A DNA stretch of 64,000 bases, from contig NZ_PGGM01000011.1 in the NCBI RefSeq assembly GCF_003010965.1, forward strand, positions 62,001 to 126,000, read 5' to 3'. The first letter of the stretch is position 1. Each line of letters begins with the position of its first letter. The DNA comes from Phyllobacterium sophorae (lineage in GTDB: Bacteria; Pseudomonadota; Alphaproteobacteria; Rhizobiales; Rhizobiaceae). Position numbers and translations under genes: made by a program. Shown here piece after piece: positions 1 through 64,000 of the stretch. Under the pieces are notes generated by a model. It saw only the letters and a list, made by a program, of their open reading frames with translations, was not told the DNA's origin and did no database searches.

Positions 1-134
1 AGTTCCATCGGCGCCTGCCGCTCACGCCAGTCCTGCCTTACCCGCTCCAGTTGCCCAACGAGCTCGGTTAGAAATTCCTCGCCGGAATAAACCGGGACGA
101 CGACAGAAATGGAGACGGGAGAATCCAATGCCAT
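1..134 (-). CDS. Family 2 glycosyltransferase, N-terminal fragment
   Basis: This gene starts at 134 and runs off the left edge of the window, so only about 44 residues are visible. The N-terminus reads as a beta strand followed by the motif SVVVPVYSGEEFL, the nucleotide-sugar-binding start of GT-A fold family 2 glycosyltransferases (dolichol-phosphate-mannose synthase and polysaccharide transferase type). An AAGGA ribosome-binding site lies about seven bases upstream. It is on the same strand as, and downstream of, the large membrane protein at 346-2682, which suggests a shared role in making or modifying a surface glycan. Donor and acceptor cannot be told from the fragment. Confidence 0.8.
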   Translation of the reverse strand, partial: MALDSPVSISVVVPVYSGEEFLTELVGQLERVRQDWRERQAPME

Positions 135-345
135 ACAGGTCCTTCCCGCATTCTTCGTGTGTCCTGACGCTCATTGGTCAGGTGCCATCCAGTAGGGGGC
201 GGGCTGTCCACTATCTGCGTCACTCTGGAACCGGCATCGATCAGGATTGAAATATCCTGAAATGAAGGTGCCCCTTGGACTGCTTAACTATAGATAAGTG
301 CATGTGTCAACGTAGAGGAAGTTCGCACGCACAATCGGCAGACCG

Positions 346-2682
346 TCAAACCCAGCTGCCATTCAGTTTAGGAGTGGGGGGGCTTGGATTGGAACGCAGA
401 CGCGGCCACACCAGCACCCCCACAATGGTCAGCATCACTACCACCCACCCGAGTTCGCTAATTCTGACGCGCCATTCATAGGTGTTAGGGCGATAGCGCA
501 GCATCGCACGACCCGAGACATTCGCGGGAACAAAGGCGACTACCTGCTGCTCTCGCAGGTTGTAAAGTGGCAACCTGCGCCCGCCCACCCACAATTGCCA
601 CGACGAATAGGGCGGCATGCTGATAACGAGAATCCGCTCTGGCCCTGGAGGAATTGAAAAGTCGAGGGCGTTAGCTTCCCGGTCAATCCGGGAGGGAGGG
701 ACGGCTAGGTCCGCCGGGCAATCGTCCCGTCCGTCCTGAAAGCCAATGACGGCCTGGACAAGAGCCCCCTCAAGCAGGGGTAGCTGACCCGGCGGGGTCT
801 TGAGGTTACTTGCGTCCGGTGCCTTTAGCTCATCCGGCTTCGGGCAAATGGTCGCCACCAGCGGTCGCTGACGGTTCAGCAGAAAGACCCCGATAGCGCC
901 GGTCCGGAAAACCTCCTTGCCCAATGTGTCGGGCAGAGGAACCATGGACAGAAGATACTTACCGCCGTAAGGGCCGAAATTGCTCTTGCCCACGAGGCCG
1001 ATCTCGTGCCTGAACTTCCAGTATATACGGGGCGATGTGTAGTGGCTGAATGTGGTAAAGCCCATATAGGTGGCGGCGGTGCCCGCCTTTAAATAGTTCA
1101 GGTCGCGGCCTTTTGATTTGACGTCGGTGGGGTCGCCGCTCTCGATCGATGTGTGCATTGCGATCCTGCCTGGATCGGGGTCCGATTTGCGTATGTGGTC
1201 AAGCGCCGCCTCGATGGATCGCCAAAGCTCGGTCCTGACAACGGCCGGCGTGCCGTCAAAGCGTGGCATCGATCCGACAACAAAGGCAAACTGTAATACC
1301 AGAAGGAAGGCGGCGCCCAAGCGGCGCATCATGCCCGATCTAATCCACGTCAAGACGGCGAACAGGATTGCCGATAGGGCAGTAATGACCCCAAGGAACC
1401 AGATCGGATAGACGCTTCTTAGCGTCGCAGTGGACATCACGGCAATAACGCTTGCGACTAAAATTGCCAGGCAGCCAATGCGCAACACCATAGATCGCTG
1501 CTGTTGTTTGGGGATGTCGTACAGCAGACTGGCCAAGCCGTGCGCCGTCAACACCGAGATCCCCACCGCGAGCGGCGTCGCCACCAGGCTGAGATGCCGA
1601 GTGTGGCTCAGACCCGGTATCAACGCCCAAAGCAGCACGACCTTACTCGGCGAGAGAAAGACCAGGACGATAGACAGGATAACAAGGATAGCGAAGACGC
1701 GGACGACAGGCTTTGACCAGCCCCGGACAGCGCCTAGAAATGCGAGAAGAGCGGCCGCGGGACCGAGCAGATAGTAGCCTGCAGCGAAATGCAAGTTGAT
1801 CGGCACGAGAAGTTGTGGCAGGTCGCGCCAGCTTTGTTGCTCTGTCAGGATCTCCGTAATGTTCGTGGTGCCGGCTTGCCCCACCACTGCTCCGCTGCGG
1901 GTCCAGCGTATGATCTCGCTGATATGGCTGAACAGGTTGATCGTCGAGGCGAGACAGAGAATGGCCGTGATGCCCGCTGCCGCGATCAGTGCGGCTGCCA
2001 GCCGGTGACCGATTGCGCCCTCTTTACTTGCTGCAAGCCGCACCAGTGTATCGACTGTCAGCACAAGTCCGATCAGGACGAGTGCCGAGAGCAGGTTCGT
2101 GCCTGGGCCTGCGGTCAGCATGGCGCTCGTTCCCGCTGCTAGCAGCAGGGCGCCGAGTGCAAACTGCCGATGATAGTACAGGCGGACGATACCCTCGGTG
2201 GCCAGGGGAAGCCAAGCCGCAGCCGCGATAAAAGTCGGGAAGTTAGAAATCGTATAGGTATTCGGGAGGGTGGCGGCGATGGCTGCGCCGCCAATTGAGG
2301 CGACAAGGCCTGCTCCGGTCGCTCTAATGAGGCTTGTCATTGTGATCGAGAAGATCGCGACATGAACGATCACGATGATGTCAGTAGCCTGTGCGGCGGC
2401 CGTGGCCGAGCAGAAGTCGAGCCAGCCGAAAAGATAGAACGGATAGTAAGGAGCTACGTGCGGATTGTAGTTAAGTGCTTCGAAGGTCGACCAGTTCATC
2501 AACGGCGACACGCCCGCCATCACACTGCGTGAGATATCGCAGAACAGCGGCCCGGTCAGATAGATCGTGTCACCGAACGGTGAGATGGACCAATGCGCTG
2601 AAAGGTACGGTGCATAGAGCGCGATGGCACCGCCAAGGGCGACGGCAACCAGAAGGATTTGAGTAAGTTCAGGCCGTTTCAT
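346..2682 (-). CDS. Large polytopic membrane protein, YfhO/GT-C-like
   Basis: The product is about 778 residues with many hydrophobic segments over the first 500 residues, a soluble stretch rich in beta-type sequence (about 520-740), and one last membrane helix near the C-terminus. This layout (multi-TM core, extracytoplasmic domain, final TM) resembles YfhO-family and GT-C-fold membrane proteins that use lipid-linked sugars. That assignment rests on layout, not on a signature motif. The start at 2682 (MKRPEL) is preferred over one seven codons upstream, because the residues between are polar and the upstream ATG has no visible ribosome-binding site. A family 2 glycosyltransferase follows on the same strand 211 bp downstream, supporting glycan assembly at the inner membrane. 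Confidence 0.7.
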   Translation of the reverse strand: MKRPELTQILLVAVALGGAIALYAPYLSAHWSISPFGDTIYLTGPLFCDISRSVMAGVSPLMNWSTFEALNYNPHVAPYYPFYLFGWLDFCSATAAAQATDIIVIVHVAIFSITMTSLIRATGAGLVASIGGAAIAATLPNTYTISNFPTFIAAAAWLPLATEGIVRLYYHRQFALGALLLAAGTSAMLTAGPGTNLLSALVLIGLVLTVDTLVRLAASKEGAIGHRLAAALIAAAGITAILCLASTINLFSHISEIIRWTRSGAVVGQAGTTNITEILTEQQSWRDLPQLLVPINLHFAAGYYLLGPAAALLAFLGAVRGWSKPVVRVFAILVILSIVLVFLSPSKVVLLWALIPGLSHTRHLSLVATPLAVGISVLTAHGLASLLYDIPKQQQRSMVLRIGCLAILVASVIAVMSTATLRSVYPIWFLGVITALSAILFAVLTWIRSGMMRRLGAAFLLVLQFAFVVGSMPRFDGTPAVVRTELWRSIEAALDHIRKSDPDPGRIAMHTSIESGDPTDVKSKGRDLNYLKAGTAATYMGFTTFSHYTSPRIYWKFRHEIGLVGKSNFGPYGGKYLLSMVPLPDTLGKEVFRTGAIGVFLLNRQRPLVATICPKPDELKAPDASNLKTPPGQLPLLEGALVQAVIGFQDGRDDCPADLAVPPSRIDREANALDFSIPPGPERILVISMPPYSSWQLWVGGRRLPLYNLREQQVVAFVPANVSGRAMLRYRPNTYEWRVRISELGWVVVMLTIVGVLVWPRLRSNPSPPTPKLNGSWV

Positions 2683-3434
2683 CTTGCACCGGTAAGGTGG
2701 CATGAACGATAGGCGGCGCGCGACGCTTTGCTGAGCCGTGAACGATGAACTCCTACGGGACTATTGGGAATTCCGTGTAAATATGTGCAGTTGAACATGA
2801 AATTCGATGCCCTGGTTGATTGGAAACGGTCCGCGAAGAGAATGTCGAACCGGGATTTTGCCATAGTCCATTTTTGGCAATATCTTCTTTCTTTCTAAGT
2901 TATGAGTTTGCTGCTTGGTTAGTGTTCGCGCAAAATATTTGATTAAGGGTATGTGCCGGATGCGTCGGAGTTACGAATTCGAGACGTTCGCCAGGTGCCG
3001 GACGGTATTTAGAAAGTAACTTCAGCATTATCAAACATCACTTGGCGTCTAATAAGCTGGTTATCACTGGATATCCTGATGATGAAATTATCCAGCGAAA
3101 TCGATAGGTGTTTCCTGAGAAACATTCGAAAACATCGTTGTCGGTTTGTGCAGCTATTTCTCACTTGCCAATAGACGATTGCACGCTTGAGGATCTATTC
3201 CCAATAAACCACCGAAGGCAGCGACAAGCTCCACAAAAAGTCAACGCCGAACTGGTTCTCCCGCAACAGCAAAACGGCAATGGCCAAAAATGGCATGATG
3301 CATTCCGTTAAAGCTAAAACAAGTGCATCGGGCCTGGAAACCGAAGGAACTATATCCGGTGGCTCACCAGCAATTATTACCCTGATCTCGATAAGCAAGC
3401 CGCGAAGGTGATTCCGAACACGCGATTTTGCCCG
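2683..3434. other. AT-rich intergenic region
   Basis: About 750 bp without a convincing gene. The sequence is more AT-rich than its surroundings around 2870-3110. A short minus-strand open frame (3195-3398) encodes one hydrophobic stretch but lacks a ribosome-binding site and a recognisable family. It could be the worn C-terminus of a membrane protein. I see no tRNA, clear terminator or repeat here. Confidence 0.5.
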
Positions 3435-4199
3435 TTAAACGGACGTTTTGATGGCCTTGATCCTCCGCATAAGTGAATTTGTAAACTTCTTGCGTGTATT
3501 TAGCCGCTCCCCAATACCGATATCAGAAAAGTCTACATTATGATAAAACCCTGCCATTTTTTGTATCTGTTCGACGCAATCTGACGGCAGGCTTCTGCCA
3601 CGGCCAGGAGTGACAGCGTTCTTTCTGTCAGACGTGCCAATAACAGAAGATATGACGTTCCGAATGGCTTCATCAGTTACTTCCAGATTTAAATAGCGAC
3701 AGATTCTCAAAAGCTCGATCTCAGGCTGGAAAACCCACTCCTCGTACTTGACGACAAGTTTGTTGGGGACCCCATACCAAGACATGTAAAAATTGAAATA
3801 CCACGGGATGATCATCCTCGTGACGAAGTGTGCGGATTCTTCAAAGGACCATTCCTGGATCCCCTCAGGTGCAAACGCCATCGGGTGGAGCAGGCTCTCC
3901 TTACGATGATGATCAATAAAACTTGGGATGACATCGAAAATGTTTCTCACCAAAATGATTGGTAGGAGTCGATGTTTTTCGATCATCGTCTTGGTGGCGT
4001 TTGAATAGCGTACGTGCAACTGCAATACATAATTGAGATCCTCGATCCTGCTTAAACAGCAGTCATCCAACTCCTGTTCACGACGTCCCCAGTCGGGGAC
4101 GCCGACGCCAGTAGTAAAGGTTGGTAGGGCACCAATAGCGTTGGAGAGAAACGTACTGCCAGATTTCGGCATGCACGCCAGCAAGACATGTTTTTGCAT
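3435..4199 (-). CDS. Sulfotransferase family protein
   Basis: The 254-residue product begins with MQKHVLLACMPKSGSTFL. The PKSGST loop is the 5'-phosphosulfate-binding motif of PAPS-dependent sulfotransferases. A later segment with a conserved arginine followed by DVIPSFIDHH fits the 3'-phosphate-binding and dimer region of the family. Length is normal for small bacterial sulfotransferases. The start at 4199 places the PSB loop within the first 16 residues and has a GGGGG ribosome-binding site; an upstream in-frame ATG would add 27 unlikely residues. It probably sulfates a carbohydrate or small molecule. The nearby glycosyltransferase genes on the same strand make a surface glycan plausible, but the substrate is not shown. 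Confidence 0.88.
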   Translation of the reverse strand: MQKHVLLACMPKSGSTFLSNAIGALPTFTTGVGVPDWGRREQELDDCCLSRIEDLNYVLQLHVRYSNATKTMIEKHRLLPIILVRNIFDVIPSFIDHHRKESLLHPMAFAPEGIQEWSFEESAHFVTRMIIPWYFNFYMSWYGVPNKLVVKYEEWVFQPEIELLRICRYLNLEVTDEAIRNVISSVIGTSDRKNAVTPGRGRSLPSDCVEQIQKMAGFYHNVDFSDIGIGERLNTRKKFTNSLMRRIKAIKTSV

Positions 4200-4758
4200 G
4201 GAATGCCCCCTATGTTGCGTCTGCGACAGCGATACACAACTAACGATTGCTGCACAATTGCTTACAACACACAATGACACATTCGAATCGATCTTTTCGG
4301 TGCAGGCTGCCTATGTTGCGCTTAACGGCTTCGCAATAGTGGCGGTCCTTGACGCAGTTCAAACTGGGGTCGACGTGCTTCCCACGCGTCGATACATTTC
4401 TGAATCGCACGCGAAGGGCAGTTCGCGCCGCCCGAGATCCCCAACTGGTGCCTGCCGATGATGTTCGCTTTATGTAAGCGCCGGGTCAGCGGCGGTGTTC
4501 CTTTGATCCTAAACTACGAACCGTGCGTATGCCGGCATTGCGATCTGCAGGGTCTACCCGGCGGCGCAGGGAAGAACCGCAAAGAGGGTCTTCTTCGAAA
4601 AGCGCATGGATTGGCGCCCTGCCATCGCCAGTTGGCGCTGAAGATTTGAGGGCATTTATCCATAAAGTCACACATTGGACTAAATCGGCGCTGGCTCATT
4701 GCGTCCTTGTAGCAAAGCCCACGCGAAACGTTGCCGCGGGGATGCTGCGGAGTGTGCC
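4200..4758. other. Divergent intergenic region upstream of the siderophore operon
   Basis: About 560 bp between the minus-strand sulfotransferase and the plus-strand acyltransferase. I see no gene supported in it; open frames here are short and compositionally unlike real proteins. The right-hand end carries the candidate iron-starvation promoter at 4681-4704. No TGA-N9-TCA motif was found within 140 bp of the acyltransferase start. Confidence 0.6.
4681..4704 (+). promoter_or_regulatory. Candidate iron-starvation (PvdS-type) promoter, TAAAT-N16-CGT
   Basis: TAAAT at 4681-4685 is followed after exactly 16 bases by CGT at 4702-4704. This is the -35/-10 pattern of promoters read by PvdS-type sigma factors (TAAAT-N16/17-CGT), and the TAAAT is preceded by C and followed by C as in the extended box. 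It lies 55 bp before the acyltransferase start, and a PvdS-like sigma gene lies in the same cluster at 14345-14863. The match is seen directly; use by that sigma factor is inference. Confidence 0.65.
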
Positions 4759-5781
4759 ATGACCCTTATATCCAGGCTTGCGAAGGAAACAGGTGTTGAA
4801 CCGTTTCCGGTCTCATCTCAATTCTTAAAAGCAGGTGCGCTGCCAACCCCGGATATATTGCAGGTTTCAACGGCCAGCGGCGCTTACACCATATCGGTGC
4901 AGCCAAGCCCGGGCGGGATGAACCTGGTTTTGCCGCGTGTAGCAGAGACTGATGCACTCGCCGTTCTGTGTTCCGCCGTCGAATTCATGTCAGCGCAGTC
5001 TCGCGAGCCGGGCGTAATCAAGATCGGCAATCTACCGGCATCCGACTTTCTGCTTGGCACTTTTGAAGGCGATTATCTGACGATCGATCCGCGCGCTTAT
5101 TGGCAATGGCCAAACCCCTGGATTGCGAAGCCGGCCTATCCGCATCCGCAGGTGCACGTTATGAGCAATGGCCAATATCATCCAAAACGGCCGCAAACGC
5201 CGGCCGGTGTCGTCTATGAGCGCTATATTCCCTGGCTCGGCCAGGTGCTGTCATTTCGGGTTGCCGATCCTCGGGCCGATCTTGAGCATTTCCATCGCTG
5301 GATGAATGACGAGCAGGTCAATGTCATCTGGGAAGATGGCGGCGATCGCGACAAGCATCGGTCAATTCTTGAGGAACGCCTGCATGATCCGCACATGCTG
5401 GCGCTGATTGGCAGCTTCAATGGCGTCCCCTTCGGTTATTTCGAGGTCTACTGGGCCAAGGAAAACCGGCTCGGGCCATATTACGATGCACAGGACTATG
5501 ATCGCGGCTGGCATGTCGCCATCGGCGAACCGGCCTATCGCGGCAAAAAGTGGATCACCGCCTGGCTGCCATCGCTGATGCATTTCATCTTTCTTGACGA
5601 TCCGCGGACGCAGCGCATCGTTGGCGAACCGCGCGCCAGTCACGAACAGCAGATCCGCAATCTCGACCGCTCGGGATTTGCCAAGGTCAAGCACTTCGAT
5701 TTTCCGCACAAACGCGCCATGCTGGTGATGCTGACACGCGAGCGGTTCTTCGGTGATCGTCTTTGGGTTCCCGCATCATGA
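4759..5781 (+). CDS. IucB-like siderophore N-acyltransferase
   Basis: A 340-residue protein whose C-terminal half (about 165-335) is a GNAT domain of the siderophore acyltransferase type (IucB/RhbD/VbsA-like). Visible marks are the HFHRWMNDEQV start of the domain, the GYFEVYW strand, and the HVAIGEPAYRGK acetyl-CoA-binding segment. The family acylates N-hydroxylated amino groups during hydroxamate siderophore assembly. FiuC of Pseudomonas aeruginosa, an acetyltransferase, instead modifies imported ferrichrome. The start at 4759 has a GGAG site seven bases upstream. Its stop overlaps the MATE gene start by four bases (ATGA), so the two are translationally coupled. No siderophore synthetase, hydroxylase or NRPS gene is present in this window, so a modifying rather than a biosynthetic role is possible. 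Confidence 0.88.
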   Translation: MTLISRLAKETGVEPFPVSSQFLKAGALPTPDILQVSTASGAYTISVQPSPGGMNLVLPRVAETDALAVLCSAVEFMSAQSREPGVIKIGNLPASDFLLGTFEGDYLTIDPRAYWQWPNPWIAKPAYPHPQVHVMSNGQYHPKRPQTPAGVVYERYIPWLGQVLSFRVADPRADLEHFHRWMNDEQVNVIWEDGGDRDKHRSILEERLHDPHMLALIGSFNGVPFGYFEVYWAKENRLGPYYDAQDYDRGWHVAIGEPAYRGKKWITAWLPSLMHFIFLDDPRTQRIVGEPRASHEQQIRNLDRSGFAKVKHFDFPHKRAMLVMLTRERFFGDRLWVPAS

Positions 5782-7190
5782 GGGGCAAGCCGAAACGCCC
5801 CTTTTTTGCACCTGATGACCTCAACGACCCGGCGCTGACCCGCCTGATCTTCCGCCTTGGCATGCCTGCGGTGGCGGGCCTGTCGATCAATGCCGTGCAC
5901 CATACGATCAACATGGTTTTCGTTGGCATGATAGGCAGTCATGAGATTGCGGCGATTACCGTGGTTCTGCCGATCCTGATGATGATTGGTGCAATCGGCG
6001 AGGGGTTGGGGGTTGGCGTTGCCACGGCCGTCGGCCGCGCGCTTGGAGCCGCTGATCCGCAGCGCGCCAATGTCACCGCCTCGACATTTGTCGTGCTGGC
6101 GATACCGCTCGGGCTTGTGCTCACGGTGGGCATCTTGGCGTTCAAACGTGAACTGCTTTTCCTTTTTGGCGCCAGCGAAGCCATTCTGCCGCTGGCGGAG
6201 CACTATCTTTCGATCGTTGCCTTTTCGGTGACGCTGACCATGCTGCAGATCCTTTCTGATTTCATAGCGATTTCAGAAGGCAATACCCGCTTTAGCATGT
6301 GGACGCTGATGGGCTGTTTTGCCCTCAACATCATCCTCGATCCGATCCTGATTTTCGGGTTTGGTTTCGGGCTCGCCGGTGCGGCAATGGCCACAATCCT
6401 TTCCCAGGTAGCAGCGCTTGGTGCCTATGCGCTCTATTTCCGCAAGCAGGTCGGGACGCTGCATCTTGCCGCGCGCTTTGCCGCGTGGCGCGCCGATGTC
6501 CTCAAACCGGCCCTGTTCATCGGCCTGCCGACGACGCTCACCAGCATGTTGAGCAGCATCAGTTTCGCCGTGCTGTTCTCCTTTGCCGGTTTTTATCGCG
6601 GCGATAGCGGCATTGCCGGGGTTGGCATCGCCATGCGTGTTCTCACGCTCGGTATGCTGCCAATCATCGGCCTTTCGCTTGGCGGTCAGGCAGTCTTAAG
6701 TTTCGCCTGGGGCGCGAGAAATCCAGCGCGATTGCTTGGTGCGTCGAGCACGCTTTTAAAACTCACCTCGGGCTTTGCCGTTCTTTACGGTTCTGCGGCC
6801 GTGCTCTTGCGCTATCCCATTGCCACGATCTTCACCGATGACGCGGAGATTGCCAAGATTGCTGCACTGACCATTATCGTCACGCACATTCCGTTCATTT
6901 TCTTTGGCGCCCGGCAAATCCTCGTTGTTCTCCTGCAGGCACAGGGCAGGGCGCGCCTGGCCGGTGCGATCAGTGTGGCCCAGAACGGGTATTTCCTGCT
7001 GCCGTTGCTGTTCATCCTGCCGCATTGGTTTGGCTTCGACGGCGTTCTTGCCAGCCTGTTTTTGGCACCAGCCCTGACAGCACTCATGTCCTTGGCCATT
7101 CTCGCTTTGACCTTGCGCCAGCTGCGCGGCCATTCGCCATCCATCCCGATTACCAGTTTCAACAAGAACGTGTCTGAGAGGGCATCATGA
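5778..7190 (+). CDS. MATE family efflux transporter
   Basis: A 470-residue inner-membrane protein with about 12 hydrophobic helices in two MatE halves (roughly 20-190 and 240-420). The N-terminal half shows the LGMPAVAGLSINAVHH and GMIGSHEIAA segments usual in MATE helices 1-2. MATE proteins export organic molecules using a sodium or proton gradient. The gene begins inside the stop codon of the acyltransferase (ATGA overlap) and ends inside the start of the PLP enzyme, again ATGA. This coupling suggests it exports the compound made or modified by those enzymes, most simply an acylated siderophore. The start at 5778 is chosen over one 15 bases earlier because of the overlap geometry. Confidence 0.93.
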   Translation: MRGKPKRPFFAPDDLNDPALTRLIFRLGMPAVAGLSINAVHHTINMVFVGMIGSHEIAAITVVLPILMMIGAIGEGLGVGVATAVGRALGAADPQRANVTASTFVVLAIPLGLVLTVGILAFKRELLFLFGASEAILPLAEHYLSIVAFSVTLTMLQILSDFIAISEGNTRFSMWTLMGCFALNIILDPILIFGFGFGLAGAAMATILSQVAALGAYALYFRKQVGTLHLAARFAAWRADVLKPALFIGLPTTLTSMLSSISFAVLFSFAGFYRGDSGIAGVGIAMRVLTLGMLPIIGLSLGGQAVLSFAWGARNPARLLGASSTLLKLTSGFAVLYGSAAVLLRYPIATIFTDDAEIAKIAALTIIVTHIPFIFFGARQILVVLLQAQGRARLAGAISVAQNGYFLLPLLFILPHWFGFDGVLASLFLAPALTALMSLAILALTLRQLRGHSPSIPITSFNKNVSERAS

Positions 7191-8371
7191 ACAAAGCCAT
7201 GCCACCCCAAGAGTTTGATCGCGAAATGCCGGACGATCTGTTTTCTCCGATCGATACGGCAGCCTTCAATGCGGTCTCGCCGCCCATCTTCCAAACGTCG
7301 CTGTTCACCTATGACAGCTATGAGGCGATGGAAGATGTGTTTTCGGGACGCTCGCGCAATTACATCTATTCGCGCGGCGACAATCCGACGGTGCGTGAAT
7401 TCGAACTTTTGACCGCGCGCCTTGAAGGCGCCGAAGATGGCCGCGGCTTTTCCAGTGGCACGGCGGCAATTACCGCAACGATCCTCAGCCTCGTAGAAGC
7501 CGGTGACCGCGTCGTCGCCGTCCAGCATCTCTACAATGATATCTACCGCCTGTTCGTCAAACTGCTTGCCCGCTTCGGCGTCACGGTGGATTTTGTCGAC
7601 CCGTCCAACCATGATGAGGTACGCGCTGCACTGCCGGACGCAAAACTGCTCTATCTTGAAAACCCCACATCAATGGTTTTCGAATTGCAGGACATTGAGG
7701 CCCTGACCACAATGGCCAAGGAATATGGCGTGACCACCGTTATCGACAATTCCTGGGCAACGCCGCTGTTCCAAAAGCCAATCCAGCACGGCGTCGACAT
7801 CGTCATCCATGCGGCTTCAAAATATCTCGGCGGGCACAGCGACACGGTTGCCGGCGTGGTCGTCGGTCCGCGCGACCTGATCGCCAAGATCAACAGCTCG
7901 ACCTACCCCTATATTGGCGCGAAATTGTCGCCCTTTGAAGCCTGGCTGCTTTTGCGCGGCATGCGGACCTTGAAGGTGCGATTGAAGGCGCACATGCATA
8001 ACGGACTCATCCTTGCCAAGCACCTGCAGCAGCATCGCGATATTGCGCTTGTTCGCCATCCCGCATTTTCCGATCACCCGGGCAAGAAGACACTGACGGG
8101 CTTTTCCGGTCTGTTTGCCTTTGATCTGAGCCCGGATCTCGATGTGGCGCGTTTTGTCAATGCGCTGCGTCATATCAGGCTTGGCGTCAGCTGGGGAGGA
8201 CCTGAAACGCTCGTTGTTCCGGCCAAAGCCGCCTTGCAGATCCCTGATCGCATGACGTCGTTTGTCCGCTTCGGTGTGAACCCGCAAACGATCCGCTTTG
8301 CCGTCGGTTTGGAGGAACCGGAAATGATCTGGAACGACATCCAGCAGGCACTGCTGAGCGCCCGCCTGTAG
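7187..8371 (+). CDS. Cys/Met-metabolism PLP-dependent enzyme (cystathionine beta-lyase / gamma-synthase family)
   Basis: A 394-residue fold-type I PLP enzyme of the Cys/Met metabolism family, close to the usual length. The phosphate-binding YSR motif is at residues 61-63, the cofactor-stacking tyrosine is in QHLYNDIY (about 116), and the Schiff-base lysine is Lys212 in AASKYLGGHSD. The C-terminus has the family motif for substrate carboxylate binding (TIRFAVGLEEPE). Members cleave or form C-S or C-gamma bonds of cystathionine, methionine or O-acyl-homoserine, and specificity cannot be assigned by eye. It is the third gene of an operon coupled by ATGA overlaps to a MATE exporter and a siderophore acyltransferase, which is unusual company for this family. 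It may supply a building block or a thiol reductant; both ideas are inference. Confidence 0.9.
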   Translation: MNKAMPPQEFDREMPDDLFSPIDTAAFNAVSPPIFQTSLFTYDSYEAMEDVFSGRSRNYIYSRGDNPTVREFELLTARLEGAEDGRGFSSGTAAITATILSLVEAGDRVVAVQHLYNDIYRLFVKLLARFGVTVDFVDPSNHDEVRAALPDAKLLYLENPTSMVFELQDIEALTTMAKEYGVTTVIDNSWATPLFQKPIQHGVDIVIHAASKYLGGHSDTVAGVVVGPRDLIAKINSSTYPYIGAKLSPFEAWLLLRGMRTLKVRLKAHMHNGLILAKHLQQHRDIALVRHPAFSDHPGKKTLTGFSGLFAFDLSPDLDVARFVNALRHIRLGVSWGGPETLVVPAKAALQIPDRMTSFVRFGVNPQTIRFAVGLEEPEMIWNDIQQALLSARL

Positions 8372-8456
8372 CATTGAGGCCACAGCCGCAGCGTGATTTG
8401 GCAAGGCGCGTGAAAAAAGGCGGCATATAAGCGATCGCGCCTTGACTCTTATAATA

Positions 8457-8471
8457 TGACAAATGTAGTCA
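8457..8471. promoter_or_regulatory. RirA-type iron-responsive operator (TGA-N9-TCA), site 1
   Basis: TGA at 8457-8459 and TCA at 8469-8471 are separated by nine bases. The flanks extend the palindrome to ATGAC-N7-GTCAT. TGA-N9-TCA is the IRO motif bound by the iron-sulfur repressor RirA in Rhizobium and Agrobacterium. The site lies 70 bp upstream of the TonB receptor start and overlaps the -10 position of a possible promoter whose TTGACT -35 box is at 8442-8447. Confidence 0.65.
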
Positions 8472-8481
8472 TCTTTAAACA

Positions 8482-8496
8482 TGAGTACGATGCTCA
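8482..8496. promoter_or_regulatory. RirA-type iron-responsive operator (TGA-N9-TCA), site 2
   Basis: A second TGA-N9-TCA lies 25 bp downstream of the first (centre to centre), within the longer palindrome ATGAG-N7-CTCAT (8481-8497). Two copies within 40 bp of a siderophore-receptor promoter are unlikely by chance. The pair would place repressor over the promoter and initial transcribed region when iron is plentiful. Confidence 0.6.
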
Positions 8497-8540
8497 TATA
8501 AATTCTCAAGCAGAGTCAAAGTTTTACAAGGGGTGTGGTC

Positions 8541-10715
8541 ATGCGGGGATGCACGATGGTTATGGCAAATGACGCCAGTTTTGCGGTTTACAGGCGTCGT
8601 GCACGATTGCTCATCACCACCTCCATTGCCGGTCTAATGCTGGCAAATGTGGCATCGGCCCAGGAAGCGCCCAGCATCCAGTTGAACACCATTGTCATTG
8701 ACGGTGATACCAGCCCGATTGGCCCCGACAAGGGCTATATTGCCAGGAACACGACCATGGGCACAAAGACCGACACGCCGCTGCGCGAAATACCGCAGTC
8801 GATTTCCGTCATCACCCGCGAGCAGATGGATGACCGGTTTTCCGAGCGCGTCGAGGATACGATTGCCTATACATCCGGGGTGACGGCTTCGCCCTGGGGC
8901 GTTGACGAGCGCTTTGACCAATTCTTGATCCGAGGCTTCGATGTTGGCCCTTACGCGCTCTTCCGCGATGGGCTGCCGCAAAAGGCCATCGACTTTTCAG
9001 GTTTCAAAGTCGAGCCATACGCCCTGGAGCGGGTTGAAGTCCTCAAGGGCCCGGCATCGGTGCTTTACGGCGCAAACGAAGTGGGCGGTCTCGTCAATCT
9101 GGTGACAAAGCGGCCAACCAGGGACCCGCTTTACAGCGCCTATGCGAGCTATGGATCCTTCAATACGTATGAAGTGGGTATCGATGCAGGCGGTCCGCTC
9201 GACAAGGAAGGCGTTTGGACCTACCGCCTGACGGGGCTTTTCCGTGACGGAGAGCTGGAAAAGGACTTCTCCAAGAACAATCGGGTCTTCATTGCGCCCG
9301 CCATTACATGGTCGCCGAGTGCCGATACCTCGCTGACAATTCTCGCCAACTACCAGTGGGACGAGTTGACGCCAAACACATTCCTGCCAATTGCCAGCCC
9401 GCTCAATCCCACCCTGCCGAAATTCTCGCGCAGCTTCACCACATCCGATCCGAATTTCGACCGTTTTGACGCAAATCATGGCTCGATCGGCTACCAGTTC
9501 GAGCACAGCTTCAACGAGGCTTGGACGGTCCGGCAGAACCTTCGATACTCGCAGCAGGACACGGATTACCGGCATCTCTACTATTCGAGCATGATCGACG
9601 ATCACACAATGAACCGCACGGCGTTCACTGTTGACGAGACGGCAACGATCTTCAGTGTCGATAGTGGCGTGCAGTATGATTATGAAGGCACGCGGATAAA
9701 GAACACGTTGCTTATGGGGCTGGACTATACCCGCCAGACCGTTGACGGACAAAATGGCTTTGATACCGGGCCAACGCTGGATATCAATGACCCCGTCTAT
9801 GGACTGGACGTTGCAGCGCCGGCGATCTATCTCGACCGCAGACAGACAATCGATCAGCTTGGCCTCTACGCTCAAACCCAGACGAAATTCGACGATCACT
9901 GGTTGCTGACCCTCGGCGGGCGCCAGTCATGGGTTGAAGACAAGAATCAGGACCGGCTGAGCGATACGACCTCGGAACAATCAGACAGCGCCTTTAGCGG
10001 CAAGGCCGGCCTTGGTTATCTGTTTGACAATGGCTTGACGCCCTATATCAGCTATTCGGAATCCTTCAGCCCAACCATCGGCCAAGGCTCCACGGGCGAG
10101 ACATTTTCCCCGTCAGAAGGCCAGCAGTATGAAGCCGGCGTGAAGTACGAACCGGACTTTTTCCCGGGAACAGTAACCGGGTCCGTTTTCGAAATCACCA
10201 AGTCCAATGTGCTGACCCCTGATCCCGATGATCCGAATTTCCAGGTCCAGACCGGTGAAGTTCGCCACCGCGGCTTCGAACTTGAGACAGTGATGGATCT
10301 CTTCCACGGTATTAGCCTGACCGGCAGTTACACCTATCTTGATGCTGAAATTACATCGAGCAATACCGAGGGAGAACTGGGCAATCGCCCGGCACTGGTG
10401 CCCGAGCATCAAGCGGCACTTTGGGCGAAATACACCTTCGAAACCGGTGTGCTCGAGGGTCTGAATGTTGGATCCGGCGTGCGCTATGTCGGCAGTTCCT
10501 TTGGCGACAACGCCAACCAGATCAAGGTGGACAGCTATACGCTTGTCGATGCCGCGATCAGCTATGAGAAGAATGGCTGGAAGGGATCGCTCAAGGCGAG
10601 CAATGTCTTCGACAAGGAGTATTACGCAACCTGTGCGGGCGACAACGATGGCAGTCCCATGTGCATCTATGGCGAGGGACGCGCTGTCAAGGCAACGCTC
10701 TCGGCCAAATTCTAG
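8541..10715 (+). CDS. TonB-dependent siderophore receptor (hydroxamate type)
   Basis: A 724-residue outer-membrane receptor of the FhuA/FoxA class. The signal peptide contains RRRARLLITT and ends at ASA near residue 34. A TonB-box-like stretch (NTIVIDG) follows, then the plug domain (about 60-170, with REIPQSISVITREQ and the VEVLKGPASVLYG motif) and a 22-strand barrel ending in aromatic AKF. No N-terminal STN signalling domain is present: the plug begins almost directly after the TonB box. The start at 8541 has AAGGGG six bases upstream. It heads the uptake operon with the ATPase 10 bp downstream. Two TGA-N9-TCA motifs upstream suggest iron repression. The exact ligand is unknown; a hydroxamate is favoured because the permease is a fused FhuB type. 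Confidence 0.95.
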   Translation: MRGCTMVMANDASFAVYRRRARLLITTSIAGLMLANVASAQEAPSIQLNTIVIDGDTSPIGPDKGYIARNTTMGTKTDTPLREIPQSISVITREQMDDRFSERVEDTIAYTSGVTASPWGVDERFDQFLIRGFDVGPYALFRDGLPQKAIDFSGFKVEPYALERVEVLKGPASVLYGANEVGGLVNLVTKRPTRDPLYSAYASYGSFNTYEVGIDAGGPLDKEGVWTYRLTGLFRDGELEKDFSKNNRVFIAPAITWSPSADTSLTILANYQWDELTPNTFLPIASPLNPTLPKFSRSFTTSDPNFDRFDANHGSIGYQFEHSFNEAWTVRQNLRYSQQDTDYRHLYYSSMIDDHTMNRTAFTVDETATIFSVDSGVQYDYEGTRIKNTLLMGLDYTRQTVDGQNGFDTGPTLDINDPVYGLDVAAPAIYLDRRQTIDQLGLYAQTQTKFDDHWLLTLGGRQSWVEDKNQDRLSDTTSEQSDSAFSGKAGLGYLFDNGLTPYISYSESFSPTIGQGSTGETFSPSEGQQYEAGVKYEPDFFPGTVTGSVFEITKSNVLTPDPDDPNFQVQTGEVRHRGFELETVMDLFHGISLTGSYTYLDAEITSSNTEGELGNRPALVPEHQAALWAKYTFETGVLEGLNVGSGVRYVGSSFGDNANQIKVDSYTLVDAAISYEKNGWKGSLKASNVFDKEYYATCAGDNDGSPMCIYGEGRAVKATLSAKF

Positions 10716-10725
10716 GCGGCAGGTG

Positions 10726-11505
10726 ATGAGGGGAACGTCCTTTTCCTTGAATGGAATCAGCTTCAAAGTCGATGGCAAGACCTTGCTCCATCCGCTGACC
10801 CTGGACGTTCCGCGTGGCCAGGTCGTCGGCATTCTCGGCCACAATGGTTCCGGCAAGTCGACATTGCTGAAGATACTGGCGCGCTTTCAATCGCCAACCA
10901 GCGGAAGTGCGAAATGCCTGGAACAGGAGCTGGCATCATTCCGCTCGAAGGACTATGCGCGCAAGGTCGCCTATCTGCCGCAGCAAACACCGGACACGGA
11001 TGGTATGACGGTGAAGGAAGTCGTTGCCTTGGGGCGCTACCCCTGGCACGGTGCGCTTGGGCGGTTTTCAGCTGCGGACAAGGCGAAGGTAGAAAACGCG
11101 CTGGAGCTGACGTCGCTGACGGCAATGGCCGATCGCATCGTCGATACATTGTCGGGGGGCGAGCGGCAGCGCGCGTTTCTCGCCATGCTGATTGCGCAGG
11201 ACACCGAGTGTCTCTTGCTGGATGAGCCGATCTCAGCGCTTGATATCAATCATCAGATCGAAGTCATGCGGCTGATCCGCATGCTGGCACACGAGCACAG
11301 CCGGTCGGTTCTCATCGTATTGCACGATATCAACATGGCTGCGCGCTATTGCGACCGGCTGATTGCCTTATCCGGCGGCAGGCTTGTGGCCAACGGCGAG
11401 ACCGACGCGCTCATTACGGCAGACAGGCTTGACGCCATCTATGGCGTGCGCATGGGGATCTTCAGGCATCCGCAAACACACACGCCCATCAGCTACGTCC
11501 TTTGA
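10726..11505 (+). CDS. Fe(3+)-hydroxamate ABC transporter ATP-binding protein (FhuC/FecE type)
   Basis: A 259-residue ATPase. Walker A is GHNGSGKST (38-46), the signature is LSGGERQR, Walker B is CLLLDEP and the H-loop is in VLHDINMA. The LGRYPWHG segment in the Q-loop region and the AARYCDRLIAL tail are typical of iron-siderophore importers. The start at 10726 is 10 bp after the receptor stop; a GTG directly before it is an alternative, and the ribosome-binding site is weak. The stop lies one base before the start of the binding-protein gene, so the four uptake genes are one operon. It powers the FhuB-like permease encoded two genes downstream. Confidence 0.95.
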   Translation: MRGTSFSLNGISFKVDGKTLLHPLTLDVPRGQVVGILGHNGSGKSTLLKILARFQSPTSGSAKCLEQELASFRSKDYARKVAYLPQQTPDTDGMTVKEVVALGRYPWHGALGRFSAADKAKVENALELTSLTAMADRIVDTLSGGERQRAFLAMLIAQDTECLLLDEPISALDINHQIEVMRLIRMLAHEHSRSVLIVLHDINMAARYCDRLIALSGGRLVANGETDALITADRLDAIYGVRMGIFRHPQTHTPISYVL

Positions 11506-11506
11506 A

Positions 11507-12367
11507 ATGACCAAAATGCGCAGACGCAACTTTCTGTTTGGCTCGGCGGCATTTGCTGCCACCCTGAGGCCAGTGCCGGGCAGGGCGGCTGCACCAAGGG
11601 TGGTTGCGCTGGATTATGGTCTGGCACAGACGTTGATTGAGCTTGGTGTCCCGCCAGTTGGTCTGATTGATACGCAAGGGTGGGCCGAATGGCCCATTGA
11701 ACCGCCACTGCCGGCAAGTGTCGTTAACATTGGCTCCTCCTTTGAAGTCAATATGGAGCTGCTGCAGCTGCTAAAGCCGGACCTGATCATCTCCACACCC
11801 TATCTCGAATGGGTCAGGCCGCAGCTGGAACAAATCGCACCGGTCAAATCGTTCCCAATTCATGCGCTCGGTTCATCGCCCTATCCGCACATCATTGCCG
11901 CAACGCGCGAACTTGGGCGCATGCTTGGACGCCAGGGCGAAGCCGAAGCATTGATCGATCGCACCGACAATGAATTGCAAGTGGCAAAGGCATCAACGCG
12001 ACATTTGGGCAAGCTTGCAGTCATCACATTCATTGATGCCCGCAATATCCGCGTTTACGGCCCGGGCGGTATTTTTCAGGATGTCTTTGATCGTCTCGAG
12101 CTGGAGAATGCGTGGCCACACCCCACCAATGAATGGGGCTTTGGTGATACCAGCATGGCCGGTCTCGTTGATATCGGCGACAGCCGGCTGTTCTACATGG
12201 ATCCTGTTCCGCCAGATCTCCTGGCAACCCTGGCTGATAGCCCACTGTGGCAAAGCATGCCGTTCGTCAAGAACGGACATGCGCAGCGCATGGCGAGTGT
12301 TTTGATGTTCGGCACGCTCCCTGCCGCCTCTCGCTTTGCCCGACTGCTCACTGAAGCTGCCGCATGA
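11507..12367 (+). CDS. Iron-siderophore periplasmic binding protein (FhuD/FecB type)
   Basis: A 286-residue protein with a twin-arginine signal (RRRNFLFGSAAF, residues 5-16), so probably exported folded by Tat to the periplasm. The body is a single class III periplasmic-binding fold: the N-lobe carries VVALDYGLAQTLIELGVPPVG and LLKPDLIIS, the bridging helix covers roughly 125-150, and the C-lobe has a GFGDTSMAGL ligand-side loop. These features fit FhuD-like hydroxamate binders. It starts one base after the ATPase stop and its own stop overlaps the permease start (ATGA). It would hand the ferric siderophore to the FhuB-like permease. Confidence 0.93.
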   Translation: MTKMRRRNFLFGSAAFAATLRPVPGRAAAPRVVALDYGLAQTLIELGVPPVGLIDTQGWAEWPIEPPLPASVVNIGSSFEVNMELLQLLKPDLIISTPYLEWVRPQLEQIAPVKSFPIHALGSSPYPHIIAATRELGRMLGRQGEAEALIDRTDNELQVAKASTRHLGKLAVITFIDARNIRVYGPGGIFQDVFDRLELENAWPHPTNEWGFGDTSMAGLVDIGDSRLFYMDPVPPDLLATLADSPLWQSMPFVKNGHAQRMASVLMFGTLPAASRFARLLTEAAA

Positions 12368-14358
12368 AGTCGCTGCATCCCCATCCTTTGTTTTGGGCCG
12401 GTCTGTTGTCGTGTGTTGCCCTTGCTATCACCGCGCTCAATCTTGGGCCCATGATCAGCATCATTGGATGGCGTGCAGCTTTTTCAGCGCCATCGCCCAG
12501 CGACAGTTTGGCAGTCCTTGTCCATTATAGTCTGCTTCCGCGCCTGGCCATGGCGTGCGTTTGTGGCTTTGCGCTCGGGCTATCCGGCATGCTGTTCCAG
12601 CATGTGCTGCGCAATCCGCTGGCTTCACCGTCAACCTTGGGCGTAGAGGCAGGCGCACAGCTTGCTCTCGCATTGGCCATGTTGTGGTTCCCGGCGCTTC
12701 TTGGTTGGAGCCGCGATGCCACGACGGCTCTCGGAGGCTTTGCCGCCATGGCGCTTGTCTTTGCGGCAGCCTGGCGGCTCAAATTCCAGCCGGTCGCCAT
12801 CATTCTTAGCGGATTGGTCGTTGGCCTTTATTGCACTGCGATCGTTACCTTGCTGACCCTGATGAACGATCATTATCTATCGGGTCTGTTCATCTGGGGT
12901 GGCGGTTCGCTGAACCAGAATGATTGGCGCCAGGTTCAAGGATTGTTTCCAAAAGTCGTTGCCTGCAGCCTTGTTGCATTTATGCTGGCGCGGCAGTTGA
13001 GCGTCCTTACGTTGGGCGATACTGCGCAAAGCCTTGGAATCAAATTGCAATTCACCCGCGCTGGCGTGCTGTTTGTTGCGGTGGCACTGACTGCATTCAC
13101 CGTCAGTGCCGTTGGAGTCATTGGCTTTCTCGGGCTTGCAGCGCCGGCCATTGCGCGTGCAACTGGTGCAAGGCGTATCAAGTCCCGCATGATTGTTTCA
13201 CCGCTCATTGGCTCGCTATTGCTGGTCATCATCGATCAGGTTTTGCAAATTTATGCTGCAAAAACCTCTGTGCATCTTCCAACCGGTGCCATCACCGCGC
13301 TGATCGGTGTGCCTGTCCTCTTGATTGTTATCTTGCGGCGCGGACGTTCGATGCTGGCCGCGGCCGACGGCAAAGCGGCACTCCCAGCAAGCAGGCTCCC
13401 CCTGCGCGTGATAGCAAGCATCGCGCTCTTGTTATTGGTGGTTGCATCGATTGCGGTATTTGTCGGCCGGGATGTCGATGGGGCGTGGATAAGTCAAGGC
13501 GGTGCAACGCTCGAATCTCTCCTGCCATGGCGCGGGCCCCGGCTCGTTGCTGCAATGTCCGCAGGGTTGATGCTGGCACTGGCCGGCAGCTTGCTGCAGC
13601 GGCTTACCGGCAATTCGATGGCAAGCCCGGAAGTTCTTGGCGTCAGCGCCGGTACGGCATTCGGGCAGCTTTGCATATTGTTTATTATTGCCGAGCCAAC
13701 CTATGGCCACAGGATGTTCGGTGGTTTTTCGGGCGCTGCGATCGTGCTCACCGTGCTTTTTGCCATGAGCCGCAAGGTGCGTTCCGGCAACCAGTTTCTC
13801 ATTATTGGCGTGTCGCTGGGCGCATTGCTGAGCGCATTGATCTCAGTCATTCTTGCCTCTGGAGACCCGCGTGCTGTTTCGCTGATCAGCTGGATGGCAG
13901 GTTCGACGTATGGGATAAGCCGTCAAATCGCATGGATATCATTGGCGTTTGCGGTAAGTGGTTTGGCTGCGGTAACGCTTTTTCTGCGGCCATTGCAGCA
14001 ATTTGCACTGGGGGATATCTCGGCGCATTCCCACGGTGTCGACGTTGCGAAATTCCGCGTTATGATTCTTGGCTTTGCGGCCTTGTTGACAGCCATCGCC
14101 ACATTGGTCGTGGGTCCGCTAAGCTTCGTTGGACTGATGGCACCGCATATGGCGCAGCGCCTTGGACTGACACGTGGTCTGGCGCATCTGTTGGGGTCGG
14201 CGCTGCTCGGGGCGCTGCTGATGGCGATCGCGGATTTCATCGGACGCACAATCTATTTCCCGTGGCAATTGCCCACGGGCCTTGTCGCGACACTGCTTGG
14301 AGGTCCGGTGTTCGCGCTCCTGCTGATCCGCACCGGGCGTCGATCTATGCAGCATTGA
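12364..14358 (+). CDS. fhuB: Fused FhuB-type iron-siderophore permease
   Basis: A 664-residue inner-membrane permease made of two tandem FecCD/BtuC-type domains (about 1-330 and 340-664), the arrangement of FhuB, where one chain replaces the usual permease dimer. Each half has the NPLASPSTLGVEAG or NSMASPEVLGVSAG loop and a GFLGLAAPAIAR or SFVGLMAPHMAQR coupling segment contacting the ATPase. The single-chain form is characteristic of hydroxamate import systems. It overlaps the binding-protein gene by ATGA. Its 3' end overlaps the convergent sigma-factor gene by 14 bp. Gene symbol is used for the fold and family; the ligand may differ from ferrichrome. Confidence 0.93.
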   Translation: MKSLHPHPLFWAGLLSCVALAITALNLGPMISIIGWRAAFSAPSPSDSLAVLVHYSLLPRLAMACVCGFALGLSGMLFQHVLRNPLASPSTLGVEAGAQLALALAMLWFPALLGWSRDATTALGGFAAMALVFAAAWRLKFQPVAIILSGLVVGLYCTAIVTLLTLMNDHYLSGLFIWGGGSLNQNDWRQVQGLFPKVVACSLVAFMLARQLSVLTLGDTAQSLGIKLQFTRAGVLFVAVALTAFTVSAVGVIGFLGLAAPAIARATGARRIKSRMIVSPLIGSLLLVIIDQVLQIYAAKTSVHLPTGAITALIGVPVLLIVILRRGRSMLAAADGKAALPASRLPLRVIASIALLLLVVASIAVFVGRDVDGAWISQGGATLESLLPWRGPRLVAAMSAGLMLALAGSLLQRLTGNSMASPEVLGVSAGTAFGQLCILFIIAEPTYGHRMFGGFSGAAIVLTVLFAMSRKVRSGNQFLIIGVSLGALLSALISVILASGDPRAVSLISWMAGSTYGISRQIAWISLAFAVSGLAAVTLFLRPLQQFALGDISAHSHGVDVAKFRVMILGFAALLTAIATLVVGPLSFVGLMAPHMAQRLGLTRGLAHLLGSALLGALLMAIADFIGRTIYFPWQLPTGLVATLLGGPVFALLLIRTGRRSMQH

Positions 14359-14863
14359 GGATGTGCTGGCAAGCGCGGTGCGCGTCCTTGATCATGAAGT
14401 TAACGAGGGTTCTGGATACGCCGAGTTCTTCGGCAATATCTTTTTGCGGAACGCCATCTATACGGTGACGCACGAAGGCGTCGTGGGTGCGTTGCGGCAG
14501 ATTTTTCAATGAGTTCAGCACCTCGCGCAATGTTTCTGTACTGACGAGGCAATCGAGCGCGCTGACACATGGGGCAGGGATGGACTCTATCCCGTCGATC
14601 GGCCTCATGCTGAGCCTTTCGTGGGTCTTTTTGCGGGCCGCGTCGACGGCGAGATTATAGACCATCCGGCACGCGTACCCAACCGGGCAATGAATGCAAT
14701 CAGGTCGCATGCTACAGGCCTTGACGACAGCATCATGGAAGATATCTTCAGATTGTGCGTGAGAATGCAGTATTCCGTCAGCGATTTTTAGAAGTTTTGG
14801 CTTGTATTGAATAAGCGCATCGACAAGAACATTGCTATTATACGAGTCTTGTTCTTTTTCCAT
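14345..14863 (-). CDS. PvdS/RpoI-like iron-starvation ECF sigma factor
   Basis: A 172-residue ECF sigma factor. Region 4.2 reads GVPQKDIAEELGVSRTLVNFM, nearly the PvdS sequence, placing it in the iron-starvation subgroup (PvdS, RpoI, OrbS) rather than classic FecI. Region 2 contains an odd cysteine cluster, Cys50, Cys56, Cys59 and Cys65 (C-x5-C-x2-C-x5-C), in the segment just before RMVYNLAVDAARKK; PvdS has no such set. Two more cysteines (99, 105) lie in the linker. No FecR anti-sigma gene is adjacent and the nearby TonB receptor lacks a signalling domain, so control is probably by transcription and perhaps by the cysteines. The promoter overlaps a TGA-N9-TCA motif. The likely target is the acyltransferase operon promoter at 4681. 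Confidence 0.9.
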   Translation of the reverse strand: MEKEQDSYNSNVLVDALIQYKPKLLKIADGILHSHAQSEDIFHDAVVKACSMRPDCIHCPVGYACRMVYNLAVDAARKKTHERLSMRPIDGIESIPAPCVSALDCLVSTETLREVLNSLKNLPQRTHDAFVRHRIDGVPQKDIAEELGVSRTLVNFMIKDAHRACQHILNAA

Positions 14864-14971
14864 TTTTGCAAATCTTTGCCAAGTGATTACAGTGAGGAGA
14901 TAATAGCTTCAGAGCGCGCAGTTTTATTCAAAATGCGTGTGTAAAGCCGACCGTCAATGTTACGGCGTCAG

Positions 14972-15000
14972 CTATAATTTAACATGATAAAAAGAGTCAA
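14972..15000 (-). promoter_or_regulatory. Putative sigma-70 promoter of the iron-starvation sigma gene
   Basis: On the minus strand TTGACT (15000-14995) is followed after 17 bases by TTATAG (14977-14972). The spacing is optimal and the -35 box is near consensus. The TGA-N9-TCA motif at 14985-14999 sits inside this promoter, as expected for repression. The predicted leader before the start codon at 14863 is about 100 bases. Confidence 0.5.
14985..14999. promoter_or_regulatory. RirA-type iron-responsive operator upstream of the sigma gene
   Basis: TGA (14985-14987), nine bases, TCA (14997-14999). It lies about 120 bp upstream of the sigma-factor start and overlaps its candidate -35 box and spacer. 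The same motif occurs twice upstream of the TonB receptor, giving a consistent picture of iron repression of both the sigma factor and the uptake operon. Confidence 0.6.
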
Positions 15001-15138
15001 GTTATTAAATCAAAATAGTTAGTCAAAGCCGCCGTCAGCAGTCTTCCTCACCACAACCCGGTTAAGGGTCGCGACTCTGAGAGCGCCTAAGGCGATGCTC
15101 GCAATGTTGTTCGGGTTCGCCGAGAAGGTAGGCGTTCG

Positions 15139-15730
15139 ATCAATACCCATGTGACCATCAGTTTTGACAACAGGGTGCCTGACGATGAGGCCGTGAAAAT
15201 CATCGCACAGACCCTGCGCAATTGGCGCCAATGGCTGCGACGTAGGGGATTAAGCGGCGCCAGAACGACACATATTTGGGCACGCGAGCGAGCAGGGGAC
15301 AGACCTACGCACGTACATATTTTACCACATGTCCCGGTAGAAGTTCGTCGGGACGCCGATAGCAGAAAGTTCGCGTCTTTCATCCCCGCGATTGCCGGGA
15401 TTGATCCCAAGGCGCTACCGCTACGTCCGCAGCCTTATAGTGAAACGCCTGTCCTCTTACAGTTCAATGACCGGGCTGCCAACAATTTGGGGCAAGTACA
15501 TCATCAAAGGCATTGCCGCCAGGTATGCCGAAGAGTTCGTCGTGAAGCCCAAGCGACAGGGCAGGATCATTGGTAAGCGAGTAGGGATTGTCGAGAACGT
15601 CATGCATGAAGAGCAGAGGCGCTGGGCTTTCGAAACGCGCAACTTCGGGAACAAATTCGCCTTGCCTAAGTGGACGGAACGCGCGTCTTCACCGAAGCAG
15701 CCGGCGAGACCGATCTCTGCCGTTGGGTAA
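15139..15730 (+). pseudogene. Frameshifted HUH-motif replication/relaxase-like gene remnant
   Basis: Two plus-strand frames together make one protein. The first (about 15139-15410) runs through THVTISFDN and NWRQWLRRRG to THVHILPHVP, with HVH a His-hydrophobic-His motif. The second (about 15410-15730) continues with KYIIKGIAARYAEE and GRIIGKRVGIVENV. This order matches a family of rolling-circle-type or plasmid/phage-like hypothetical proteins seen in alphaproteobacteria, where the tail normally reads GKRC-x-S-x-NIG. At least one frameshift near 15400 separates the halves and the N-terminus is unclear. Interpretation as a decayed mobile-element gene is moderate; exact family is from memory and unverified. 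Confidence 0.5.
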
Positions 15731-15748
15731 GGGGGGTGCATTTTGGCA

Positions 15749-16390
15749 TTAATCCGGACATTCGGCACCGGTCTTCACCCAAGCGGCGACCAGCGCGGCG
15801 AAAGTCTCCTGCGAGCCGGGAGGGGCGCTACGCCCTTCGCCCGGGTGCCAAGCCCATCCGACCAGGTGGTCTTCGCCCATGTGAGTTATGAGATCGGCGT
15901 GCGAACGGTTGCCGTTGCGGCTCGTGTCCTTGACCTGCTGGCATATCTCGCTAACCTTCAGCCCTTGCCAGGCCATACTTGCCGGAGCCAATGACCAGTG
16001 TGCGTTACCCGGGATAGATTTCATGCGGCTTCCGACGATCGGACGATTTTCGGGGCCATGACAGGTGCTGCATGCAAGACCCAACGGACCCAATGAGCTA
16101 TTGCTTGCGATCACCAACGGCACGTGCGGATGCTTGTCTTCACCCTGCGTCGGACTGCGTGTCGCGGGATGGCAATTGATGCACCGCGGATGCGTCAAGA
16201 CGCGGCTGGCCTCTTCGAAAATGGCCTTCGAGCGTGCCCTAGTGTCAACTATCGTATCGAAGTCCGAGACGGCCTTGAGGGCCCCGGCACCCGATGTCTC
16301 GGCGTAGCCCCGCAGCGGTCCAACGAGAACAAATGTTCCGGCTGTAGCGAGAACGGATACGATCGCAATGGCTGCAAAACGCATGGCCAT
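15749..16390 (-). CDS. Di-heme cytochrome c associated with an Ior-type oxidoreductase
   Basis: A 213-residue periplasmic or membrane-anchored protein with an N-terminal hydrophobic export signal (about 1-30) and two CxxCH heme-attachment motifs, CINCH and CSTCH. Proteins of this type accompany isoquinoline-1-oxidoreductase-like molybdenum hydroxylases and take electrons from their iron-sulfur subunit to the respiratory chain. The start at 16390 has GGAGGG seven bases upstream, better placed than the GTG at 16396 or the ATG at 16384. It follows the large subunit gene on the same strand by two bases, so the three genes at 15749-19012 form one operon. A matching cytochrome is absent from the second Ior operon at 25.3-28.0 kb. 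Confidence 0.88.
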   Translation of the reverse strand: MAMRFAAIAIVSVLATAGTFVLVGPLRGYAETSGAGALKAVSDFDTIVDTRARSKAIFEEASRVLTHPRCINCHPATRSPTQGEDKHPHVPLVIASNSSLGPLGLACSTCHGPENRPIVGSRMKSIPGNAHWSLAPASMAWQGLKVSEICQQVKDTSRNGNRSHADLITHMGEDHLVGWAWHPGEGRSAPPGSQETFAALVAAWVKTGAECPD

Positions 16391-16392
16391 GA

Positions 16393-18549
16393 TCACACCC
16401 TCCGGAATTCGTGCTGGTCGATCGGCAGCGACCGGAGCCGCTTGCCGGTTGCCGCGAAGATCGCATTGAACAGTGACGGGGCGACACCCGGCGTGCCGAC
16501 CTCGCCTATGCCGCCTGGCGCTTCCGAACTCGGAACGATGTATACCTCGATCTTTGGCGTTTCGTGGATTCGCAAGACGGGAGAGTCGTCGAAGTTGCTC
16601 TCGACGACGGCACCGTTCTGGACAGTTAAGCGCCCGTAGAGTGCCGCGCTGAGACCATAGACGATGCCGCTCAATATCTGCGCGTCCACCGTGTCCGGAT
16701 TGACAACCTGGCCACAGTCGACTGCAAAGACGATGCGATCGATCTTGAGTTTTCCGTCGTCCCCGACGCTTACCTCAGAGATCATCGCAGCGAAGCTGCC
16801 AAAATCCTCCGACAGGGCGATCCCCCTTCCCTTGCCCCGAGGCAAGGTATTCGTCCAGCCGGCTTTCTCTGCGGCCAGATCAAGTGCACCGATGAGACGC
16901 GGCTTATGCTGAAGCAGCCGCCTGCGGTACTCGAGCGGATCGATCTTTGCGGCATGAGCCAGTTCGTCGATGCCGCCTTCGATCGGGGGGATGTTGCGCG
17001 TGGCACCGACGCCGCGCCAATTACCAGTCAACATTCCGTCCGGAGCCTCGTGGCGCACGAACTCGGTATATTTGTTCGGGATCGCGTATGACGACTCTGC
17101 ACCGCCCATGATGTCAAGGTCAATGCCATCGCGGGTAAAGGCCGGCAGCCAGCGCGCCATGACGGCGGGACCAATCACGCGATGCCGCCATGACATGGGC
17201 AGTCCGTCTGGACCGAGCGTTGCCGTGATCTTGCTGTAATTAAGATATCGATAGCAGTCGTGGCGGATGTCCTCCTCGCGGCTCCAGGTGACCTTTACTG
17301 GACCATCCACCTGTGTTGCGATCTTCGCCGCCAGAATTACGCCGTCGACATCGAGCCTTCGGCCGAAACCGCCACCCAGAAGGTGATTATGAACAACAAC
17401 CTTATCCACAGGAAGGCCCGTGACGTCGGCCACGGCCTGCCGCGCCCGGCCCGCCACTTGGGTGCCGACCCACACGTCGCAACTGTCCTTGCGAACGTGA
17501 AGGGTGCAGTTCATAGGCTCCATCGCCGAATGCGCAAGGATCGGGAGGCGGTAGACGAATTCGTGAACCGGCCCGTTTTCAGCTTCGGCCTTCGTGACAT
17601 CGCCTTCATTAATGTGAGGCAAGGCTTTGCCGCTGGTCGTCGCATCCTCCGCGCGCTTCTCGAGTTCGGCCAATGAAAGATCGCCGCTCGGACCAGCGTC
17701 CCACTCGATGGCAATCGCGGCAAGCCCCTTGCGCGCAGCGCCGGTATTGTCAGCCACCACCGCAACCGCGTCCTCGATGCGGACGACCTGTTTGACACCC
17801 TTGACCGCCATTGCTGGCTTGTCATCAACGGATCGCAGCTTGCCACCGAAATGGGGACAAATCGCGATAGCCGCGTAGGACACGCCTTCCGGACGGGCGT
17901 CGATACCGAATTTTGCGGTTCCGTTGACCTTCTCAGGGCTGTCAAGACGCCGGATGGGCTTGCCGATAAGCTTAAAGCTCGATGCAGCCTTGAGCGGCAC
18001 TTCCTGCGGAACCGCCTGGGATGCTGCAGCCTGGATCAGGCTGCCATAGGCAGCGCGGCGACCGCTTGCGGCATGAATGACTTGCCCAGCCTCAGCCGTG
18101 CATGTTTCAGGCGAGACGCCCCAACCACGCGCCGCAGCGTTCACCAGCATCACACGGGCGCTGGCACCTGCCTTGCGCATCTGCTCGTAAACACCGCGAA
18201 TGGCAAGGGAACCGCCTGTGATCTGGTCGCCCAGCAAGGGATTTGCGTAACGGGTAGGATCAGCAGGCGCATGCTCCAGCACCACCTGTTCGAGGGTGAC
18301 TTCGAGTTCTTCGGCGAGCAGCATCGCCACTGAAGTGTAGATACCCTGCCCCATCTCCACGGAAGGCATGATGAGCGCAATTTTGCCATCGGCGGGAATG
18401 CGAATGAAGGGGTTTGGTTCAAGGTCGCCCGTAGCAGCCGATGAAAGCGATGGCTGCAATCCAATGATCAGGCCCGCTCCTGTGAGCGATGCGCCGATCA
18501 GAAAGTGGCGGCGCGAGACGGAAACGTTGACTTTGTCATGAATCGACAT
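16393..18549 (-). CDS. Molybdenum hydroxylase large subunit, isoquinoline 1-oxidoreductase beta type
   Basis: A 718-residue molybdopterin-binding subunit of the xanthine dehydrogenase superfamily. A twin-arginine signal (SRRHFLIG, about residues 13-20) indicates Tat export with its cofactor. Visible family motifs are VEMGQGIYTS near residue 65, GGGFGRRLDVD near the middle, and the catalytic-glutamate loop GGIGEVGTPGVAP near the C-terminus. The family oxidises aldehydes or N-heterocycles, inserting oxygen from water. It pairs with the [2Fe-2S] subunit encoded 4 bp upstream and the di-heme cytochrome just downstream. The substrate is unknown. Confidence 0.93.
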   Translation of the reverse strand: MSIHDKVNVSVSRRHFLIGASLTGAGLIIGLQPSLSSAATGDLEPNPFIRIPADGKIALIMPSVEMGQGIYTSVAMLLAEELEVTLEQVVLEHAPADPTRYANPLLGDQITGGSLAIRGVYEQMRKAGASARVMLVNAAARGWGVSPETCTAEAGQVIHAASGRRAAYGSLIQAAASQAVPQEVPLKAASSFKLIGKPIRRLDSPEKVNGTAKFGIDARPEGVSYAAIAICPHFGGKLRSVDDKPAMAVKGVKQVVRIEDAVAVVADNTGAARKGLAAIAIEWDAGPSGDLSLAELEKRAEDATTSGKALPHINEGDVTKAEAENGPVHEFVYRLPILAHSAMEPMNCTLHVRKDSCDVWVGTQVAGRARQAVADVTGLPVDKVVVHNHLLGGGFGRRLDVDGVILAAKIATQVDGPVKVTWSREEDIRHDCYRYLNYSKITATLGPDGLPMSWRHRVIGPAVMARWLPAFTRDGIDLDIMGGAESSYAIPNKYTEFVRHEAPDGMLTGNWRGVGATRNIPPIEGGIDELAHAAKIDPLEYRRRLLQHKPRLIGALDLAAEKAGWTNTLPRGKGRGIALSEDFGSFAAMISEVSVGDDGKLKIDRIVFAVDCGQVVNPDTVDAQILSGIVYGLSAALYGRLTVQNGAVVESNFDDSPVLRIHETPKIEVYIVPSSEAPGGIGEVGTPGVAPSLFNAIFAATGKRLRSLPIDQHEFRRV

Positions 18550-18553
18550 CGCA

Positions 18554-19012
18554 TCACCCCGCCTTTGCCGCTAGCTTGATGGCCGCCCGGATGCGTGGGT
18601 AGGTCCCGCATCGGCAGATATTTCCGGCCATGACAGCATCGATATCGTCATCTGTCGGCGACGGATTGGCAGCAAGGAGCGCAGTGGCGGACATGATTTG
18701 TCCGGACTGACAATAGCCACACTGCACGACATCGATTTCCAGCCAGGCCCTTTGTACCCGCGCCCCTTCGGCAGTATCACCAATCGCTTCGATCGTGGTG
18801 ACAGGCTTGCCCACCGCGTCACCGACCGGCATTACGCACGACCGCACGGGTATGCCATCGACATGCACGGTGCAGGCACCGCACATTGCAATGCCACAGC
18901 CGAATTTCGTACCGGTAAGACCTATGGTGTCACGAAGGACCCAAAGTAGTGGAATGTCATCATCAACATCGACGGCATAATTAGTGCCGTTAACCAAAAG
19001 ATTTTGAGACAT
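18554..19012 (-). CDS. [2Fe-2S] small subunit, isoquinoline 1-oxidoreductase alpha type
   Basis: A 152-residue two-domain iron-sulfur protein. The plant-type ferredoxin cluster is ligated by the cysteines of [17 protein letters not shown] and a downstream RSC; the second cluster uses CGYCQSG and CRCG. This layout is standard for small subunits of molybdenum hydroxylases. The start at 19012 (MSQNLLVNG) has GGGGA upstream and fits homolog length; an upstream start would add 16 unlikely residues. It is the first gene of the operon and passes electrons from the Mo subunit to the cytochrome. Confidence 0.93.
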
Positions 19013-19369
19013 GTGATCCCCGGCTGAACGCCGTCCCCAACGAACAACAGCAACAACCAAAAGTAGCGAAAACCGCGTGGCGGCGCAATCTTAAACCACT
19101 TAGCGCCACATGCCCGGACAGGAACGATACCGAATGCATGGGGCATGAGGAAGCCGTCTTACCATCCGATCCGTCCATAATGGACCGTGAGCTGCCATCG
19201 GTAAGGTCTCCGGCGCGTCAAAACTGCCATCGGGCATCGCCTGAATTTGAAACGGGTTGCAAATTTTAGGCAGATTCTAACGAGCCGTGGCCGCAGATCG
19301 GCCGCTTCAATCGCCGGTACACAAACAAGAACTCCATGAAATCTTTGTTTTTATTATATAAAATTCAAT
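19013..19369. other. Intergenic region upstream of the first Ior operon
   Basis: About 360 bp with no gene I can support. It should hold the promoter of the Ior operon (minus strand), but no clear -35/-10 pair or operator stands out. The last 50 bp (around 19330-19370) are strongly AT-rich. Confidence 0.4.
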
Positions 19370-19531
19370 CTAGTTAGTCCCCGTGTCGATCCACAATTCG
19401 TCAGCATAAAAGTGATCACCACCATCGACAACCTCGATACCAAATGTTGCCAACACTGCTTGGTAGAACCTCTTGCTTTCAGCGAGATTGGCAGAATGAA
19501 GGTGGTCGATCAGCCGTCGCTTGAGTTCCAT
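19370..19531 (-). pseudogene. Truncated VOC/glyoxalase-family gene
   Basis: A 53-codon frame beginning MELKRRLIDHLHSANLAESK and containing a FYADELWID segment. It matches the first half of a glyoxalase/bleomycin-resistance (VOC) protein, where these residues form the first beta-alpha-beta-beta module with a metal-ligand histidine in DHLH. Normal length is 120-130 residues, and the frame stops at TAG before the second module. An AGAGGA site lies upstream. It is most simply a truncated remnant, part of a cluster of broken genes at 19.4-20.1 kb. Confidence 0.6.
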
Positions 19532-19556
19532 AATGATATCCTCTCTCCATGTTTGC

Positions 19557-19835
19557 GTATTGCGATCAGGTCAATTCCCATAGGGCTGGTGGTCGATCAG
19601 AACGAACTCTATAACTTCCTCGGCGATGGTGAGATGGCGCTGAAATATCAGCTACGGGCAAAACAGCTGGATCCCTTCCTTCCCGCCGATTGCCGTGAAC
19701 TGGAGGCTGTCGCTATTATATCCTCGGACAATACGCAGACACGGTTGCGGTCGCGGCACAGTTGTCGAGGGCGACGCGCATTGCGGCCGCTTACCGCGTC
19801 GCAGCATACCGGTACCCAGGCGAGACCCTGATCGC
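19557..19835 (+). pseudogene. Remnant of a TPR-type (cyclase-associated) protein C-terminus
   Basis: On the plus strand one frame reads NFLGDGEMALKYQLRAKQLD, a tetratricopeptide-like helix pair. After a frameshift near 19715 another frame continues with YYILGQYADTVAVAAQLSRA and AAYRVAAYRYPGE. The pattern of aliphatic and small residues (LG-x-Y-x2, A-x-LDPF) is that of TPR repeats at the end of rhizobial class III cyclase proteins, like the intact gene at 61582-63423. No start codon or catalytic domain is present. This is a decayed fragment; the parent family is an inference from the repeat pattern. Confidence 0.45.
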
Positions 19836-19837
19836 GC

Positions 19838-20085
19838 CAGGCGCTCCGGTCCGATCCCTCGCTAGGATCGACTGCGTGCCGGTGGGAAACAGCAACAAGC
19901 TTCTTCACATCTTCCTGCTTCATGGCTGAGATGATCATTTCCAATACCAGCGTAATTTGGCGGATCGTTCGCGTGCGATAACGATGTCGGCCCAGCGCAG
20001 ACAGCACTGCATCAGATCCGCGAACGCTTCCCGGTTTTCCGGTTGCTCCAAAGAGAGTTACGTTCAAATTGCATCTGTCATGCAA
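19838..20085 (-). pseudogene. Internally deleted NAD(P)-binding (NmrA/SDR-like) gene
   Basis: The frame starts with a Rossmann dinucleotide loop (NVTLFGATGKPG), then jumps directly to a segment that normally lies about 60 residues further on (RGSDAVLSALGRHR), followed by ISAMKQEDVKKLVAVS, the next strand of NmrA-like NAD(P)-binding proteins. The second strand, helix and third strand are missing, and the continuation after about residue 85 has no resemblance to the family. It reads as a gene with an internal deletion and a broken 3' end. Homologs act on NAD(P)H-dependent sugar-nucleotide or quinone substrates; this copy is unlikely to work. Confidence 0.6.
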
Positions 20086-20127
20086 ATGCCTCTCGCGAGG
20101 ATTTTGTGTAGAGGCAGGCTCTTTATG

Positions 20128-20874
20128 TTACCGCGCGGCGTCTATAATTGAGCCGCCGTCGGGGGTGAGGCTGGAGCCGGTGACGAACTGCGAATCCTTG
20201 CTGGCGAGGAACAGGACGACCGGAGCGATGTCATCTTCTGGAGAGCCAAAACGACCGAGTGCACTGGCTGGCGCGGGTACATTCTTGGCCGCCGCTCCCC
20301 AAGTGTCCGCTATCGGCAGAATATTGTTCACCGTGATTTTATCAGCGCCCCATTCATGCGCCGCCGTGCGGGTAAGCGCGCGCACGGCCTCTTTGGCCAT
20401 GTTGTATGGACCGTACCCCACCAGTCCTATGATACCAGCCATGGAGCCGAAGTTGATGACCCGGCCTTCTCCACTTTTTTTGAGGTGGGGATAGCAGGCT
20501 TGCATGAATCGCAGATACGCGATGGGTCCTGTGTCGAAGTTGCGTTGCAATTGCTCGACCGGAAGTTCGATGACCGGAGACAGGACAGCGGAACCATCGA
20601 ATGCGTTGTTCACGAGAATGTCGATCCGGCCGTAGGCGGTCACGACTTTGTCGACCGCAGCCTTGATCTGATCTGTGTCGCCGACGTCGCAGACAATACC
20701 GAGCGCCGTGCCGCCATCTTCGACGATATCTGCAACAACGCGTTCGACGCCCTCGGTCGTTCGCGAAAGAACTGCAACCTTGGCACCTTCAGCGGCTAAC
20801 AGCTTTGCGGTGGCGCGACCTATGCCACGGCTTGCGCCAGTGACGACCGCCACTTTTCCGTTGAGTCGATTCAT
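20128..20874 (-). CDS. Short-chain dehydrogenase/reductase
   Basis: A 248-residue classical SDR. The cofactor loop is TGASRGIG (12-19), the NNA motif is in LVNNAF (88-92), and the catalytic residues are Ser144, Tyr157 and Lys161 (YNMAK). A segment TPDGGSIIDA near the C-terminus is usual for FabG-like members. The start at 20874 is preceded by a GGAGA site. It lies 40 bp after the DoxX-like gene on the same strand, and both face an HxlR regulator across a 154-bp gap, which suggests control by that regulator. The substrate is unknown. Confidence 0.92.
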   Translation of the reverse strand: MNRLNGKVAVVTGASRGIGRATAKLLAAEGAKVAVLSRTTEGVERVVADIVEDGGTALGIVCDVGDTDQIKAAVDKVVTAYGRIDILVNNAFDGSAVLSPVIELPVEQLQRNFDTGPIAYLRFMQACYPHLKKSGEGRVINFGSMAGIIGLVGYGPYNMAKEAVRALTRTAAHEWGADKITVNNILPIADTWGAAAKNVPAPASALGRFGSPEDDIAPVVLFLASKDSQFVTGSSLTPDGGSIIDAAR

Positions 20875-20914
20875 GTTTGTCTCCACTTGATAAGGGTAGG
20901 GGATTGCTGCGGTG

Positions 20915-21307
20915 TCAGCGCACCGCTGCTTGAACGTAAGGGGATGGCACATCTCGGGTATCGTTTTGCGTAACGAACGAGGTGATCATGAGAACAAGGC
21001 CAATGACTGCAGGCAGAGCTGCCAATGGCTTGCGAACACCGATATGCGCCAAGCCAGATAGAAGCAGGTGAAAAAAGATGCCGGCATAGGCGAGGTCGCT
21101 AAGCGGCACGCTGACGCGCGAAAGGATCGCGACGGGGCCGAAGATCTTAATGACGATCAAAAACCACACGAGGTAAGGAGCCTTATACCCAAGCTCCGCC
21201 AGAACCCCGCGAACCCAGTCTGCTTTCGTGACATACATAAAGGCCGATGTCAGATAGAGAAGGGACAAAAGCGCCGTGCTGATCCAGTATGCATAGTATC
21301 CAGTCAT
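20915..21307 (-). CDS. DoxX-like family membrane protein
   Basis: A 130-residue inner-membrane protein with four hydrophobic helices, matching the DoxX/DoxX-like layout (WISTALLSLLYLTSAFMYV at the N-terminus, a GYKAPYLVWFLIVIKI segment, then two more helices). These small proteins often accompany redox enzymes and may connect them to the quinone pool. The start at 21307 has AAGGA seven bases upstream. First gene of a two-gene operon with the SDR, divergent from an HxlR regulator. Confidence 0.88.
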   Translation of the reverse strand: MTGYYAYWISTALLSLLYLTSAFMYVTKADWVRGVLAELGYKAPYLVWFLIVIKIFGPVAILSRVSVPLSDLAYAGIFFHLLLSGLAHIGVRKPLAALPAVIGLVLMITSFVTQNDTRDVPSPYVQAAVR

Positions 21308-21335
21308 AGTCTCATCCTTGTCGCTAGCTGCCCAG

Positions 21336-21345
21336 CAACATGTTG
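21336..21345. promoter_or_regulatory. Candidate operator, 10-bp perfect palindrome
   Basis: CAACATGTTG reads the same on both strands. It sits in the divergent gap between the DoxX-SDR operon (start 21307) and the HxlR gene (start 21462), 28 bp upstream of the DoxX start. HxlR proteins bind inverted repeats, so this is a candidate site, but a 10-bp palindrome is weak evidence alone. Confidence 0.3.
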
Positions 21346-21461
21346 TTTATCGAGTCTATCAGTTTGTATTTGGAGCACTTTTTACTGCGCCCCTGGTGGG
21401 TGAATTGAAAATGTCGTTTAAGATCGAATATTGCAAGTAGGATGAATTACTGGTGGCTAGT

Positions 21462-21842
21462 ATGGAAATGAAGACTATGGTCGATGAAGAAATCAATATG
21501 CATGAGGAAATGCGACGCGCCTTCGCACTGCTTTCGGGCAAGTGGAAGCTCGAAATCATGTGGCTGCTTAATCAGCGGGTCTACAGATTTGGGGAACTGA
21601 GGAAGGCCATACCCGGCATCACCCAACACATGCTGACGGTACAACTGCGCGAGCTCGAAGCAGACGGTCTTTTGTCCCGAACCATCTTTGCGGAGGTTCC
21701 TCCACGTGTCGAATATGAGATTACGCAAAAGGCGCGCGGGCTCGGCCCGACGATGGAAGCGCTGACTGCGTGGTGGAGGGAGTATGGAAAGAGCGTTCCG
21801 ATTAAACCCAGCGCGCGAGGCAGGAAGTCTAAAATTGCCTAA
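21462..21842 (+). CDS. HxlR family transcriptional regulator
   Basis: A 126-residue winged-helix protein. The HxlR core is visible: LLSGKWKLEIMWLL (recognition-domain entry), RFGELRKAIPGITQHMLTVQ and LRELEADGLLSRTIF, then the wing VPPRVEYEIT. HxlR regulators respond to electrophiles such as aldehydes and quinones, some through a cysteine; this one has no cysteine in its N-terminal part. It is divergent from the DoxX-SDR operon and probably controls it. Start chosen at ATG 21462; a GTG nine bases upstream is possible. Confidence 0.9.
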   Translation: MEMKTMVDEEINMHEEMRRAFALLSGKWKLEIMWLLNQRVYRFGELRKAIPGITQHMLTVQLRELEADGLLSRTIFAEVPPRVEYEITQKARGLGPTMEALTAWWREYGKSVPIKPSARGRKSKIA

Positions 21843-21845
21843 CAG

Positions 21846-23087
21846 CTAGGACGAAATACCGACGCGCGTAAACAGCCAGAAGAGCAAAGCAGCCAAGCTG
21901 AACGTTGCGCCGAGGATTGAAACGCCAGTCCAGCCGAAATTTGCATAGAGTGTGGTTGAGAAGATGGCTCCGAGCGCGCTGCCTGCCGAATAGAATACCA
22001 TGTAACCGCCAACCAGGCGGCTACGTGCTTCAGGGTGACCAGCAAAGATCAGGCTCTGGTTGGTGACGTGGACCGCCTGAACTGCAAAATCGAGCAGGAT
22101 CACGCCAGTAGTGAAGGCGAATAACGATTGCGGCAAAAAGCCGATGGGAAGCCATGACAGGGTGAGCAAAGCAAGGGATAGACCCGTTGTCCAGTGCGCT
22201 AACCCGCAATCTGCAAGACGCCCGGCGCTGCTCGCCGCTAACGCGCCAGCCAGTCCGGCTAATCCGAACAGGCCGATTTCGGTGTGCGACAGCCCAAAGG
22301 GCGCGGCCCTCAGTGGCAAGACCATCGCGGTCCACAGTGTGCTGAAACTTGCAAATATGAGAAAAGCGAGGACCGCCCGCTCACGCAAGTGCCGTTCCCG
22401 AATGAACAGAACGAGGACGGATTTCAGGATCGTGCCGTAGCTCTCCGTGCCGACCATCGGAACATGTCGTGGCAGGACGCGTGAAATCAACGCCCCCAAA
22501 ACGATCATCAGCAATGCGGATGTAACATAGACGGCTCGCCAGCCTCCCAGATCGGCCAGCATCCCTGACACGAAGCGGGCGGAAAGAATTCCAATGACCA
22601 CGCCGCTTGTCACAAGGCCTACGGCGCGGCCCCGTTCTTGGGGAGGTGCGAGAGTCGCGGTGAAGGCCACAAGTACCTGCACTACAACTGCGAGAAGGCC
22701 CACGGCTAACATGCCAGCGAAGAGGATAGCCGCACTTGGTGCAATGGCGACCACAGCCAGCGCGGCTGCCGACAGAAGAATTTGAGCGATAATGAGCTTG
22801 CGGCGGTCAACAAGATCGCCCAAGGGAACGATGAACAAAAGCCCTGTAGCGTAACCGATCTGCGTCAAAGTAATGACGAATCCAATGGCGGGTAAGCTGA
22901 TGGAAAAATCCGCCGCCATAGTGTCGAGCAGCGGTTGCGCGTAGTAGATGTTGGCAACGCTGATGCCGCATGTCACGGCAAAGATCAAAACCAACCATTT
23001 GGGCAAGCAGGGAGCTAGCTGGAGTTGGGATTGCGCGTCGTCTGCTTGGTTCTGGAAGCGTTCATTGACTGTCGTGGTCGTGCCCAT
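21846..23087 (-). CDS. MFS transporter
   Basis: A 413-residue protein with 12 predicted membrane helices. The N-terminal helix ends in GISVANIYYAQPLLDTM, a signature of the YnfM/AraJ-like branch, and loop 2-3 carries the MFS A-motif GDLVDRRKLI. A paralog of the same branch is at 53889-55094. It is divergent from an HxlR regulator at 23185, with a palindromic operator between them, so it is probably an exporter induced by a toxic small molecule. An AGGA site precedes the start. It converges with the first HxlR gene, with only three bases between the stops. Confidence 0.92.
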   Translation of the reverse strand: MGTTTTVNERFQNQADDAQSQLQLAPCLPKWLVLIFAVTCGISVANIYYAQPLLDTMAADFSISLPAIGFVITLTQIGYATGLLFIVPLGDLVDRRKLIIAQILLSAAALAVVAIAPSAAILFAGMLAVGLLAVVVQVLVAFTATLAPPQERGRAVGLVTSGVVIGILSARFVSGMLADLGGWRAVYVTSALLMIVLGALISRVLPRHVPMVGTESYGTILKSVLVLFIRERHLRERAVLAFLIFASFSTLWTAMVLPLRAAPFGLSHTEIGLFGLAGLAGALAASSAGRLADCGLAHWTTGLSLALLTLSWLPIGFLPQSLFAFTTGVILLDFAVQAVHVTNQSLIFAGHPEARSRLVGGYMVFYSAGSALGAIFSTTLYANFGWTGVSILGATFSLAALLFWLFTRVGISS

Positions 23088-23141
23088 GTTCGTGGTCCTC
23101 GTTTCTAGTCTTATAACAAGACCACTTGCGGTGCGGCGAAT

Positions 23142-23162
23142 CTAGTTCTATTTTAGAACCAG
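23142..23162. promoter_or_regulatory. Candidate HxlR operator, perfect inverted repeat
   Basis: GTTCTA (23145-23150), TTT, TAGAAC (23154-23159) form a perfect 6-bp inverted repeat around a 3-bp centre. Outer bases CT and AG extend the symmetry to 21 bp with one mismatch pair. It lies between the divergent MFS and HxlR genes, where an autoregulatory HxlR site is expected. Confidence 0.55.
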
Positions 23163-23184
23163 AATCATGTTGGAAATGAGCGCT

Positions 23185-23637
23185 ATGAAACGGAAGAGTT
23201 TTCGAGAGGCTGAATGCCCTGTGGCGCGGAGCCTGGATGCGATAGGCGACTGGTGGTCGCTTCTGATCGTCCGCGATGCGTTCGACGGGATCAAACGCTT
23301 CAGTGAGTTCCAGCAAAATCTCGGCATCGCCAAAGGTATGCTAACGACTCGCCTACGCGATCTTGTAGAGGCTGGCGTTCTTAACCTAGCGCCCGCCTCC
23401 GATGGAAGCGCCTATCGTGAATACGTCCTGACGGACAAAGGGCGCAATCTGTTCCTTGTTATCGTCGCTCTACGGCAATGGGGGGAAGATCATCTTTATC
23501 GCGAGGATGAAAAGCATTCCGTTCTGGTGGATGCCGATGAAAGAAATCCGGTTTCGCGGCTCACAGTATATTCAGCTGACGGTCGCCAACTCGCATGGGA
23601 CGAAACTCGCATCGTCGCAGCCAATGGAGCGCAATAG
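23185..23637 (+). CDS. HxlR family transcriptional regulator
   Basis: A 150-residue winged-helix regulator with the motif CPVARSLDAIGDWWSLLIVRDAF, where the cysteine near residue 10 is the position used for electrophile or redox sensing in some HxlR proteins. Then come RFSEFQQNLGIAKGMLTTRLRDL and the wing region YREYVLT. The start at 23185 is chosen from homolog shape; in-frame ATGs at 23167 and 23176 are alternatives, and none has a strong ribosome-binding site. Divergent from the MFS exporter, with the inverted repeat at 23142-23162 just upstream. Confidence 0.88.
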   Translation: MKRKSFREAECPVARSLDAIGDWWSLLIVRDAFDGIKRFSEFQQNLGIAKGMLTTRLRDLVEAGVLNLAPASDGSAYREYVLTDKGRNLFLVIVALRQWGEDHLYREDEKHSVLVDADERNPVSRLTVYSADGRQLAWDETRIVAANGAQ

Positions 23638-24047
23638 GATGCAGTCCGATGGGCTGCAATCTCAGAACAGCTATCAAAACTGCCAATACAACCTGTCCCC
23701 AATCCCATTAGATACCAGACTGGATACGACTGGCAAGACCATCATCGTCGTCGTACAAATCATCATATGCCGAGAAATCTTCATCTGGGACTGGAAAATT
23801 CTTGGCTGGTGGGCGAAACAAGCCCGATAAGGCCCGTCACAGCGATGGCACCGATCTCCTGTCACTCACTACGCGGCACGTCGTCCGATGGATAAACATC
23901 GGACGCCCTTTCAGCCGGACGAGCGAATTAAAATCGGGCGACATTGCGCAAACACAGGCCTTTTATTCAAGAGAACTGCGGAAGTCGATCGTACAGGTAG
24001 ATTGATGTTCGTCGTAACCATCCGATTCAAAATTGCTGGAGTTTGCC
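23638..24047. other. Intergenic region
   Basis: About 410 bp with no supported gene. A short inverted repeat TGCAG-N9-CTGCA occurs just after the HxlR stop (about 23640-23658) but has no T-tract. Open frames here read as low-quality translations. The promoter of the isochorismatase-like gene should lie at the right end, but I cannot point to it. Confidence 0.4.
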
Positions 24048-24677
24048 ATGGCCGCTAAAGCCCACCTCATTGATCCATCGGAGTGTTGTCTGCTGCTCAT
24101 CGACCAGCAGGCGGGGCTTGCGTTTGGTGTTGGCTCCGTTGACCGCCAAATGCTGCTGAACAACGTTGTGGCGTTGGTCAAAACGGCAAAAACATTTGAT
24201 ATCCCGATCATTGTTTCAACCTCGGCAACCAAAGTCTACAGCGGTCCGTTGATGCCCGCGATCAGCCAGCATATACCGGACGTGAAAGTGATTGACCGAC
24301 GCAATATGAATGTTTGGGAAGACGAAGCTGCGGGAAATGCTGTGATCGATACAGGGCGGCGGCACTTGATAGTTTCCGGACTTCTAACGGAAGCTTGCGT
24401 GTCATTTCCCGTATTGTCTGCACTTGGGGATGGATATGATGTTTCAGTGGTGGGTGATGCCTGCGGCGGTTTGACGGTTGCCAGCCACGAACTTGCGCTG
24501 CGCCGCATGGCATCGGCTGGGGCAACCATGACATCCTGGATACAGGTCCTGCTCGAATTGCAGAGGGATTGGACAAGACACGAAACCTATGAAGGGGCTC
24601 GCTCGATTGTCGAGACCCATGGCGGTGGTTATGGCATAGGCCTGTCCTATGCCCGCGATATGATCCATCCCGTATAA
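24048..24677 (+). CDS. Isochorismatase-family hydrolase (YcaC type)
   Basis: A 209-residue cysteine hydrolase. Asp19 in LLLIDQQAGL, Arg84 and Cys117 in GLLTEACVSF fit the catalytic set of YcaC-like proteins, whose substrates are mostly unknown. The C-terminal half has the LALRRMASAGATMTSW segment usual in this subfamily. Start 24048 is preceded by GGAG at six bases. It is monocistronic and on the opposite strand to its neighbours. A second member of the same subfamily is at 34817-35470. Confidence 0.9.
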   Translation: MAAKAHLIDPSECCLLLIDQQAGLAFGVGSVDRQMLLNNVVALVKTAKTFDIPIIVSTSATKVYSGPLMPAISQHIPDVKVIDRRNMNVWEDEAAGNAVIDTGRRHLIVSGLLTEACVSFPVLSALGDGYDVSVVGDACGGLTVASHELALRRMASAGATMTSWIQVLLELQRDWTRHETYEGARSIVETHGGGYGIGLSYARDMIHPV

Positions 24678-24928
24678 TCGCAGCTACGGTTGATATCCCG
24701 CACGGCAAGTCTTGCTGGCGGACACGTTGACTGGGGCTTCAAGACCGACAGGTTCCAGTGCATCTAACTGATTTCCGGGAGTCCCACGAAAGTTGTCGGA
24801 GGACCCCGAGATCAAGTAAAGTCATCGATCATGGGTCTCAATCGGGATTGACCATCGCACTGTTGCCCACCTGCCATCGCTGGCTGGTCATCTGATATTC
24901 GGACTTCACACACTCGTTCTGGAGAGAT

Positions 24929-25171
24929 TTAACCGTCGTCCTCCACGCCAACCTCGGGGCGGTCTCCTCCACTTACGCTTTCCCGTCGCCAGATCCCGTC
25001 TTCGGTCTCGTAGCTGATCTGGGCATCCTGACCGCCAACTTGTTGTCGGCGAGCTGCTTGCTTGGCCGCTCCCAATGCCTTGTCGTGGGTCGGAAACGTT
25101 TCAGACCAGACGTCATCGAGGCGATAAGCCCAACCACCGTCGTGGGCGTGAACATGGTAAGTTAGCTGCAT
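24929..25171 (-). CDS. Small DUF2188-like protein
   Basis: An 80-residue protein beginning MQLTYHVHAHDGGWAYRLDD, with SETFPTHDKALGAAKQAA in the middle. This pattern (short beta hairpin with GGWAY, then a helix with Ala repeats) resembles DUF2188-type proteins common in rhizobia and abundant under stress. A GGAGA site lies five bases upstream. Function unknown. It is not obviously linked to the Ior operon downstream (120 bp gap). Confidence 0.72.
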   Translation of the reverse strand: MQLTYHVHAHDGGWAYRLDDVWSETFPTHDKALGAAKQAARRQQVGGQDAQISYETEDGIWRRESVSGGDRPEVGVEDDG

Positions 25172-25291
25172 AACGTCTCCAATATTTTAGATTCTAAACA
25201 CATTCGCCCCGATGTCAGGGTCTAATTTGCGCTCTGGTTTTAGCAAATGCGCGGTAATGGTGATTTAAGCGACCGGACTTCCGAGGTACAT

Positions 25292-27508
25292 CTAAGCTCC
25301 TTGCGCTAGTAAGCTGGAATCGATTGGCAATTTACGCAATCTCTTGCCTGTTGCCGCAAATATCGCGTTTACAACCGCTGGCGCTATCCCGGAAGTGCCG
25401 GGCTCTCCCATGCCACCGGGAGATTCGTTGCTCTGGATTATGTTCACGTCAATCAACGGTGCTTCATTGATGCGAAGCATTCGGTAGGTGTCGAAATTTG
25501 ACTGTTCTACCTTTCCGTTTTTGATGGTTATCTCGCCGTATAGTGCTGCCGTTAGTCCGAATATAACACCGCCTTGAACCTGGGCATTCACGGTATCAGG
25601 ATTGATGATGGTTCCTGCATCCAGCGCACAAGTCACGCGCTTCACCTTTACGGCACCATTGGTGCTTACGCTCACCTCGGCGACTTGTGCCATGTACATC
25701 CCGAAGCCGTTAAAGATGGAAATTCCTCTGCCGCTTCCGGAGGGCAGGGGAGTTCCCCATCCCGATTTCTCCGCAACAAGGTCAAGCACAGCCAACGCTC
25801 GGGTGTCTTTCTTGAGAAGGTTTCTCCTATAGGAAACGGGATCTTGGCCGGCCGTTGTCGCCAGCTCATCGATGAAGCACTCCACAATAAAAGCATTGTG
25901 CGTGAATCCCACGCCGCGCCACCATCCGGTGGTTAGTCCGGCAGGAGGTTCGTGCCGGACATAATCGACAAGTACGTTGGCAAAATCATAAGGGCCGGAG
26001 CCGCCTTCAACCGCGTCATTGTCGATGCCGTTCTTGAATTTGAAAGGTTCCCATCGAGCTATGATGGATGAACCCGTCACCTTGTGATGGAATGCAAGCG
26101 GAACACCTGACTGATCGAGACCTGCAGACAAGCGGTCATAATAATATGGCCTGAAAATATCGTGCTGAATGTCTTCTTCTCGCGTCCATATGAATTTCAC
26201 CGGACCCGCAACCTGTTTCGCAAATTGCACTGCTTGATGGATGCTGTCGACGTCCAGGCGACGACCGAAACCACCTCCGACGAGATGATTGTGAACAGTA
26301 ACTTTTTCAAGCGGCAGCCCAGACGCCTCTGCTGCAGCCGCCTGCGCTCGCGAAACCACCTGTGTACCCACCCAGACTTCGCAGGAATCCTCCTGAACAT
26401 GTACTGTACAGTTGATAGGCTCCATAGGCGCGTGTGACAGGAACGGCATTTGGTAGACGGCGTCCACGCGGGTAGCTGCTGAGTCCAACGCCGCGGCCAC
26501 ATCGCCGCGCTGCACAGCGACGGCTCCGGGTGTCTCCGACGCAACTGCGAGCTGTGCAACGATGTCCGCAATACCGGTCGCTTCATTGGGGCCTGCTTCC
26601 CAAATGATGGAAAGAGCGGCAAGGCCTTTCTTTGCGGCCGCCATGTGGTCAGCCACGACCGCTACGGCATTATCGAGCTGTACGATCTGACGAACGCCCC
26701 GTACAGCGAGGGCGTTCTTGGGATCGACGCTTGCCAATCTGCCGCCCAGAACCGGGCAGGCCGAAACAGTAGCTACTTTTAGGCCGGAGAGCTTGACGTC
26801 GATCCCGTAGACGGCCGACCCATTGAGCTTTTCGGGCGTGTCGAGGCGCTTTGCAGCCTTTCCAATAAGTTTGAATTCGGAGGGCATCTTCAATTTTACG
26901 TCGGCTGGCGGCGGAATTGATGCAGCGATCTGTATCAATTCGCCGTATCCGACTTTTCGCATTGTAGGTGAATGAACTACCGTCCCATTTTCCGCGTGGC
27001 AGCTGGCCGCATCCACGTTCCATCCCTTGGCGGCAGCTGCAATCAGCATTTCGCGCACCGTGGCACCAACCTTGCGCAAGGGATCGTAGAATGCTCTCAC
27101 CGAAGTTGAGCCGCCGGTCACCTGTTCACCAATCAGGGCATTGCCGAACAGCGTGTCACCAGGAGGCGCATGTTTGACAGTGATCGTGCTTAGTTCAATC
27201 TCGAGTTCCTCTGCAATGAGCATCGGCATCGACGTATACGTTCCTTGCCCCATCTCCACCTGCGATATCGTCAGGCTCACATGTCCGTCGCGATCAATCT
27301 GGACAACGGCGTTGGGGATGAACGGCGGTATGTCAACTTCAGTGGAGGCGGCATCCTGCGTATGCCGCTGAGCGTACCGAGCAATTTGAGGCAGTCCAAA
27401 GACAACAGTAAATGCTCCCCCCACGCCCAATCCGGCTTGAATAAAGGAGCGCCGGGTAGGCATGGCTGCATCACTACTTTTTCCAGGGCGTTGACCGTCG
27501 TGTTTCAT
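25292..27508 (-). CDS. Molybdenum hydroxylase large subunit, isoquinoline 1-oxidoreductase beta type (second copy)
   Basis: A 738-residue paralog of the protein at 16393-18549. A Tat signal is present (PTRRSFIQAGLGVGG). The family motifs are conserved: VEMGQGTYTSMP, GGGFGRRLDVDS and the catalytic loop GGMGEPGTSGIAP. The start at 27508 is one base after the stop of the [2Fe-2S] subunit gene; an upstream start would add 38 residues overlapping that gene. Unlike the first operon, no cytochrome c gene follows; after a 120-bp gap comes a DUF2188-like gene. It may use the other operon's cytochrome or a different acceptor (inference). Confidence 0.93.
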   Translation of the reverse strand: MKHDGQRPGKSSDAAMPTRRSFIQAGLGVGGAFTVVFGLPQIARYAQRHTQDAASTEVDIPPFIPNAVVQIDRDGHVSLTISQVEMGQGTYTSMPMLIAEELEIELSTITVKHAPPGDTLFGNALIGEQVTGGSTSVRAFYDPLRKVGATVREMLIAAAAKGWNVDAASCHAENGTVVHSPTMRKVGYGELIQIAASIPPPADVKLKMPSEFKLIGKAAKRLDTPEKLNGSAVYGIDVKLSGLKVATVSACPVLGGRLASVDPKNALAVRGVRQIVQLDNAVAVVADHMAAAKKGLAALSIIWEAGPNEATGIADIVAQLAVASETPGAVAVQRGDVAAALDSAATRVDAVYQMPFLSHAPMEPINCTVHVQEDSCEVWVGTQVVSRAQAAAAEASGLPLEKVTVHNHLVGGGFGRRLDVDSIHQAVQFAKQVAGPVKFIWTREEDIQHDIFRPYYYDRLSAGLDQSGVPLAFHHKVTGSSIIARWEPFKFKNGIDNDAVEGGSGPYDFANVLVDYVRHEPPAGLTTGWWRGVGFTHNAFIVECFIDELATTAGQDPVSYRRNLLKKDTRALAVLDLVAEKSGWGTPLPSGSGRGISIFNGFGMYMAQVAEVSVSTNGAVKVKRVTCALDAGTIINPDTVNAQVQGGVIFGLTAALYGEITIKNGKVEQSNFDTYRMLRINEAPLIDVNIIQSNESPGGMGEPGTSGIAPAVVNAIFAATGKRLRKLPIDSSLLAQGA

Positions 27509-27509
27509 G

Positions 27510-27992
27510 TTATTTGCCTTCTGCGGCATTCGCCCTAATGGTCTGGGCGGCCATCTTGATTGCTGCCCGTATGCGGGGATAAGTCCCGCAACGGCATATG
27601 TTGCCGGACATCGCGTCATCAATGTCGGTATCGCTAGGGTTACTGTTGTCGGTCAGGAGCGCTGTCGCAGACATGATCTGTCCGGATTGGCAGTAACCGC
27701 ACTGTGGTACTTCCAACTCATGCCAAGCGGCCTGGACCTTACGACCGACGCTGCTGTCGCTCATCGTTTCGATCGTGCTGATTGCAGATGTACCTATGCT
27801 GTCTACCGTCGTAACGCATGAACGGGTCGCAACGCCGTCAACATGAACGGTACAAGCCCCGCAAAGCGCCATACCACATCCAAATTTCGTGCCTGTGAGC
27901 CCAAGAATGTCGCGCAGAATCCACAACAGAGGAGTGTCATCGTCCACATCCACGTCGTGGTCGACACCGTTTACTTGAAGTTTGAAAGCCAT
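27510..27992 (-). CDS. [2Fe-2S] small subunit, isoquinoline 1-oxidoreductase alpha type (second copy)
   Basis: A 160-residue two-cluster iron-sulfur subunit, very similar to that at 18554-19012. Cluster ligands are visible in [17 protein letters not shown], a downstream RSC, CGYCQSG and CRCG. The start has a GAAGAGA site about seven bases upstream. It is followed after one base by the large-subunit gene, so the pair is cotranscribed and should form one heterodimer. Confidence 0.93.
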
Positions 27993-28096
27993 AAATCGAT
28001 CTCTTCAAAATTGAATCCTGCAGCAAAGTAGCGGGTGACCGCCGACAGGGCTTGTCGGAAATTGCAGCCTTTGAACAAAGCGACTGTACTGATTGA

Positions 28097-28786
28097 TCAG
28101 AGAGATGAGTTGACCTGTTCGCCCGACGCTTCCCGAAGAAGGAGGGCGACGAGAGCAAGCAAGGGGGGCACAATGAAACAATCGATTTGGACAATCAGAT
28201 AGAGTGCAGCGGCCAACCCGCAACCGCAGGCGAAGGCGAAGACGCTCAACACCATTTTCTTGACCCTTTCCCTGACGCCCTCAATTTTGTCGGCTTCTGT
28301 CCCATGCAGCAAATCCGCGAAATCGATCATAATCTGAGTGGTCGTGCCAGTCATCAGCGTTGTCGGTGGCGCAGTAGCCAGGTGAATACGGTGAACAGCG
28401 TTCTGGATCGCCATGGCCGACACCAATACCATCCCAGTCACCAAAGCTGTCCAACTGTCGCCGTCCGGGAATGGGCCATAAGAAATTGCCAGGACAGCGG
28501 CGACAGACAAAAGCAACAACTTGATCGACAGCATGGTGCGGAGAACGGGCAACTTGTATCTGGTGAGGCAGTAGCCAAGCAGTCTGGTTAAAACGACGAT
28601 GCAGCAAAACACCGGCAATGCCATCAATTTTGCAAGAGCTCCGGATGTTCCGTAAACCAAGGATGCGCCAAGGGTTACAAAGTTTCCGGTGACGTGGGCG
28701 GTGAACAGTCCCTGAAGTGCCAGAAATCCTGCTGTGTCCACATAACCGCCATTGAAACTGAGAAGTGCCGGGAGTTTGGGTTTCAT
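28097..28786 (-). CDS. YoaK / DUF1275 family membrane protein
   Basis: A 229-residue protein with about six hydrophobic helices. The N-terminal LLSFNGGYVDTAGFLALQGLFTAHVTGN is the DUF1275 signature region (split here by shorthand: FNGGYVDTAGF then FTAHVTGNFV). Later segments MAIQNAVHRI and MTGTTTQIMID are also typical. The family's function is unknown. A good AAGGCGGA site precedes the start. It is the last gene of the long minus-strand series from 35470. Confidence 0.85.
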   Translation of the reverse strand: MKPKLPALLSFNGGYVDTAGFLALQGLFTAHVTGNFVTLGASLVYGTSGALAKLMALPVFCCIVVLTRLLGYCLTRYKLPVLRTMLSIKLLLLSVAAVLAISYGPFPDGDSWTALVTGMVLVSAMAIQNAVHRIHLATAPPTTLMTGTTTQIMIDFADLLHGTEADKIEGVRERVKKMVLSVFAFACGCGLAAALYLIVQIDCFIVPPLLALVALLLREASGEQVNSSL

Positions 28787-28855
28787 TATATCCGCCTTTT
28801 CTGCATGCTGATCAGCAAATCGCGATGGTGATTGAAGCAGCTGATGCAGGTTGAA

Positions 28856-30292
28856 TTAAAAGAGCCATTGCGCCGAAGCCGAGACAAAATCACCGGACCG
28901 CCCGCCCGCGTCCTTGATCCGCTGGCCCGGAGAAAAATGCACATATGTTCCGTTCAAGTTGAGATGATCGGATACCTGCCAGCCGACCGTCGCAGTGATC
29001 TGCTGGCCAATAAAACGCCCGGTTCCGCCCGATGTACCCTTGGCCGGATTCAGCGGCGGGACATAAAAACTGTCAGCTTCGGCCTCTTTCCAGAGCGGGT
29101 TCCAACCGATGTTCAGTTCGAGTTTGGGCGACAGCTGCAATGTGACGTTCGGCTGGATATCGATGAGGTTGGCGGGGGCCGCCAAGTTCGCCTCGGAGAA
29201 GTACGGGAGCTTGGGGAACAAGGGGTTAAACGTGCCCAACCTTTGGTCATGCAAGTCGTGATCGCCGCTTATGACATCAGCGTTAAGCCCCAGGCGGGGA
29301 GAAAAAAGGACATCTTCAAACGTGTAACCGATGTCTGAGGACACCGTCCACGCGCTGATGTTGTCTGTTCCGAAGGTTCCGAACTGATAAGCGGCCTCAA
29401 TATTCCAGTCAAATGCATCATGTTTGCCAAAGAACCGTGTGCCAATAGTCTGACGTTGTTCGTCGGCGGTCCCTTGTGCGAACCGCGCATTTTTCCTTTC
29501 CAGTCCGAAATAATAAAGATCCGCCTTCAGGTCGGCGATCCCGGGCACGTTCGCGGTTGCGTAAAGTCCCCAAAAGGCCTGGTTTGGGTCATTGCTGTCA
29601 TTGAATATTCCGGTCTGCGGGGCGACCGGCCTAGTCACGAACGCATCGATGCGCTCACTGTCTGGTCCGCTCCATGACACCCGCACGCCGTCGAAAGAAC
29701 GACGGATATTCGGGCTCTCCCTGACAGACACCAGCCTCGAGGATCCGAAACTCATTTCCTGCCGTCCCGCCCGGACGGAGAATTTTCCTTGCGACAACGG
29801 TAGGGTAACCTCACCAAAGCCCTGCAGAATATCAAGCTCGTCTTTTTGCGTTGGCGACGGCTCCGCGGCTTCGCCGGCAATGAGGCCACTTGCCAGTTCG
29901 GTAAACGTACGAAGGTAAGGGCCGTAATGAACATCGGCAAACAGATACGCCCGCTGCAGCAGGTAGTCATTCCGTGCAGGCGCACCTAAGCCAAAAACGG
30001 GATTGCGCGAATATTCATAGCGTTCCCGAAGCTCACCGCCGATGGTCACGTACCACGATCCGTCGCCGTTCAAGGGAATCCATTTCAGCGCGTCGAGCGG
30101 ATCGGCACGTTTCGAAGGATCACGGAGGGCGGTCCAGTCTTCGTCGGAACGGGAGCTTTTATAGGCGGGTCGTTCCTCGGACCTTGCCGCCGGGATCAGA
30201 GTCACGGAGGCGCATATGCCCCAAAGAAGCGCCACAGAGGAGGCCCTTAGCGAATACTGCCTCGTCCGGACTGATGCACTCGAGTCGGTCAT
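28856..30292 (-). CDS. Alginate-export-type outer membrane porin
   Basis: A 478-residue outer-membrane beta-barrel protein with an N-terminal signal peptide (SSVALLWGICASVTLIPAA, cleaved around residue 36) and a C-terminal aromatic residue (QWLF). The region from about 80 onward has alternating polar/hydrophobic strands and the segments GELRERYEYS and VRAGRQEMSFGSSRL, characteristic of the AlgE-like alginate export domain. In this setting it more likely passes a small organic molecule than alginate, since no polymer genes are near. Its start overlaps the MFS stop by four bases (ATGA), so inner and outer membrane transporters are coupled. Confidence 0.85.
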   Translation of the reverse strand: MTDSSASVRTRQYSLRASSVALLWGICASVTLIPAARSEERPAYKSSRSDEDWTALRDPSKRADPLDALKWIPLNGDGSWYVTIGGELRERYEYSRNPVFGLGAPARNDYLLQRAYLFADVHYGPYLRTFTELASGLIAGEAAEPSPTQKDELDILQGFGEVTLPLSQGKFSVRAGRQEMSFGSSRLVSVRESPNIRRSFDGVRVSWSGPDSERIDAFVTRPVAPQTGIFNDSNDPNQAFWGLYATANVPGIADLKADLYYFGLERKNARFAQGTADEQRQTIGTRFFGKHDAFDWNIEAAYQFGTFGTDNISAWTVSSDIGYTFEDVLFSPRLGLNADVISGDHDLHDQRLGTFNPLFPKLPYFSEANLAAPANLIDIQPNVTLQLSPKLELNIGWNPLWKEAEADSFYVPPLNPAKGTSGGTGRFIGQQITATVGWQVSDHLNLNGTYVHFSPGQRIKDAGGRSGDFVSASAQWLF

Positions 30293-31935
30293 GTCGTCAC
30301 GGTCTTCCGCTTGGACTTGCGGTTCACCCGGCGTGCATCCAGTGTCAGGAAATGCCGCACGATGGGCCTGTCCGGACCGATATGGAATTTTATTGTTTCC
30401 TGCTGAAGATCAGCATCAGCTTTTGAGACCCTCTTATGTTGCCGGAGATGCTCGGCCCAAGATTCCACCATGAACCACTCCACGATCTTTTCGGGATCAG
30501 CAGAGTCTTCGGTCACTCCCCAACTATACGCGCCATCCCGCCTCCGCTCTTCGGAAAGCTCAGCCAAGGCCTGCAGGAATGCGGTCCGGTCATTTTTACG
30601 CACGGCATATTCGATGAGGATAAGGACGGGTCCGCGATCATGTTCAATGGGATCGGCAATAAGCGGTTCAGGCCAATGGTTGGACGCCACAAGGTCGGCT
30701 TCACCTACCGGCAATTTAATCCGATGGAGAACAAGCGCGACAACGGCCAATCCCAACGCGCCGATAACAAGCGTGTTGGGGACGCCTACCGCCTCCGCTA
30801 CCGCACCCCAGCCCAAACTCCCGAGCGCCATCGCTCCGTTGAATACGGTCAAATAAACGGCCAGTGCTCTGCCGCGGACCCAATTGGGAAGAATGGCCTG
30901 AGCCGCACCATTTAATGTCGTCAGCGCGATTATCCAGGCCGCGCCGAGGACCAGCAAGACCATGATGGCCAGCCCGCGCGGTGGCGCAATCGACAACACG
31001 CCCATGACGATCGCTGTCGCTAGTGCGGACGCTAAAAGCAGACCGTCGGCATCGAGTCGTGAGCGGAGCCGCGGCAGCAAGAGCGCCCCTGCGATTGCGC
31101 CGGCTCCTACAGCGCCAAGCAGGATTCCGTAAAAGCCCGCATCGCCTGCGAGCAGGTTTCGTGCCACCAACGGTAGCAAGGCCCACACGGCACTGGAGAA
31201 TGCGAAGAAAATTGCGGCGCGCAGAAGCACAATATGCAGTTCGCGGCTTGCCCGAGCGTACCTCAATCCTGCCCGAAACGCGCCGAAGAAATGTTCCGAA
31301 AGTGCATCGTCTGCGTCGGGGGCCCTGCGCCACCAGATCAGCGCAGCTATGACGAAGGCATAACTGATCACGTCGGCGCTATAGGTGACGGCTGCTCCAA
31401 GCGCGGCAAGGATGAGTCCGCCCGCGGCCGGCCCGATGGATCGCGCGATGTTGATGCCGAGCGAATTCAGTGCGACTGCACTCTTCAGGTCCTGACGGGG
31501 AACAAGTTCAGGCACGATAGCTTGCCACGTCGGGCCCATGAGTGCGGCCCCAATGCCTCCGACGAAAGTCAGGGCAACGAGGGAACTCACGGTCAGCAAG
31601 CCGCTGTAGGACAATATCATCAGCGACGCGCTTACCGAAGCGAGCAGAAGCTGTATGACGATAAGGAACTTGCGGCGATCGAGAATGTCGGACATCACTC
31701 CCGCAGGAATTGCCAGCAAGAAAATCGGCAGTGTCCCTGCTGCCTGAACCATTGCAACTGCTGCTGGGGCGTTTGACAGATCTGTCACCAACCAGGAGCT
31801 TGCCACATCACGCATGAAGCTTCCGGTGTTTCCGAGGACAGTCGCTGCCCAGAGGACTGCGAAAACGGGCTGACGAAAAGGCGCAAAGCCGCTCGTCTCG
31901 GATGTCTTATGATCCGATCCTGATACATTGGTCAT
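30289..31935 (-). CDS. MFS transporter, EntS-like, with C-terminal extension
   Basis: A 548-residue protein. The first 410 residues form a 12-helix MFS_3 (EntS-like) transporter (WAATVLGNTGSFMRDVASSW at the start, a GVMSDILDRRKFLI A-motif). The remaining 130 or so residues are soluble and contain AVRKNDRTAFLQALAELSEE and VEWFMVESWAEHLRQHKRV, resembling an antibiotic-biosynthesis-monooxygenase-like (ferredoxin-fold) domain often fused to this transporter class. It overlaps the DoxX gene upstream (31932-31935) and the porin gene downstream (30289-30292), each by ATGA. Together with the porin it could form an export or uptake route. Confidence 0.9.
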   Translation of the reverse strand: MTNVSGSDHKTSETSGFAPFRQPVFAVLWAATVLGNTGSFMRDVASSWLVTDLSNAPAAVAMVQAAGTLPIFLLAIPAGVMSDILDRRKFLIVIQLLLASVSASLMILSYSGLLTVSSLVALTFVGGIGAALMGPTWQAIVPELVPRQDLKSAVALNSLGINIARSIGPAAGGLILAALGAAVTYSADVISYAFVIAALIWWRRAPDADDALSEHFFGAFRAGLRYARASRELHIVLLRAAIFFAFSSAVWALLPLVARNLLAGDAGFYGILLGAVGAGAIAGALLLPRLRSRLDADGLLLASALATAIVMGVLSIAPPRGLAIMVLLVLGAAWIIALTTLNGAAQAILPNWVRGRALAVYLTVFNGAMALGSLGWGAVAEAVGVPNTLVIGALGLAVVALVLHRIKLPVGEADLVASNHWPEPLIADPIEHDRGPVLILIEYAVRKNDRTAFLQALAELSEERRRDGAYSWGVTEDSADPEKIVEWFMVESWAEHLRQHKRVSKADADLQQETIKFHIGPDRPIVRHFLTLDARRVNRKSKRKTVTT

Positions 31936-32381
31936 GTTGGTTTTCCGTTACTCTCACCGCCTTGGGAGCGAAGGTCATGCCAGGCAATCAGAATGAAACC
32001 TCCGACCAGGCCGAGATGCTCGAAGAACGAATTCGTCATCATGAACCGTTCCGGAGGCAAGGCTTCCCAGAAACGGTTTGCGACAAATGTTGCCAGCAGC
32101 GTAAATCCTGCGAGGCTGAGCGCTCCTAACCAGCGGTAAATCCCGCTCAGTATCATGATCGACGCAATCAACTCGAGCGCAATGGTCAAGACTGCAAAAG
32201 GGACTGCGGGCGCAAGCCCGAAGTGATTCATTTCCGCAATGGCGCTACTGAAATCAAAGAGCTTTGTGAGGCCGCCCTGTATATAAGCAGCGCAGAGGCC
32301 AAGCAAAGCAAGCCATCTCAATGGCGGCGTGGCGCACCGCGCAGCTACGCGGGTCACCATCGGTAAGCGTCTCTCAGACAT
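31932..32381 (-). CDS. DoxX family membrane protein
   Basis: A 149-residue protein with four hydrophobic helices and the DoxX segments YIQGGLTKLFDF and GLVGGFILIAWHDL. The start at 32381 has GGGAGAC six bases upstream; an internal ATG at 32360 is also possible. It overlaps the MFS gene by ATGA. The second DoxX-type gene of the window (the other is at 20915). Role unknown; the family is linked to redox enzymes of the membrane. Confidence 0.88.
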   Translation of the reverse strand: MSERRLPMVTRVAARCATPPLRWLALLGLCAAYIQGGLTKLFDFSSAIAEMNHFGLAPAVPFAVLTIALELIASIMILSGIYRWLGALSLAGFTLLATFVANRFWEALPPERFMMTNSFFEHLGLVGGFILIAWHDLRSQGGESNGKPT

Positions 32382-32468
32382 TCTTGTCTCCCATCTTCGC
32401 GACCGGGTATTGCAGCGCGCGGTGCGCCACCAGCGACAGGCGAACCACTAGGACAGTCAGATCCGACA

Positions 32469-34457
32469 TCAGACTGCCCAACACGCACAGCCGAGCGCAC
32501 CCCAAAATCCCTTGAGGTCCGAGATCGGAAGTTGTTTTGACCAGGCGTTGGCGTGATCGTGTCCATGTACGTTGCAGGTATTGCTGCAGCCGCACATCGA
32601 TGCCGCCTTGATGCGTAACGAGTTCTTGCCTGCGCCTTGGGGTTCGCCCCAAGCCGCGTAACCTCCAAAAGTCCGCACCGGAGACCAGTCGGGCATGGCA
32701 GGCGGCACGGGATTTTCATCCAGAACTTCAAAATCACCGCTGCCGTAGACAACCTTGCCACCAACAATAGTCAGCTCAGACGTGATGTGGCTGATCTCAT
32801 CTTCCCTGCAGGAGAAAAAGTCGCGGTCAGGAACGATGAGGTCGGCCAGTTGACCTTTTTCTATCCGTCCCTTCTTGCCTTCCTCGTTCGAAAACCAAGT
32901 CACGTTCTCCGTCCACATCCGGAGTGCCGTTTCGCGGTCCAAGCAGTTTCGCTCGGGATAGATGCGCATACCGCCGACCGTGCGTCCGGTTATCAGCCAT
33001 GAGAGCGAAACCCATGGATTATAGGAGGCGACGCGGGTGGCATCGGTACCTGCCGACACCTTGACACCTCTTTCAAGAATCTTCGCTACGGGCGGTGTCG
33101 CCTCGGCCGCACCCTTTCCATAGCGCTCGACAAAGTATTCGCCCTGATAGGCCATGCGGTGCTGAACAGCTATGCCGCCGCCAAGCGCCGCGATCCGGTC
33201 TATCGACTGATCTGAAATTGTTTCGGCGTGGTCGAAAAACCAGTTGAGTCCTTCCAGGGGGATTTCCTTGTTCACTTTCTCGAACACATCGAGGGAACGG
33301 GAGATCGTTTCGTCGTAGGTCGCATGCATCCGCCAGGGCCAGTGGTTCTGGGCCAGAATCCGAACGACGCCCTCAAGATCATCTTCCATCTCCGTCGGCA
33401 TGTCCGGCCGGGGCTGGCGAAAATCCTCAAAATCGGCGGCGGAGAAAACCAGCATTTCGCCGGCTCCGTTGTGACGGAAATAGTCGTCACCTTGCTTGTA
33501 TTGCGATGTGCGTGTCCAGTTGAGGAAGTCTTCCTTCTCTTCGTCGGGTTTTTGAGTGAAGAGATTGTACGCAAGGCGGATGGTCAGTTGCCCTTCGTCA
33601 GAAAGCTTCTGGATCACCGCGTAGTCTTCAGGATAATTCTGAAATCCGCCGCCCGCGTCGATTGCTCCCGTAACGCCAAGGCGGTTCAGCTCGCGCATGA
33701 AATGACGCGTCGAATTCACCTGGTAATCGAACGGCAGCTTTGGACCCTTGGCGAGCGTCGCATAGAGGATAGCGGCATTCGGCTTGGCCAAGAGCAGGCC
33801 GGTGGGATTCCCCTTGGCGTCCCGCGTGATCTCGCCGCCATGGGGTGCCGGAGTGTCACGATCGTAGCCTACGGCCCGCAACGCCGCTCCATTAAGGAGC
33901 GCGCGGTCATAGAGGTGCAGCAGAAAAACGGGAGTGTCGGGAGCTGCCGCGTTAATCTCATCAATGGTGGGCAGACGTTTCTCCGCGAACTGGTGTTCGG
34001 TGAAACCGCCTACAACGCGCACCCATTGCGGGGGAGGCGTGATTGCGACCTGACGCTTCAGCATGTCCATAGCGTCGGCCAGCGACCGCACCCCGTCCCA
34101 TCTAAGCTCCATATTGAAGTTCAATCCTCCCCGGATAATGTGGAGATGATTGTCAATCAGCCCGGGCAATGCCCGACGTCCCTTGAGATCGATAACCGTG
34201 GTTTCCGAGTTTCGAAGCGCCAAAATCTCGTCGTCCTGCCCTACCGCCAAAAACTTCCCGTCCTTGATCGCTACTGCGGTGGGGTTTGGGTTGCCGCGGT
34301 CCAAAGTCGTAATCTTGCCATGATAGAGGATGAGTTCGGCAGCCATGTTGGTTTCTCCGGGATTGGTGTTTTTGTCGCTTGCGAACACAGGCGAGATAAG
34401 CTTCGACAACGCGATGCCTGAGGCAGCAGCCTCCAAGAAATTGCGGCGTGTCGGCAT
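32469..34457 (-). CDS. YtcJ-like amidohydrolase with Tat signal and metal-binding-like tail
   Basis: A 662-residue amidohydrolase of the YtcJ (amidohydrolase_3) branch. It starts with a twin-arginine signal (PTRRNFLEAAASG). Then come the N-terminal beta domain, the metal motif DNHLHI near residue 107, and the C-terminal KGQLADLIVPD segment. The last 40 residues are cysteine- and histidine-rich (CGCSNTCNVHGHDHA, ending GALGCACW), a tail that could bind metal. Substrates of YtcJ-like proteins are poorly known (amides, carbamates, cyclic ureas). It shares one base with the XapX gene stop (TGATG) and lies 87 bp before the DoxX gene. Confidence 0.9.
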   Translation of the reverse strand: MPTRRNFLEAAASGIALSKLISPVFASDKNTNPGETNMAAELILYHGKITTLDRGNPNPTAVAIKDGKFLAVGQDDEILALRNSETTVIDLKGRRALPGLIDNHLHIIRGGLNFNMELRWDGVRSLADAMDMLKRQVAITPPPQWVRVVGGFTEHQFAEKRLPTIDEINAAAPDTPVFLLHLYDRALLNGAALRAVGYDRDTPAPHGGEITRDAKGNPTGLLLAKPNAAILYATLAKGPKLPFDYQVNSTRHFMRELNRLGVTGAIDAGGGFQNYPEDYAVIQKLSDEGQLTIRLAYNLFTQKPDEEKEDFLNWTRTSQYKQGDDYFRHNGAGEMLVFSAADFEDFRQPRPDMPTEMEDDLEGVVRILAQNHWPWRMHATYDETISRSLDVFEKVNKEIPLEGLNWFFDHAETISDQSIDRIAALGGGIAVQHRMAYQGEYFVERYGKGAAEATPPVAKILERGVKVSAGTDATRVASYNPWVSLSWLITGRTVGGMRIYPERNCLDRETALRMWTENVTWFSNEEGKKGRIEKGQLADLIVPDRDFFSCREDEISHITSELTIVGGKVVYGSGDFEVLDENPVPPAMPDWSPVRTFGGYAAWGEPQGAGKNSLRIKAASMCGCSNTCNVHGHDHANAWSKQLPISDLKGFWGALGCACWAV

Positions 34458-34738
34458 CAGCCTTGGCTCCGCTTAGTGACGACGTCAGCACGCTTCGAGA
34501 CTGTTGCGGCTTTGGGTAAATCACCGAACATGTGGGGCTTGATCTGGTTGAGCCAGGAAACCGCAGCTGGCTCTTTGCTCCAGAGGTGCTTTACAAGCGG
34601 CGGAATTTGTTCCCCCACCAGGATGCCAAGCAAGCCGATCAGGGCAATAACCGGCGGGGCGGGAGACCGGACATTGAGTAGCGCATAGATCACGCCAACC
34701 AAGAGACCCGCTGCGAGTGATATCAGATACATTCTCAT
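34457..34738 (-). CDS. XapX domain small membrane protein
   Basis: A 93-residue protein whose first 55 residues form two hydrophobic helices with the XapX-domain motif (LLVGVIYALLNVRSPAPPVI and LGILVGEQ), followed by a charged tail. XapX (DUF1427) proteins are small inner-membrane proteins of unknown function, often beside amidohydrolase and isochorismatase genes, as here. It overlaps the amidohydrolase start by one base and lies 78 bp after the isochorismatase-like gene. Confidence 0.85.
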   Translation of the reverse strand: MRMYLISLAAGLLVGVIYALLNVRSPAPPVIALIGLLGILVGEQIPPLVKHLWSKEPAAVSWLNQIKPHMFGDLPKAATVSKRADVVTKRSQG

Positions 34739-34816
34739 GAACCCATTGGCTCCTTGACTAACATTACATCAGAAGGGGAGGCGCGCCGGGGCAGTGCCGG
34801 CGCACCTGTACAGACA

Positions 34817-35470
34817 TCAGCCCTCGTGGGCACCAAACATGGTCTTTGCGTAAATGATGCCAAGCCCGTATGCCCCGCCAAACTTCTTGGCGATTCCGGT
34901 GGTCATGTCGTACGTTTCCGTGCGTGCCCAATCCCGCTGCAGTTCAAGCATGTATTGAAGGGAGGTCATGGGCCGAGCCCCGGCCTGAATCATCCGGTCT
35001 GACGCGCGTTCGTGCGCCTCGGTGGACACGTCTCCGCAAGCGTCGCTGATGAAATAGACCTCGAAACCCTGATCAAGTGCCGAAAGCGCCGGACCCACAA
35101 TGCACACCGACGTCCAAAGTCCCGCGAGAACAACTCTGTTCTTGCCGATACGGTTGACTTCTTCGATAACGGCGGCATCTTCCCACGTGTTCATCGAGGT
35201 TCGATCGAAAAGTTTTTTGCCTTCGAATGCATCGGTAATCTCTGTGAACATGGGGCCAGAGAAGCTCTTTTCTGCCACAGTGGTCAGGATGGTGGAAACT
35301 CCGAAACCGGCAGCTGCGTTGGATACAAGCGCGGCATTGTTCCGCAGATTTACTGCGTCGATTGATTTTGTGGCAAAAGACATCTGCGACTGGAAATCGA
35401 TCAGAATCAGCGTGTGGTCTTTCGGGGATACCAGTTGGGATCCTGGCGTTGGGGTGGCTTTGGTCGACAT
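34817..35470 (-). CDS. Isochorismatase-family hydrolase (YcaC type)
   Basis: A 217-residue cysteine hydrolase with the catalytic set Asp25 (LILIDFQSQM), Arg90 and Cys123 (GLWTSVCIVG), similar to but clearly diverged from the copy at 24048. The start at 35470 has a GAGAGGAG site and avoids 35 unlikely upstream residues. It is the first gene of the minus-strand series down to 28097 (XapX, amidohydrolase, DoxX, MFS, porin, DUF1275). Amide or hydroxamate cleavage fits both this family and the amidohydrolase, but the substrate is unknown. Confidence 0.9.
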   Translation of the reverse strand: MSTKATPTPGSQLVSPKDHTLILIDFQSQMSFATKSIDAVNLRNNAALVSNAAAGFGVSTILTTVAEKSFSGPMFTEITDAFEGKKLFDRTSMNTWEDAAVIEEVNRIGKNRVVLAGLWTSVCIVGPALSALDQGFEVYFISDACGDVSTEAHERASDRMIQAGARPMTSLQYMLELQRDWARTETYDMTTGIAKKFGGAYGLGIIYAKTMFGAHEG

Positions 35471-35731
35471 AACAGCTCCTCTCGACTGAAAAACATTTTC
35501 AGTTTCGGTGGCGAGTATGGTCGAGGCAGCTGATGCGCGTCTTGTCTGATTGATTGCCGTTTTGAAGATTTGCACGGTCGCCTGAGAGCGGCGGAGAAAT
35601 GCCTGTAGATGATAAGCGTGTGCTCAGGCTTTTCGTCGAGAGGTCGACCAATGTTCCCAACACCTGCAGTGCGAGGCACGATCTGGTTGGGGAGACACTG
35701 CCGCCGTGACACTAGGGGCCGAGTTACTCAG

Positions 35732-37699
35732 CTATGCCGTCATCTCAAATGTATCTGCCGCGTGCGGAGAGAGGGTATTGGGCAGACATATCTCAACGAG
35801 TGCGCCCTCCGCGTCGTCCCGGTTGACGATCGAAATAGAACCGCTGTGAGCCGTTACAATGGAGCGGCATATAGCCAGCCCCAGCCCCATTCCGGTGTCT
35901 TTTGTCGTTGAAAATGCCCGAAATGTTCTTTCCGCCATTTCGGGCGCGAGGCCCGGGCCGGAATCAGCAATGCGAATCCAGACGGCGTTGTCACCAGCTT
36001 CAGTCACGATCGACAAGCTCCTGCGGTCCCTTGGTACCGACTCCATGGCCTGGATGGCGTTCGTGACGATGTTGCTGACCACTTGTTGCAGTAGAATGCG
36101 ATCGCCCTCGATCACCATGCTCACCGCGCGCAGGTTCAGAGACAGGTCGATGTCCTGAGCCTCAAGTTCCGCCCGCTTCAAGTGGACGGTGTCTGCGATG
36201 ACTTCGTCAAGCAACAGTTCTCCCAAGTCCGTCTTGCTCTTGCTTAGGAGCATGCGGACGCGTTTGACGACACCATCGGCGTGTTGTGCGGCGATCACGA
36301 CATCCGCCAGGGCCGTATGAGCTTCACCTATATCGGGTGGACTTTTGGCCAGCCAGCGTTGGGCCGCTTGCGCCGACGTCGTGATCGCCGATAGCGGTTG
36401 GTTGACCTCGTGAGCGATGGATGCGGAGATCTCGCCAATCATGGCGGCGCGGGATGCCTGTTCAAGCTCCCGTCTGGTTTGCTCGAGCGTATTCTGAATG
36501 GCAAGGCGCTCTGTAATATCTACTATGCTGCCTTGAATGCGGTCGAGGCCAGCGCCATTTGGCGGAAAACTGAGCACGACGATGACATTTATCAGCTTGC
36601 CGTGCCGTCCCCTGACCGTCGCTTCCGATTGAAATGTTGAATGACCCTCGTCGATCGCGATCAGGCATTGCGCGAAGCTTTCATCGGTATCGGGAAGAAA
36701 CTCGTCAAGATGAGTGAAAAATTCTTCCTTGCTCGGGACGCCCATCAGCTTCAGCGCCGTCTGGTTTACGTCTGTTATTCGGACCAGCCGACGGGCCTTT
36801 TGTACAAACTCCGGATGCTGGGCCAGGTATTGACGGATGTCCTGGACGCCTGTCCTGTGCAGAGCGTCGAGCTCGTGTTTTACATCCCTGAAGTCATGTT
36901 CCCAGATCGCCACCGCAAGTGTTTCAAAAATTGTTCGAAATCGATGCTCGCTGACTTTCAGCGCTCGGTCCGCAACCTTTTGCTCGGAAATGTCCGTATT
37001 GGTTTCAAGAATGGTAGAGGCCGTGCCATGCCGATCTTTTTGCAGACGCCAGCGGCCCAAAACGTCGATTTCCCGCCCGTCTTTAATCCGAACCCTAAGT
37101 TCTCCTTGCCAGTGCCCGCTTGCAATAAGTGCTGCCTCGGCATCATCGCGTGAGCCGGGGAAACGCGTCTGCAACAGCTCGTGAGCGTCGCGGCCAAATA
37201 CCTCGCTGCTGGACCAACCGTAAAGCTGCTGGGCTCCACGGTTCCAAAAGACGATTTTTCCTGAACGGTCTCGCAGGAAGATCGCGTCGTTCGTTAAATC
37301 CAATAGACGGGCCTGCGCCTCCAAGATGACGCGGTCAGCGTGGCGTCGTAAGACCAGGACGGTGGTCACGATGTTAGTCGAAAGGCTGAACAGGAGCCGC
37401 AACACCGCCTGCGGGTCCCCTTGATATCCGTGCACATAGGCAAAACTGGCAACGGTAAGCGCAGCGCAGACCAAGGACCAAAACAGTGTCCACAATCGGT
37501 TCCCGAAGTCGCCGGCCAGAACAAGGACGAGGACGTAGAGAACGGCAATCGCACTGCCAAGGGAAGTGAAAGTGTCGATCAGAAAGATAATGCAGACGAG
37601 GCAAGCTGCTCCGATCAGTCGTATCCGACGCTGCAATCCACCGTTGCCAAGGTGAACATTCTCAGCATGCCATCGCTCGATAAGCCGCCGGTTCACCAT
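35732..37699 (-). CDS. Membrane-bound PAS sensor histidine kinase
   Basis: A 655-residue kinase. Residues 25-125 hold four or five membrane helices; two PAS domains follow (about 130-250 and 260-410). The HisKA domain has His430 in SIAHEVNQPLSAI and the HATPase domain has SNIVTNAIQAM, DSGPGLA and GMGLGLAICRSIV boxes. This NtrB/FixL-like layout usually phosphorylates a FixJ-type regulator. No response regulator is adjacent; FixJ-like and single-receiver genes lie 10-12 kb away at 47.8-48.8 kb. The ribosome-binding site is weak. It lies upstream of the amidohydrolase series on the same strand (260-bp gap). Confidence 0.92.
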   Translation of the reverse strand: MVNRRLIERWHAENVHLGNGGLQRRIRLIGAACLVCIIFLIDTFTSLGSAIAVLYVLVLVLAGDFGNRLWTLFWSLVCAALTVASFAYVHGYQGDPQAVLRLLFSLSTNIVTTVLVLRRHADRVILEAQARLLDLTNDAIFLRDRSGKIVFWNRGAQQLYGWSSSEVFGRDAHELLQTRFPGSRDDAEAALIASGHWQGELRVRIKDGREIDVLGRWRLQKDRHGTASTILETNTDISEQKVADRALKVSEHRFRTIFETLAVAIWEHDFRDVKHELDALHRTGVQDIRQYLAQHPEFVQKARRLVRITDVNQTALKLMGVPSKEEFFTHLDEFLPDTDESFAQCLIAIDEGHSTFQSEATVRGRHGKLINVIVVLSFPPNGAGLDRIQGSIVDITERLAIQNTLEQTRRELEQASRAAMIGEISASIAHEVNQPLSAITTSAQAAQRWLAKSPPDIGEAHTALADVVIAAQHADGVVKRVRMLLSKSKTDLGELLLDEVIADTVHLKRAELEAQDIDLSLNLRAVSMVIEGDRILLQQVVSNIVTNAIQAMESVPRDRRSLSIVTEAGDNAVWIRIADSGPGLAPEMAERTFRAFSTTKDTGMGLGLAICRSIVTAHSGSISIVNRDDAEGALVEICLPNTLSPHAADTFEMTA

Positions 37700-38127
37700 C
37701 GCGCCACACCGATGGTCAGTTTCCCAAGGGCAAGGAAGGACGCGCTTCCAACATGGGGTGGGGTCCGCTTACGTTGTGCCACTATTTCCGTTGCCTCATT
37801 GCCGAGGTGCCACTGTAATCGGGTGTCGTGTCAATCATCTTGAATGATGAGCTCTTATTTTGGACGTTATCGCTCGCTGCTCGTCAAGCCGTTGACCCGT
37901 CGGGCCACGATCGGAACATATTCGTCAAATTGCAAGCTTCTCATACAAGAAGTTGCCCCAAGAAAGGCGCAAAATCCCACAGACTGTAATGCCACGAGTG
38001 TCGATTGAACGTTTGTTCCCGTCAGTTGCTCTTGACTGGGGGCTAATCTAAGCTAGGGCAAATTGAGGAGGCTCAGCTTTGATTGCGACTATCGTGGCGC
38101 ATTTGAAGCGCCGGCTGGGAGGGTGCA
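37700..38127. other. Divergent intergenic region
   Basis: About 430 bp between the sensor kinase (minus) and the first AraC gene (plus). No gene or clear operator found. A GGGAGGG ribosome-binding site for the TTG start of the AraC gene lies at the right end (38117-38123). Confidence 0.4.
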
Positions 38128-39036
38128 TTGGATTCCATTGCTTCTAAGGAAGGAAGTGTCGGCCCGTATTTTGGATTGCCGCATGCCCCTTGCTTGAGTT
38201 TGAAACCGATGAAAGCGGCGTCCTTTTCAGTCACTCGACTTCGGCGGGCCGTCGCGGACGGCACCAGTTTCATTGTGGAGCTGCCTCCGCAGGACGCCTA
38301 CTTCATGATGGTTTATCTGAGAAATGTGCGCCATTGCGACATTATCGCGGATGGGTCGCGCACGGATGTGACCGACTATCGGAAGGGATCCGTGTGTTTG
38401 GTGGATCTCACCGATGGCGCATCAATCTGTCTGCACAGTGATCTGGACGCGCTCGCGTTCCGGTTGCCTCAGTCGCTTTTTGACGAGCTTATCGAGAGAT
38501 CAACCGAAGCCCAGTTTCGAAAACTTCGTTGCAAGCGTGGCGAGATCGATTCTGTAATGCGTAACCTCGGTGTCGCCTTGCTTCCGCTATTCGAGGCATC
38601 GCCCTCCAAACCCCCAGCCGCGCTGCAACACATAGCCATCGCAACCTGCGCGCACCTTCTTCATAACTATAGCGATGTGCCGCTGGGCAATTCGTATAAG
38701 AATGGCTCCCTGTCACCCTGGCAGGAAAAGACGGCGAAGGAGTTTATGATCGATCATTTCCGCAGTGACATCTCAGTGACGGCCATCGCGGCCTCGGCTG
38801 GTTTGTCGAGCGGACATTTTTCGCAAGGGTTCAAGAACGCAACCGGCCAAACCCCACATCAATGGCTGATTAGATTACGAGTTGAACGCGCTAAGGATTT
38901 GCTCGCAAACCGCTCGATGAACCTGTCGATTATTGCAGAGGAATGCGGCTTCACCGACCAAAGTCATTTTACCAAGGTATTTTCGCGAGAAACCGGCATG
39001 ACGCCGGCGGTGTGGCGAAATCGGGGGCTTCAATAG
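38128..39036 (+). CDS. AraC family transcriptional regulator
   Basis: A 302-residue regulator. The N-terminal half (about 25-190) is a ligand-binding beta-rich domain; the C-terminal 100 residues hold two helix-turn-helix motifs, with ITAIAASAGLSSGHFSQGFKN-type first helix pair (seen as VTAIAASAGLSSGHFSQGF) and the second ending ECGFTDQSHFTKVFSRETG. The start is TTG at 38128, supported by GGGAGGG just upstream; an in-frame ATG at 38209 would shorten it by 27 residues. It is next to a second AraC gene and an alpha/beta hydrolase, and close to the sensor-kinase and amidohydrolase region. Its targets are not shown. Confidence 0.88.
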   Translation: MDSIASKEGSVGPYFGLPHAPCLSLKPMKAASFSVTRLRRAVADGTSFIVELPPQDAYFMMVYLRNVRHCDIIADGSRTDVTDYRKGSVCLVDLTDGASICLHSDLDALAFRLPQSLFDELIERSTEAQFRKLRCKRGEIDSVMRNLGVALLPLFEASPSKPPAALQHIAIATCAHLLHNYSDVPLGNSYKNGSLSPWQEKTAKEFMIDHFRSDISVTAIAASAGLSSGHFSQGFKNATGQTPHQWLIRLRVERAKDLLANRSMNLSIIAEECGFTDQSHFTKVFSRETGMTPAVWRNRGLQ

Positions 39037-39169
39037 TCGCCCACGCCTGATCAGGCGATAATTAAAATCGCACTTTTTTGACAATTGCCGGTGTTTTTTA
39101 CCAAGCGGATGTATAGTATCCACTCGCGCTCCCTGGCGGGCCCACATTCACAATTGGAAAGACTCGCTT

Positions 39170-40051
39170 TTGGACGAAGAGCTGCGAAATGTTTTCTCCG
39201 AGGGACTAAGGAAGCCCAAGAGGTCGTCAATCACGGCTTCGAATATTGTCGTGACGAGGATGAGCTACGACAAGTTCGATCTGCCCCCGAGCCCGGTGAT
39301 TCCTTGTGGCGATGCCTTTAGCGTGATCACCCAGCTCACGGATTTTCAATCCCACAGACTTTGGAGGGGGGGCACGCTTGTCTATGATGGGGGGCATCCC
39401 AGAGGGACTCTTGCGATCACCGATCTTCGCGATCAGTGGCAATGCCATCATCTGTCGCCTTTCGACAACGTCCGCTTTCACATTCCATTTTCAAATGTCC
39501 GGGCCTTCACCGAAGAAGTCGGCAGGCCGGAGTTTGCTGGCTTTGTTTGTCCGCCTGGCACGAAGGATGATGTCGTCCTGGGCTTAGCGCAGGCACTCCT
39601 TCCCGCACTTGCCAATCCGGAGCGTGCAAGTCAGCTGTTCCTTGAACAGATCAATCTTGCAATGCTCACACATCTCACACAGACCTATGGCGGGATTCAT
39701 TTTCCCTCGAGAAGGAAGGGTGTGCTTGCTGCATGGCAGGAGAGGCGGGCGACAGACTTTCTGGCTGCGCACCTCAATGCGCAATTTTCAATTGCTGATT
39801 TGGCGACGGAGTGCGGTTTGTCGCGCAGCTACTTTATCAAGGCATTTAAAGAAACCTTTGGACGCACACCATACCGTTGGCTGATCGAGTATCGTGTGGC
39901 GCGCGCCAAGCAGATGCTTCTACTTGACACAACAATCGCAGAAATCGCCATCTCTTGCGGCTTTGCCGACCAGAGTCACCTGACGCGCGTATTCTCCGAG
40001 ATCGTCGGTGAAGCTCCTGGAACGTGGCGGCGGAAAAATCGTCCGCAATAA
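39170..40051 (+). CDS. AraC family transcriptional regulator
   Basis: A 293-residue AraC regulator, about the same length and shape as its neighbour at 38128 but clearly divergent. The C-terminal two HTH motifs read LATECGLSRSYFIKAFKETF and ISCGFADQSHLTRVFSEIVG. The N-terminal domain is the AraC effector-binding type. The start at 39170 is TTG and uncertain; ATG at 39260 is the first methionine. It precedes the alpha/beta hydrolase at 40292 by 240 bp on the same strand, so that gene may be its target. Confidence 0.85.
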   Translation: MDEELRNVFSEGLRKPKRSSITASNIVVTRMSYDKFDLPPSPVIPCGDAFSVITQLTDFQSHRLWRGGTLVYDGGHPRGTLAITDLRDQWQCHHLSPFDNVRFHIPFSNVRAFTEEVGRPEFAGFVCPPGTKDDVVLGLAQALLPALANPERASQLFLEQINLAMLTHLTQTYGGIHFPSRRKGVLAAWQERRATDFLAAHLNAQFSIADLATECGLSRSYFIKAFKETFGRTPYRWLIEYRVARAKQMLLLDTTIAEIAISCGFADQSHLTRVFSEIVGEAPGTWRRKNRPQ

Positions 40052-40291
40052 ACGGCGGCCGCAAACCGTTCCGATTTCACCGGGCGACAGTTTGGCTGTC
40101 TATCTCGCGTTGCAGAGCGCTTGGTTTGTCCAAACACGGGATAAACCGACAAGATTGGATCCCGACAGAGCACTATTAAGGCGTCCGGAACCCCACGCCC
40201 CGGGAAGTAGCCGGAGCGGCGCTTTCCGCCGCGATGGTGGTGCCAGCTTTCGCGCGAACCAATCCGAACCCAGACAAAAGGAATATCGGCC

Positions 40292-41116
40292 ATGCATAAT
40301 TTCATCGAAACGAAAGACAAGACCAAGATTTTTTACAAGGATTGGGGAACCGGCCAGCCTATCCTTTTCTCGCACGGTTGGCCGTTGTCCGGAGATGCGT
40401 GGGAAGCGCAGATGTTGTTCTTCGGTCAGCAGGGATACCGCGTCATCGCTCATGACCGGCGCGGTCACGGTCGATCGGACCAACCATGGGATGGCAACAA
40501 CATGGACCAGTACGCGGACGACTTGGCTGAGCTGATTGAGAAGCTCGACCTCAGCAACCTGGTTCTTGTCGGCCATTCCACAGGTGGGGGCGAAATTGCT
40601 CATTACATCGGTCGTCATGGAAACGCTCGGGTCGCGAAGGTCGTCCTGGTGGGCGCAGTTCCGCCACTGATGTTGAAGACGGCTTCGAACCCGGAGGGCA
40701 CTCCCATCGAAGTTTTCGATAACATCCGAAAGGGCACCGCGACGGACCGCTCGCAGACTTTCAAGGACCTCACGATGCCGTTCTACGGTTTCAACCGGGA
40801 CGGCGCGAAGACAAACGAGGGCCTGCGCGAATCCTTCTGGTTGGAAGGCATGATCGGCAGCATCAAGGGTCACTACGACTGCATCCGTGAATTCTCCGAG
40901 ATCGACTACACTGATGACCTGAAGAAGATCGAAAAGCCGACGCTCGTGATTCACGGGGACGACGATCAGATTGTGCCGATCGCGGCATCCGCGGAAAAAA
41001 CGGTCAAAATCGTAAAGAATGCAACATTAAAGGTCTATCCGGGAGCCGCACACGGACTCGCCCAGACCGAAGCAGAGAAGTTCAACAAAGACGTGCTCGC
41101 TTTCATCAAATCGTAA
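40292..41116 (+). CDS. Alpha/beta hydrolase, cofactor-free haloperoxidase type
   Basis: A 274-residue hydrolase with the fold landmarks [11 protein letters not shown] (oxyanion region), nucleophile Ser96 in VGHSTGGGE, an acid in HGDDDQIVP (about 223-225) and His254 in GAAHGL. The [14 protein letters not shown] segment is typical of non-heme chloroperoxidases/aryl esterases. Members hydrolyse esters or lactones; perhydrolase activity is a side reaction. A start at ATG 40292 follows the AraC gene at 39170 on the same strand. A small, convergent gene begins right after its stop. Confidence 0.92.
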
Positions 41117-41329
41117 TCAGAGCGACACCAGGTAAACGCGCCTCGGTATCATCTTTGGTTGCTCGGCGGGCGATCCTCCCCATTGCCCGCCGCTGGTTTC
41201 TTCAACGGCTTGCTGATCCTCATCTGCCAAGTCGCCTCCTGCGACATTGCTAGTCGTGCTCGAAGTCCTCCTCATTCCCCGGTTCTTGTGGTGAGCGTCG
41301 GCCTTGTCCGATCGTGTTTGTATGGCCAA
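41117..41329 (-). CDS. Small hydrophilic protein, hypothetical
   Basis: A 70-codon frame from a TTG start with GGAA about six bases upstream. The sequence reads like a real small protein: a basic N-terminus (DKADAHHKNRGM), then a Ser/Gly/acidic stretch (SNVAGGDLADEDQQAVEET) and SGGQWGGSPAEQPK. Such short hydrophilic proteins occur in rhizobia, often stress-related, with unknown function. It is convergent with the alpha/beta hydrolase and abuts its stop codon. Confidence is moderate because there is no family match I can name. Confidence 0.5.
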   Translation of the reverse strand: MAIQTRSDKADAHHKNRGMRRTSSTTSNVAGGDLADEDQQAVEETSGGQWGGSPAEQPKMIPRRVYLVSL

Positions 41330-41442
41330 CAGTTTCCGGGCTGACGGCGAAAAGCGTTGATTTCAACAAATCGCAAAAGCCCTGTGCAAGAATGGTCTGG
41401 CCTCCGCGTTAAGGTGCCGGTCACCACGCAAGGAGATCAATA

Positions 41443-42516
41443 ATGAAATTCAACCCTACGCGACCGCGCTTGGCCCGTTCCAAGCTTTTCGTCCGACTGG
41501 CCTCTGCAGCGATCAAGCTGGCAGTCCCGGCGGTGCTTGTCGCTTATTTCTTCGCTCCCGCTGAGGCTGAAGCGCCCGTTGTTGGGACTCAGGCACCCGG
41601 CTTTTATCGTATGCCGCTCGGGAAATTTGAGATCACGGCGCTTTCCGACGGGACGCACCCGTTTCCCGTGCACAAGGTGTTGACCAAAGCCGCGCCCACA
41701 GCCAGCGGAGTTGCCGGAAAAGTCGCTCCTCTCAATGAGGTGTCGCCCGGTGAGGCGGACGCCTTGCTGGCGCAAAACGAGCTAACAGCCCCCATCGAAG
41801 GCTCAATCAACGCCTTTCTCGTCAACACTGGCACTAAACTTGTTTTGATCGATAGTGGGGCGGGGTCGCTTTACGGTGAGTGTTGCGGGCATCTTGTCGA
41901 GAACCTTCGCGCGGCCGGCTACAAGCCCGAGCAAGTCGATGAAATCTTCCTGACCCATCTCCATGCGGACCATGTCGGGGGCATTGCTCCAAAGGGGAAA
42001 ATGGCCTTTCCCAATGCGACCGTCCGCGTGAGCAAGGCGGATGCGGACTACTGGTTGTCGGAAGCCGACGAGGCGGCTGCTCCGGCCCTGCTGAGGCCGA
42101 TGTTTGATGGCGACAAGGTGTCACTTAAACCCTACATCGATGCTGGACGGTTCAAGCCGTTTGAAAGTGATCAGGAACTTACGCCGGGTATACGTCCAAT
42201 TGCCGCTGCGGGTCATACCCTTGGGCACAGCTTCTATCAGGTTGAGAGCGACGGGCAGAAGCTTCTACTTTGGGGCGATGTGGTGCATGTCGCGCCCGTT
42301 CAATTCCCCGATCCGAGCGTGACCGTCGCATACGACAGCGATGCGAACGAGGCTGTGGCCGAGCGGGACGCAATCTACTCGGATGCAGCTCGAAAGGGCT
42401 ATTGGATCGGAGCAGCCCATATCTCCTTCCCGGGCTTGGGTCATGTCGGCGTCAAGGGGAGCGAGTTCTATTGGATCCCCGCCAATTATTCGGCCGCGTC
42501 CGTTGCGGGCAAGTGA
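41443..42516 (+). CDS. Metallo-beta-lactamase-fold hydrolase, exported
   Basis: A 357-residue protein with an N-terminal hydrophobic segment (AIKLAVPAVLVAYFF) that should anchor or export it, then an MBL fold with the zinc motif THLHADHVGG, GHTLGHSFYQ and WGDVVHV. An AAGGAG site lies just before the start. It is followed after 34 bp by a dehalogenase-like alpha/beta hydrolase. The MBL at 51478 is a shorter cytoplasmic relative of the same subgroup. Likely activity is on lactones or esters, not antibiotics (inference from subgroup). Confidence 0.9.
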   Translation: MKFNPTRPRLARSKLFVRLASAAIKLAVPAVLVAYFFAPAEAEAPVVGTQAPGFYRMPLGKFEITALSDGTHPFPVHKVLTKAAPTASGVAGKVAPLNEVSPGEADALLAQNELTAPIEGSINAFLVNTGTKLVLIDSGAGSLYGECCGHLVENLRAAGYKPEQVDEIFLTHLHADHVGGIAPKGKMAFPNATVRVSKADADYWLSEADEAAAPALLRPMFDGDKVSLKPYIDAGRFKPFESDQELTPGIRPIAAAGHTLGHSFYQVESDGQKLLLWGDVVHVAPVQFPDPSVTVAYDSDANEAVAERDAIYSDAARKGYWIGAAHISFPGLGHVGVKGSEFYWIPANYSAASVAGK

Positions 42517-42550
42517 AATCAACATTCACGCGAAACGCAGGAGTGCGACA

Positions 42551-43417
42551 ATGACCGACATTCGGCACCACACCGTCATCGCAAACGGAATTCGCCAACA
42601 TTACCTCGAGGCTGGAACGGGGCCAACCGTAGTTCTTTTACACGGGTTTCCTGAAACCAGCTTCGCTTGGCGATTCCAGATACCGGTTCTGGCAGAAAAG
42701 TACCATGTGATTGCACCAGACTTGCGGGGTTATGGCGAGACGGACAAGCCGGCGGCGGGGTACGACAAGCGGAACATGGCTCTCGACGTACTGGAACTGC
42801 TGAAGTCCAGGAATATCGGGAAAATTGCATTGGTCGGCCATGACCGCGGTGCCCGCGTGGCTACGCGCTTCGCAAAGGACCATCCGCATGTCGTCGATCG
42901 GTTGGTCGTGATGGATAATGTCCCGACGCGCCTTGTAGCGCGGAACATGAACGCGCAGACCGCAAGGGCATACTGGTTCTTCTTCTTTCACCTGGTGCCC
43001 GAACTCCCCGAAACATTGATCGCAGGAAAGGAGGACCTTTGGCTCCGTCACTTCTTTTCCGACTGGTGTTACAACCCGCATACAATCAGCGGAGCGGACT
43101 TTGATACCTACGTCCAATCATACCGAAGCCCGGGCGCGGTCCGCGGAGCAATGTCCGATTATCGAGCGAACCGCGAAGATGTCGCCCAGGATCAGATAGA
43201 TGCCGACGTGAAAATCAAGTGCCCGGTCTTGTCGCTTTGGGGGGCTGACTTCGAGGCGGTCGGCAAGATGTTTGACATGCCGGAGGTATGGCGGGAAATG
43301 GCGCACAACGTGAGAGCCGAAGCCATCGAGCAGTGCGGGCACCTTCCACACGAGGAGCAGCCAGAAAGAGTGAATGGCCTTCTGCTTGAGTTCCTCGAGG
43401 GATGGGCCGGCCATTAA
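42551..43417 (+). CDS. Alpha/beta hydrolase, fluoroacetate-dehalogenase-like
   Basis: A 288-residue protein of the fluoroacetate dehalogenase/epoxide hydrolase group. The nucleophile Asp98 lies in GHDRGARVATR, giving the Asp-Arg-x-x-Arg pattern (Asp98, Arg99, Arg102) that holds the substrate carboxylate in fluoroacetate dehalogenase. The acid is Asp122 and the general base His264. At the place of the His-Trp halide pair there is Tyr141-Trp142; Tyr204 (SDYRAN) fits the third pocket residue. The missing histidine makes defluorination uncertain. Start 42551 has AGGAG seven bases upstream; it follows the MBL gene by 34 bp. Confidence 0.9.
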   Translation: MTDIRHHTVIANGIRQHYLEAGTGPTVVLLHGFPETSFAWRFQIPVLAEKYHVIAPDLRGYGETDKPAAGYDKRNMALDVLELLKSRNIGKIALVGHDRGARVATRFAKDHPHVVDRLVVMDNVPTRLVARNMNAQTARAYWFFFFHLVPELPETLIAGKEDLWLRHFFSDWCYNPHTISGADFDTYVQSYRSPGAVRGAMSDYRANREDVAQDQIDADVKIKCPVLSLWGADFEAVGKMFDMPEVWREMAHNVRAEAIEQCGHLPHEEQPERVNGLLLEFLEGWAGH

Positions 43418-43525
43418 GCGTGCCCAGTTGGGAATCAAGTGAATTATTCAAATTGTGTCTGAATGTGCAAGAATAACTCAAGTATAAAAGTATTATAGCC
43501 ATATTATAACACAGAGGGTCCTAAA

Positions 43526-44302
43526 ATGTTCAAGAAATACTCTATCGCACTTGCCATCTTGTTTGGCCCCACGATGATGTACGCGGAATCTTCTTATGCT
43601 GCCGAAAAGAAAACCGACGTCACCGTTGTCCTTGTTCATGGCGCATGGGCAGATGCGTCCAGCTGGAACAAAGTCATTCCTCTCCTGCAAAGGAAGGGAT
43701 TGAATGTCATGACGGTTCAAAATCCACTGACCTCACTTAGCGACGATGTCGCGGCCACAAAGCGGATTATTGACGACGCCAAAGGCAAGGTTGTCCTGGT
43801 CGGTCACAGTTGGGCCGGAACAGTGATCACAGAGGCCGGCAATGATCCCAAGGTATCGGCGCTCGTTTACGTCGCCGCTTTCGCCCCCGACGTCGGTGAA
43901 ACTGGCGACTCGCTGATCAAGTCCTATCCCACGCCTCCGGCGCTTTCGACCGTTTCAGCCGACAAAGCAGGTTTCGTTGTGCAGACGGAAGAGGGGGTTC
44001 TCAAGAACTTCGCTCCCGATATCCCTGTCGCTGAGGCGAAAACGCTGGCGGTCACCCAAGGCCCCCTTGCTGCCAAGACATTTGGCGAAAAGGTTTCCCA
44101 GGCCGCATGGAAGACGAAACCCTCGTGGTACATCGTCTCCGCGAATGACAGGGTCATCAGCCCGGAGCTTGAAGCAGCTGCAGCCAAGCGCATGAATGCA
44201 AAGACCACGGTGCTGCAGTCGAGCCATGTTTCGCTTCTTTCGCATCCAAAACAAGTTGCCGCAGTCATCGAACAAGCAGCCGCTTCGCTTGCTACGAACT
44301 GA
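43526..44302 (+). CDS. Secreted alpha/beta hydrolase (esterase)
   Basis: A 258-residue protein with a signal peptide (cleavage about residue 25, SYA) and the fold motifs LVHGAWADASSW and LVGHSWAGTV (Ser95). A late histidine (SSHVSLLSHP) completes the triad. This is the small esterase/hydroxynitrile-lyase-like group. An AGAGGG site precedes the start; the 110 bp upstream are strongly AT-rich (43430-43525). It lies in a run of hydrolase genes on the same strand but with its own promoter region. Confidence 0.88.
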   Translation: MFKKYSIALAILFGPTMMYAESSYAAEKKTDVTVVLVHGAWADASSWNKVIPLLQRKGLNVMTVQNPLTSLSDDVAATKRIIDDAKGKVVLVGHSWAGTVITEAGNDPKVSALVYVAAFAPDVGETGDSLIKSYPTPPALSTVSADKAGFVVQTEEGVLKNFAPDIPVAEAKTLAVTQGPLAAKTFGEKVSQAAWKTKPSWYIVSANDRVISPELEAAAAKRMNAKTTVLQSSHVSLLSHPKQVAAVIEQAAASLATN

Positions 44303-44578
44303 GGGTAGCCTGTTAAGCCAGGAGGCGAAGCGGTGATCAAGTGCAGATACCATTCCGATGATGTCGTGCGCGACGGCATCGCCTCTCTGGCCGAGCCTTT
44401 GGATCTCTCGAACGCCTGGATGCCTCAAACCGAACAAAGTCCGAATTTCGGGCTTGACGGGGCGCGCATCGAGACCGTCCCCGTCACTGATCCAATCGCC
44501 TCTGGTCATATGCGGTAACCGTCGAACCAATCCTGCGCGGGCGATATGCTCTGCGTTCAAACCGATCATGGAAGCAAC

Positions 44579-45097
44579 ATGGAACAGACTCTCAAATCAC
44601 GCCGGACAGCTCCGCTGAAAACGCCGACAGGCTTATCCGAGGACGCAGTCAAGGATATATCCGCCGCGGCCACGACGCTTCTGGCCGACATTTTCGCTCT
44701 CTATCTGAAGACAAAAAACTTTCATTGGCACATGTCCGGTTCGCACTTTCGTGACTATCACCGAATGCTTGATGATCAGGGCGAGCAACTGTTTGGCATC
44801 ACAGATCCCCTCGCCGAAAGGGTGCGGAAGCTGGGCGGCGTAACGCTGAAGTCGATCGGCGACATCGCTCGTCACCAGCGTATCAGGGACAATGATGCGG
44901 ATTTTGTGCACGCACATGGAATGCTCGCCGAGCTCAGGGAAGACAACGGCGAACTGGTCGCGAGCATGCGATCGCTGCATGCTCTTTGCGACGAACATGG
45001 CGACGTTGCGACCGCGAGCCTGCTCGAGAACTGGATCGATGAAGCGGAGCAGCGGATCTGGTTTCTGTTCGAGACGCTCCGGGGAACAAACGCTTAA
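44579..45097 (+). CDS. dps: Dps family DNA-binding ferritin-like protein
   Basis: A 172-residue ferritin-like protein. The ferroxidase-site residues are in NFHWHMSGSHFRDYH (about 47-61) and DDQGEQLFG (65-72), followed by the long helices of the Dps fold. The N-terminus (about 1-25) is basic (KSRRTAP) and may bind DNA. Dps stores iron as a ferric core using peroxide and shields DNA. Start 44579 has GGAAG upstream. Iron-related, but it lies 30 kb from the siderophore cluster and I see no TGA-N9-TCA motif in front of it. Confidence 0.92.
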   Translation: MEQTLKSRRTAPLKTPTGLSEDAVKDISAAATTLLADIFALYLKTKNFHWHMSGSHFRDYHRMLDDQGEQLFGITDPLAERVRKLGGVTLKSIGDIARHQRIRDNDADFVHAHGMLAELREDNGELVASMRSLHALCDEHGDVATASLLENWIDEAEQRIWFLFETLRGTNA

Positions 45098-45419
45098 TTG
45101 GCGTGTAGAGCCATTTGGCGCTCGAACAAAGCAGCCCATTCCTGATGCCCAAAGGATGAGCCAGCGGCAAGTGGCCTATGCGATCCATAAGATCAACGTG
45201 TTCCAATTTTGGCGATCACGCGCGGCCGCCGGCCTGCGCGTGGTCGTCCTGCCTTCGGGAGAGGGTGGTTGATCTCGGTCTTCTGAAGCGCATGGGCGAA
45301 ATCCCATACGAATGTACAAATTCGATTTCCTACGACAATTCGCCCGTCACGTTACTGGCTACTGTCACCTTGGCGCTTCGCCTGTGGAGCTCCCGCCATT
45401 TCGCATGAAGGAATCGGTC
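45098..45419. other. Intergenic region
   Basis: About 320 bp after dps. No gene supported; short frames lack ribosome-binding sites and family resemblance. Nothing notable such as a strong terminator is visible. Confidence 0.4.
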
Positions 45420-45824
45420 ATGGACGAACACTTTCCGTCACGCCTTGGCTGGCACTACGAGCACTGCACTCGCGCTGACGTTTTCCGGTGTCTTGCCATG
45501 GGCCGCAAATGTTTCGGAGCCGCCCGTGCCGGTCCTACCCGGCAGCTGGCAGTTCTTCACGCCGGATGAAGCGATGACGGTCGAGGCGACCGTTGACTGT
45601 TCATTCCCGCCGACGACCTCAGCATTGGCGGCAAGGAGGCGGGATGCGCTGTTTACATCGACCGGCAGCTAGCCGGTTCCTACGGCAACTCAAGCCGCCT
45701 TTATACCAAGGGACCGTTCATCAAGGGATTGCCGACCCAAGGTTATCAGGGCGAAGCCACACCTCTACCGCCGCGGCATCAAACGGCGCGAGAGGAACCT
45801 GAACACCGACCTGCCATTGTATGA
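45420..45824 (+). pseudogene. Broken gluconate 2-dehydrogenase subunit 3-family gene
   Basis: Three frames must be joined to make the protein. ATG 45420 starts MDEHFPSR; after a shift near 45445 a second frame has PVLPGSWQFFTPDEAMTVEA; after a shift near 45598 a third has FIPADDLSIGGKEAGCAVYI, then DRQLAGSYGN, GPFIKGLPTQGYQ and a TGA at 45822. This is the sequence order of the gluconate 2-dehydrogenase small (subunit 3) family, which exports with a Tat signal and supports a flavoprotein dehydrogenase. Two frameshifts and an early stop relative to full length (about 200-250 residues) make it a pseudogene. No large-subunit gene is adjacent. Confidence 0.7.
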
Positions 45825-45845
45825 CGACAGACCTCCCAATCCTAT

Positions 45846-46712
45846 TTATTTAAATGCTTCGACTGCGCTTGCGGTAGCGTTCCACAATCTCCGCTGCGCT
45901 CCGACATCGCCACCTGATGCTGCCGGAACAAGGGGCGCAGCGTCCTTGACTGAGAAATATCCTCCGGAAACACTGGCAAATCTTGGCTGCGTGGCGAGCG
46001 CGACAATGATCCCTGCACCACGGTTGGGATCGCCGATGCGCAGGAAATTGAGGAGACGCTCAAGCGGCGCGGCAAAAGAGAGTTCGCGTCCAAGTCCCGT
46101 GACATTAAAACCAGGATCGAGACAGTTAGCCGTCACCCCGGAAGATGCAAGCCGGCGCGACAACTCGATTGAAAACATGATGTCCATCAATTTAGTTCGC
46201 CCATAAATCACCGAAGACCCCAAGCGGGTGAAGGGGCTGGTGTCGTACAGGTCAATATCAGGATTGAGACCGCGGGAGCGGCGAGACGCCTCGGAGGCAA
46301 CCGTCACGATCCTGGATGGGACCGACGCCACAAGACGCTGACTCAACAATGCTGTCAGGAGCCAAGGAGCCAGATAGTTCACGGAAACCATTTCGGAAAA
46401 GCCGTCTGCCGTTACACGCTGCTCAAACGCGTGGATCCCGGCATTGTTGATCAGGACATCAATGCGCTCGTACTTTTCGGCAATAGCACTGGCCGCTTCA
46501 GCAACTGTGGCCAGTCGGGTGAAGTCGGTATAGAAAAAATCGATTGGGGCGTCAGCCACGACCTGAAGAATCTCGCGGCGGGTTGCCTCAGCTTTGATTT
46601 CACTGCGTGCGATAAGCACAAGACGGTAACCCAGAGCTGCAAGAGAGGCAGCAGCTATTCGGCCGATGCCGTTGGTGCCTCCGGTCATCACGATTGTCTT
46701 GGGAGAGAACAT
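45846..46712 (-). CDS. Short-chain dehydrogenase/reductase (retinol-dehydrogenase-like)
   Basis: A 288-residue SDR. TGGTNGIG (10-17) binds NAD(P), LINNAG (88-92) stabilises the sheet, Ser140, Tyr170 and Lys174 (YGRTK) are catalytic. The length and the LDPGFNVTGLGRE segment match the retinol/WW-domain-oxidoreductase-like branch. It is divergent from a MarR regulator at 46798, with a large inverted repeat in the 85-bp gap, so it is a probable target of that regulator. Substrate unknown. Confidence 0.92.
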   Translation of the reverse strand: MFSPKTIVMTGGTNGIGRIAAASLAALGYRLVLIARSEIKAEATRREILQVVADAPIDFFYTDFTRLATVAEAASAIAEKYERIDVLINNAGIHAFEQRVTADGFSEMVSVNYLAPWLLTALLSQRLVASVPSRIVTVASEASRRSRGLNPDIDLYDTSPFTRLGSSVIYGRTKLMDIMFSIELSRRLASSGVTANCLDPGFNVTGLGRELSFAAPLERLLNFLRIGDPNRGAGIIVALATQPRFASVSGGYFSVKDAAPLVPAASGGDVGAQRRLWNATASAVEAFK

Positions 46713-46723
46713 GATTGTTTAAA

Positions 46724-46790
46724 GCCTATATGATGGACTATTATCAATCAAAAAATATCGATGTAATTGATATTTGTCCATCATATAGGC
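46724..46790. promoter_or_regulatory. Nested palindromic operator between SDR and MarR genes
   Basis: A 15-bp arm GCCTATATGATGGAC (46724-46738) is repeated in perfect inverted orientation at 46776-46790. Inside it is a second inverted repeat, TATCAAT (46742-46748) and ATTGATA (46766-46772). Together they fill the 85-bp divergent gap. MarR proteins bind such palindromes; each outer arm could also serve as half of a repressor-bound loop. The symmetry is read directly; MarR binding is inference. Confidence 0.7.
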
Positions 46791-46797
46791 GACGAAA

Positions 46798-47283
46798 ATG
46801 ACAAACAATGGCAAGGGCACTCTGACCGGGAAGCCACCAGAAAAAGCGAAACGCCGTGAAATTATTGTCCGCGAACTAGGTGCGGAACTAGGTGCCCTGA
46901 TTGCGGCGTCGCGCGCCGTAACGTCCGAAGCCGCGGAAAGTCTCGGCCCGGGGGTATCGGCGTCCGCATTCCAGATGCTGCAGTGGCTGCATTCGTTCGG
47001 GCCGACGAAAGCGAGTGGGATCGCCGAAGCGTTGTCCATGGACAGAAGCGTCATCAGCCGACTGGCAAAAGAACTCCGCAAACTTGGCTTGGTCGAGGCC
47101 GGGCCAGATAGCGAGGATGCGCGGAGCATCGTGTACAGAATTGCCGAGCCAGCTCGCGGCAAGGTCGCCGAAGCCATTGCACGAAAGGGCAGTCATTTTG
47201 AGATGCGTATAAGCGGATGGCCAGACGCAGACCTGATGCACCTGACCAGGCTGCTTAGAAGGTTGAACGGGCGAATCTTGTAG
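46798..47283 (+). CDS. MarR family transcriptional regulator
   Basis: A 161-residue winged-helix regulator. The MarR core is visible: FQMLQWLHSFGPTKASGIAE, MDRSVISRLAKELRKLGLVE (recognition helix) and the wing region SEDARSIVYRI. It is divergent from the SDR and probably controls both genes via the nested palindrome upstream of it. Ligand unknown; MarR proteins typically sense phenolics. An unusually long basic N-terminus (about 25 residues) precedes the fold. Confidence 0.9.
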   Translation: MTNNGKGTLTGKPPEKAKRREIIVRELGAELGALIAASRAVTSEAAESLGPGVSASAFQMLQWLHSFGPTKASGIAEALSMDRSVISRLAKELRKLGLVEAGPDSEDARSIVYRIAEPARGKVAEAIARKGSHFEMRISGWPDADLMHLTRLLRRLNGRIL

Positions 47284-47431
47284 GTTGCCCGCGGCCGGCG
47301 GCCAAGAGCGCCAATGGGCCTTCGCCGGTCTGCAGCAGTCATGCGCGCTTCCAACGCGACTAGGCGGTCGTTGATGCGGTTCGCGTTCGGAACAGTGTCA
47401 GGCAAATCTGCTGCGAAATCTGCTTGTCGCT

Positions 47432-47737
47432 CTAGTAAAATCTCGGGATCGGGCCGACTTGTTCTGTCTGATCGGGCAATTCAACGAAGATTTCGTCGAC
47501 GTAACACCACCCCCAGCCTTCAGGCGGGTCGTAGCCCTCAATAATCGGGTGTTTCGTCGCATGAAAGTGCGCGGTGGCATGTCTACCGGGGGACTGATCG
47601 CAACAACCTACATGGCCGCATTCACGGCACAAGCGCAGATGGACCCAGGCCTGTCCCTCTGCCAGACATTCCTCACACCCAAGTGTCCCGGGCCGAACTG
47701 TCCGCACTGATGTCACGTGGCTGCAAGAATGTACCAT
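47432..47737 (-). CDS. UBP-type zinc finger protein
   Basis: A 101-residue protein with the zf-UBP pattern: Cys and His ligands in CSHVTSVRT, GCEECLAEGQAWVHLRLC, CGHVGCCDQSPGRHATAHFH and H-x3-HP. In bacteria small zf-UBP proteins commonly lie next to two-component genes, as here; their function is unclear. Start 47737 has AAAGGAA about seven bases upstream and gives the normal length; a longer frame would add 44 residues overlapping the receiver gene. Third gene of the run FixJ, receiver, zf-UBP. Confidence 0.82.
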   Translation of the reverse strand: MVHSCSHVTSVRTVRPGTLGCEECLAEGQAWVHLRLCRECGHVGCCDQSPGRHATAHFHATKHPIIEGYDPPEGWGWCYVDEIFVELPDQTEQVGPIPRFY

Positions 47738-47759
47738 TAGCGATTCCTTTCCGATCAAA

Positions 47760-48137
47760 TCAGCTTGAGAGCGCCTGCTCAATGCAGGACGCCAAAACTT
47801 CAGCTTCAAAGGGTTTCTGTAAGACGCAAACGTCTTGCCCAACGCGCTGCCGTACGACTTCTTCGGCAAAAGCAGTTATGAAAATGAACGGAATCTTGCT
47901 CTCGCAAGACTGAAGGCGCATAAAGAGATCAATTCCGCTCATTCCCTGCATGTGGACATCTGAGACAATGCACGATGTTCTCATTGCAAACTCTGAATCG
48001 AGAAACTCCTCCGCCGAGACAAAAGTCTGAACCGAGAAACCCAGCGACCTCAACAGGCTGCTCGTCGCACGTCGAACCGTCGCTTCATCGTCAATGATAG
48101 ATACGAATTCCACCCTGGGTAGACCAATCTCCGGCAA
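47760..48137 (-). CDS. Single-domain response regulator
   Basis: A 125-residue receiver domain. Phosphorylation chemistry is visible: acidic pair IIDDE, phospho-acceptor Asp in IVSDVHM (about residue 60) and Lys in VLQKPF (about 108). There is no output domain, so it acts as a phosphorelay or phosphate sink. No ATG is available near the start; the TTG at 48137 or a GTG at 48113 is likely, both without a strong ribosome-binding site. Lies between a FixJ-like regulator and a zf-UBP gene on the same strand. Confidence 0.85.
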   Translation of the reverse strand: MPEIGLPRVEFVSIIDDEATVRRATSSLLRSLGFSVQTFVSAEEFLDSEFAMRTSCIVSDVHMQGMSGIDLFMRLQSCESKIPFIFITAFAEEVVRQRVGQDVCVLQKPFEAEVLASCIEQALSS

Positions 48138-48206
48138 GCCGGCGTGTTTGAAGTTTGTTGTATTATGCCTTCTGACGGAGCGATTTGAAATTATACGGTA
48201 GTTTAC

Positions 48207-48836
48207 TCAGCGTAGATTTTCGGAAGAGCTGATATCCAAGGACTCTGCCATTTTGACCAGGTCCGCGAATGTTTTCGCCATCATTTTCCTGGTGATCTTG
48301 CCCCGATGAATCTTGACCGTAATCTCGCTCAGCCCGAGTTCACCTGCGATCTGCTTGTTCATAAGCCCGGAGGTGGCCATGATCATGATTTGCTTTTCAC
48401 GGGTTGAAAGGCGTTGATAACGCTCCTTCAATTCATGCAATGACCGACCCGATGTTCGAGCGCGACGGTTTTTCTCCGCCGCGGCCGCAACGGCATCCAG
48501 GATGTCCTGGTCTCGAAATGGCTTGGCAAGAAAGTCAGCAGCGCCAGCTTTCATGGCGCGGACGGTCATTGGGATGTCGCCATGGCCGGTTATAAATATC
48601 ACCGGAAGTTTCACATCCATATCCGCCAATTTTTGTTGGAAGTCCAATCCACTGAGGAATGGCAAGCGAACATCCAGAATGAGGCAATTTGCCTCCTGCA
48701 AGGCGGGATCGTCATAGAGTTCCTGGGCAGTGGCGAAGGCCTTCACGCGATATCCGACTGAGCGGAGCAGGGTGCTCAAAGCTTTACGGACGAGTTCTTC
48801 GTCATCCACGACGAAAACCAACGGACTCTCTGACAT
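48207..48836 (-). CDS. FixJ/NarL family two-component response regulator
   Basis: A 209-residue regulator with an N-terminal receiver (VVDDE, acceptor Asp in LILDVRLP, Lys in FLAKPF) and a C-terminal LuxR-type helix-turn-helix (LSTREKQIMIMATSGLMNKQ, then AGELGLSEITVKIHRG). This is the FixJ architecture, partner of FixL-like PAS kinases such as the one at 35732-37699. The ATG at 48836 is chosen; a TTG five codons earlier is possible. It is divergent from an AraC gene at 49091. Partner kinase and targets are unknown. Confidence 0.92.
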   Translation of the reverse strand: MSESPLVFVVDDEELVRKALSTLLRSVGYRVKAFATAQELYDDPALQEANCLILDVRLPFLSGLDFQQKLADMDVKLPVIFITGHGDIPMTVRAMKAGAADFLAKPFRDQDILDAVAAAAEKNRRARTSGRSLHELKERYQRLSTREKQIMIMATSGLMNKQIAGELGLSEITVKIHRGKITRKMMAKTFADLVKMAESLDISSSENLR

Positions 48837-49090
48837 ATGCACGCTTTTCAATGGATAGCTTCAGCTGTCGGCTTGTAGTTTGATCACGCGTTCGGCGCGC
48901 AATTGCAATCTAAGTTTGTCAATCAATCAGGATAATCAGCTGCGGCCCTGTGAGCAAGTATACCCGGGTATGTTTTCGCAAAACCCAAGTGTGCGAAAAG
49001 CCAATTACAGTACGATTTTCCAAATGCGACGGCGTCTTCAAAATCAACCTTGCAATCACGAATCCCGTGGGTTCCATAAGGAGATCGAAG

Positions 49091-49732
49091 ATGTCAGTCA
49101 CTGCGCTAGCAATTCGCGGAAATAGTCAGCCCCGCCTCGATATAATCAAATTGAACCACGCAGCCTCAAGCGAAGTTTCCGAACTACTGCTCAGCGCTAT
49201 GACTTGTATTGAAAACGATGAGGCAATCGCTCTCGATTTCGTAAAAAAAGCCTCCAGGCTTCTTCGTCCTCACTATGTCATCTCTGATGCCGGGGTAACG
49301 CGAGATCCTACGATCGCTATCGGCGGGCTCGCTCCCTGGCAGATCAATCGCCTAAAAACATACATTGCTGAGCGAATATCCTCGCAGATTTCTCTTCATG
49401 AGCTTGCGCGTCTCGTGAAGCTCAGCACCAGCTATTTTTCATCCGCTTTCAAGGCCAGTATCGGATTGTCGCCCCATAACTATATTGTCGCCCAGCGTGT
49501 AGAGTTTGCCAAACACCTGATGCTGAACACCGACGCGCCTCTATGTGAAATCGCGTTGGACTGCGGGCTGGCAGATCAGGCGCATCTCTCCCGAGTATTT
49601 CGACGTTTGACCGGCGCGACCCCGAGCGCCTGGAGGCGTTTCGTAAAACAACCGGCAGCCATCATCCCAACCAATAATGTTGAACATCGTGACGTTACTG
49701 TTCACTCTATCGATACAATGCGTGTTCAGTAA
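49091..49732 (+). CDS. AraC family transcriptional regulator (short)
   Basis: A 213-residue AraC protein with a short, weakly conserved N-terminal part and the two HTH motifs (ISLHELARLVKLSTSYFSSA and EIALDCGLADQAHLSRVF). An AAGGAG site at 49078-49083 fixes the start at ATG 49091; an upstream frame is unlikely coding. The recognition region is close to the AraC proteins at 38-40 kb. It lies 75 bp before the ring-cleaving dioxygenase gene on the same strand and may regulate the module 49808-52344. Confidence 0.88.
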   Translation: MSVTALAIRGNSQPRLDIIKLNHAASSEVSELLLSAMTCIENDEAIALDFVKKASRLLRPHYVISDAGVTRDPTIAIGGLAPWQINRLKTYIAERISSQISLHELARLVKLSTSYFSSAFKASIGLSPHNYIVAQRVEFAKHLMLNTDAPLCEIALDCGLADQAHLSRVFRRLTGATPSAWRRFVKQPAAIIPTNNVEHRDVTVHSIDTMRVQ

Positions 49733-49807
49733 CGAGCCTTTTGCGAAGCGAACAATCGGCCCATCTACCTCCCATGGAAAACCTTGGCAACAATATAGGA
49801 GCTTTCG

Positions 49808-50740
49808 ATGCTTAATCAGATCCAGGGCCTGCACCACGTAACGTCAATGGCAGCCGATGCTCGCACGAACAACCGCTTCTTTACCGATGCGTTGGGGCTG
49901 CGACGCGTCAAGAAAACGGTGAACTTCGATTCACCTGACGTCTACCATCTCTACTACGGCGACGAGACCGGATCGCCCGGATCGATAATGACATATTTTC
50001 CTTTTCCGCATATAGGCCCGGGCCGCCATGGCACCGGGGAAGTCGGGACAACGGTTTTCTCGGTCCCTGAAGGTGCACTTGGGTTCTGGAGTGACCGCCT
50101 AGCCAATCTCAAAGTTGACGGATTGAAGCCGAGCGAGACATTCGGCGAGAAGCGTCTTGAATTTGCCGGACCCGATGGTGACGGATTCGCACTGGTTGAG
50201 GTTAAGGACGATGCTCGGCCAGCATGGACGCACGGTGGTGTAAGCCAGGACCATGCCATTCGCGGTTTTCACTCGGTCACGATGCGTCTTCGCGATGAAG
50301 GTTCGACATGCGAGCTTCTGAAGTTCATGGGCTATGAGATCCAGGACGAAAAAGACGGCGTCAAGCGCTTTACAAAGCCGAACGGCAACGGAGCCCATCT
50401 AATCGATGTCGAAACAATGCCGAATATCTCAAGCGCGCTCCAAGGTGCGGGTTCCGTCCACCATGTCGCCTTTGCGGTCGACGATCGCGCAAAACAACTT
50501 GAGGTACGAAAGGCGTTACTGGACACAGGATATCAGGTCACGCCCGTGATCGACCGTGACTATTTCTGGGCGATCTATTTCCGCACGCCGGGCGGGATTC
50601 TCTTTGAAATCGCAACAAATGAGCCAGGCTTCAATCGAGATGAAGATACGGCGCATTTGGGAGAAGCGCTGAAGCTACCGCGTCAGCACGAACATCTTAG
50701 AGCCGCCATCGAGGAACATCTCGAGCCGCTCGAAGCATAG
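49808..50740 (+). CDS. VOC-type ring-cleaving dioxygenase (MhqO-like)
   Basis: A 310-residue protein with four VOC modules in two domains (about 5-150 and 155-310). The opening GLHHVTSMAADARTNNRFF, the central HSVTMRLRDEG and VHHVAFAVDD segments match the MhqO/PcpA-like extradiol dioxygenase family, and His ligands for Fe(II) are in HH and at the second-domain start. MhqO cleaves hydroquinone/catechol rings in quinone resistance. A GGAG site lies seven bases upstream. The MhqD-like hydrolase follows at 50756, matching the mhq pair of Bacillus. Confidence 0.92.
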   Translation: MLNQIQGLHHVTSMAADARTNNRFFTDALGLRRVKKTVNFDSPDVYHLYYGDETGSPGSIMTYFPFPHIGPGRHGTGEVGTTVFSVPEGALGFWSDRLANLKVDGLKPSETFGEKRLEFAGPDGDGFALVEVKDDARPAWTHGGVSQDHAIRGFHSVTMRLRDEGSTCELLKFMGYEIQDEKDGVKRFTKPNGNGAHLIDVETMPNISSALQGAGSVHHVAFAVDDRAKQLEVRKALLDTGYQVTPVIDRDYFWAIYFRTPGGILFEIATNEPGFNRDEDTAHLGEALKLPRQHEHLRAAIEEHLEPLEA

Positions 50741-50755
50741 GCACGGAGCAATTTC

Positions 50756-51364
50756 ATGACCGAGAGTGAGTATGTGCGTCGGATACGTTCCGGCGCATCG
50801 GGAAAGCCCGTGTTTTTTGTTTTTCACGGAACAGGCGGAAACGAAAACCAGTTCTTTGAATTCGGCAGTCAACTGCTTCCGGACGCCACCGTTGTCGCAC
50901 CCCGTGGCGATGTCTCCGAAAACGGTGCCCCGCGTTTTTTCAAAAGAACTGCCGAGGGGATATACGACATGGAGGACCTCCAGCGCGCGACTTCCAAGAT
51001 GGTCGCGTTCGTAAATGACATCGCGCAGGCACATCAGGCATCTGCCATTATTGGGTTGGGGTTTTCTAACGGCGCAAACATTCTCGCCAATGTGCTCATT
51101 CAAGAAGGGGTGTTTGATGCGGCGGTGCTTATGCATCCGCTCATTCCATTCCGGCCGGCTCCAAACGCCGCACTTGCCGGGCGACGAATACTCATTACCG
51201 CTGGTAAACGGGATCCGATAAGCCCTGTCGCATTGACGCTTGCTCTGGAGACCTATTTTTCCAAACAGAATGCTTCTGTCTCAACCGAGTGGCATTCAGG
51301 GGGGCATGAAATTCAATCAAATGAGGTCGATGCCATCAGGGCATTCCTTCTTCCGTACTTGTAG
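50756..51364 (+). CDS. Alpha/beta hydrolase, MhqD-like carboxylesterase
   Basis: A 202-residue hydrolase of the YpfH/MhqD group (carboxylesterase/phospholipase type). FHGTGGNENQFFEF is the oxyanion segment, the nucleophile Ser is in GLGFSNGANIL, and the charge relay Asp and His are in AGKRDPISP and SGGHEIQ. It starts 15 bp after the dioxygenase gene stop with a GGAG site, so the two are one operon. In Bacillus MhqD works with MhqO in quinone/catechol resistance; the same role is inferred here. Confidence 0.9.
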   Translation: MTESEYVRRIRSGASGKPVFFVFHGTGGNENQFFEFGSQLLPDATVVAPRGDVSENGAPRFFKRTAEGIYDMEDLQRATSKMVAFVNDIAQAHQASAIIGLGFSNGANILANVLIQEGVFDAAVLMHPLIPFRPAPNAALAGRRILITAGKRDPISPVALTLALETYFSKQNASVSTEWHSGGHEIQSNEVDAIRAFLLPYL

Positions 51365-51477
51365 GTGAATTCCTTTAGCGGCCACCGGGCAGACCCTCTG
51401 TCAGAAGAGGGCAGGGGTTCTGTGTTGAGAAGATGAATTTCGGTGGCTCCTCTGTCATCGACCAAACGAGTTGAGAA

Positions 51478-52344
51478 ATGACAAAATCTGAAGATTTCTA
51501 CAGTTTCCGTCACGGCCAGTTCGGAATTACCGTGCTAACAGATGGTTACATCAAGCTGGGCGGAGAAATCTTCGCACCGGAAGCTAATCCCGAAGAGCGC
51601 GAGGCGATCTTGCTTAGCCTGGGCGGCGGCAACGGCAGCGCACATGCTCAATCAAACATACCCCTGATCGATACCGGCACCGAATTCATTCTGGTTGATG
51701 TCGGGGCGGGCGATCGCTTTCAGCCTTCCGAAGGAAAGTTGGAAGAGAACCTGTCTGATGTCGGAGTTGAACCCCAAGAAATCACGATGGTTGTGATATC
51801 GCACGCGCATCCGGATCATCTGTGGGGCATGGTCAAGCACGACGGATCGCTGCGCTTTCCAAATGCAAGGTATTTCATCAGCAGGGAAGAATGGGACTTC
51901 TGGATGGGTGATCGAGGTGAGAACTTGCCGGAGTCGTTGCAGCCATTTGTCGCTGGAGCAAGGCGGGACCTGCAGGCCATTTCAGATCGCGTAACACTGG
52001 TTGACGACGGGGACGAAATTGTGCCCGGCTTACGGGTTCTTGCTACGCCGGGGCACACTGCGGGACATATTTCTCTTGAACTTGAAGGGGACAATCCGCT
52101 GATCATAACTGTGGACGCTTCCGCAAGTGAAGTTGTGTCCATGCAGCATCCCGAGTGGAGCTTTGGTTTCGATATGGATCCAAAAACAGCCGTCAAAACC
52201 AGGCGTATTCTTCTCGATCAGGCGGTGTCCAAGGACGCCAAACTACTTGGGTTTCATTGGACCTACCCGGGAGTTGGCCGTATTGAGAGAAACGGAAATG
52301 CCTATCGCTTCCTTGCTGTTGCAACTCCGCGTGTCGAAACATGA
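51478..52344 (+). CDS. Metallo-beta-lactamase-fold hydrolase
   Basis: A 288-residue MBL-fold protein without an obvious signal peptide. The zinc-binding motif is SHAHPDHLWG, with GHTAGHIS and a later TVDASASE segment; the HWTYPGVG near the C-terminus holds the last histidine. It belongs to the same subgroup as the exported protein at 41443. It follows the MhqO-MhqD pair on the same strand after 113 bp and may be part of the same regulon. Substrate unknown (lactone, ester or glutathione conjugate are family options). Confidence 0.9.
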   Translation: MTKSEDFYSFRHGQFGITVLTDGYIKLGGEIFAPEANPEEREAILLSLGGGNGSAHAQSNIPLIDTGTEFILVDVGAGDRFQPSEGKLEENLSDVGVEPQEITMVVISHAHPDHLWGMVKHDGSLRFPNARYFISREEWDFWMGDRGENLPESLQPFVAGARRDLQAISDRVTLVDDGDEIVPGLRVLATPGHTAGHISLELEGDNPLIITVDASASEVVSMQHPEWSFGFDMDPKTAVKTRRILLDQAVSKDAKLLGFHWTYPGVGRIERNGNAYRFLAVATPRVET

Positions 52345-52407
52345 GCGGCCCGCAAGTGGTGACATCTCTCGCATCAAACTGCAACAAAAGCATAGGAGCT
52401 CTTCAAC

Positions 52408-52721
52408 ATGACCGATACAAAGTTGATGACCGATCACAAAGAAATAAGGGAGTGGGCCGCTGGTCTCTCGGGCGTGCCCGTGATAATCGATCCGGCGGAA
52501 TTGATCGGAAGTAACGTTTCGGTACTTCTATCCAATTTGGTCGGAAGGCCTACGAGGATGACGATGATCAAGGAGCGGATCGCCCCTCGGATTTTGGAAG
52601 GCCGCGTATTGTTGAGTGGGAAGAATGGTTTGCCATTTTCGATGCCGAAGGGTTGGCCTTGATCGTGGCCGAGGACCTGCCTGGTCAGCATGACGAATTC
52701 CATGAAATCGTGCGCAGATAA
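52408..52721 (+). pseudogene. Frameshifted small hypothetical protein gene
   Basis: A GGAG site precedes ATG 52408, and the first frame reads MTDTKLMTDHKEIREWAAG. From about 52515 the correct continuation is in another frame, giving RKAYEDDDDQG, then RIVEWEEWFAIFDAEGLALI and a stop at 52719-52721. The joined sequence (about 100 residues) fits a small rhizobial protein family with DHKEIREWA at the start and WEEWFAIFD near the end. A single-base frameshift near 52510 is the simplest reason; a sequencing error cannot be ruled out. Confidence 0.55.
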
Positions 52722-52884
52722 GCGCGTCGTTGTCTAGCCGATCAGCCTACCATGGTTCGTCGCCATGGCAGGCCGAGTAAATCGCGGCAATCTAGTGAAC
52801 CACTTGGCAATTGGCACGTCACCAGACAGGTCGCAATGGTCTGTGCTTAGAAGGTGACGCCGGAAAAGGTGAGAGCCGCGATCG

Positions 52885-53784
52885 TCACACTGTAGGTTCG
52901 TCGAGCCTGGTGCTGGTCAGCGCCGTTCGGAGCGAAGCTATGAAAACGCGTACCTTCGGGAGCACAAGCTTCGTTGTCGGATAAACAGCCCAAATTGCTG
53001 TCGTCTCCGGTTCAACATCTGGAATTTCAATGCGAACCAGACGTCCAGCTTTGAGATCGTCATTGACGTTCCAATCGGAGAGCAGAGCAATCCCGCCGCC
53101 TGCCAGACAGGTAGCGTGGCATCCCTCGATGCTGCTCGACGAAAACCGGGAGTTGAGCCGCACATGGGTCTCGACGCCCGCGGTCAAGAACGTCCAATGC
53201 GTAACGCCACTCATCGGAAGGCATTCATGTTGCATCAGATCTTCAATTCTAATCGGCACGCCCTGCCGTCCGAGGTAGCTCGGAGCCGCGACGAGCGTCC
53301 TTGGATTGGTGGCCAACTTCTGGGCGACCAAACTGCTGTCTTTGAGCCGCGCGATCCGGATTGCCAGATCAATGCCTGCCGAGACCAGGTCGGGAAGGCC
53401 GTCATTCAGTTCGAGGGAGATGCGAAGATCCTGATTTTCCGCCAGAAGCGTGGGGATGAGAGGAGCCACAAGCTTGAGCCCGAAGGCGACCGGCACGGAT
53501 ACGCGCAACAAACCCGCGGCCCCCTTACCCTCAGTCCGCAGACGGGCCATGGCTTCCTCCTCATTCTCGACGAGAGCCAAGGCAAAAGGAAGAAAAGTCT
53601 GCCCCTCCGCCGTCAGCGAGAGTGACCGCGTGGTGCGATGCATGAGCCTGACCCCGAGCGCTGTCTCAAGAGATGCCAACCTCCTCGTAGCGACCATGGG
53701 TGCGAGACCAAGTCGGCGCGCCGCCTCGGAAAGGCTGCCCGCACTCGCTGCGGTTGTGAACACCAAGACGTCGTCCGTATTCAT
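52885..53784 (-). CDS. LysR family transcriptional regulator
   Basis: A 299-residue LysR-type regulator. The HTH is in the first 60 residues (VFTTAASAGSLSEAARRLGL, then RRLASLETALGVRLMHRTTR); the effector domain follows (about 90-290). It is divergent from an MFS exporter (start 53889), 104 bp apart, so it probably controls the exporter and the FAD monooxygenase. An ATATC-N7-GATAT repeat lies directly beside its start codon (53786-53802) and could be an autoregulatory site. Confidence 0.92.
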   Translation of the reverse strand: MNTDDVLVFTTAASAGSLSEAARRLGLAPMVATRRLASLETALGVRLMHRTTRSLSLTAEGQTFLPFALALVENEEEAMARLRTEGKGAAGLLRVSVPVAFGLKLVAPLIPTLLAENQDLRISLELNDGLPDLVSAGIDLAIRIARLKDSSLVAQKLATNPRTLVAAPSYLGRQGVPIRIEDLMQHECLPMSGVTHWTFLTAGVETHVRLNSRFSSSSIEGCHATCLAGGGIALLSDWNVNDDLKAGRLVRIEIPDVEPETTAIWAVYPTTKLVLPKVRVFIASLRTALTSTRLDEPTV

Positions 53785-53888
53785 TATATCCAGATCCGAT
53801 ATGGTGGTTGATCAATTTAGGCCACTACACCTCTTATCGATAAAATTCTAGTTAGTTGCATACCTCTTGAGCCAGAAAGGCAAGAATT

Positions 53889-55094
53889 ATGGATACCGTA
53901 AACGTACACTCTGCAGTCCGTTCGGGCGTGGGAAAGCTTGGCCTTCTCGCAATGGCCGCCGCCAGCGGAATTGCCGTTGCCAACATTTACTACAATCAAC
54001 CTATGCTTGGGATCATCGAGTCGGAATTTCAGCATCAGCCCATAACCGGCTTGATACCTACGGCTACGCAACTGGGATATGCGCTTGGCTTGTTCCTGCT
54101 GCTTCCTCTGGGCGACCTGGTGCATCGACGCCGCCTTATTGTCGGGCAATTCATCATCCTTGCGGCTGCGCTGGCGTTTGCTGCGATTGCGCCATCTGCG
54201 TGGATGCTGATTGCCGCGTCGCTGATTGTTGGCGCGAGTTCGACCGTCGCCCAACAGATCGTTCCGTTCGCGGCATCGCTCGCCTCTCCGGAAAAGCGCG
54301 GAGCCACGATTGGCACCGTTATGGCTGGCGTCCTTTCAGGCATTCTCTTCAGCCGTACCCTGTCAGGGTTTGTCGGCGAGCATGCTGGTTGGCGAGAAAT
54401 GTTCTGGATTGGCGTGCCGCTTGCCCTGATCGCAGCCGCTATGATGTTCGTTACACTGCCGGACCATAGATCAACCTCGCGCATGCAATATCACACCGCA
54501 ATCAGGTCGCTTGCGCATTTGTGGAAAAGTCAGCCGGCACTCCGGGTAGCAACGTTCGTTCAGGCTGCGCTGTTTGCCTCTTTTACTACTTTTTGGACAA
54601 TCCTCGCCCTTTACCTTCAGAGTCCGCACTTTGACCTTGGAGCCGACGTGGCAGGGCTCTTCGGTATCGTCGGTGCGGTCGGTGTCTTCGCAGCACCGCT
54701 TGCTGGGCGTATCGCCGACAAACGGGGCCCTCACTTCGTCGTCTGGCTGGGTGCGTTGATGACACTCATTGCTTGGATCGTTTTCGGAGTTTGGAGTTCC
54801 ATGGCTGCCTTGATCATTGGCGTGATCATCCTTGATTTCGGCATTCAAAGCGCACTCGTGTCCAACCAGCACATCATTTACGCGCTCGATCCCGAAGCAC
54901 GCAGCAGACTGAATACGATCTTCATGACAGGCATGTTCCTGGGCGGTGCAACTGGTTCGGCCGTAGCAACAGTAGCTTGGGGCTATGGCGCATGGTCGGC
55001 GGTTAGCTTGCTCGGAGCCTTGCTCGCGGTTGTAGCGCTTGGCGTAAGGGTACTGGACCAACGTTCGCGTTCCACCGCATTGAAAAATCACTAA
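53889..55094 (+). CDS. MFS transporter
   Basis: A 401-residue 12-helix transporter of the same branch as that at 21846 (signature GIAVANIYYNQPMLGIIE and a GDLVHRRRLI A-motif). It is divergent from the LysR gene and followed after 13 bp by an FAD monooxygenase gene on the same strand, so the two form an operon: export plus chemical modification of the same molecule is plausible. An AAGG site lies about eight bases upstream of the start. Confidence 0.92.
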   Translation: MDTVNVHSAVRSGVGKLGLLAMAAASGIAVANIYYNQPMLGIIESEFQHQPITGLIPTATQLGYALGLFLLLPLGDLVHRRRLIVGQFIILAAALAFAAIAPSAWMLIAASLIVGASSTVAQQIVPFAASLASPEKRGATIGTVMAGVLSGILFSRTLSGFVGEHAGWREMFWIGVPLALIAAAMMFVTLPDHRSTSRMQYHTAIRSLAHLWKSQPALRVATFVQAALFASFTTFWTILALYLQSPHFDLGADVAGLFGIVGAVGVFAAPLAGRIADKRGPHFVVWLGALMTLIAWIVFGVWSSMAALIIGVIILDFGIQSALVSNQHIIYALDPEARSRLNTIFMTGMFLGGATGSAVATVAWGYGAWSAVSLLGALLAVVALGVRVLDQRSRSTALKNH

Positions 55095-55107
55095 AGGAAC
55101 TTGGATC

Positions 55108-56223
55108 ATGAAACCGTTACGCGTCAGAATAATTGGGGGCTCCCTAGCCGGACTCTTCGCTGGAATTTTGCTCCAAAGTGACGGACATGATGTCAAAATC
55201 TTTGAGCGTTCCGCCAGTGGATTGGCCGGGCGGGGCGCTGGTCTCGTAGGCCAACAGGACTTGTTTCGGATACTGCGTCAGATTGGGTGCGAACATGTTG
55301 CCCGCGTCGGCATTGTGGCGCAGGAGCGGATCTACTTAGACCGGGACGGCAACGTGGCCGAGACGATGCAAACAGCCCAAATGCAGATTTCGTGGGACTA
55401 CCTCTATCAAACGGTCGCTTCCCGCATCGAGGGCGATCGATATGTTCTCGGGCGGCAGGCGGTAGACATTAGGGATGCCGCCGCGGGAGCTGAAATTGTC
55501 TTTGCCGACGGAACCTCCGAAACTGCGGATCTTGTGATCGGCGCAGACGGGATTGGTTCCGTCGTGCGGAAGAGTTTAAATCCGGAGCAATACGAAAACG
55601 AGTTTGCCGGCTACGTGGCGTGGCGCGGGCTCATGCCCGAGCAACTTTTGCCTAGAGAAGCATCCCTACTACTTGAACGTTTTGCGTTCTTCGTGACACG
55701 CGGGTCCCATACGCTGGGGTATCTCGTACCGGGTTCAAACGGAGAGATGACAAGGGGCTCGCGCCGCTACAATTGGGTCTGGTATCGGAAGATTGAGCGC
55801 GACGAGCTGGCGAAGTTCTTTACCGACAGCGACGGTAAGCCCCACAGTTTTTCCTTGCCTCGCGGTGGTCTGTCCATGGCGCGTCGCGAAAGGTTGCGAG
55901 TTGAGGCTGCCGCGACACTTCCGCCACAATTTGCGCTGGCGGTCGCAGCCGAAGAAAGTCCGTCGATACAAGGCATTTTTGACTACGAAGCTCCCAAAAT
56001 GGTCGGGGGATCACTTGCATTGATTGGCGACGCAGCATTTGTTGTGAGGCCCCACACTGCAATGGGCGTTTCGAAGGCAGCGGGAGATGTCATGGCTCTC
56101 CGCGACGCGCTTGCGACCGAACACGATATTTCGACAGCCCTGCGGCGTTTCGAGCACGAGCGAAACTCTATCGGTCGTAAAATAGCCACGTACGGTCGTC
56201 GGCTCGGAGAGTCGGCTCTCTAG
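55108..56223 (+). CDS. FAD-dependent monooxygenase (aromatic hydroxylase type)
   Basis: A 371-residue flavoprotein hydroxylase. The dinucleotide motif is IIGGSLAGLFAGIL (9-22), the DG motif is in DLVIGADGIGS, and the second FAD motif is LIGDAAFVVRPHTAMGVSKA with His. This is the p-hydroxybenzoate/2,6-dihydroxypyridine hydroxylase group. An AAGGA site lies nine bases upstream and the MFS gene ends 13 bp before. Substrate unknown; a phenol or N-heterocycle is likely. Confidence 0.92.
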   Translation: MKPLRVRIIGGSLAGLFAGILLQSDGHDVKIFERSASGLAGRGAGLVGQQDLFRILRQIGCEHVARVGIVAQERIYLDRDGNVAETMQTAQMQISWDYLYQTVASRIEGDRYVLGRQAVDIRDAAAGAEIVFADGTSETADLVIGADGIGSVVRKSLNPEQYENEFAGYVAWRGLMPEQLLPREASLLLERFAFFVTRGSHTLGYLVPGSNGEMTRGSRRYNWVWYRKIERDELAKFFTDSDGKPHSFSLPRGGLSMARRERLRVEAAATLPPQFALAVAAEESPSIQGIFDYEAPKMVGGSLALIGDAAFVVRPHTAMGVSKAAGDVMALRDALATEHDISTALRRFEHERNSIGRKIATYGRRLGESAL

Positions 56224-56511
56224 CCATGCCGGATCATGCCCCATGGTCCACGCGTTCTTGCTCCGGCACACTCCAAGCATAGGAGCTGATGATGGACATC
56301 GTGCCGGTAAGCTCCCCCAAAAATCGGGACTGTTTAGCAAAAACCACCAGAGCTAGAACCCTGCGACGTAGCGATTTCTGGCCACCACAGGCGCAGCTTT
56401 TCGACGATGGCGGTGCCTACACGCCCAAGCTCAGCTCGAACCTTTTTAGTCCTATGACGACATGCTGAGCACTCAGGGCACGGCATGTAAGGTGGGTCCG
56501 GAACACTTAGT

Positions 56512-56724
56512 TCAACTTAACAGCTGCAAAAGAATTGACGGCGAACTGGCGAAAACACCGACGACGAAACCGACAATTCCCAACGCAATGGCACCGATGA
56601 GGCCATGGTTCTCCCATCCGAACATGGCTCCCAACACTGTTGCGATGGCAATCACGGAAACTGTCCACACAACCTTTGTTGTCCTGACTAACCCACTGGG
56701 TATTTTTCGTTCTTTATTGGTCAT
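56512..56724 (-). CDS. Small inner-membrane protein, hypothetical
   Basis: A 70-residue protein with two hydrophobic helices (VWTVSVIAIATVLGAMFG and HGLIGAIALGIVGFVVGVF) and a short charged N-terminus. The composition is that of a real small membrane protein and the ending (SSPSILLQLLS) resembles other rhizobial short hydrophobic proteins. No strong ribosome-binding site is visible; neighbours give no hint. Function unknown. Confidence 0.5.
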   Translation of the reverse strand: MTNKERKIPSGLVRTTKVVWTVSVIAIATVLGAMFGWENHGLIGAIALGIVGFVVGVFASSPSILLQLLS

Positions 56725-56996
56725 GGCGGGTCCAGAACCTAATTACTTTCAACCATATAGAGGCGCTCTGGTAGTATTTTGCTACCCAATACTTCAAAAA
56801 ATGCACCGCCCAGGTTGCGGTTGGGCGGTCAGGCGGATCGAAATCCGCCGCATAGCAGCCCTAGTTTCGGCCGACATGCCACCACACCAACACGTCAAAT
56901 ATTCTGGACATCGCCGTCTCAACTCTGAATTCGTTGCCAGGCCTCGCATCGGACAAAGTATGCTATCGTGAAGCGCGTACCGAGATCGGCAGGCCC

Positions 56997-57859
56997 ATGC
57001 ACAACTTGAACATCTCCGACGAGGAGCTTTCGTGCCTGACCCAATAGGCCATGGCGCTGGCACTGAACTATTGGGCATCCGTTGACAAGCTCCCGGCTTA
57101 TCCCGTTACAAGCGGTGAACTGACCGCCCGCCTGTTCGCGCGGCCCTGGTCAGAAAAAGGACTGGGAAGAGCGGTCTTGGATGATTTCAAGACGATCGCG
57201 GAACATGTACGTCCCTCGGGCGGCCGCTTCTTCGGCTATGTGGTCGGCTCTGCCGAGCCCGTCGGTGCGCTTGGAGATCTGCTTGCTGCGGTGCTCAACC
57301 AGAACGTCACGTCCTGGCGATCCGCCCCTGCAGCGACAACTATCGAGCAGGCGGTCGTGGGTTGGCTGGCGGATGCAGTCGGTTGTCCGACTTCAAGGGC
57401 AGCCTCTGCGGTGGCGGGTCGGCGGCAAATCTGATGGCGCTCGCCATGGCGCGCGAAGCCAAACTCCCGGCCAATGAGGCGGGCGCGCGACCGTGCGTGG
57501 TTTACGCTTCGGAGCAAGTGCACATGTCGATCCCCAAGGCGGCAGCGCTGCTGGGTATCGGCCGCGACAATCTTCGCTTGATATCTGTCGATGAGGATTT
57601 GCGGATGCGTACCGACGCGCTCGAGGCGGCCATCGCCACCGACCGCGAAGCGGGAAAAACGCCGATCGCGATCGTGGCAACGGTCGGCACCGTCAATATC
57701 GGCGCAATCGATCCGCTTCAGCAAGTAGCCGAGATAGCAAGGCGGGAAGCTCTCTGGCTCCACGTCGACGGTGCTCACGGAGCGCTTGCGGCGCTTGCAG
57801 TCCCTGAGAAGGTCCGCGGACTCGACCAGGCAGACTCCGTGTCGCTCGACGCGCGATAA
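56997..57859 (+). pseudogene. Decayed PLP-dependent decarboxylase (aromatic-L-amino-acid type)
   Basis: The N-terminus LNISDEELSCLTQ is followed by an in-frame TAG (57045-57047), then the frame continues with NYWASVDKLPAYPVTSGE and TSWRSAPAATTIEQAVVGW. A frameshift near 57385 moves the reading frame to CGGGSAANLMALAMAREAK and VHMSIPKAAALLG. The gene then stops (57857-57859) right after DSVSLDA, just before the HK dipeptide whose lysine binds PLP. So it has three lesions: an in-frame stop, a frameshift and truncation before the catalytic lysine. It was a group II decarboxylase; the final form cannot work. Neighbour on the right is the GntR gene. Confidence 0.8.
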
Positions 57860-57885
57860 AAAGTTATTTCCTGTGATATAAACAT

Positions 57886-57897
57886 CATGTATACATG
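57886..57897. promoter_or_regulatory. Candidate GntR operator, 12-bp perfect palindrome
   Basis: CATGTATACATG is perfectly symmetric and its flanks (AACA on the left, TTGTT on the right) partly extend the symmetry. FadR-type GntR proteins bind sites with a GTATAC-like core. It overlaps or abuts the possible starts of the GntR gene (57895 or 57904), as expected for autorepression. Confidence 0.5.
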
Positions 57898-57903
57898 TTG
57901 TTT

Positions 57904-58623
57904 ATGACAAGACTTCAAACAATTGGAAAGCTGTCTGCGATTGAGCCATCTGCAGAGGCAGCACAGGATGTTGTTTACAGATGGTTGAAGCAGCATGTCC
58001 TGACGTTGCCGCGGCAAGAAGCAACATTTGTCACGGAGGCGGAGGTTTGCCGTGCGACAGGATCGTCACGCACCCCCGTGCGGGAGGCGTTGTTGAGGTT
58101 AGAATCGGACGGGTTTCTGCGGATTGTACCCAAGAAGGGCGCATACGTGGCAGCGATAACTGAAGCCGATGTCGAGTTTGTGATGCAGGCCAGAGAGTTG
58201 GTGGAAGACTGGTGCGTGCGACGTGCCGCCCTGTTAGGCGAGCCGCTGGCAGCGGAATTGGACCAGTACGTGGTCCAACAAGCTGAGTTGCAGCAAAACC
58301 CGGTGACGTTCATCGAACGCGATCGAGAGTTTCACCGGACGATTGTACGCTCTGCCGGCAATCCAATACTGGCGGATTTTTATGAAACCCTGCGGGATCG
58401 ACAGTTGCGAATGGGGGTGCAGGCAATCGCTGCTTCTGAGGAGCGCACCACTGTTGTGTTGGCCGAGCATGCAGCCATCGTCGAAGCAATAAGGTCGGGT
58501 GATCCCGAACGCGCTGCTGGTTCCATAGCCGTGCACTTGACCAATACCTTGCTCGCCATGCGATTGCCGGCAACGCCAGGCTGGGTGCGCAGCGCAACAG
58601 ACTCGCGCGGAAGTCGGTTTTGA
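57904..58623 (+). CDS. GntR family regulator, FCD (FadR) subgroup
   Basis: A 239-residue regulator. The N-terminal winged helix (about 15-85) contains ATFVTEAEVCRATGSSRTPV, REALLRLESDGFLRIVPKKG; the C-terminal FCD domain (about 95-225) has metal-ligand histidines in FHRTIV and AEHAAIVEAI. The start could be ATG 57895 or 57904; neither has a visible ribosome-binding site, and the palindrome overlaps the first. It precedes the flavin reductase gene by about 100 bp on the same strand and probably controls the HpaB-like operon. Confidence 0.9.
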   Translation: MTRLQTIGKLSAIEPSAEAAQDVVYRWLKQHVLTLPRQEATFVTEAEVCRATGSSRTPVREALLRLESDGFLRIVPKKGAYVAAITEADVEFVMQARELVEDWCVRRAALLGEPLAAELDQYVVQQAELQQNPVTFIERDREFHRTIVRSAGNPILADFYETLRDRQLRMGVQAIAASEERTTVVLAEHAAIVEAIRSGDPERAAGSIAVHLTNTLLAMRLPATPGWVRSATDSRGSRF

Positions 58624-58727
58624 TGACAATGCGAGTGCGAGGGTTTGAGTGGTGGCCTGAAGTCTGGAAGTAGGCGCAGCCAAAGCGGGTTTCCTTCCTG
58701 ACCATTGTGACGGAGAGGAGGGAGGAG

Positions 58728-59264
58728 ATGGATCTCAAGTCGGAAATTTCTTTCGATCGGCAAGCTTTTCGGCAGGCTTTAGGCCAGTTTCCCACGGGCG
58801 TCTGCGTCGTGACATGCACAGCGGAGTTTGAACAGCTTGGCATGACCATGAGTTCATTCAACTGCTTATCTCTCGATCCACCCCTCATTCTCTTCAGCAT
58901 CGATCGCAAGGCTGTGAGTCTCCCCTTGTGGGAAAAGGCCGCGGGCTACGCAGTCAATGTATTGGCCGAGAACCAGAAAGATATTTCCAATCGGTTCGCA
59001 AAGTCTCGTTCGAACAAGTGGGAAGGAATGAGATTTGCGCATGGACAATGCGGTGCACCTTTGTTGCCCGGGGTTGCTGCGGTCTTCGAGTGCATTCCCT
59101 GGGCAAAATATGACGGCGGCGACCATACACTTTTCATCGCGGAAGTGCGGCGTTTCGCGTCGTCAGTCGACCGGATGCCGCTTGTGTTCAGCAAGGGGCG
59201 CTATGCAGCGCTCCAGACAACCGAATTCGTTGCGTCACTTTGGCCGCTGGACATTCATTACTAA
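58728..59264 (+). CDS. Flavin reductase component of a two-component monooxygenase
   Basis: A 178-residue NAD(P)H:flavin oxidoreductase of the HpaC type. The start of the fold (ALGQFPTGVCVVTC) and segments MTMSSFNCLSLDPPLILFSI and GHTL-like HTLFIAEVRRF are family marks. It would supply reduced FAD or FMN to the oxygenase encoded 14 bp downstream. A GGAGG site precedes ATG 58728; an earlier GTG start is less likely. Confidence 0.9.
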   Translation: MDLKSEISFDRQAFRQALGQFPTGVCVVTCTAEFEQLGMTMSSFNCLSLDPPLILFSIDRKAVSLPLWEKAAGYAVNVLAENQKDISNRFAKSRSNKWEGMRFAHGQCGAPLLPGVAAVFECIPWAKYDGGDHTLFIAEVRRFASSVDRMPLVFSKGRYAALQTTEFVASLWPLDIHY

Positions 59265-59278
59265 CGAGGGAGTGGGAG

Positions 59279-60763
59279 ATGATCAAGACAGGAGCAATGC
59301 ATATCGCAATGCTGAAGGACGGAAGGCAGGTTTACATCAACGGTCAGTTGGCCGGAGATATCACGGTCCATGCCGCCTTTCGGCAGACGGTTCAGTCGGT
59401 GGGAAAACTATACGATTTTCAGTCCAGTGTCGACAATCTGGAACTGATGACGTTCGAAGTGCCGGAGGCAGGTGGCGAACGTGCCAACCGGATTTGGCAG
59501 CTGCCGCATAGCTATCAGGAACTCTTGGAACGCCGCAGGGCACTTGAGGCTTGGGCCGAACTCCATGGCGGCTTTCTGGGCCGTGCGCCGGATCATGTCG
59601 CCTCATGCATCTCAGGCATGTATATGGGGATCGAGCTATTCAGGGCATATGACGCCGGCCGCTCCGCGGCCCTTGCCGACTACTACCGATATGCGCGCGA
59701 CAACGAGCTTTATCTCACCTATGTCATCATCAATCCTCAAGCGGATCGATCCAAGGCCGCGAGCGAGCAGCAGGACATCTTCCTCACCGCGGGCGTCGTC
59801 GATCAGGACAGCGAAGGACTGACCATACGCGGTGCCAAGATGCTGGCAACGGGCGGGGTGATGGCAAATGAAGTGCTTGTGACCTGTATTCAGCCTCTTC
59901 GCGAGGGAGATGAGCGCTATGCCGTTTCCTTCGCTGTCCCCATGAATACCAAAGGGCTGAAGATCCTGTCGCGCAAGTCCTACGAAGAAAATGCAACGAG
60001 TGTTTTCGACAATCCGCTCGCCAGCCGCTTCGATGAAAACGACGCGGTCCTTTACTTCGATGATGTGAAAGTGCCGTGGGACCGCGTGTTCGTTAATCAG
60101 GATATCGCCATGACCCTGAAACAGTTTCACGCCACACCAGCCCACGTTTATCAGAACTATCAGGCCCAGATACGACTGATGGTGAAAATGCGATTCCTTG
60201 TCGGCATCGCCAAGCGTATCGCGGAAACAAACGGTGTCATCAGCTTCCCCCAAGTGAAGGAAACACTTGGTACTCTGGCCGCGCATAACACTTTGGTGGA
60301 CGCGCTCGTTCATTCGATGGAAGTGAAGGGCCGAATGCACGGTGCATATTTCATTCCAGACGCGCACACCTTGTACTCCGCACAGGTCTTGACCCAGCAA
60401 CTTTATGCGCAGGTTATGGTGACCCTGCGCGAGCTGGCGGGCGGCGGATTGATCATGCTGCCGTCGTCGGTTTTGGACTTCGCGAATGGTGAACTGCGTG
60501 ACCTGATTGGGAAAACCCAGCAATCGCCCGTCGCATCCGCCGAGGGCCGCGTGAAGTTTTTCAAGCTTGCGTGGGATGCAGTTGGTTCGGAATTCGCGTC
60601 GCGCCACACGCAATACGAAATGTTTTATGGGGGAGCTGCTTTCGTGACCAAGGGCCACAGCTTCCGAACGTTTGATTGGGATCGCTGCACGCAGCTTGTC
60701 GATCAAATGCTCGATAGCTATGCGCTCGAGGACGAAACCAAAGAAAACCCTGTAGCCGCCTGA
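59279..60763 (+). CDS. HpaB-like flavin-dependent aromatic monooxygenase (oxygenase component)
   Basis: A 494-residue protein of the 4-hydroxyphenylacetate 3-hydroxylase (HpaB/PvcC) family. Visible marks are HGGFLGRAPDHVASC near residue 100, the VIINPQADRSK segment of the active-site loop, FDDVKVPWDRVFV, and GEFASRH-like SEFASRHTQYEMFY near the C-terminus. The family uses reduced flavin and oxygen to hydroxylate phenols ortho to the hydroxyl. It starts with a GGGAG site at 59279, 14 bp after the reductase; the cupin gene follows by 8 bp. The phenolic substrate is unknown. Confidence 0.93.
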   Translation: MIKTGAMHIAMLKDGRQVYINGQLAGDITVHAAFRQTVQSVGKLYDFQSSVDNLELMTFEVPEAGGERANRIWQLPHSYQELLERRRALEAWAELHGGFLGRAPDHVASCISGMYMGIELFRAYDAGRSAALADYYRYARDNELYLTYVIINPQADRSKAASEQQDIFLTAGVVDQDSEGLTIRGAKMLATGGVMANEVLVTCIQPLREGDERYAVSFAVPMNTKGLKILSRKSYEENATSVFDNPLASRFDENDAVLYFDDVKVPWDRVFVNQDIAMTLKQFHATPAHVYQNYQAQIRLMVKMRFLVGIAKRIAETNGVISFPQVKETLGTLAAHNTLVDALVHSMEVKGRMHGAYFIPDAHTLYSAQVLTQQLYAQVMVTLRELAGGGLIMLPSSVLDFANGELRDLIGKTQQSPVASAEGRVKFFKLAWDAVGSEFASRHTQYEMFYGGAAFVTKGHSFRTFDWDRCTQLVDQMLDSYALEDETKENPVAA

Positions 60764-60771
60764 GGTGTCCC

Positions 60772-61164
60772 ATGCCAAGCGAGAAAGAGCATAAGGAATT
60801 TCACTCCGTGGCTATGGATGGCGAAGGCTGGCATTCGCCTCCTGGCTATCCGCCAGATATCGAGCAAAAGATTCTTGCGGGCGGTTTCGACGCAGATCAC
60901 ATGATGGGAAGTCGCACGCGACTGCTTCGCTTCAAGCCGGGTGCACATACAACAGTAGCGTTTGTGCATGATTATTGGGAAGAGGTATATCTGATCTCGG
61001 GGGATCTCATAGTTGATGGCGGAGATGGCCAGCATCCGGCGACCTTCCTTTCTCACACCTATGCTTGCCGTCCGCCCGGCATCTATCACGGTCCCTTCAG
61101 GTCAGAGACAGGATGCCTGTTACTGGAGTTTCACTACTACGCCAGCCCAGTTGCACCGTGGTGA
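60772..61164 (+). CDS. Cupin-domain protein
   Basis: A 130-residue single-domain cupin of the ChrR/anti-ECF-like type. Metal-ligand histidines are spread over HTTVAFVHDYWEEVYLISG and YHGPFRSETG. It starts 8 bp after the HpaB-like gene with a GAGGTG site, so it belongs to that operon. Its role may be to further process or sense the hydroxylated product; the neighbour relation supports function in the same pathway, but activity is unknown. Confidence 0.87.
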   Translation: MPSEKEHKEFHSVAMDGEGWHSPPGYPPDIEQKILAGGFDADHMMGSRTRLLRFKPGAHTTVAFVHDYWEEVYLISGDLIVDGGDGQHPATFLSHTYACRPPGIYHGPFRSETGCLLLEFHYYASPVAPW

Positions 61165-61581
61165 ATTCCAAATGCGCTTGGAGCCCTCTTTACAGTAGGC
61201 CGGTTTGTCCGTCGGACGGAGACAGGTAGCTCTAGCGTTGTCAGAACATGCTACCGAACGTCCGCTTGTGGGCCAACTGCAGCCATCCAGCATCATCCAC
61301 GTTCGTCAGAAACAGACGACCTTCCACGGCTGACACCTCTCGCTATCTTCTGATGGACGGACCAACGTCCCCTACGCGCCATAGGCGATTATTGTCTCAG
61401 CGCGGACGCCGACGATGAAGTCGGTTGTTAAAAAGACTGAGGACTTAGGCGGCGTGGCTGGGCCGCCTTCCGAGTTGTCAGACCCAGCCTGACCTCTAAT
61501 GTCGTGAAACTGCTCAAATCAAGAGTATTTTGTTACCAAGCTGGTGCTATTATCCTTTGAGCACTGACTGGGGAATCGTTC
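61165..61581. other. Intergenic region with hairpin
   Basis: About 420 bp between the cupin gene and the cyclase. A perfect inverted repeat AGGCGGC (61447-61453), eight-base loop, GCCGCCT (61462-61468) lies within; it is not followed by a T-tract, so it is not a standard terminator. No gene seen. Confidence 0.4.
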
Positions 61582-63423
61582 ATGGAACGCAAGCTTGCCG
61601 CCATTCTCGCTGCCGATGTCGCGGGCTATTCCGCGCTTATGGAAGTCGATGAGGCTGGCACGTTCGAACGATTGAGGGCCCGCCACAAAGACCTTTTCGA
61701 GCCCGAGGTCGACAGATATCACGGGCGCATTTTCAAGGTAATGGGTGACGGGCTGCTAGCGGAGTTCGGCAGTGTAGTCGATGCTGTCGAATGTGCCGCC
61801 GCGCTTCAGCGTGGCATGATGGAGCGCAACGACAATTTCCCTGAAAGCAATCGCATCGAAATTCGCATCGGCATTAACCTGGGTGAAGTGATCATTGAAG
61901 GTGAGGATCGTTATGGGGAGGGTGTGAATATTGCTGCCCGACTGCAAAGCCTTGCCGACCCCGGCGGCATTTGCGTTTCGGCTAAGGTATCGAGGGAGGT
62001 CGAGAAGAAACTCACCTATGCCTTCGAGCCGATGGGCGAGCAGTGGGTGAAGAACATCACCGAACCAATTGCTTGTTATCGCGTGAACTTGAATGCAACC
62101 TCACCAGGTGTTTCCAAAGTGCTGATGCAAAACGGATCTGCAGCGCCTAAAAGGATATCGATCGCGGTTCTGCCGTTCAGCAACATGAGCGGTGACCCTG
62201 AACAGGAGTATTTTTCCGACGGGATCACCGAGGACATCATTACAGATCTATCCAAAATCTCCCACCTGCACGTAATCGCCCGTAACACGACATTCACGTA
62301 CAAGGGCAGGCCAGCGAAGATACAGCAGGTCGCTCAGGACCTCGGTGTCAGGTTCGTGCTGGAGGGCAGTGTTCGCAAAGCGGGATCACGCGTTCGTGTC
62401 ACTGGACAGCTGGTCGGCAGTCACCTCTGGGCCGAGCGCTATGACCGTGAACTTACCGACATCTTTGCGATTCAAGACGAAATCACCCACGCCATCGTCG
62501 ATCAGCTGAAAATCAAGCTGCTCCCCGACGAGAAAGAGGCGATCAACGCGACCCCTACTGAGGATGTCGAAGCCTATACCTATTATCTTCGAGGTCGGCA
62601 GTTCCTACACATGTGTTCGAAATCCTACATGCTGCTGGCGCGGCGCATGTTCGCCAGGGCAGCGGAGATCGATCGGAGCTATGCGCGCGCCTACGCAGGC
62701 ATCGCCAACTGCGATTCGGTGCTTTATTCCTGGCAATATGCCGATGTATCGATCGACGCCATCCTCGCGACGAGTGCGAAGGCACTCGAACTTGATCCGG
62801 ACCTGGCCGATGCCCACGCATCGCGCGGCCTTGCGCTCCAATATGGCGGACTGCGTGCGGAGGCCGCCGCCGAATTCGACCGGGCACTTGCTCTTGACCC
62901 TAACCTGCACGAGGCAAACTATTTCTATGCCCGCTTTTTTTTCGAACAGAGCGATTTCGAACGCGCAGCCGAGCTATTCGAGCGCGCTATGCGTGTGCGG
63001 TCGGACGATTACCGTTCTGCCGTGCTGTTGGCGTGTGTCTATCGTTCGCTCGGCCGGCATGCGGATATGACGAGAGTGGCTCGGTTGGGGCTGGAACGGG
63101 CCGAACTTGAACTCAATCTGCATCCAGAGAATTCAAGTCCCGCCCAACTGGGTGCGCTCGCACTAGCGCAGCTCGGCGAGCGAGACCGCGCTAAGGAATG
63201 GGCGGCACGGACTCTGGCAATCGATCCGGATGACCTCAACGCATTGTACAATATTGCATGTACATATTTGATCATGGACGAGACCGAGGCGGCACTTGAT
63301 CTGCTGGAGAAGATTATTCCAAGAACCAAACAAATCATGTGGTGGCAGAGTGACCCTGACCTCGATCCGATCCGCGATCATCCACGCTACAAAAGACTGG
63401 TAGAGAGAACTATACCCGGTTGA
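61582..63423 (+). CDS. Class III adenylate/guanylate cyclase with C-terminal TPR domain
   Basis: A 613-residue protein typical of rhizobia. The N-terminal cyclase domain (1-175) has metal-binding Asp12 (AADVAGYS) and Asp56 (VMGDGLLAEF), and GVNIAARLQSLADP for the transition-state residues. A TolB-like linker (about 190-330, FSNMSGDPEQEYFSDGITED) leads to TPR repeats to the C-terminus (ARAYAGIANCDS, ALELDPDLADAHASRGLAL and others). Both metal Asps are present, so it is probably active. Nucleotide specificity cannot be read by eye. It is alone on the plus strand; a remnant of a similar TPR tail is at 19557-19835. Confidence 0.92.
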   Translation: MERKLAAILAADVAGYSALMEVDEAGTFERLRARHKDLFEPEVDRYHGRIFKVMGDGLLAEFGSVVDAVECAAALQRGMMERNDNFPESNRIEIRIGINLGEVIIEGEDRYGEGVNIAARLQSLADPGGICVSAKVSREVEKKLTYAFEPMGEQWVKNITEPIACYRVNLNATSPGVSKVLMQNGSAAPKRISIAVLPFSNMSGDPEQEYFSDGITEDIITDLSKISHLHVIARNTTFTYKGRPAKIQQVAQDLGVRFVLEGSVRKAGSRVRVTGQLVGSHLWAERYDRELTDIFAIQDEITHAIVDQLKIKLLPDEKEAINATPTEDVEAYTYYLRGRQFLHMCSKSYMLLARRMFARAAEIDRSYARAYAGIANCDSVLYSWQYADVSIDAILATSAKALELDPDLADAHASRGLALQYGGLRAEAAAEFDRALALDPNLHEANYFYARFFFEQSDFERAAELFERAMRVRSDDYRSAVLLACVYRSLGRHADMTRVARLGLERAELELNLHPENSSPAQLGALALAQLGERDRAKEWAARTLAIDPDDLNALYNIACTYLIMDETEAALDLLEKIIPRTKQIMWWQSDPDLDPIRDHPRYKRLVERTIPG

Positions 63424-64000
63424 TTTTATTGTTGTCATCCCTAGTGAGCTCCAGCCTGATCGTCCGGGTTACCCTCTCCGTTCAGACGCTCGATCTAGTA
63501 CTATCGAAGACTACAAGCGTTCGCGCGACCGAGCTTGCCCACAGCGAAGCCGACCGCAAACCCCGCGGTGTGCGAAAGCATACTGTGTGTCGTCATTTCG
63601 ATGTTCCTCATGTGTTAGCCCGCAGACGTGACAATCGATGGTAGCCCGGACGGCGCGACGAGCCGAGTGAGTTGAAGCCGGGTAGCGTTAGTTCTGGCCA
63701 GGGCGTTTGGACGCCGTGACATGTGCCACATCTGGAGAGAGCTGTTTTTGTGCAGGGCTATCCTGGATAGCCCATCTAGGAATCTCCCGCAGCAATATTA
63801 GGTCGAAACTAATACGGACATTATATTTCCGAACGTTCGCTGAAAGCCTATTCGTTGAAGAATTTTAGCAATGTCCTATCGCAAAACTGTTTGTTGGATT
63901 GTTCATATGACTAGACTGAGCGCGATCACCGGGAGTCCGCAACACGCTTCAACTCAGGCACTGTAGGGGGCCCATTCTATCGTGCTCTAAGGCGGCAGAA
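63424..64000. other. Terminal intergenic region with perfect hairpin
   Basis: About 580 bp without a supported gene. It contains a perfect 8-bp stem with a 3-base loop, GGGCTATC (63755-63762), CTG, GATAGCCC (63766-63773), preceded by a run of five T's and a small palindrome ATGTG-C-CACAT (63721-63731 or so). No downstream T-tract follows the hairpin. It could be a repeat-family palindrome or an RNA structure; nothing else can be said. Confidence 0.4.
63755..63773. repeat. Perfect 8-bp inverted repeat (hairpin)
   Basis: GGGCTATC and GATAGCCC pair perfectly around CTG. Strong GC/AT-mixed stem, no T-tract after it. Unassigned; possibly one copy of a dispersed palindrome. Confidence 0.45.

Follow-up and report, generated by a model that had tools for sequence, protein, structure and literature searches.

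How is a sigma factor that drives siderophore production informed of iron status when no anti-sigma partner appears to be encoded beside it? The question is raised by a gene of Phyllobacterium sophorae within the 64,000-nucleotide stretch of DNA analysed here (the window, to whose first letter coordinates refer unless a contig is named), the product of which contains four closely spaced cysteine residues. In this regard, little is known beyond OrbS of Burkholderia cenocepacia about how siderophore sigma factors that lack such a partner sense iron. The most likely reading of the locus is that loop L3 of the sigma factor is surrounded by a Cys4 metal site made of the four cysteines, perhaps an iron brake of the OrbS kind placed elsewhere in the protein. 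The gene and two of its parts are:

14345 to 14863, minus strand: rpoI-like iron-starvation ECF sigma factor of 172 residues (open reading frame, Pfam, tblastn and tree)
14669 to 14716, minus strand: cysteine cluster C50-x5-C56-x2-C59-x5-C65, placed so as to bracket the promoter-melting loop L3 (sequence, orthologues and sigmaE alignment)
14369 to 14371, minus strand: codon of C165, the family cysteine at the end of region 4.2, equivalent to C196 of OrbS (sequence and alignment)

The open reading frame begins with ATG and its product contains cysteines at positions 50, 56, 59, 65, 99, 105 and 165. A Pfam scan of the protein without Met1 gives two matches above cut-off, Sigma70_r4_2 (E=6.9e-10) and Sigma70_r2 (E=2.2e-5), such that the domain content of the 172 residues is region 2 and region 4 only. 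All four clustered cysteines fall inside the region 2 match, as the initial annotation of this DNA had placed them. The same annotation called the protein PvdS/RpoI-like, which can be made more precise, since it is an RpoI orthologue: in the family tree it groups with Rhizobium RpoI in a single clade, at 100/100 support, and a tblastn comparison with the sigma gene on pRL12 of R. johnstonii 3841 (L089) gives 56.7% identity over residues 9-165. This pRL12 gene is the best characterised relative of the sigma factor and, by its place among siderophore genes, is RpoI, pRL120319, described as an ECF sigma factor that serves the vbs genes next to it (PMC1557990). One Phyllobacterium plasmid record encodes a protein 98.8% identical to the one studied here. 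None of 40 pattern-matching stretches of viral contigs encodes a relative. Sigma paralogues from the same genome were dropped as controls for cysteine content, as these gave only total cysteine counts, unaligned, for 8 of 11 matches.

The sigma gene lies beside a run of siderophore genes, the last of which is convergent with it and overlaps its 3' end by 14 bases:

4681 to 4704, plus strand: RpoI/PvdS-type promoter TAAAT-N16-CGT, preceding the acetyltransferase operon (pattern match at a conserved position)
4699 to 5781, plus strand: siderophore GNAT acetyltransferase, vbsA-like (Pfam Acetyltransf_8, E=2.3e-55; 86% to the P. zundukense gene)
5763 to 7190, plus strand: MATE family exporter, vbsD-like (TIGR00797, above cut-off)
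7187 to 8371, plus strand: PLP-dependent enzyme, vbsL-like (PF01053)
about 8535 to 10715, plus strand: TonB-dependent siderophore receptor (Plug and barrel matches above cut-off)
10465 to 11505, plus strand: ABC transporter ATP-binding protein, fhuC-like (translation; so annotated at the corresponding position in P. zundukense)
11363 to 12367, plus strand: substrate-binding protein, fhuD-like (translation; order as in P. zundukense)
12364 to 14358, plus strand: FhuB permease (NF007866, 681 bits, above cut-off)

The true start of the acetyltransferase is probably the ATG at 4759, and the real starts of the fhuC-like and fhuD-like genes probably lie further downstream than the open reading frames suggest. 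The order acetyltransferase, MATE exporter, PLP enzyme, receptor, ABC genes and sigma factor is the same in the P. zundukense locus. Genes for MbtH, an NRPS and a SidA-type monooxygenase are found in the same genome to the left of the window (contig C2:52222-57842, the first base of the window being C2:62001); in both P. zundukense and R. johnstonii they lie directly next to the acetyltransferase gene, whereas here some 8.8 kb separate the two promoters. The genes of the locus are lettered after the vbs genes (A, D, L, G, S and O).

The promoter at 4681 to 4704 conforms in sequence to the PvdS-type consensus, with TAAAT as −35 and CGT as −10 element. A second TAAAT-N16-CGT is located at C2:57899, on the minus strand, ahead of the MbtH-NRPS operon. 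The bare pattern is not rare, and allowing a spacer of 16-17 it occurs twice in the window, so it is the conserved position of the promoters which counts. Indeed, both divergent copies are found in each of 12 related loci (11 recorded as Phyllobacterium and one as 'Rhizobiales bacterium'), in the most distant genus member (G410) and in P. zundukense, and the copy directed towards the acetyltransferase is also found in three Rhizobium-group loci (L071-L073), their group (g2) being one in which matches at the coordinates of named Rhizobium plasmids also occur. In R. johnstonii 3841 there is no match to TAAAT-N16-CGT, the intergenic sequence containing instead, by eye, TAAAC-N16-CGT in both directions. 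From its orthology, the genes around it and the conservation of its target promoters, it is almost certain that the gene is RpoI, a PvdS-type sigma factor driving a vicibactin-like siderophore cluster.

The upstream region of the sigma gene contains its own control elements:

14972 to 15000, minus strand: Sigma70-type promoter TTGACT-N17-TTATAG, −35 box at 14995-15000 and −10 box at 14972-14977 (by eye, aligned block)
14985 to 14999, minus strand: IRO-type palindrome TGA-N9-TCA, the RirA operator motif, over the −35 box (sequence, conserved)

The genome has four Rrf2 matches, of which one (L189) is presumed to resemble RirA. The palindrome is present in 17/17 upstream regions, three of them from Rhizobium. 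According to two reports, TGA-N9-TCA is the motif of RirA targets (PMC8822346) and RirA in its [4Fe-4S] form binds IRO boxes (PMC6748827). Judged by these motifs, iron probably already represses transcription of the sigma gene. Any sensor built into the protein would thus add a further layer of control, as in OrbS, and not a substitute for control that is missing.

The usual alternative for such a sigma factor, cell-surface signalling by a FecI/FecR/FecA system, is rejected. FecR, the sole anti-sigma family searched, has no match (PF04773) on the contig of the window, in keeping with the earlier observation that no such gene lies nearby. Across 32 genomes the closest FecR on the contig of the sigma gene is ~127 kb away (G413), although several of these contigs are short, such that their ends limit what 'not nearby' can mean. 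The neighbouring TonB receptor, which had likewise been read as having no signalling domain, consists in Pfam of Plug and barrel with no signalling-domain match up to E=1.

What remains distinctive about the protein is its cysteines. All four are present in each of the 12 loci mentioned above and in all 16 orthologues found among 20 Phyllobacterium-genus genomes; four of the 20 are without an orthologue (nothing matches in G402, G403 and G407, and the matches in G408 are all distant). The most distant genus orthologue (G410/L057) is 56% identical and has the complete set. An alignment of 17 distinct genus sequences has 69 invariant columns out of 172. The variable stretch 51-58 has only M52 and C56 as invariant columns, residues 59-72 are nearly invariant, and TGT and TGC codons are mixed at all four cysteine sites (at C56 only 1/17 is TGT). 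Outside the cluster, C99 is variable and C105 has one loss, so that neither is invariant. C165 is invariant, and its position is that of a cysteine common to OrbS and PvdS (PMC9023288). In other words, C165 is an ordinary family cysteine, and the region 2 cluster is an addition to it.

The wider comparison comprised 123 aligned rows, the query and 122 distinct PvdS-, RpoI- or FecI-like sequences obtained by searching the genome itself, then its genus, family, order, class and phylum, and plasmids. The four-cysteine set occurs in 18 of these (the query, the same gene found in its own genome as L021, and 16 other loci), all of them assigned to the genus by name or group code except the 'Rhizobiales bacterium' (L013). 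It occurs in none of the remaining 105, of which six have C50 without the other three. The statement that PvdS has no cysteines in region 2 holds at the four sites themselves, but not for the region as a whole, as the PvdS-like L162 and L165 carry one cysteine there (the 'GCR' before AED). Within the Rhizobium group, 41 of 148 genomes have a match, every one of them with Y-[G/D]-C-F in place of the four residues and with the counterpart of C165 retained; three of the four sites therefore differ together between the clades. The set is thus conserved in close relatives and confined to this subgroup among the sequences searched, as a check proposed with the initial annotation had asked. The searches of the larger groups were samples, and further four-cysteine lineages may therefore exist.

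The statistical weight of these observations can be gauged. On shuffling the protein 100,000 times, at least four cysteines within 16 residues arise in 5.3% of cases and the exact spacing of the cluster in 0.013%, while four random columns are jointly invariant in the genus set with a frequency of about 2.5%. From these frequencies the clustering by itself is weak evidence, and the conservation, while stronger, is moderate evidence only.

Alignment to E. coli sigmaE, with a two-residue gap before residue 55, pairs C50 with Y58, C56 with G66, C59 with A69 and C65 with Y75. In sigmaE, residues 63-72 form loop L3, the pocket into which the master base of the −10 element flips (PMC6372665; see also PMC8103513). 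By alignment, C56 and C59 would lie inside this loop, with C50 and C65 on the flanking helices. An AlphaFold model, made from 13 sequences that are all near relatives, agrees with this placement, having a helix at 35-50, a loop at 51-59 and a helix at 60-86; its confidence is low overall (mean pLDDT 59), residues 31-50 scoring 81-84, residues 51-60 scoring 65 and residues 61-80 scoring 71-74. The model superposes on the sigmaE/−10 DNA complex 4lup over 78 residues at 2.6 Å with Z 8.0, a value near 8 not being high for helical folds. The top 20 Foldseek matches are all ECF sigma factors, with no PDB match at E<=0.001.

The history of the cluster is less settled. In a tree built with the four cysteine columns left out, Rhizobium falls inside the cysteine-bearing clade, with G410 outside (branch support 97/96, and 99/90 in another tree), which would mean one gain followed by the joint loss of three cysteines in Rhizobium. 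Both trees gave long-branch warnings among the outgroups, and a topology in which Phyllobacterium is held together is not rejected (AU p=0.158), such that a gain in Phyllobacterium is possible. On either history, the clades differ at three of the four sites together. The cysteine-bearing and cysteine-poor clades appear, from their upstream sequences, to recognise one promoter type. The cluster therefore probably does not change promoter specificity, and retargeting to other promoters by the cysteine loop is disfavoured.

What the four cysteines do is a matter for weighing. The gene's identity, locus, motifs, conservation and alignment position can all be read from the DNA; the metal, its kind and the direction of its effect are what we infer. 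There is a reasonable likelihood that the four cysteines form one Cys4 metal site, which would staple loop L3 to its two flanking helices. In favour of such a site, on sequence grounds, are the invariance of C56 within a variable loop, the retention of the whole set at 56% identity and the synonymous variation of the codons; by analogy, the lack of a nearby FecR and of a receptor signalling domain would provide the setting in which OrbS has its on-board sensor. It is possible, although somewhat doubtful, that iron, the likeliest metal, is bound there as Fe(II) or in an Fe-S cluster, and that the loaded form is poorly active and the apo form active in starvation, making a second, post-translational checkpoint after RirA. 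The iron-starvation logic and the OrbS precedent both suggest that the iron-loaded protein would be the inactive one, and the C-x2-C-x5-C spacing, being that of WhiB1, makes an Fe-S cluster possible. Taken as a whole, RpoI with a Cys4 site and an iron-off checkpoint is tentatively the best explanation. Against a necessary role, the cluster is dispensable for sigma function as such, because the Rhizobium orthologue, which lacks three of the four, is found with promoters of the same type; nor does the gene, which already has an IRO box, need a further iron input.

Other readings draw on the same facts. A cysteine pair CxxC followed by proline is a common zinc-knuckle element, such that the four residues could bind Zn(II) and simply stiffen a short L3, with C50 and C65 standing where Rhizobium has Y and F and the site thus replacing the Rhizobium aromatics; there would then be no sensing, and iron control would be left to RirA alone, for which the IRO box suffices. 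The sister clade does without the site at the same promoter type, however, so that it is not needed for the shape of the loop, and it can also be argued, as reasoning more than as data, that a static structural site confined to a single genus brings no evident advantage; structural zinc is therefore regarded as unlikely. Equally to be considered is that the residues have no special function, being lineage-specific cysteines held in place by the general conservation of the stretch, with C59 common to Rhizobium. The near invariance of residues 59-72 within the genus, a shuffle test which is not strong and the six of 105 other sequences with C50 but not the other three are all in line with this. 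It sits poorly with C56, invariant inside a variable loop, with a set complete even at 56% identity and with three sites that differ together in 41/41 Rhizobium matches, and must be considered rather improbable. A metal-free thiol switch, whereby disulfides formed under oxidative stress turn the factor off (or on), could draw on conserved thiols close together at a functional loop and on the regulation that iron uptake often shares with oxidative stress; it would employ four thiols where two suffice, no stress gene is found among the identified genes of the locus (not every open reading frame was scanned), and it is very unlikely.

In its most specific form, the Cys4 proposal holds that an iron or Fe-S site in the promoter-melting loop of Phyllobacterium RpoI would gate base-flipping at the −10 element, which is an improbable proposition as it stands, but one of some consequence. 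If the site does bind iron, an iron sensor would be placed within the very part of RNA polymerase that opens the DNA, and no paper found describes a regulatory site like an iron-gated L3 in a sigma factor. Literature searches with fixed, and narrow, phrases returned no paper on metal-binding or Fe-S sigma factors, none of the titles and abstract openings concerns cysteines in RpoI, and PMC8908255 makes no mention of cysteine or RpoI. Moreover, Phyllobacterium RpoI with the cysteines and Rhizobium RpoI without three of them make a natural matched pair at one promoter type, so that swapping a few residues would be enough to probe what the cluster does.

In Phyllobacterium RpoI, C56, C59 and C65 have the C-x2-C-x5-C spacing of the Wbl [4Fe-4S] proteins, matching C37, C40 and C46 of WhiB1 (PMC6282962). 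The Wbl proteins are small, are not related to RpoI and are not sigma factors, although some of them bind one; the first cysteine of WhiB1 is 28 residues ahead of the second, as against six in Phyllobacterium RpoI, and the G[V/I]WGG turn that follows the last Wbl cysteine is absent here. CorE and CorE2 of Myxococcus xanthus are metal-dependent ECF sigma factors with on-board cysteines and no anti-sigma factor (PMC8999054), like the system proposed here, but there the metal activates. The CorE features, a C-terminal Cys-rich domain and a linker CxC, are absent, the linker here having C99 and C105, neither invariant, and membership of the CorE type is rejected since the cysteines lie at other places.

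The closest relative, RpoI of the pea symbiont R. leguminosarum/johnstonii 3841, is an orthologue at 57% identity, the locus of which has in common the acetyltransferase, MATE exporter, PLP enzyme, MbtH, NRPS and SidA-type monooxygenase genes, and three Rhizobium-group loci have the TAAAT-N16-CGT promoter and IRO box as in Phyllobacterium. The 3841 protein differs in reading Y-D-C-F at the four cysteine sites and in having a C-terminal tail of ~50 residues that is absent from the Phyllobacterium protein, and its locus in having another gene order and no fhu ABC genes in the 36 kb viewed.

The nearest functional parallel is OrbS. As described in PMC9023288, OrbS is a PvdS-type siderophore sigma factor with extra cysteines, without a partner anti-sigma gene, with a receptor lacking a signalling domain and with a global iron repressor acting on its gene, and Fe(II) inhibits it via C-terminal cysteines; the initial annotation had correctly cited a built-in iron sensor of OrbS with cysteines in that region. 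The OrbS cysteines are arranged as C196-x2-C-x3-C-x5-C at the C-terminus, while the Phyllobacterium protein has the counterpart of C196 only (C165), ends seven residues later with no four-cysteine cluster C-terminal to region 4.2, and has its cluster in region 2. Membership of the OrbS type is accordingly rejected, the cysteines being elsewhere in the protein, and the iron response is established for OrbS whereas Phyllobacterium RpoI is known here from sequence. Were the proposed site real, then together with OrbS, where the site is C-terminal, and relatives with cysteines in the linker, on-board metal sites would have been gained at three different places in siderophore sigma factors that have no anti-sigma partner.

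Among the 105 aligned sigma sequences that lack the four-cysteine set, 12 (loci L025-L031, L033-L036 and L177) carry a cysteine motif, for example PCACP-x6-C, in the linker between regions 2 and 4. Ten of these 12 have an additional cysteine ahead of region 2.2, and all 12 retain a counterpart of C165, the family cysteine at the end of region 4.2. In the ten linker-cysteine genomes that were examined, some of them with short contigs, no gene for a FecR anti-sigma factor (PF04773) shares a contig with the sigma gene at a distance of 170 kb or less. The CxC motif in the linker of CorE is described as essential (PMC8999054). The linker cysteines of these proteins may represent another type of on-board metal site, the second after the region 2 candidate. 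Two related sigma factors, L178 (genome G1506) and L184 (G1606), carry a different cysteine set within region 2 itself, in the form of Y-C-C-Q-V-V-R-N followed by DHC or DYC.

The Phyllobacterium sigma gene is convergent with fhuB, and the 3' ends of the two genes overlap by 14 bases (window 14345-14358). The siderophore operons are spaced as follows, the promoters of the MbtH-NRPS and acetyltransferase operons being some 8.8 kb apart:

C2:57900-66680 (own contig; window part 1-4680), inter-promoter stretch

This stretch includes a sulfotransferase, together with a 785-aa protein that gave no Pfam match.

With respect to known systems, RpoI of R. johnstonii 3841 (L089, pRL12 locus, 18001-18636) has a cysteine-free C-terminal tail of ~50 residues, whereas Phyllobacterium RpoI has no such tail. 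In both P. zundukense and R. johnstonii the MbtH-NRPS and acetyltransferase operons adjoin, unlike the separated arrangement here.
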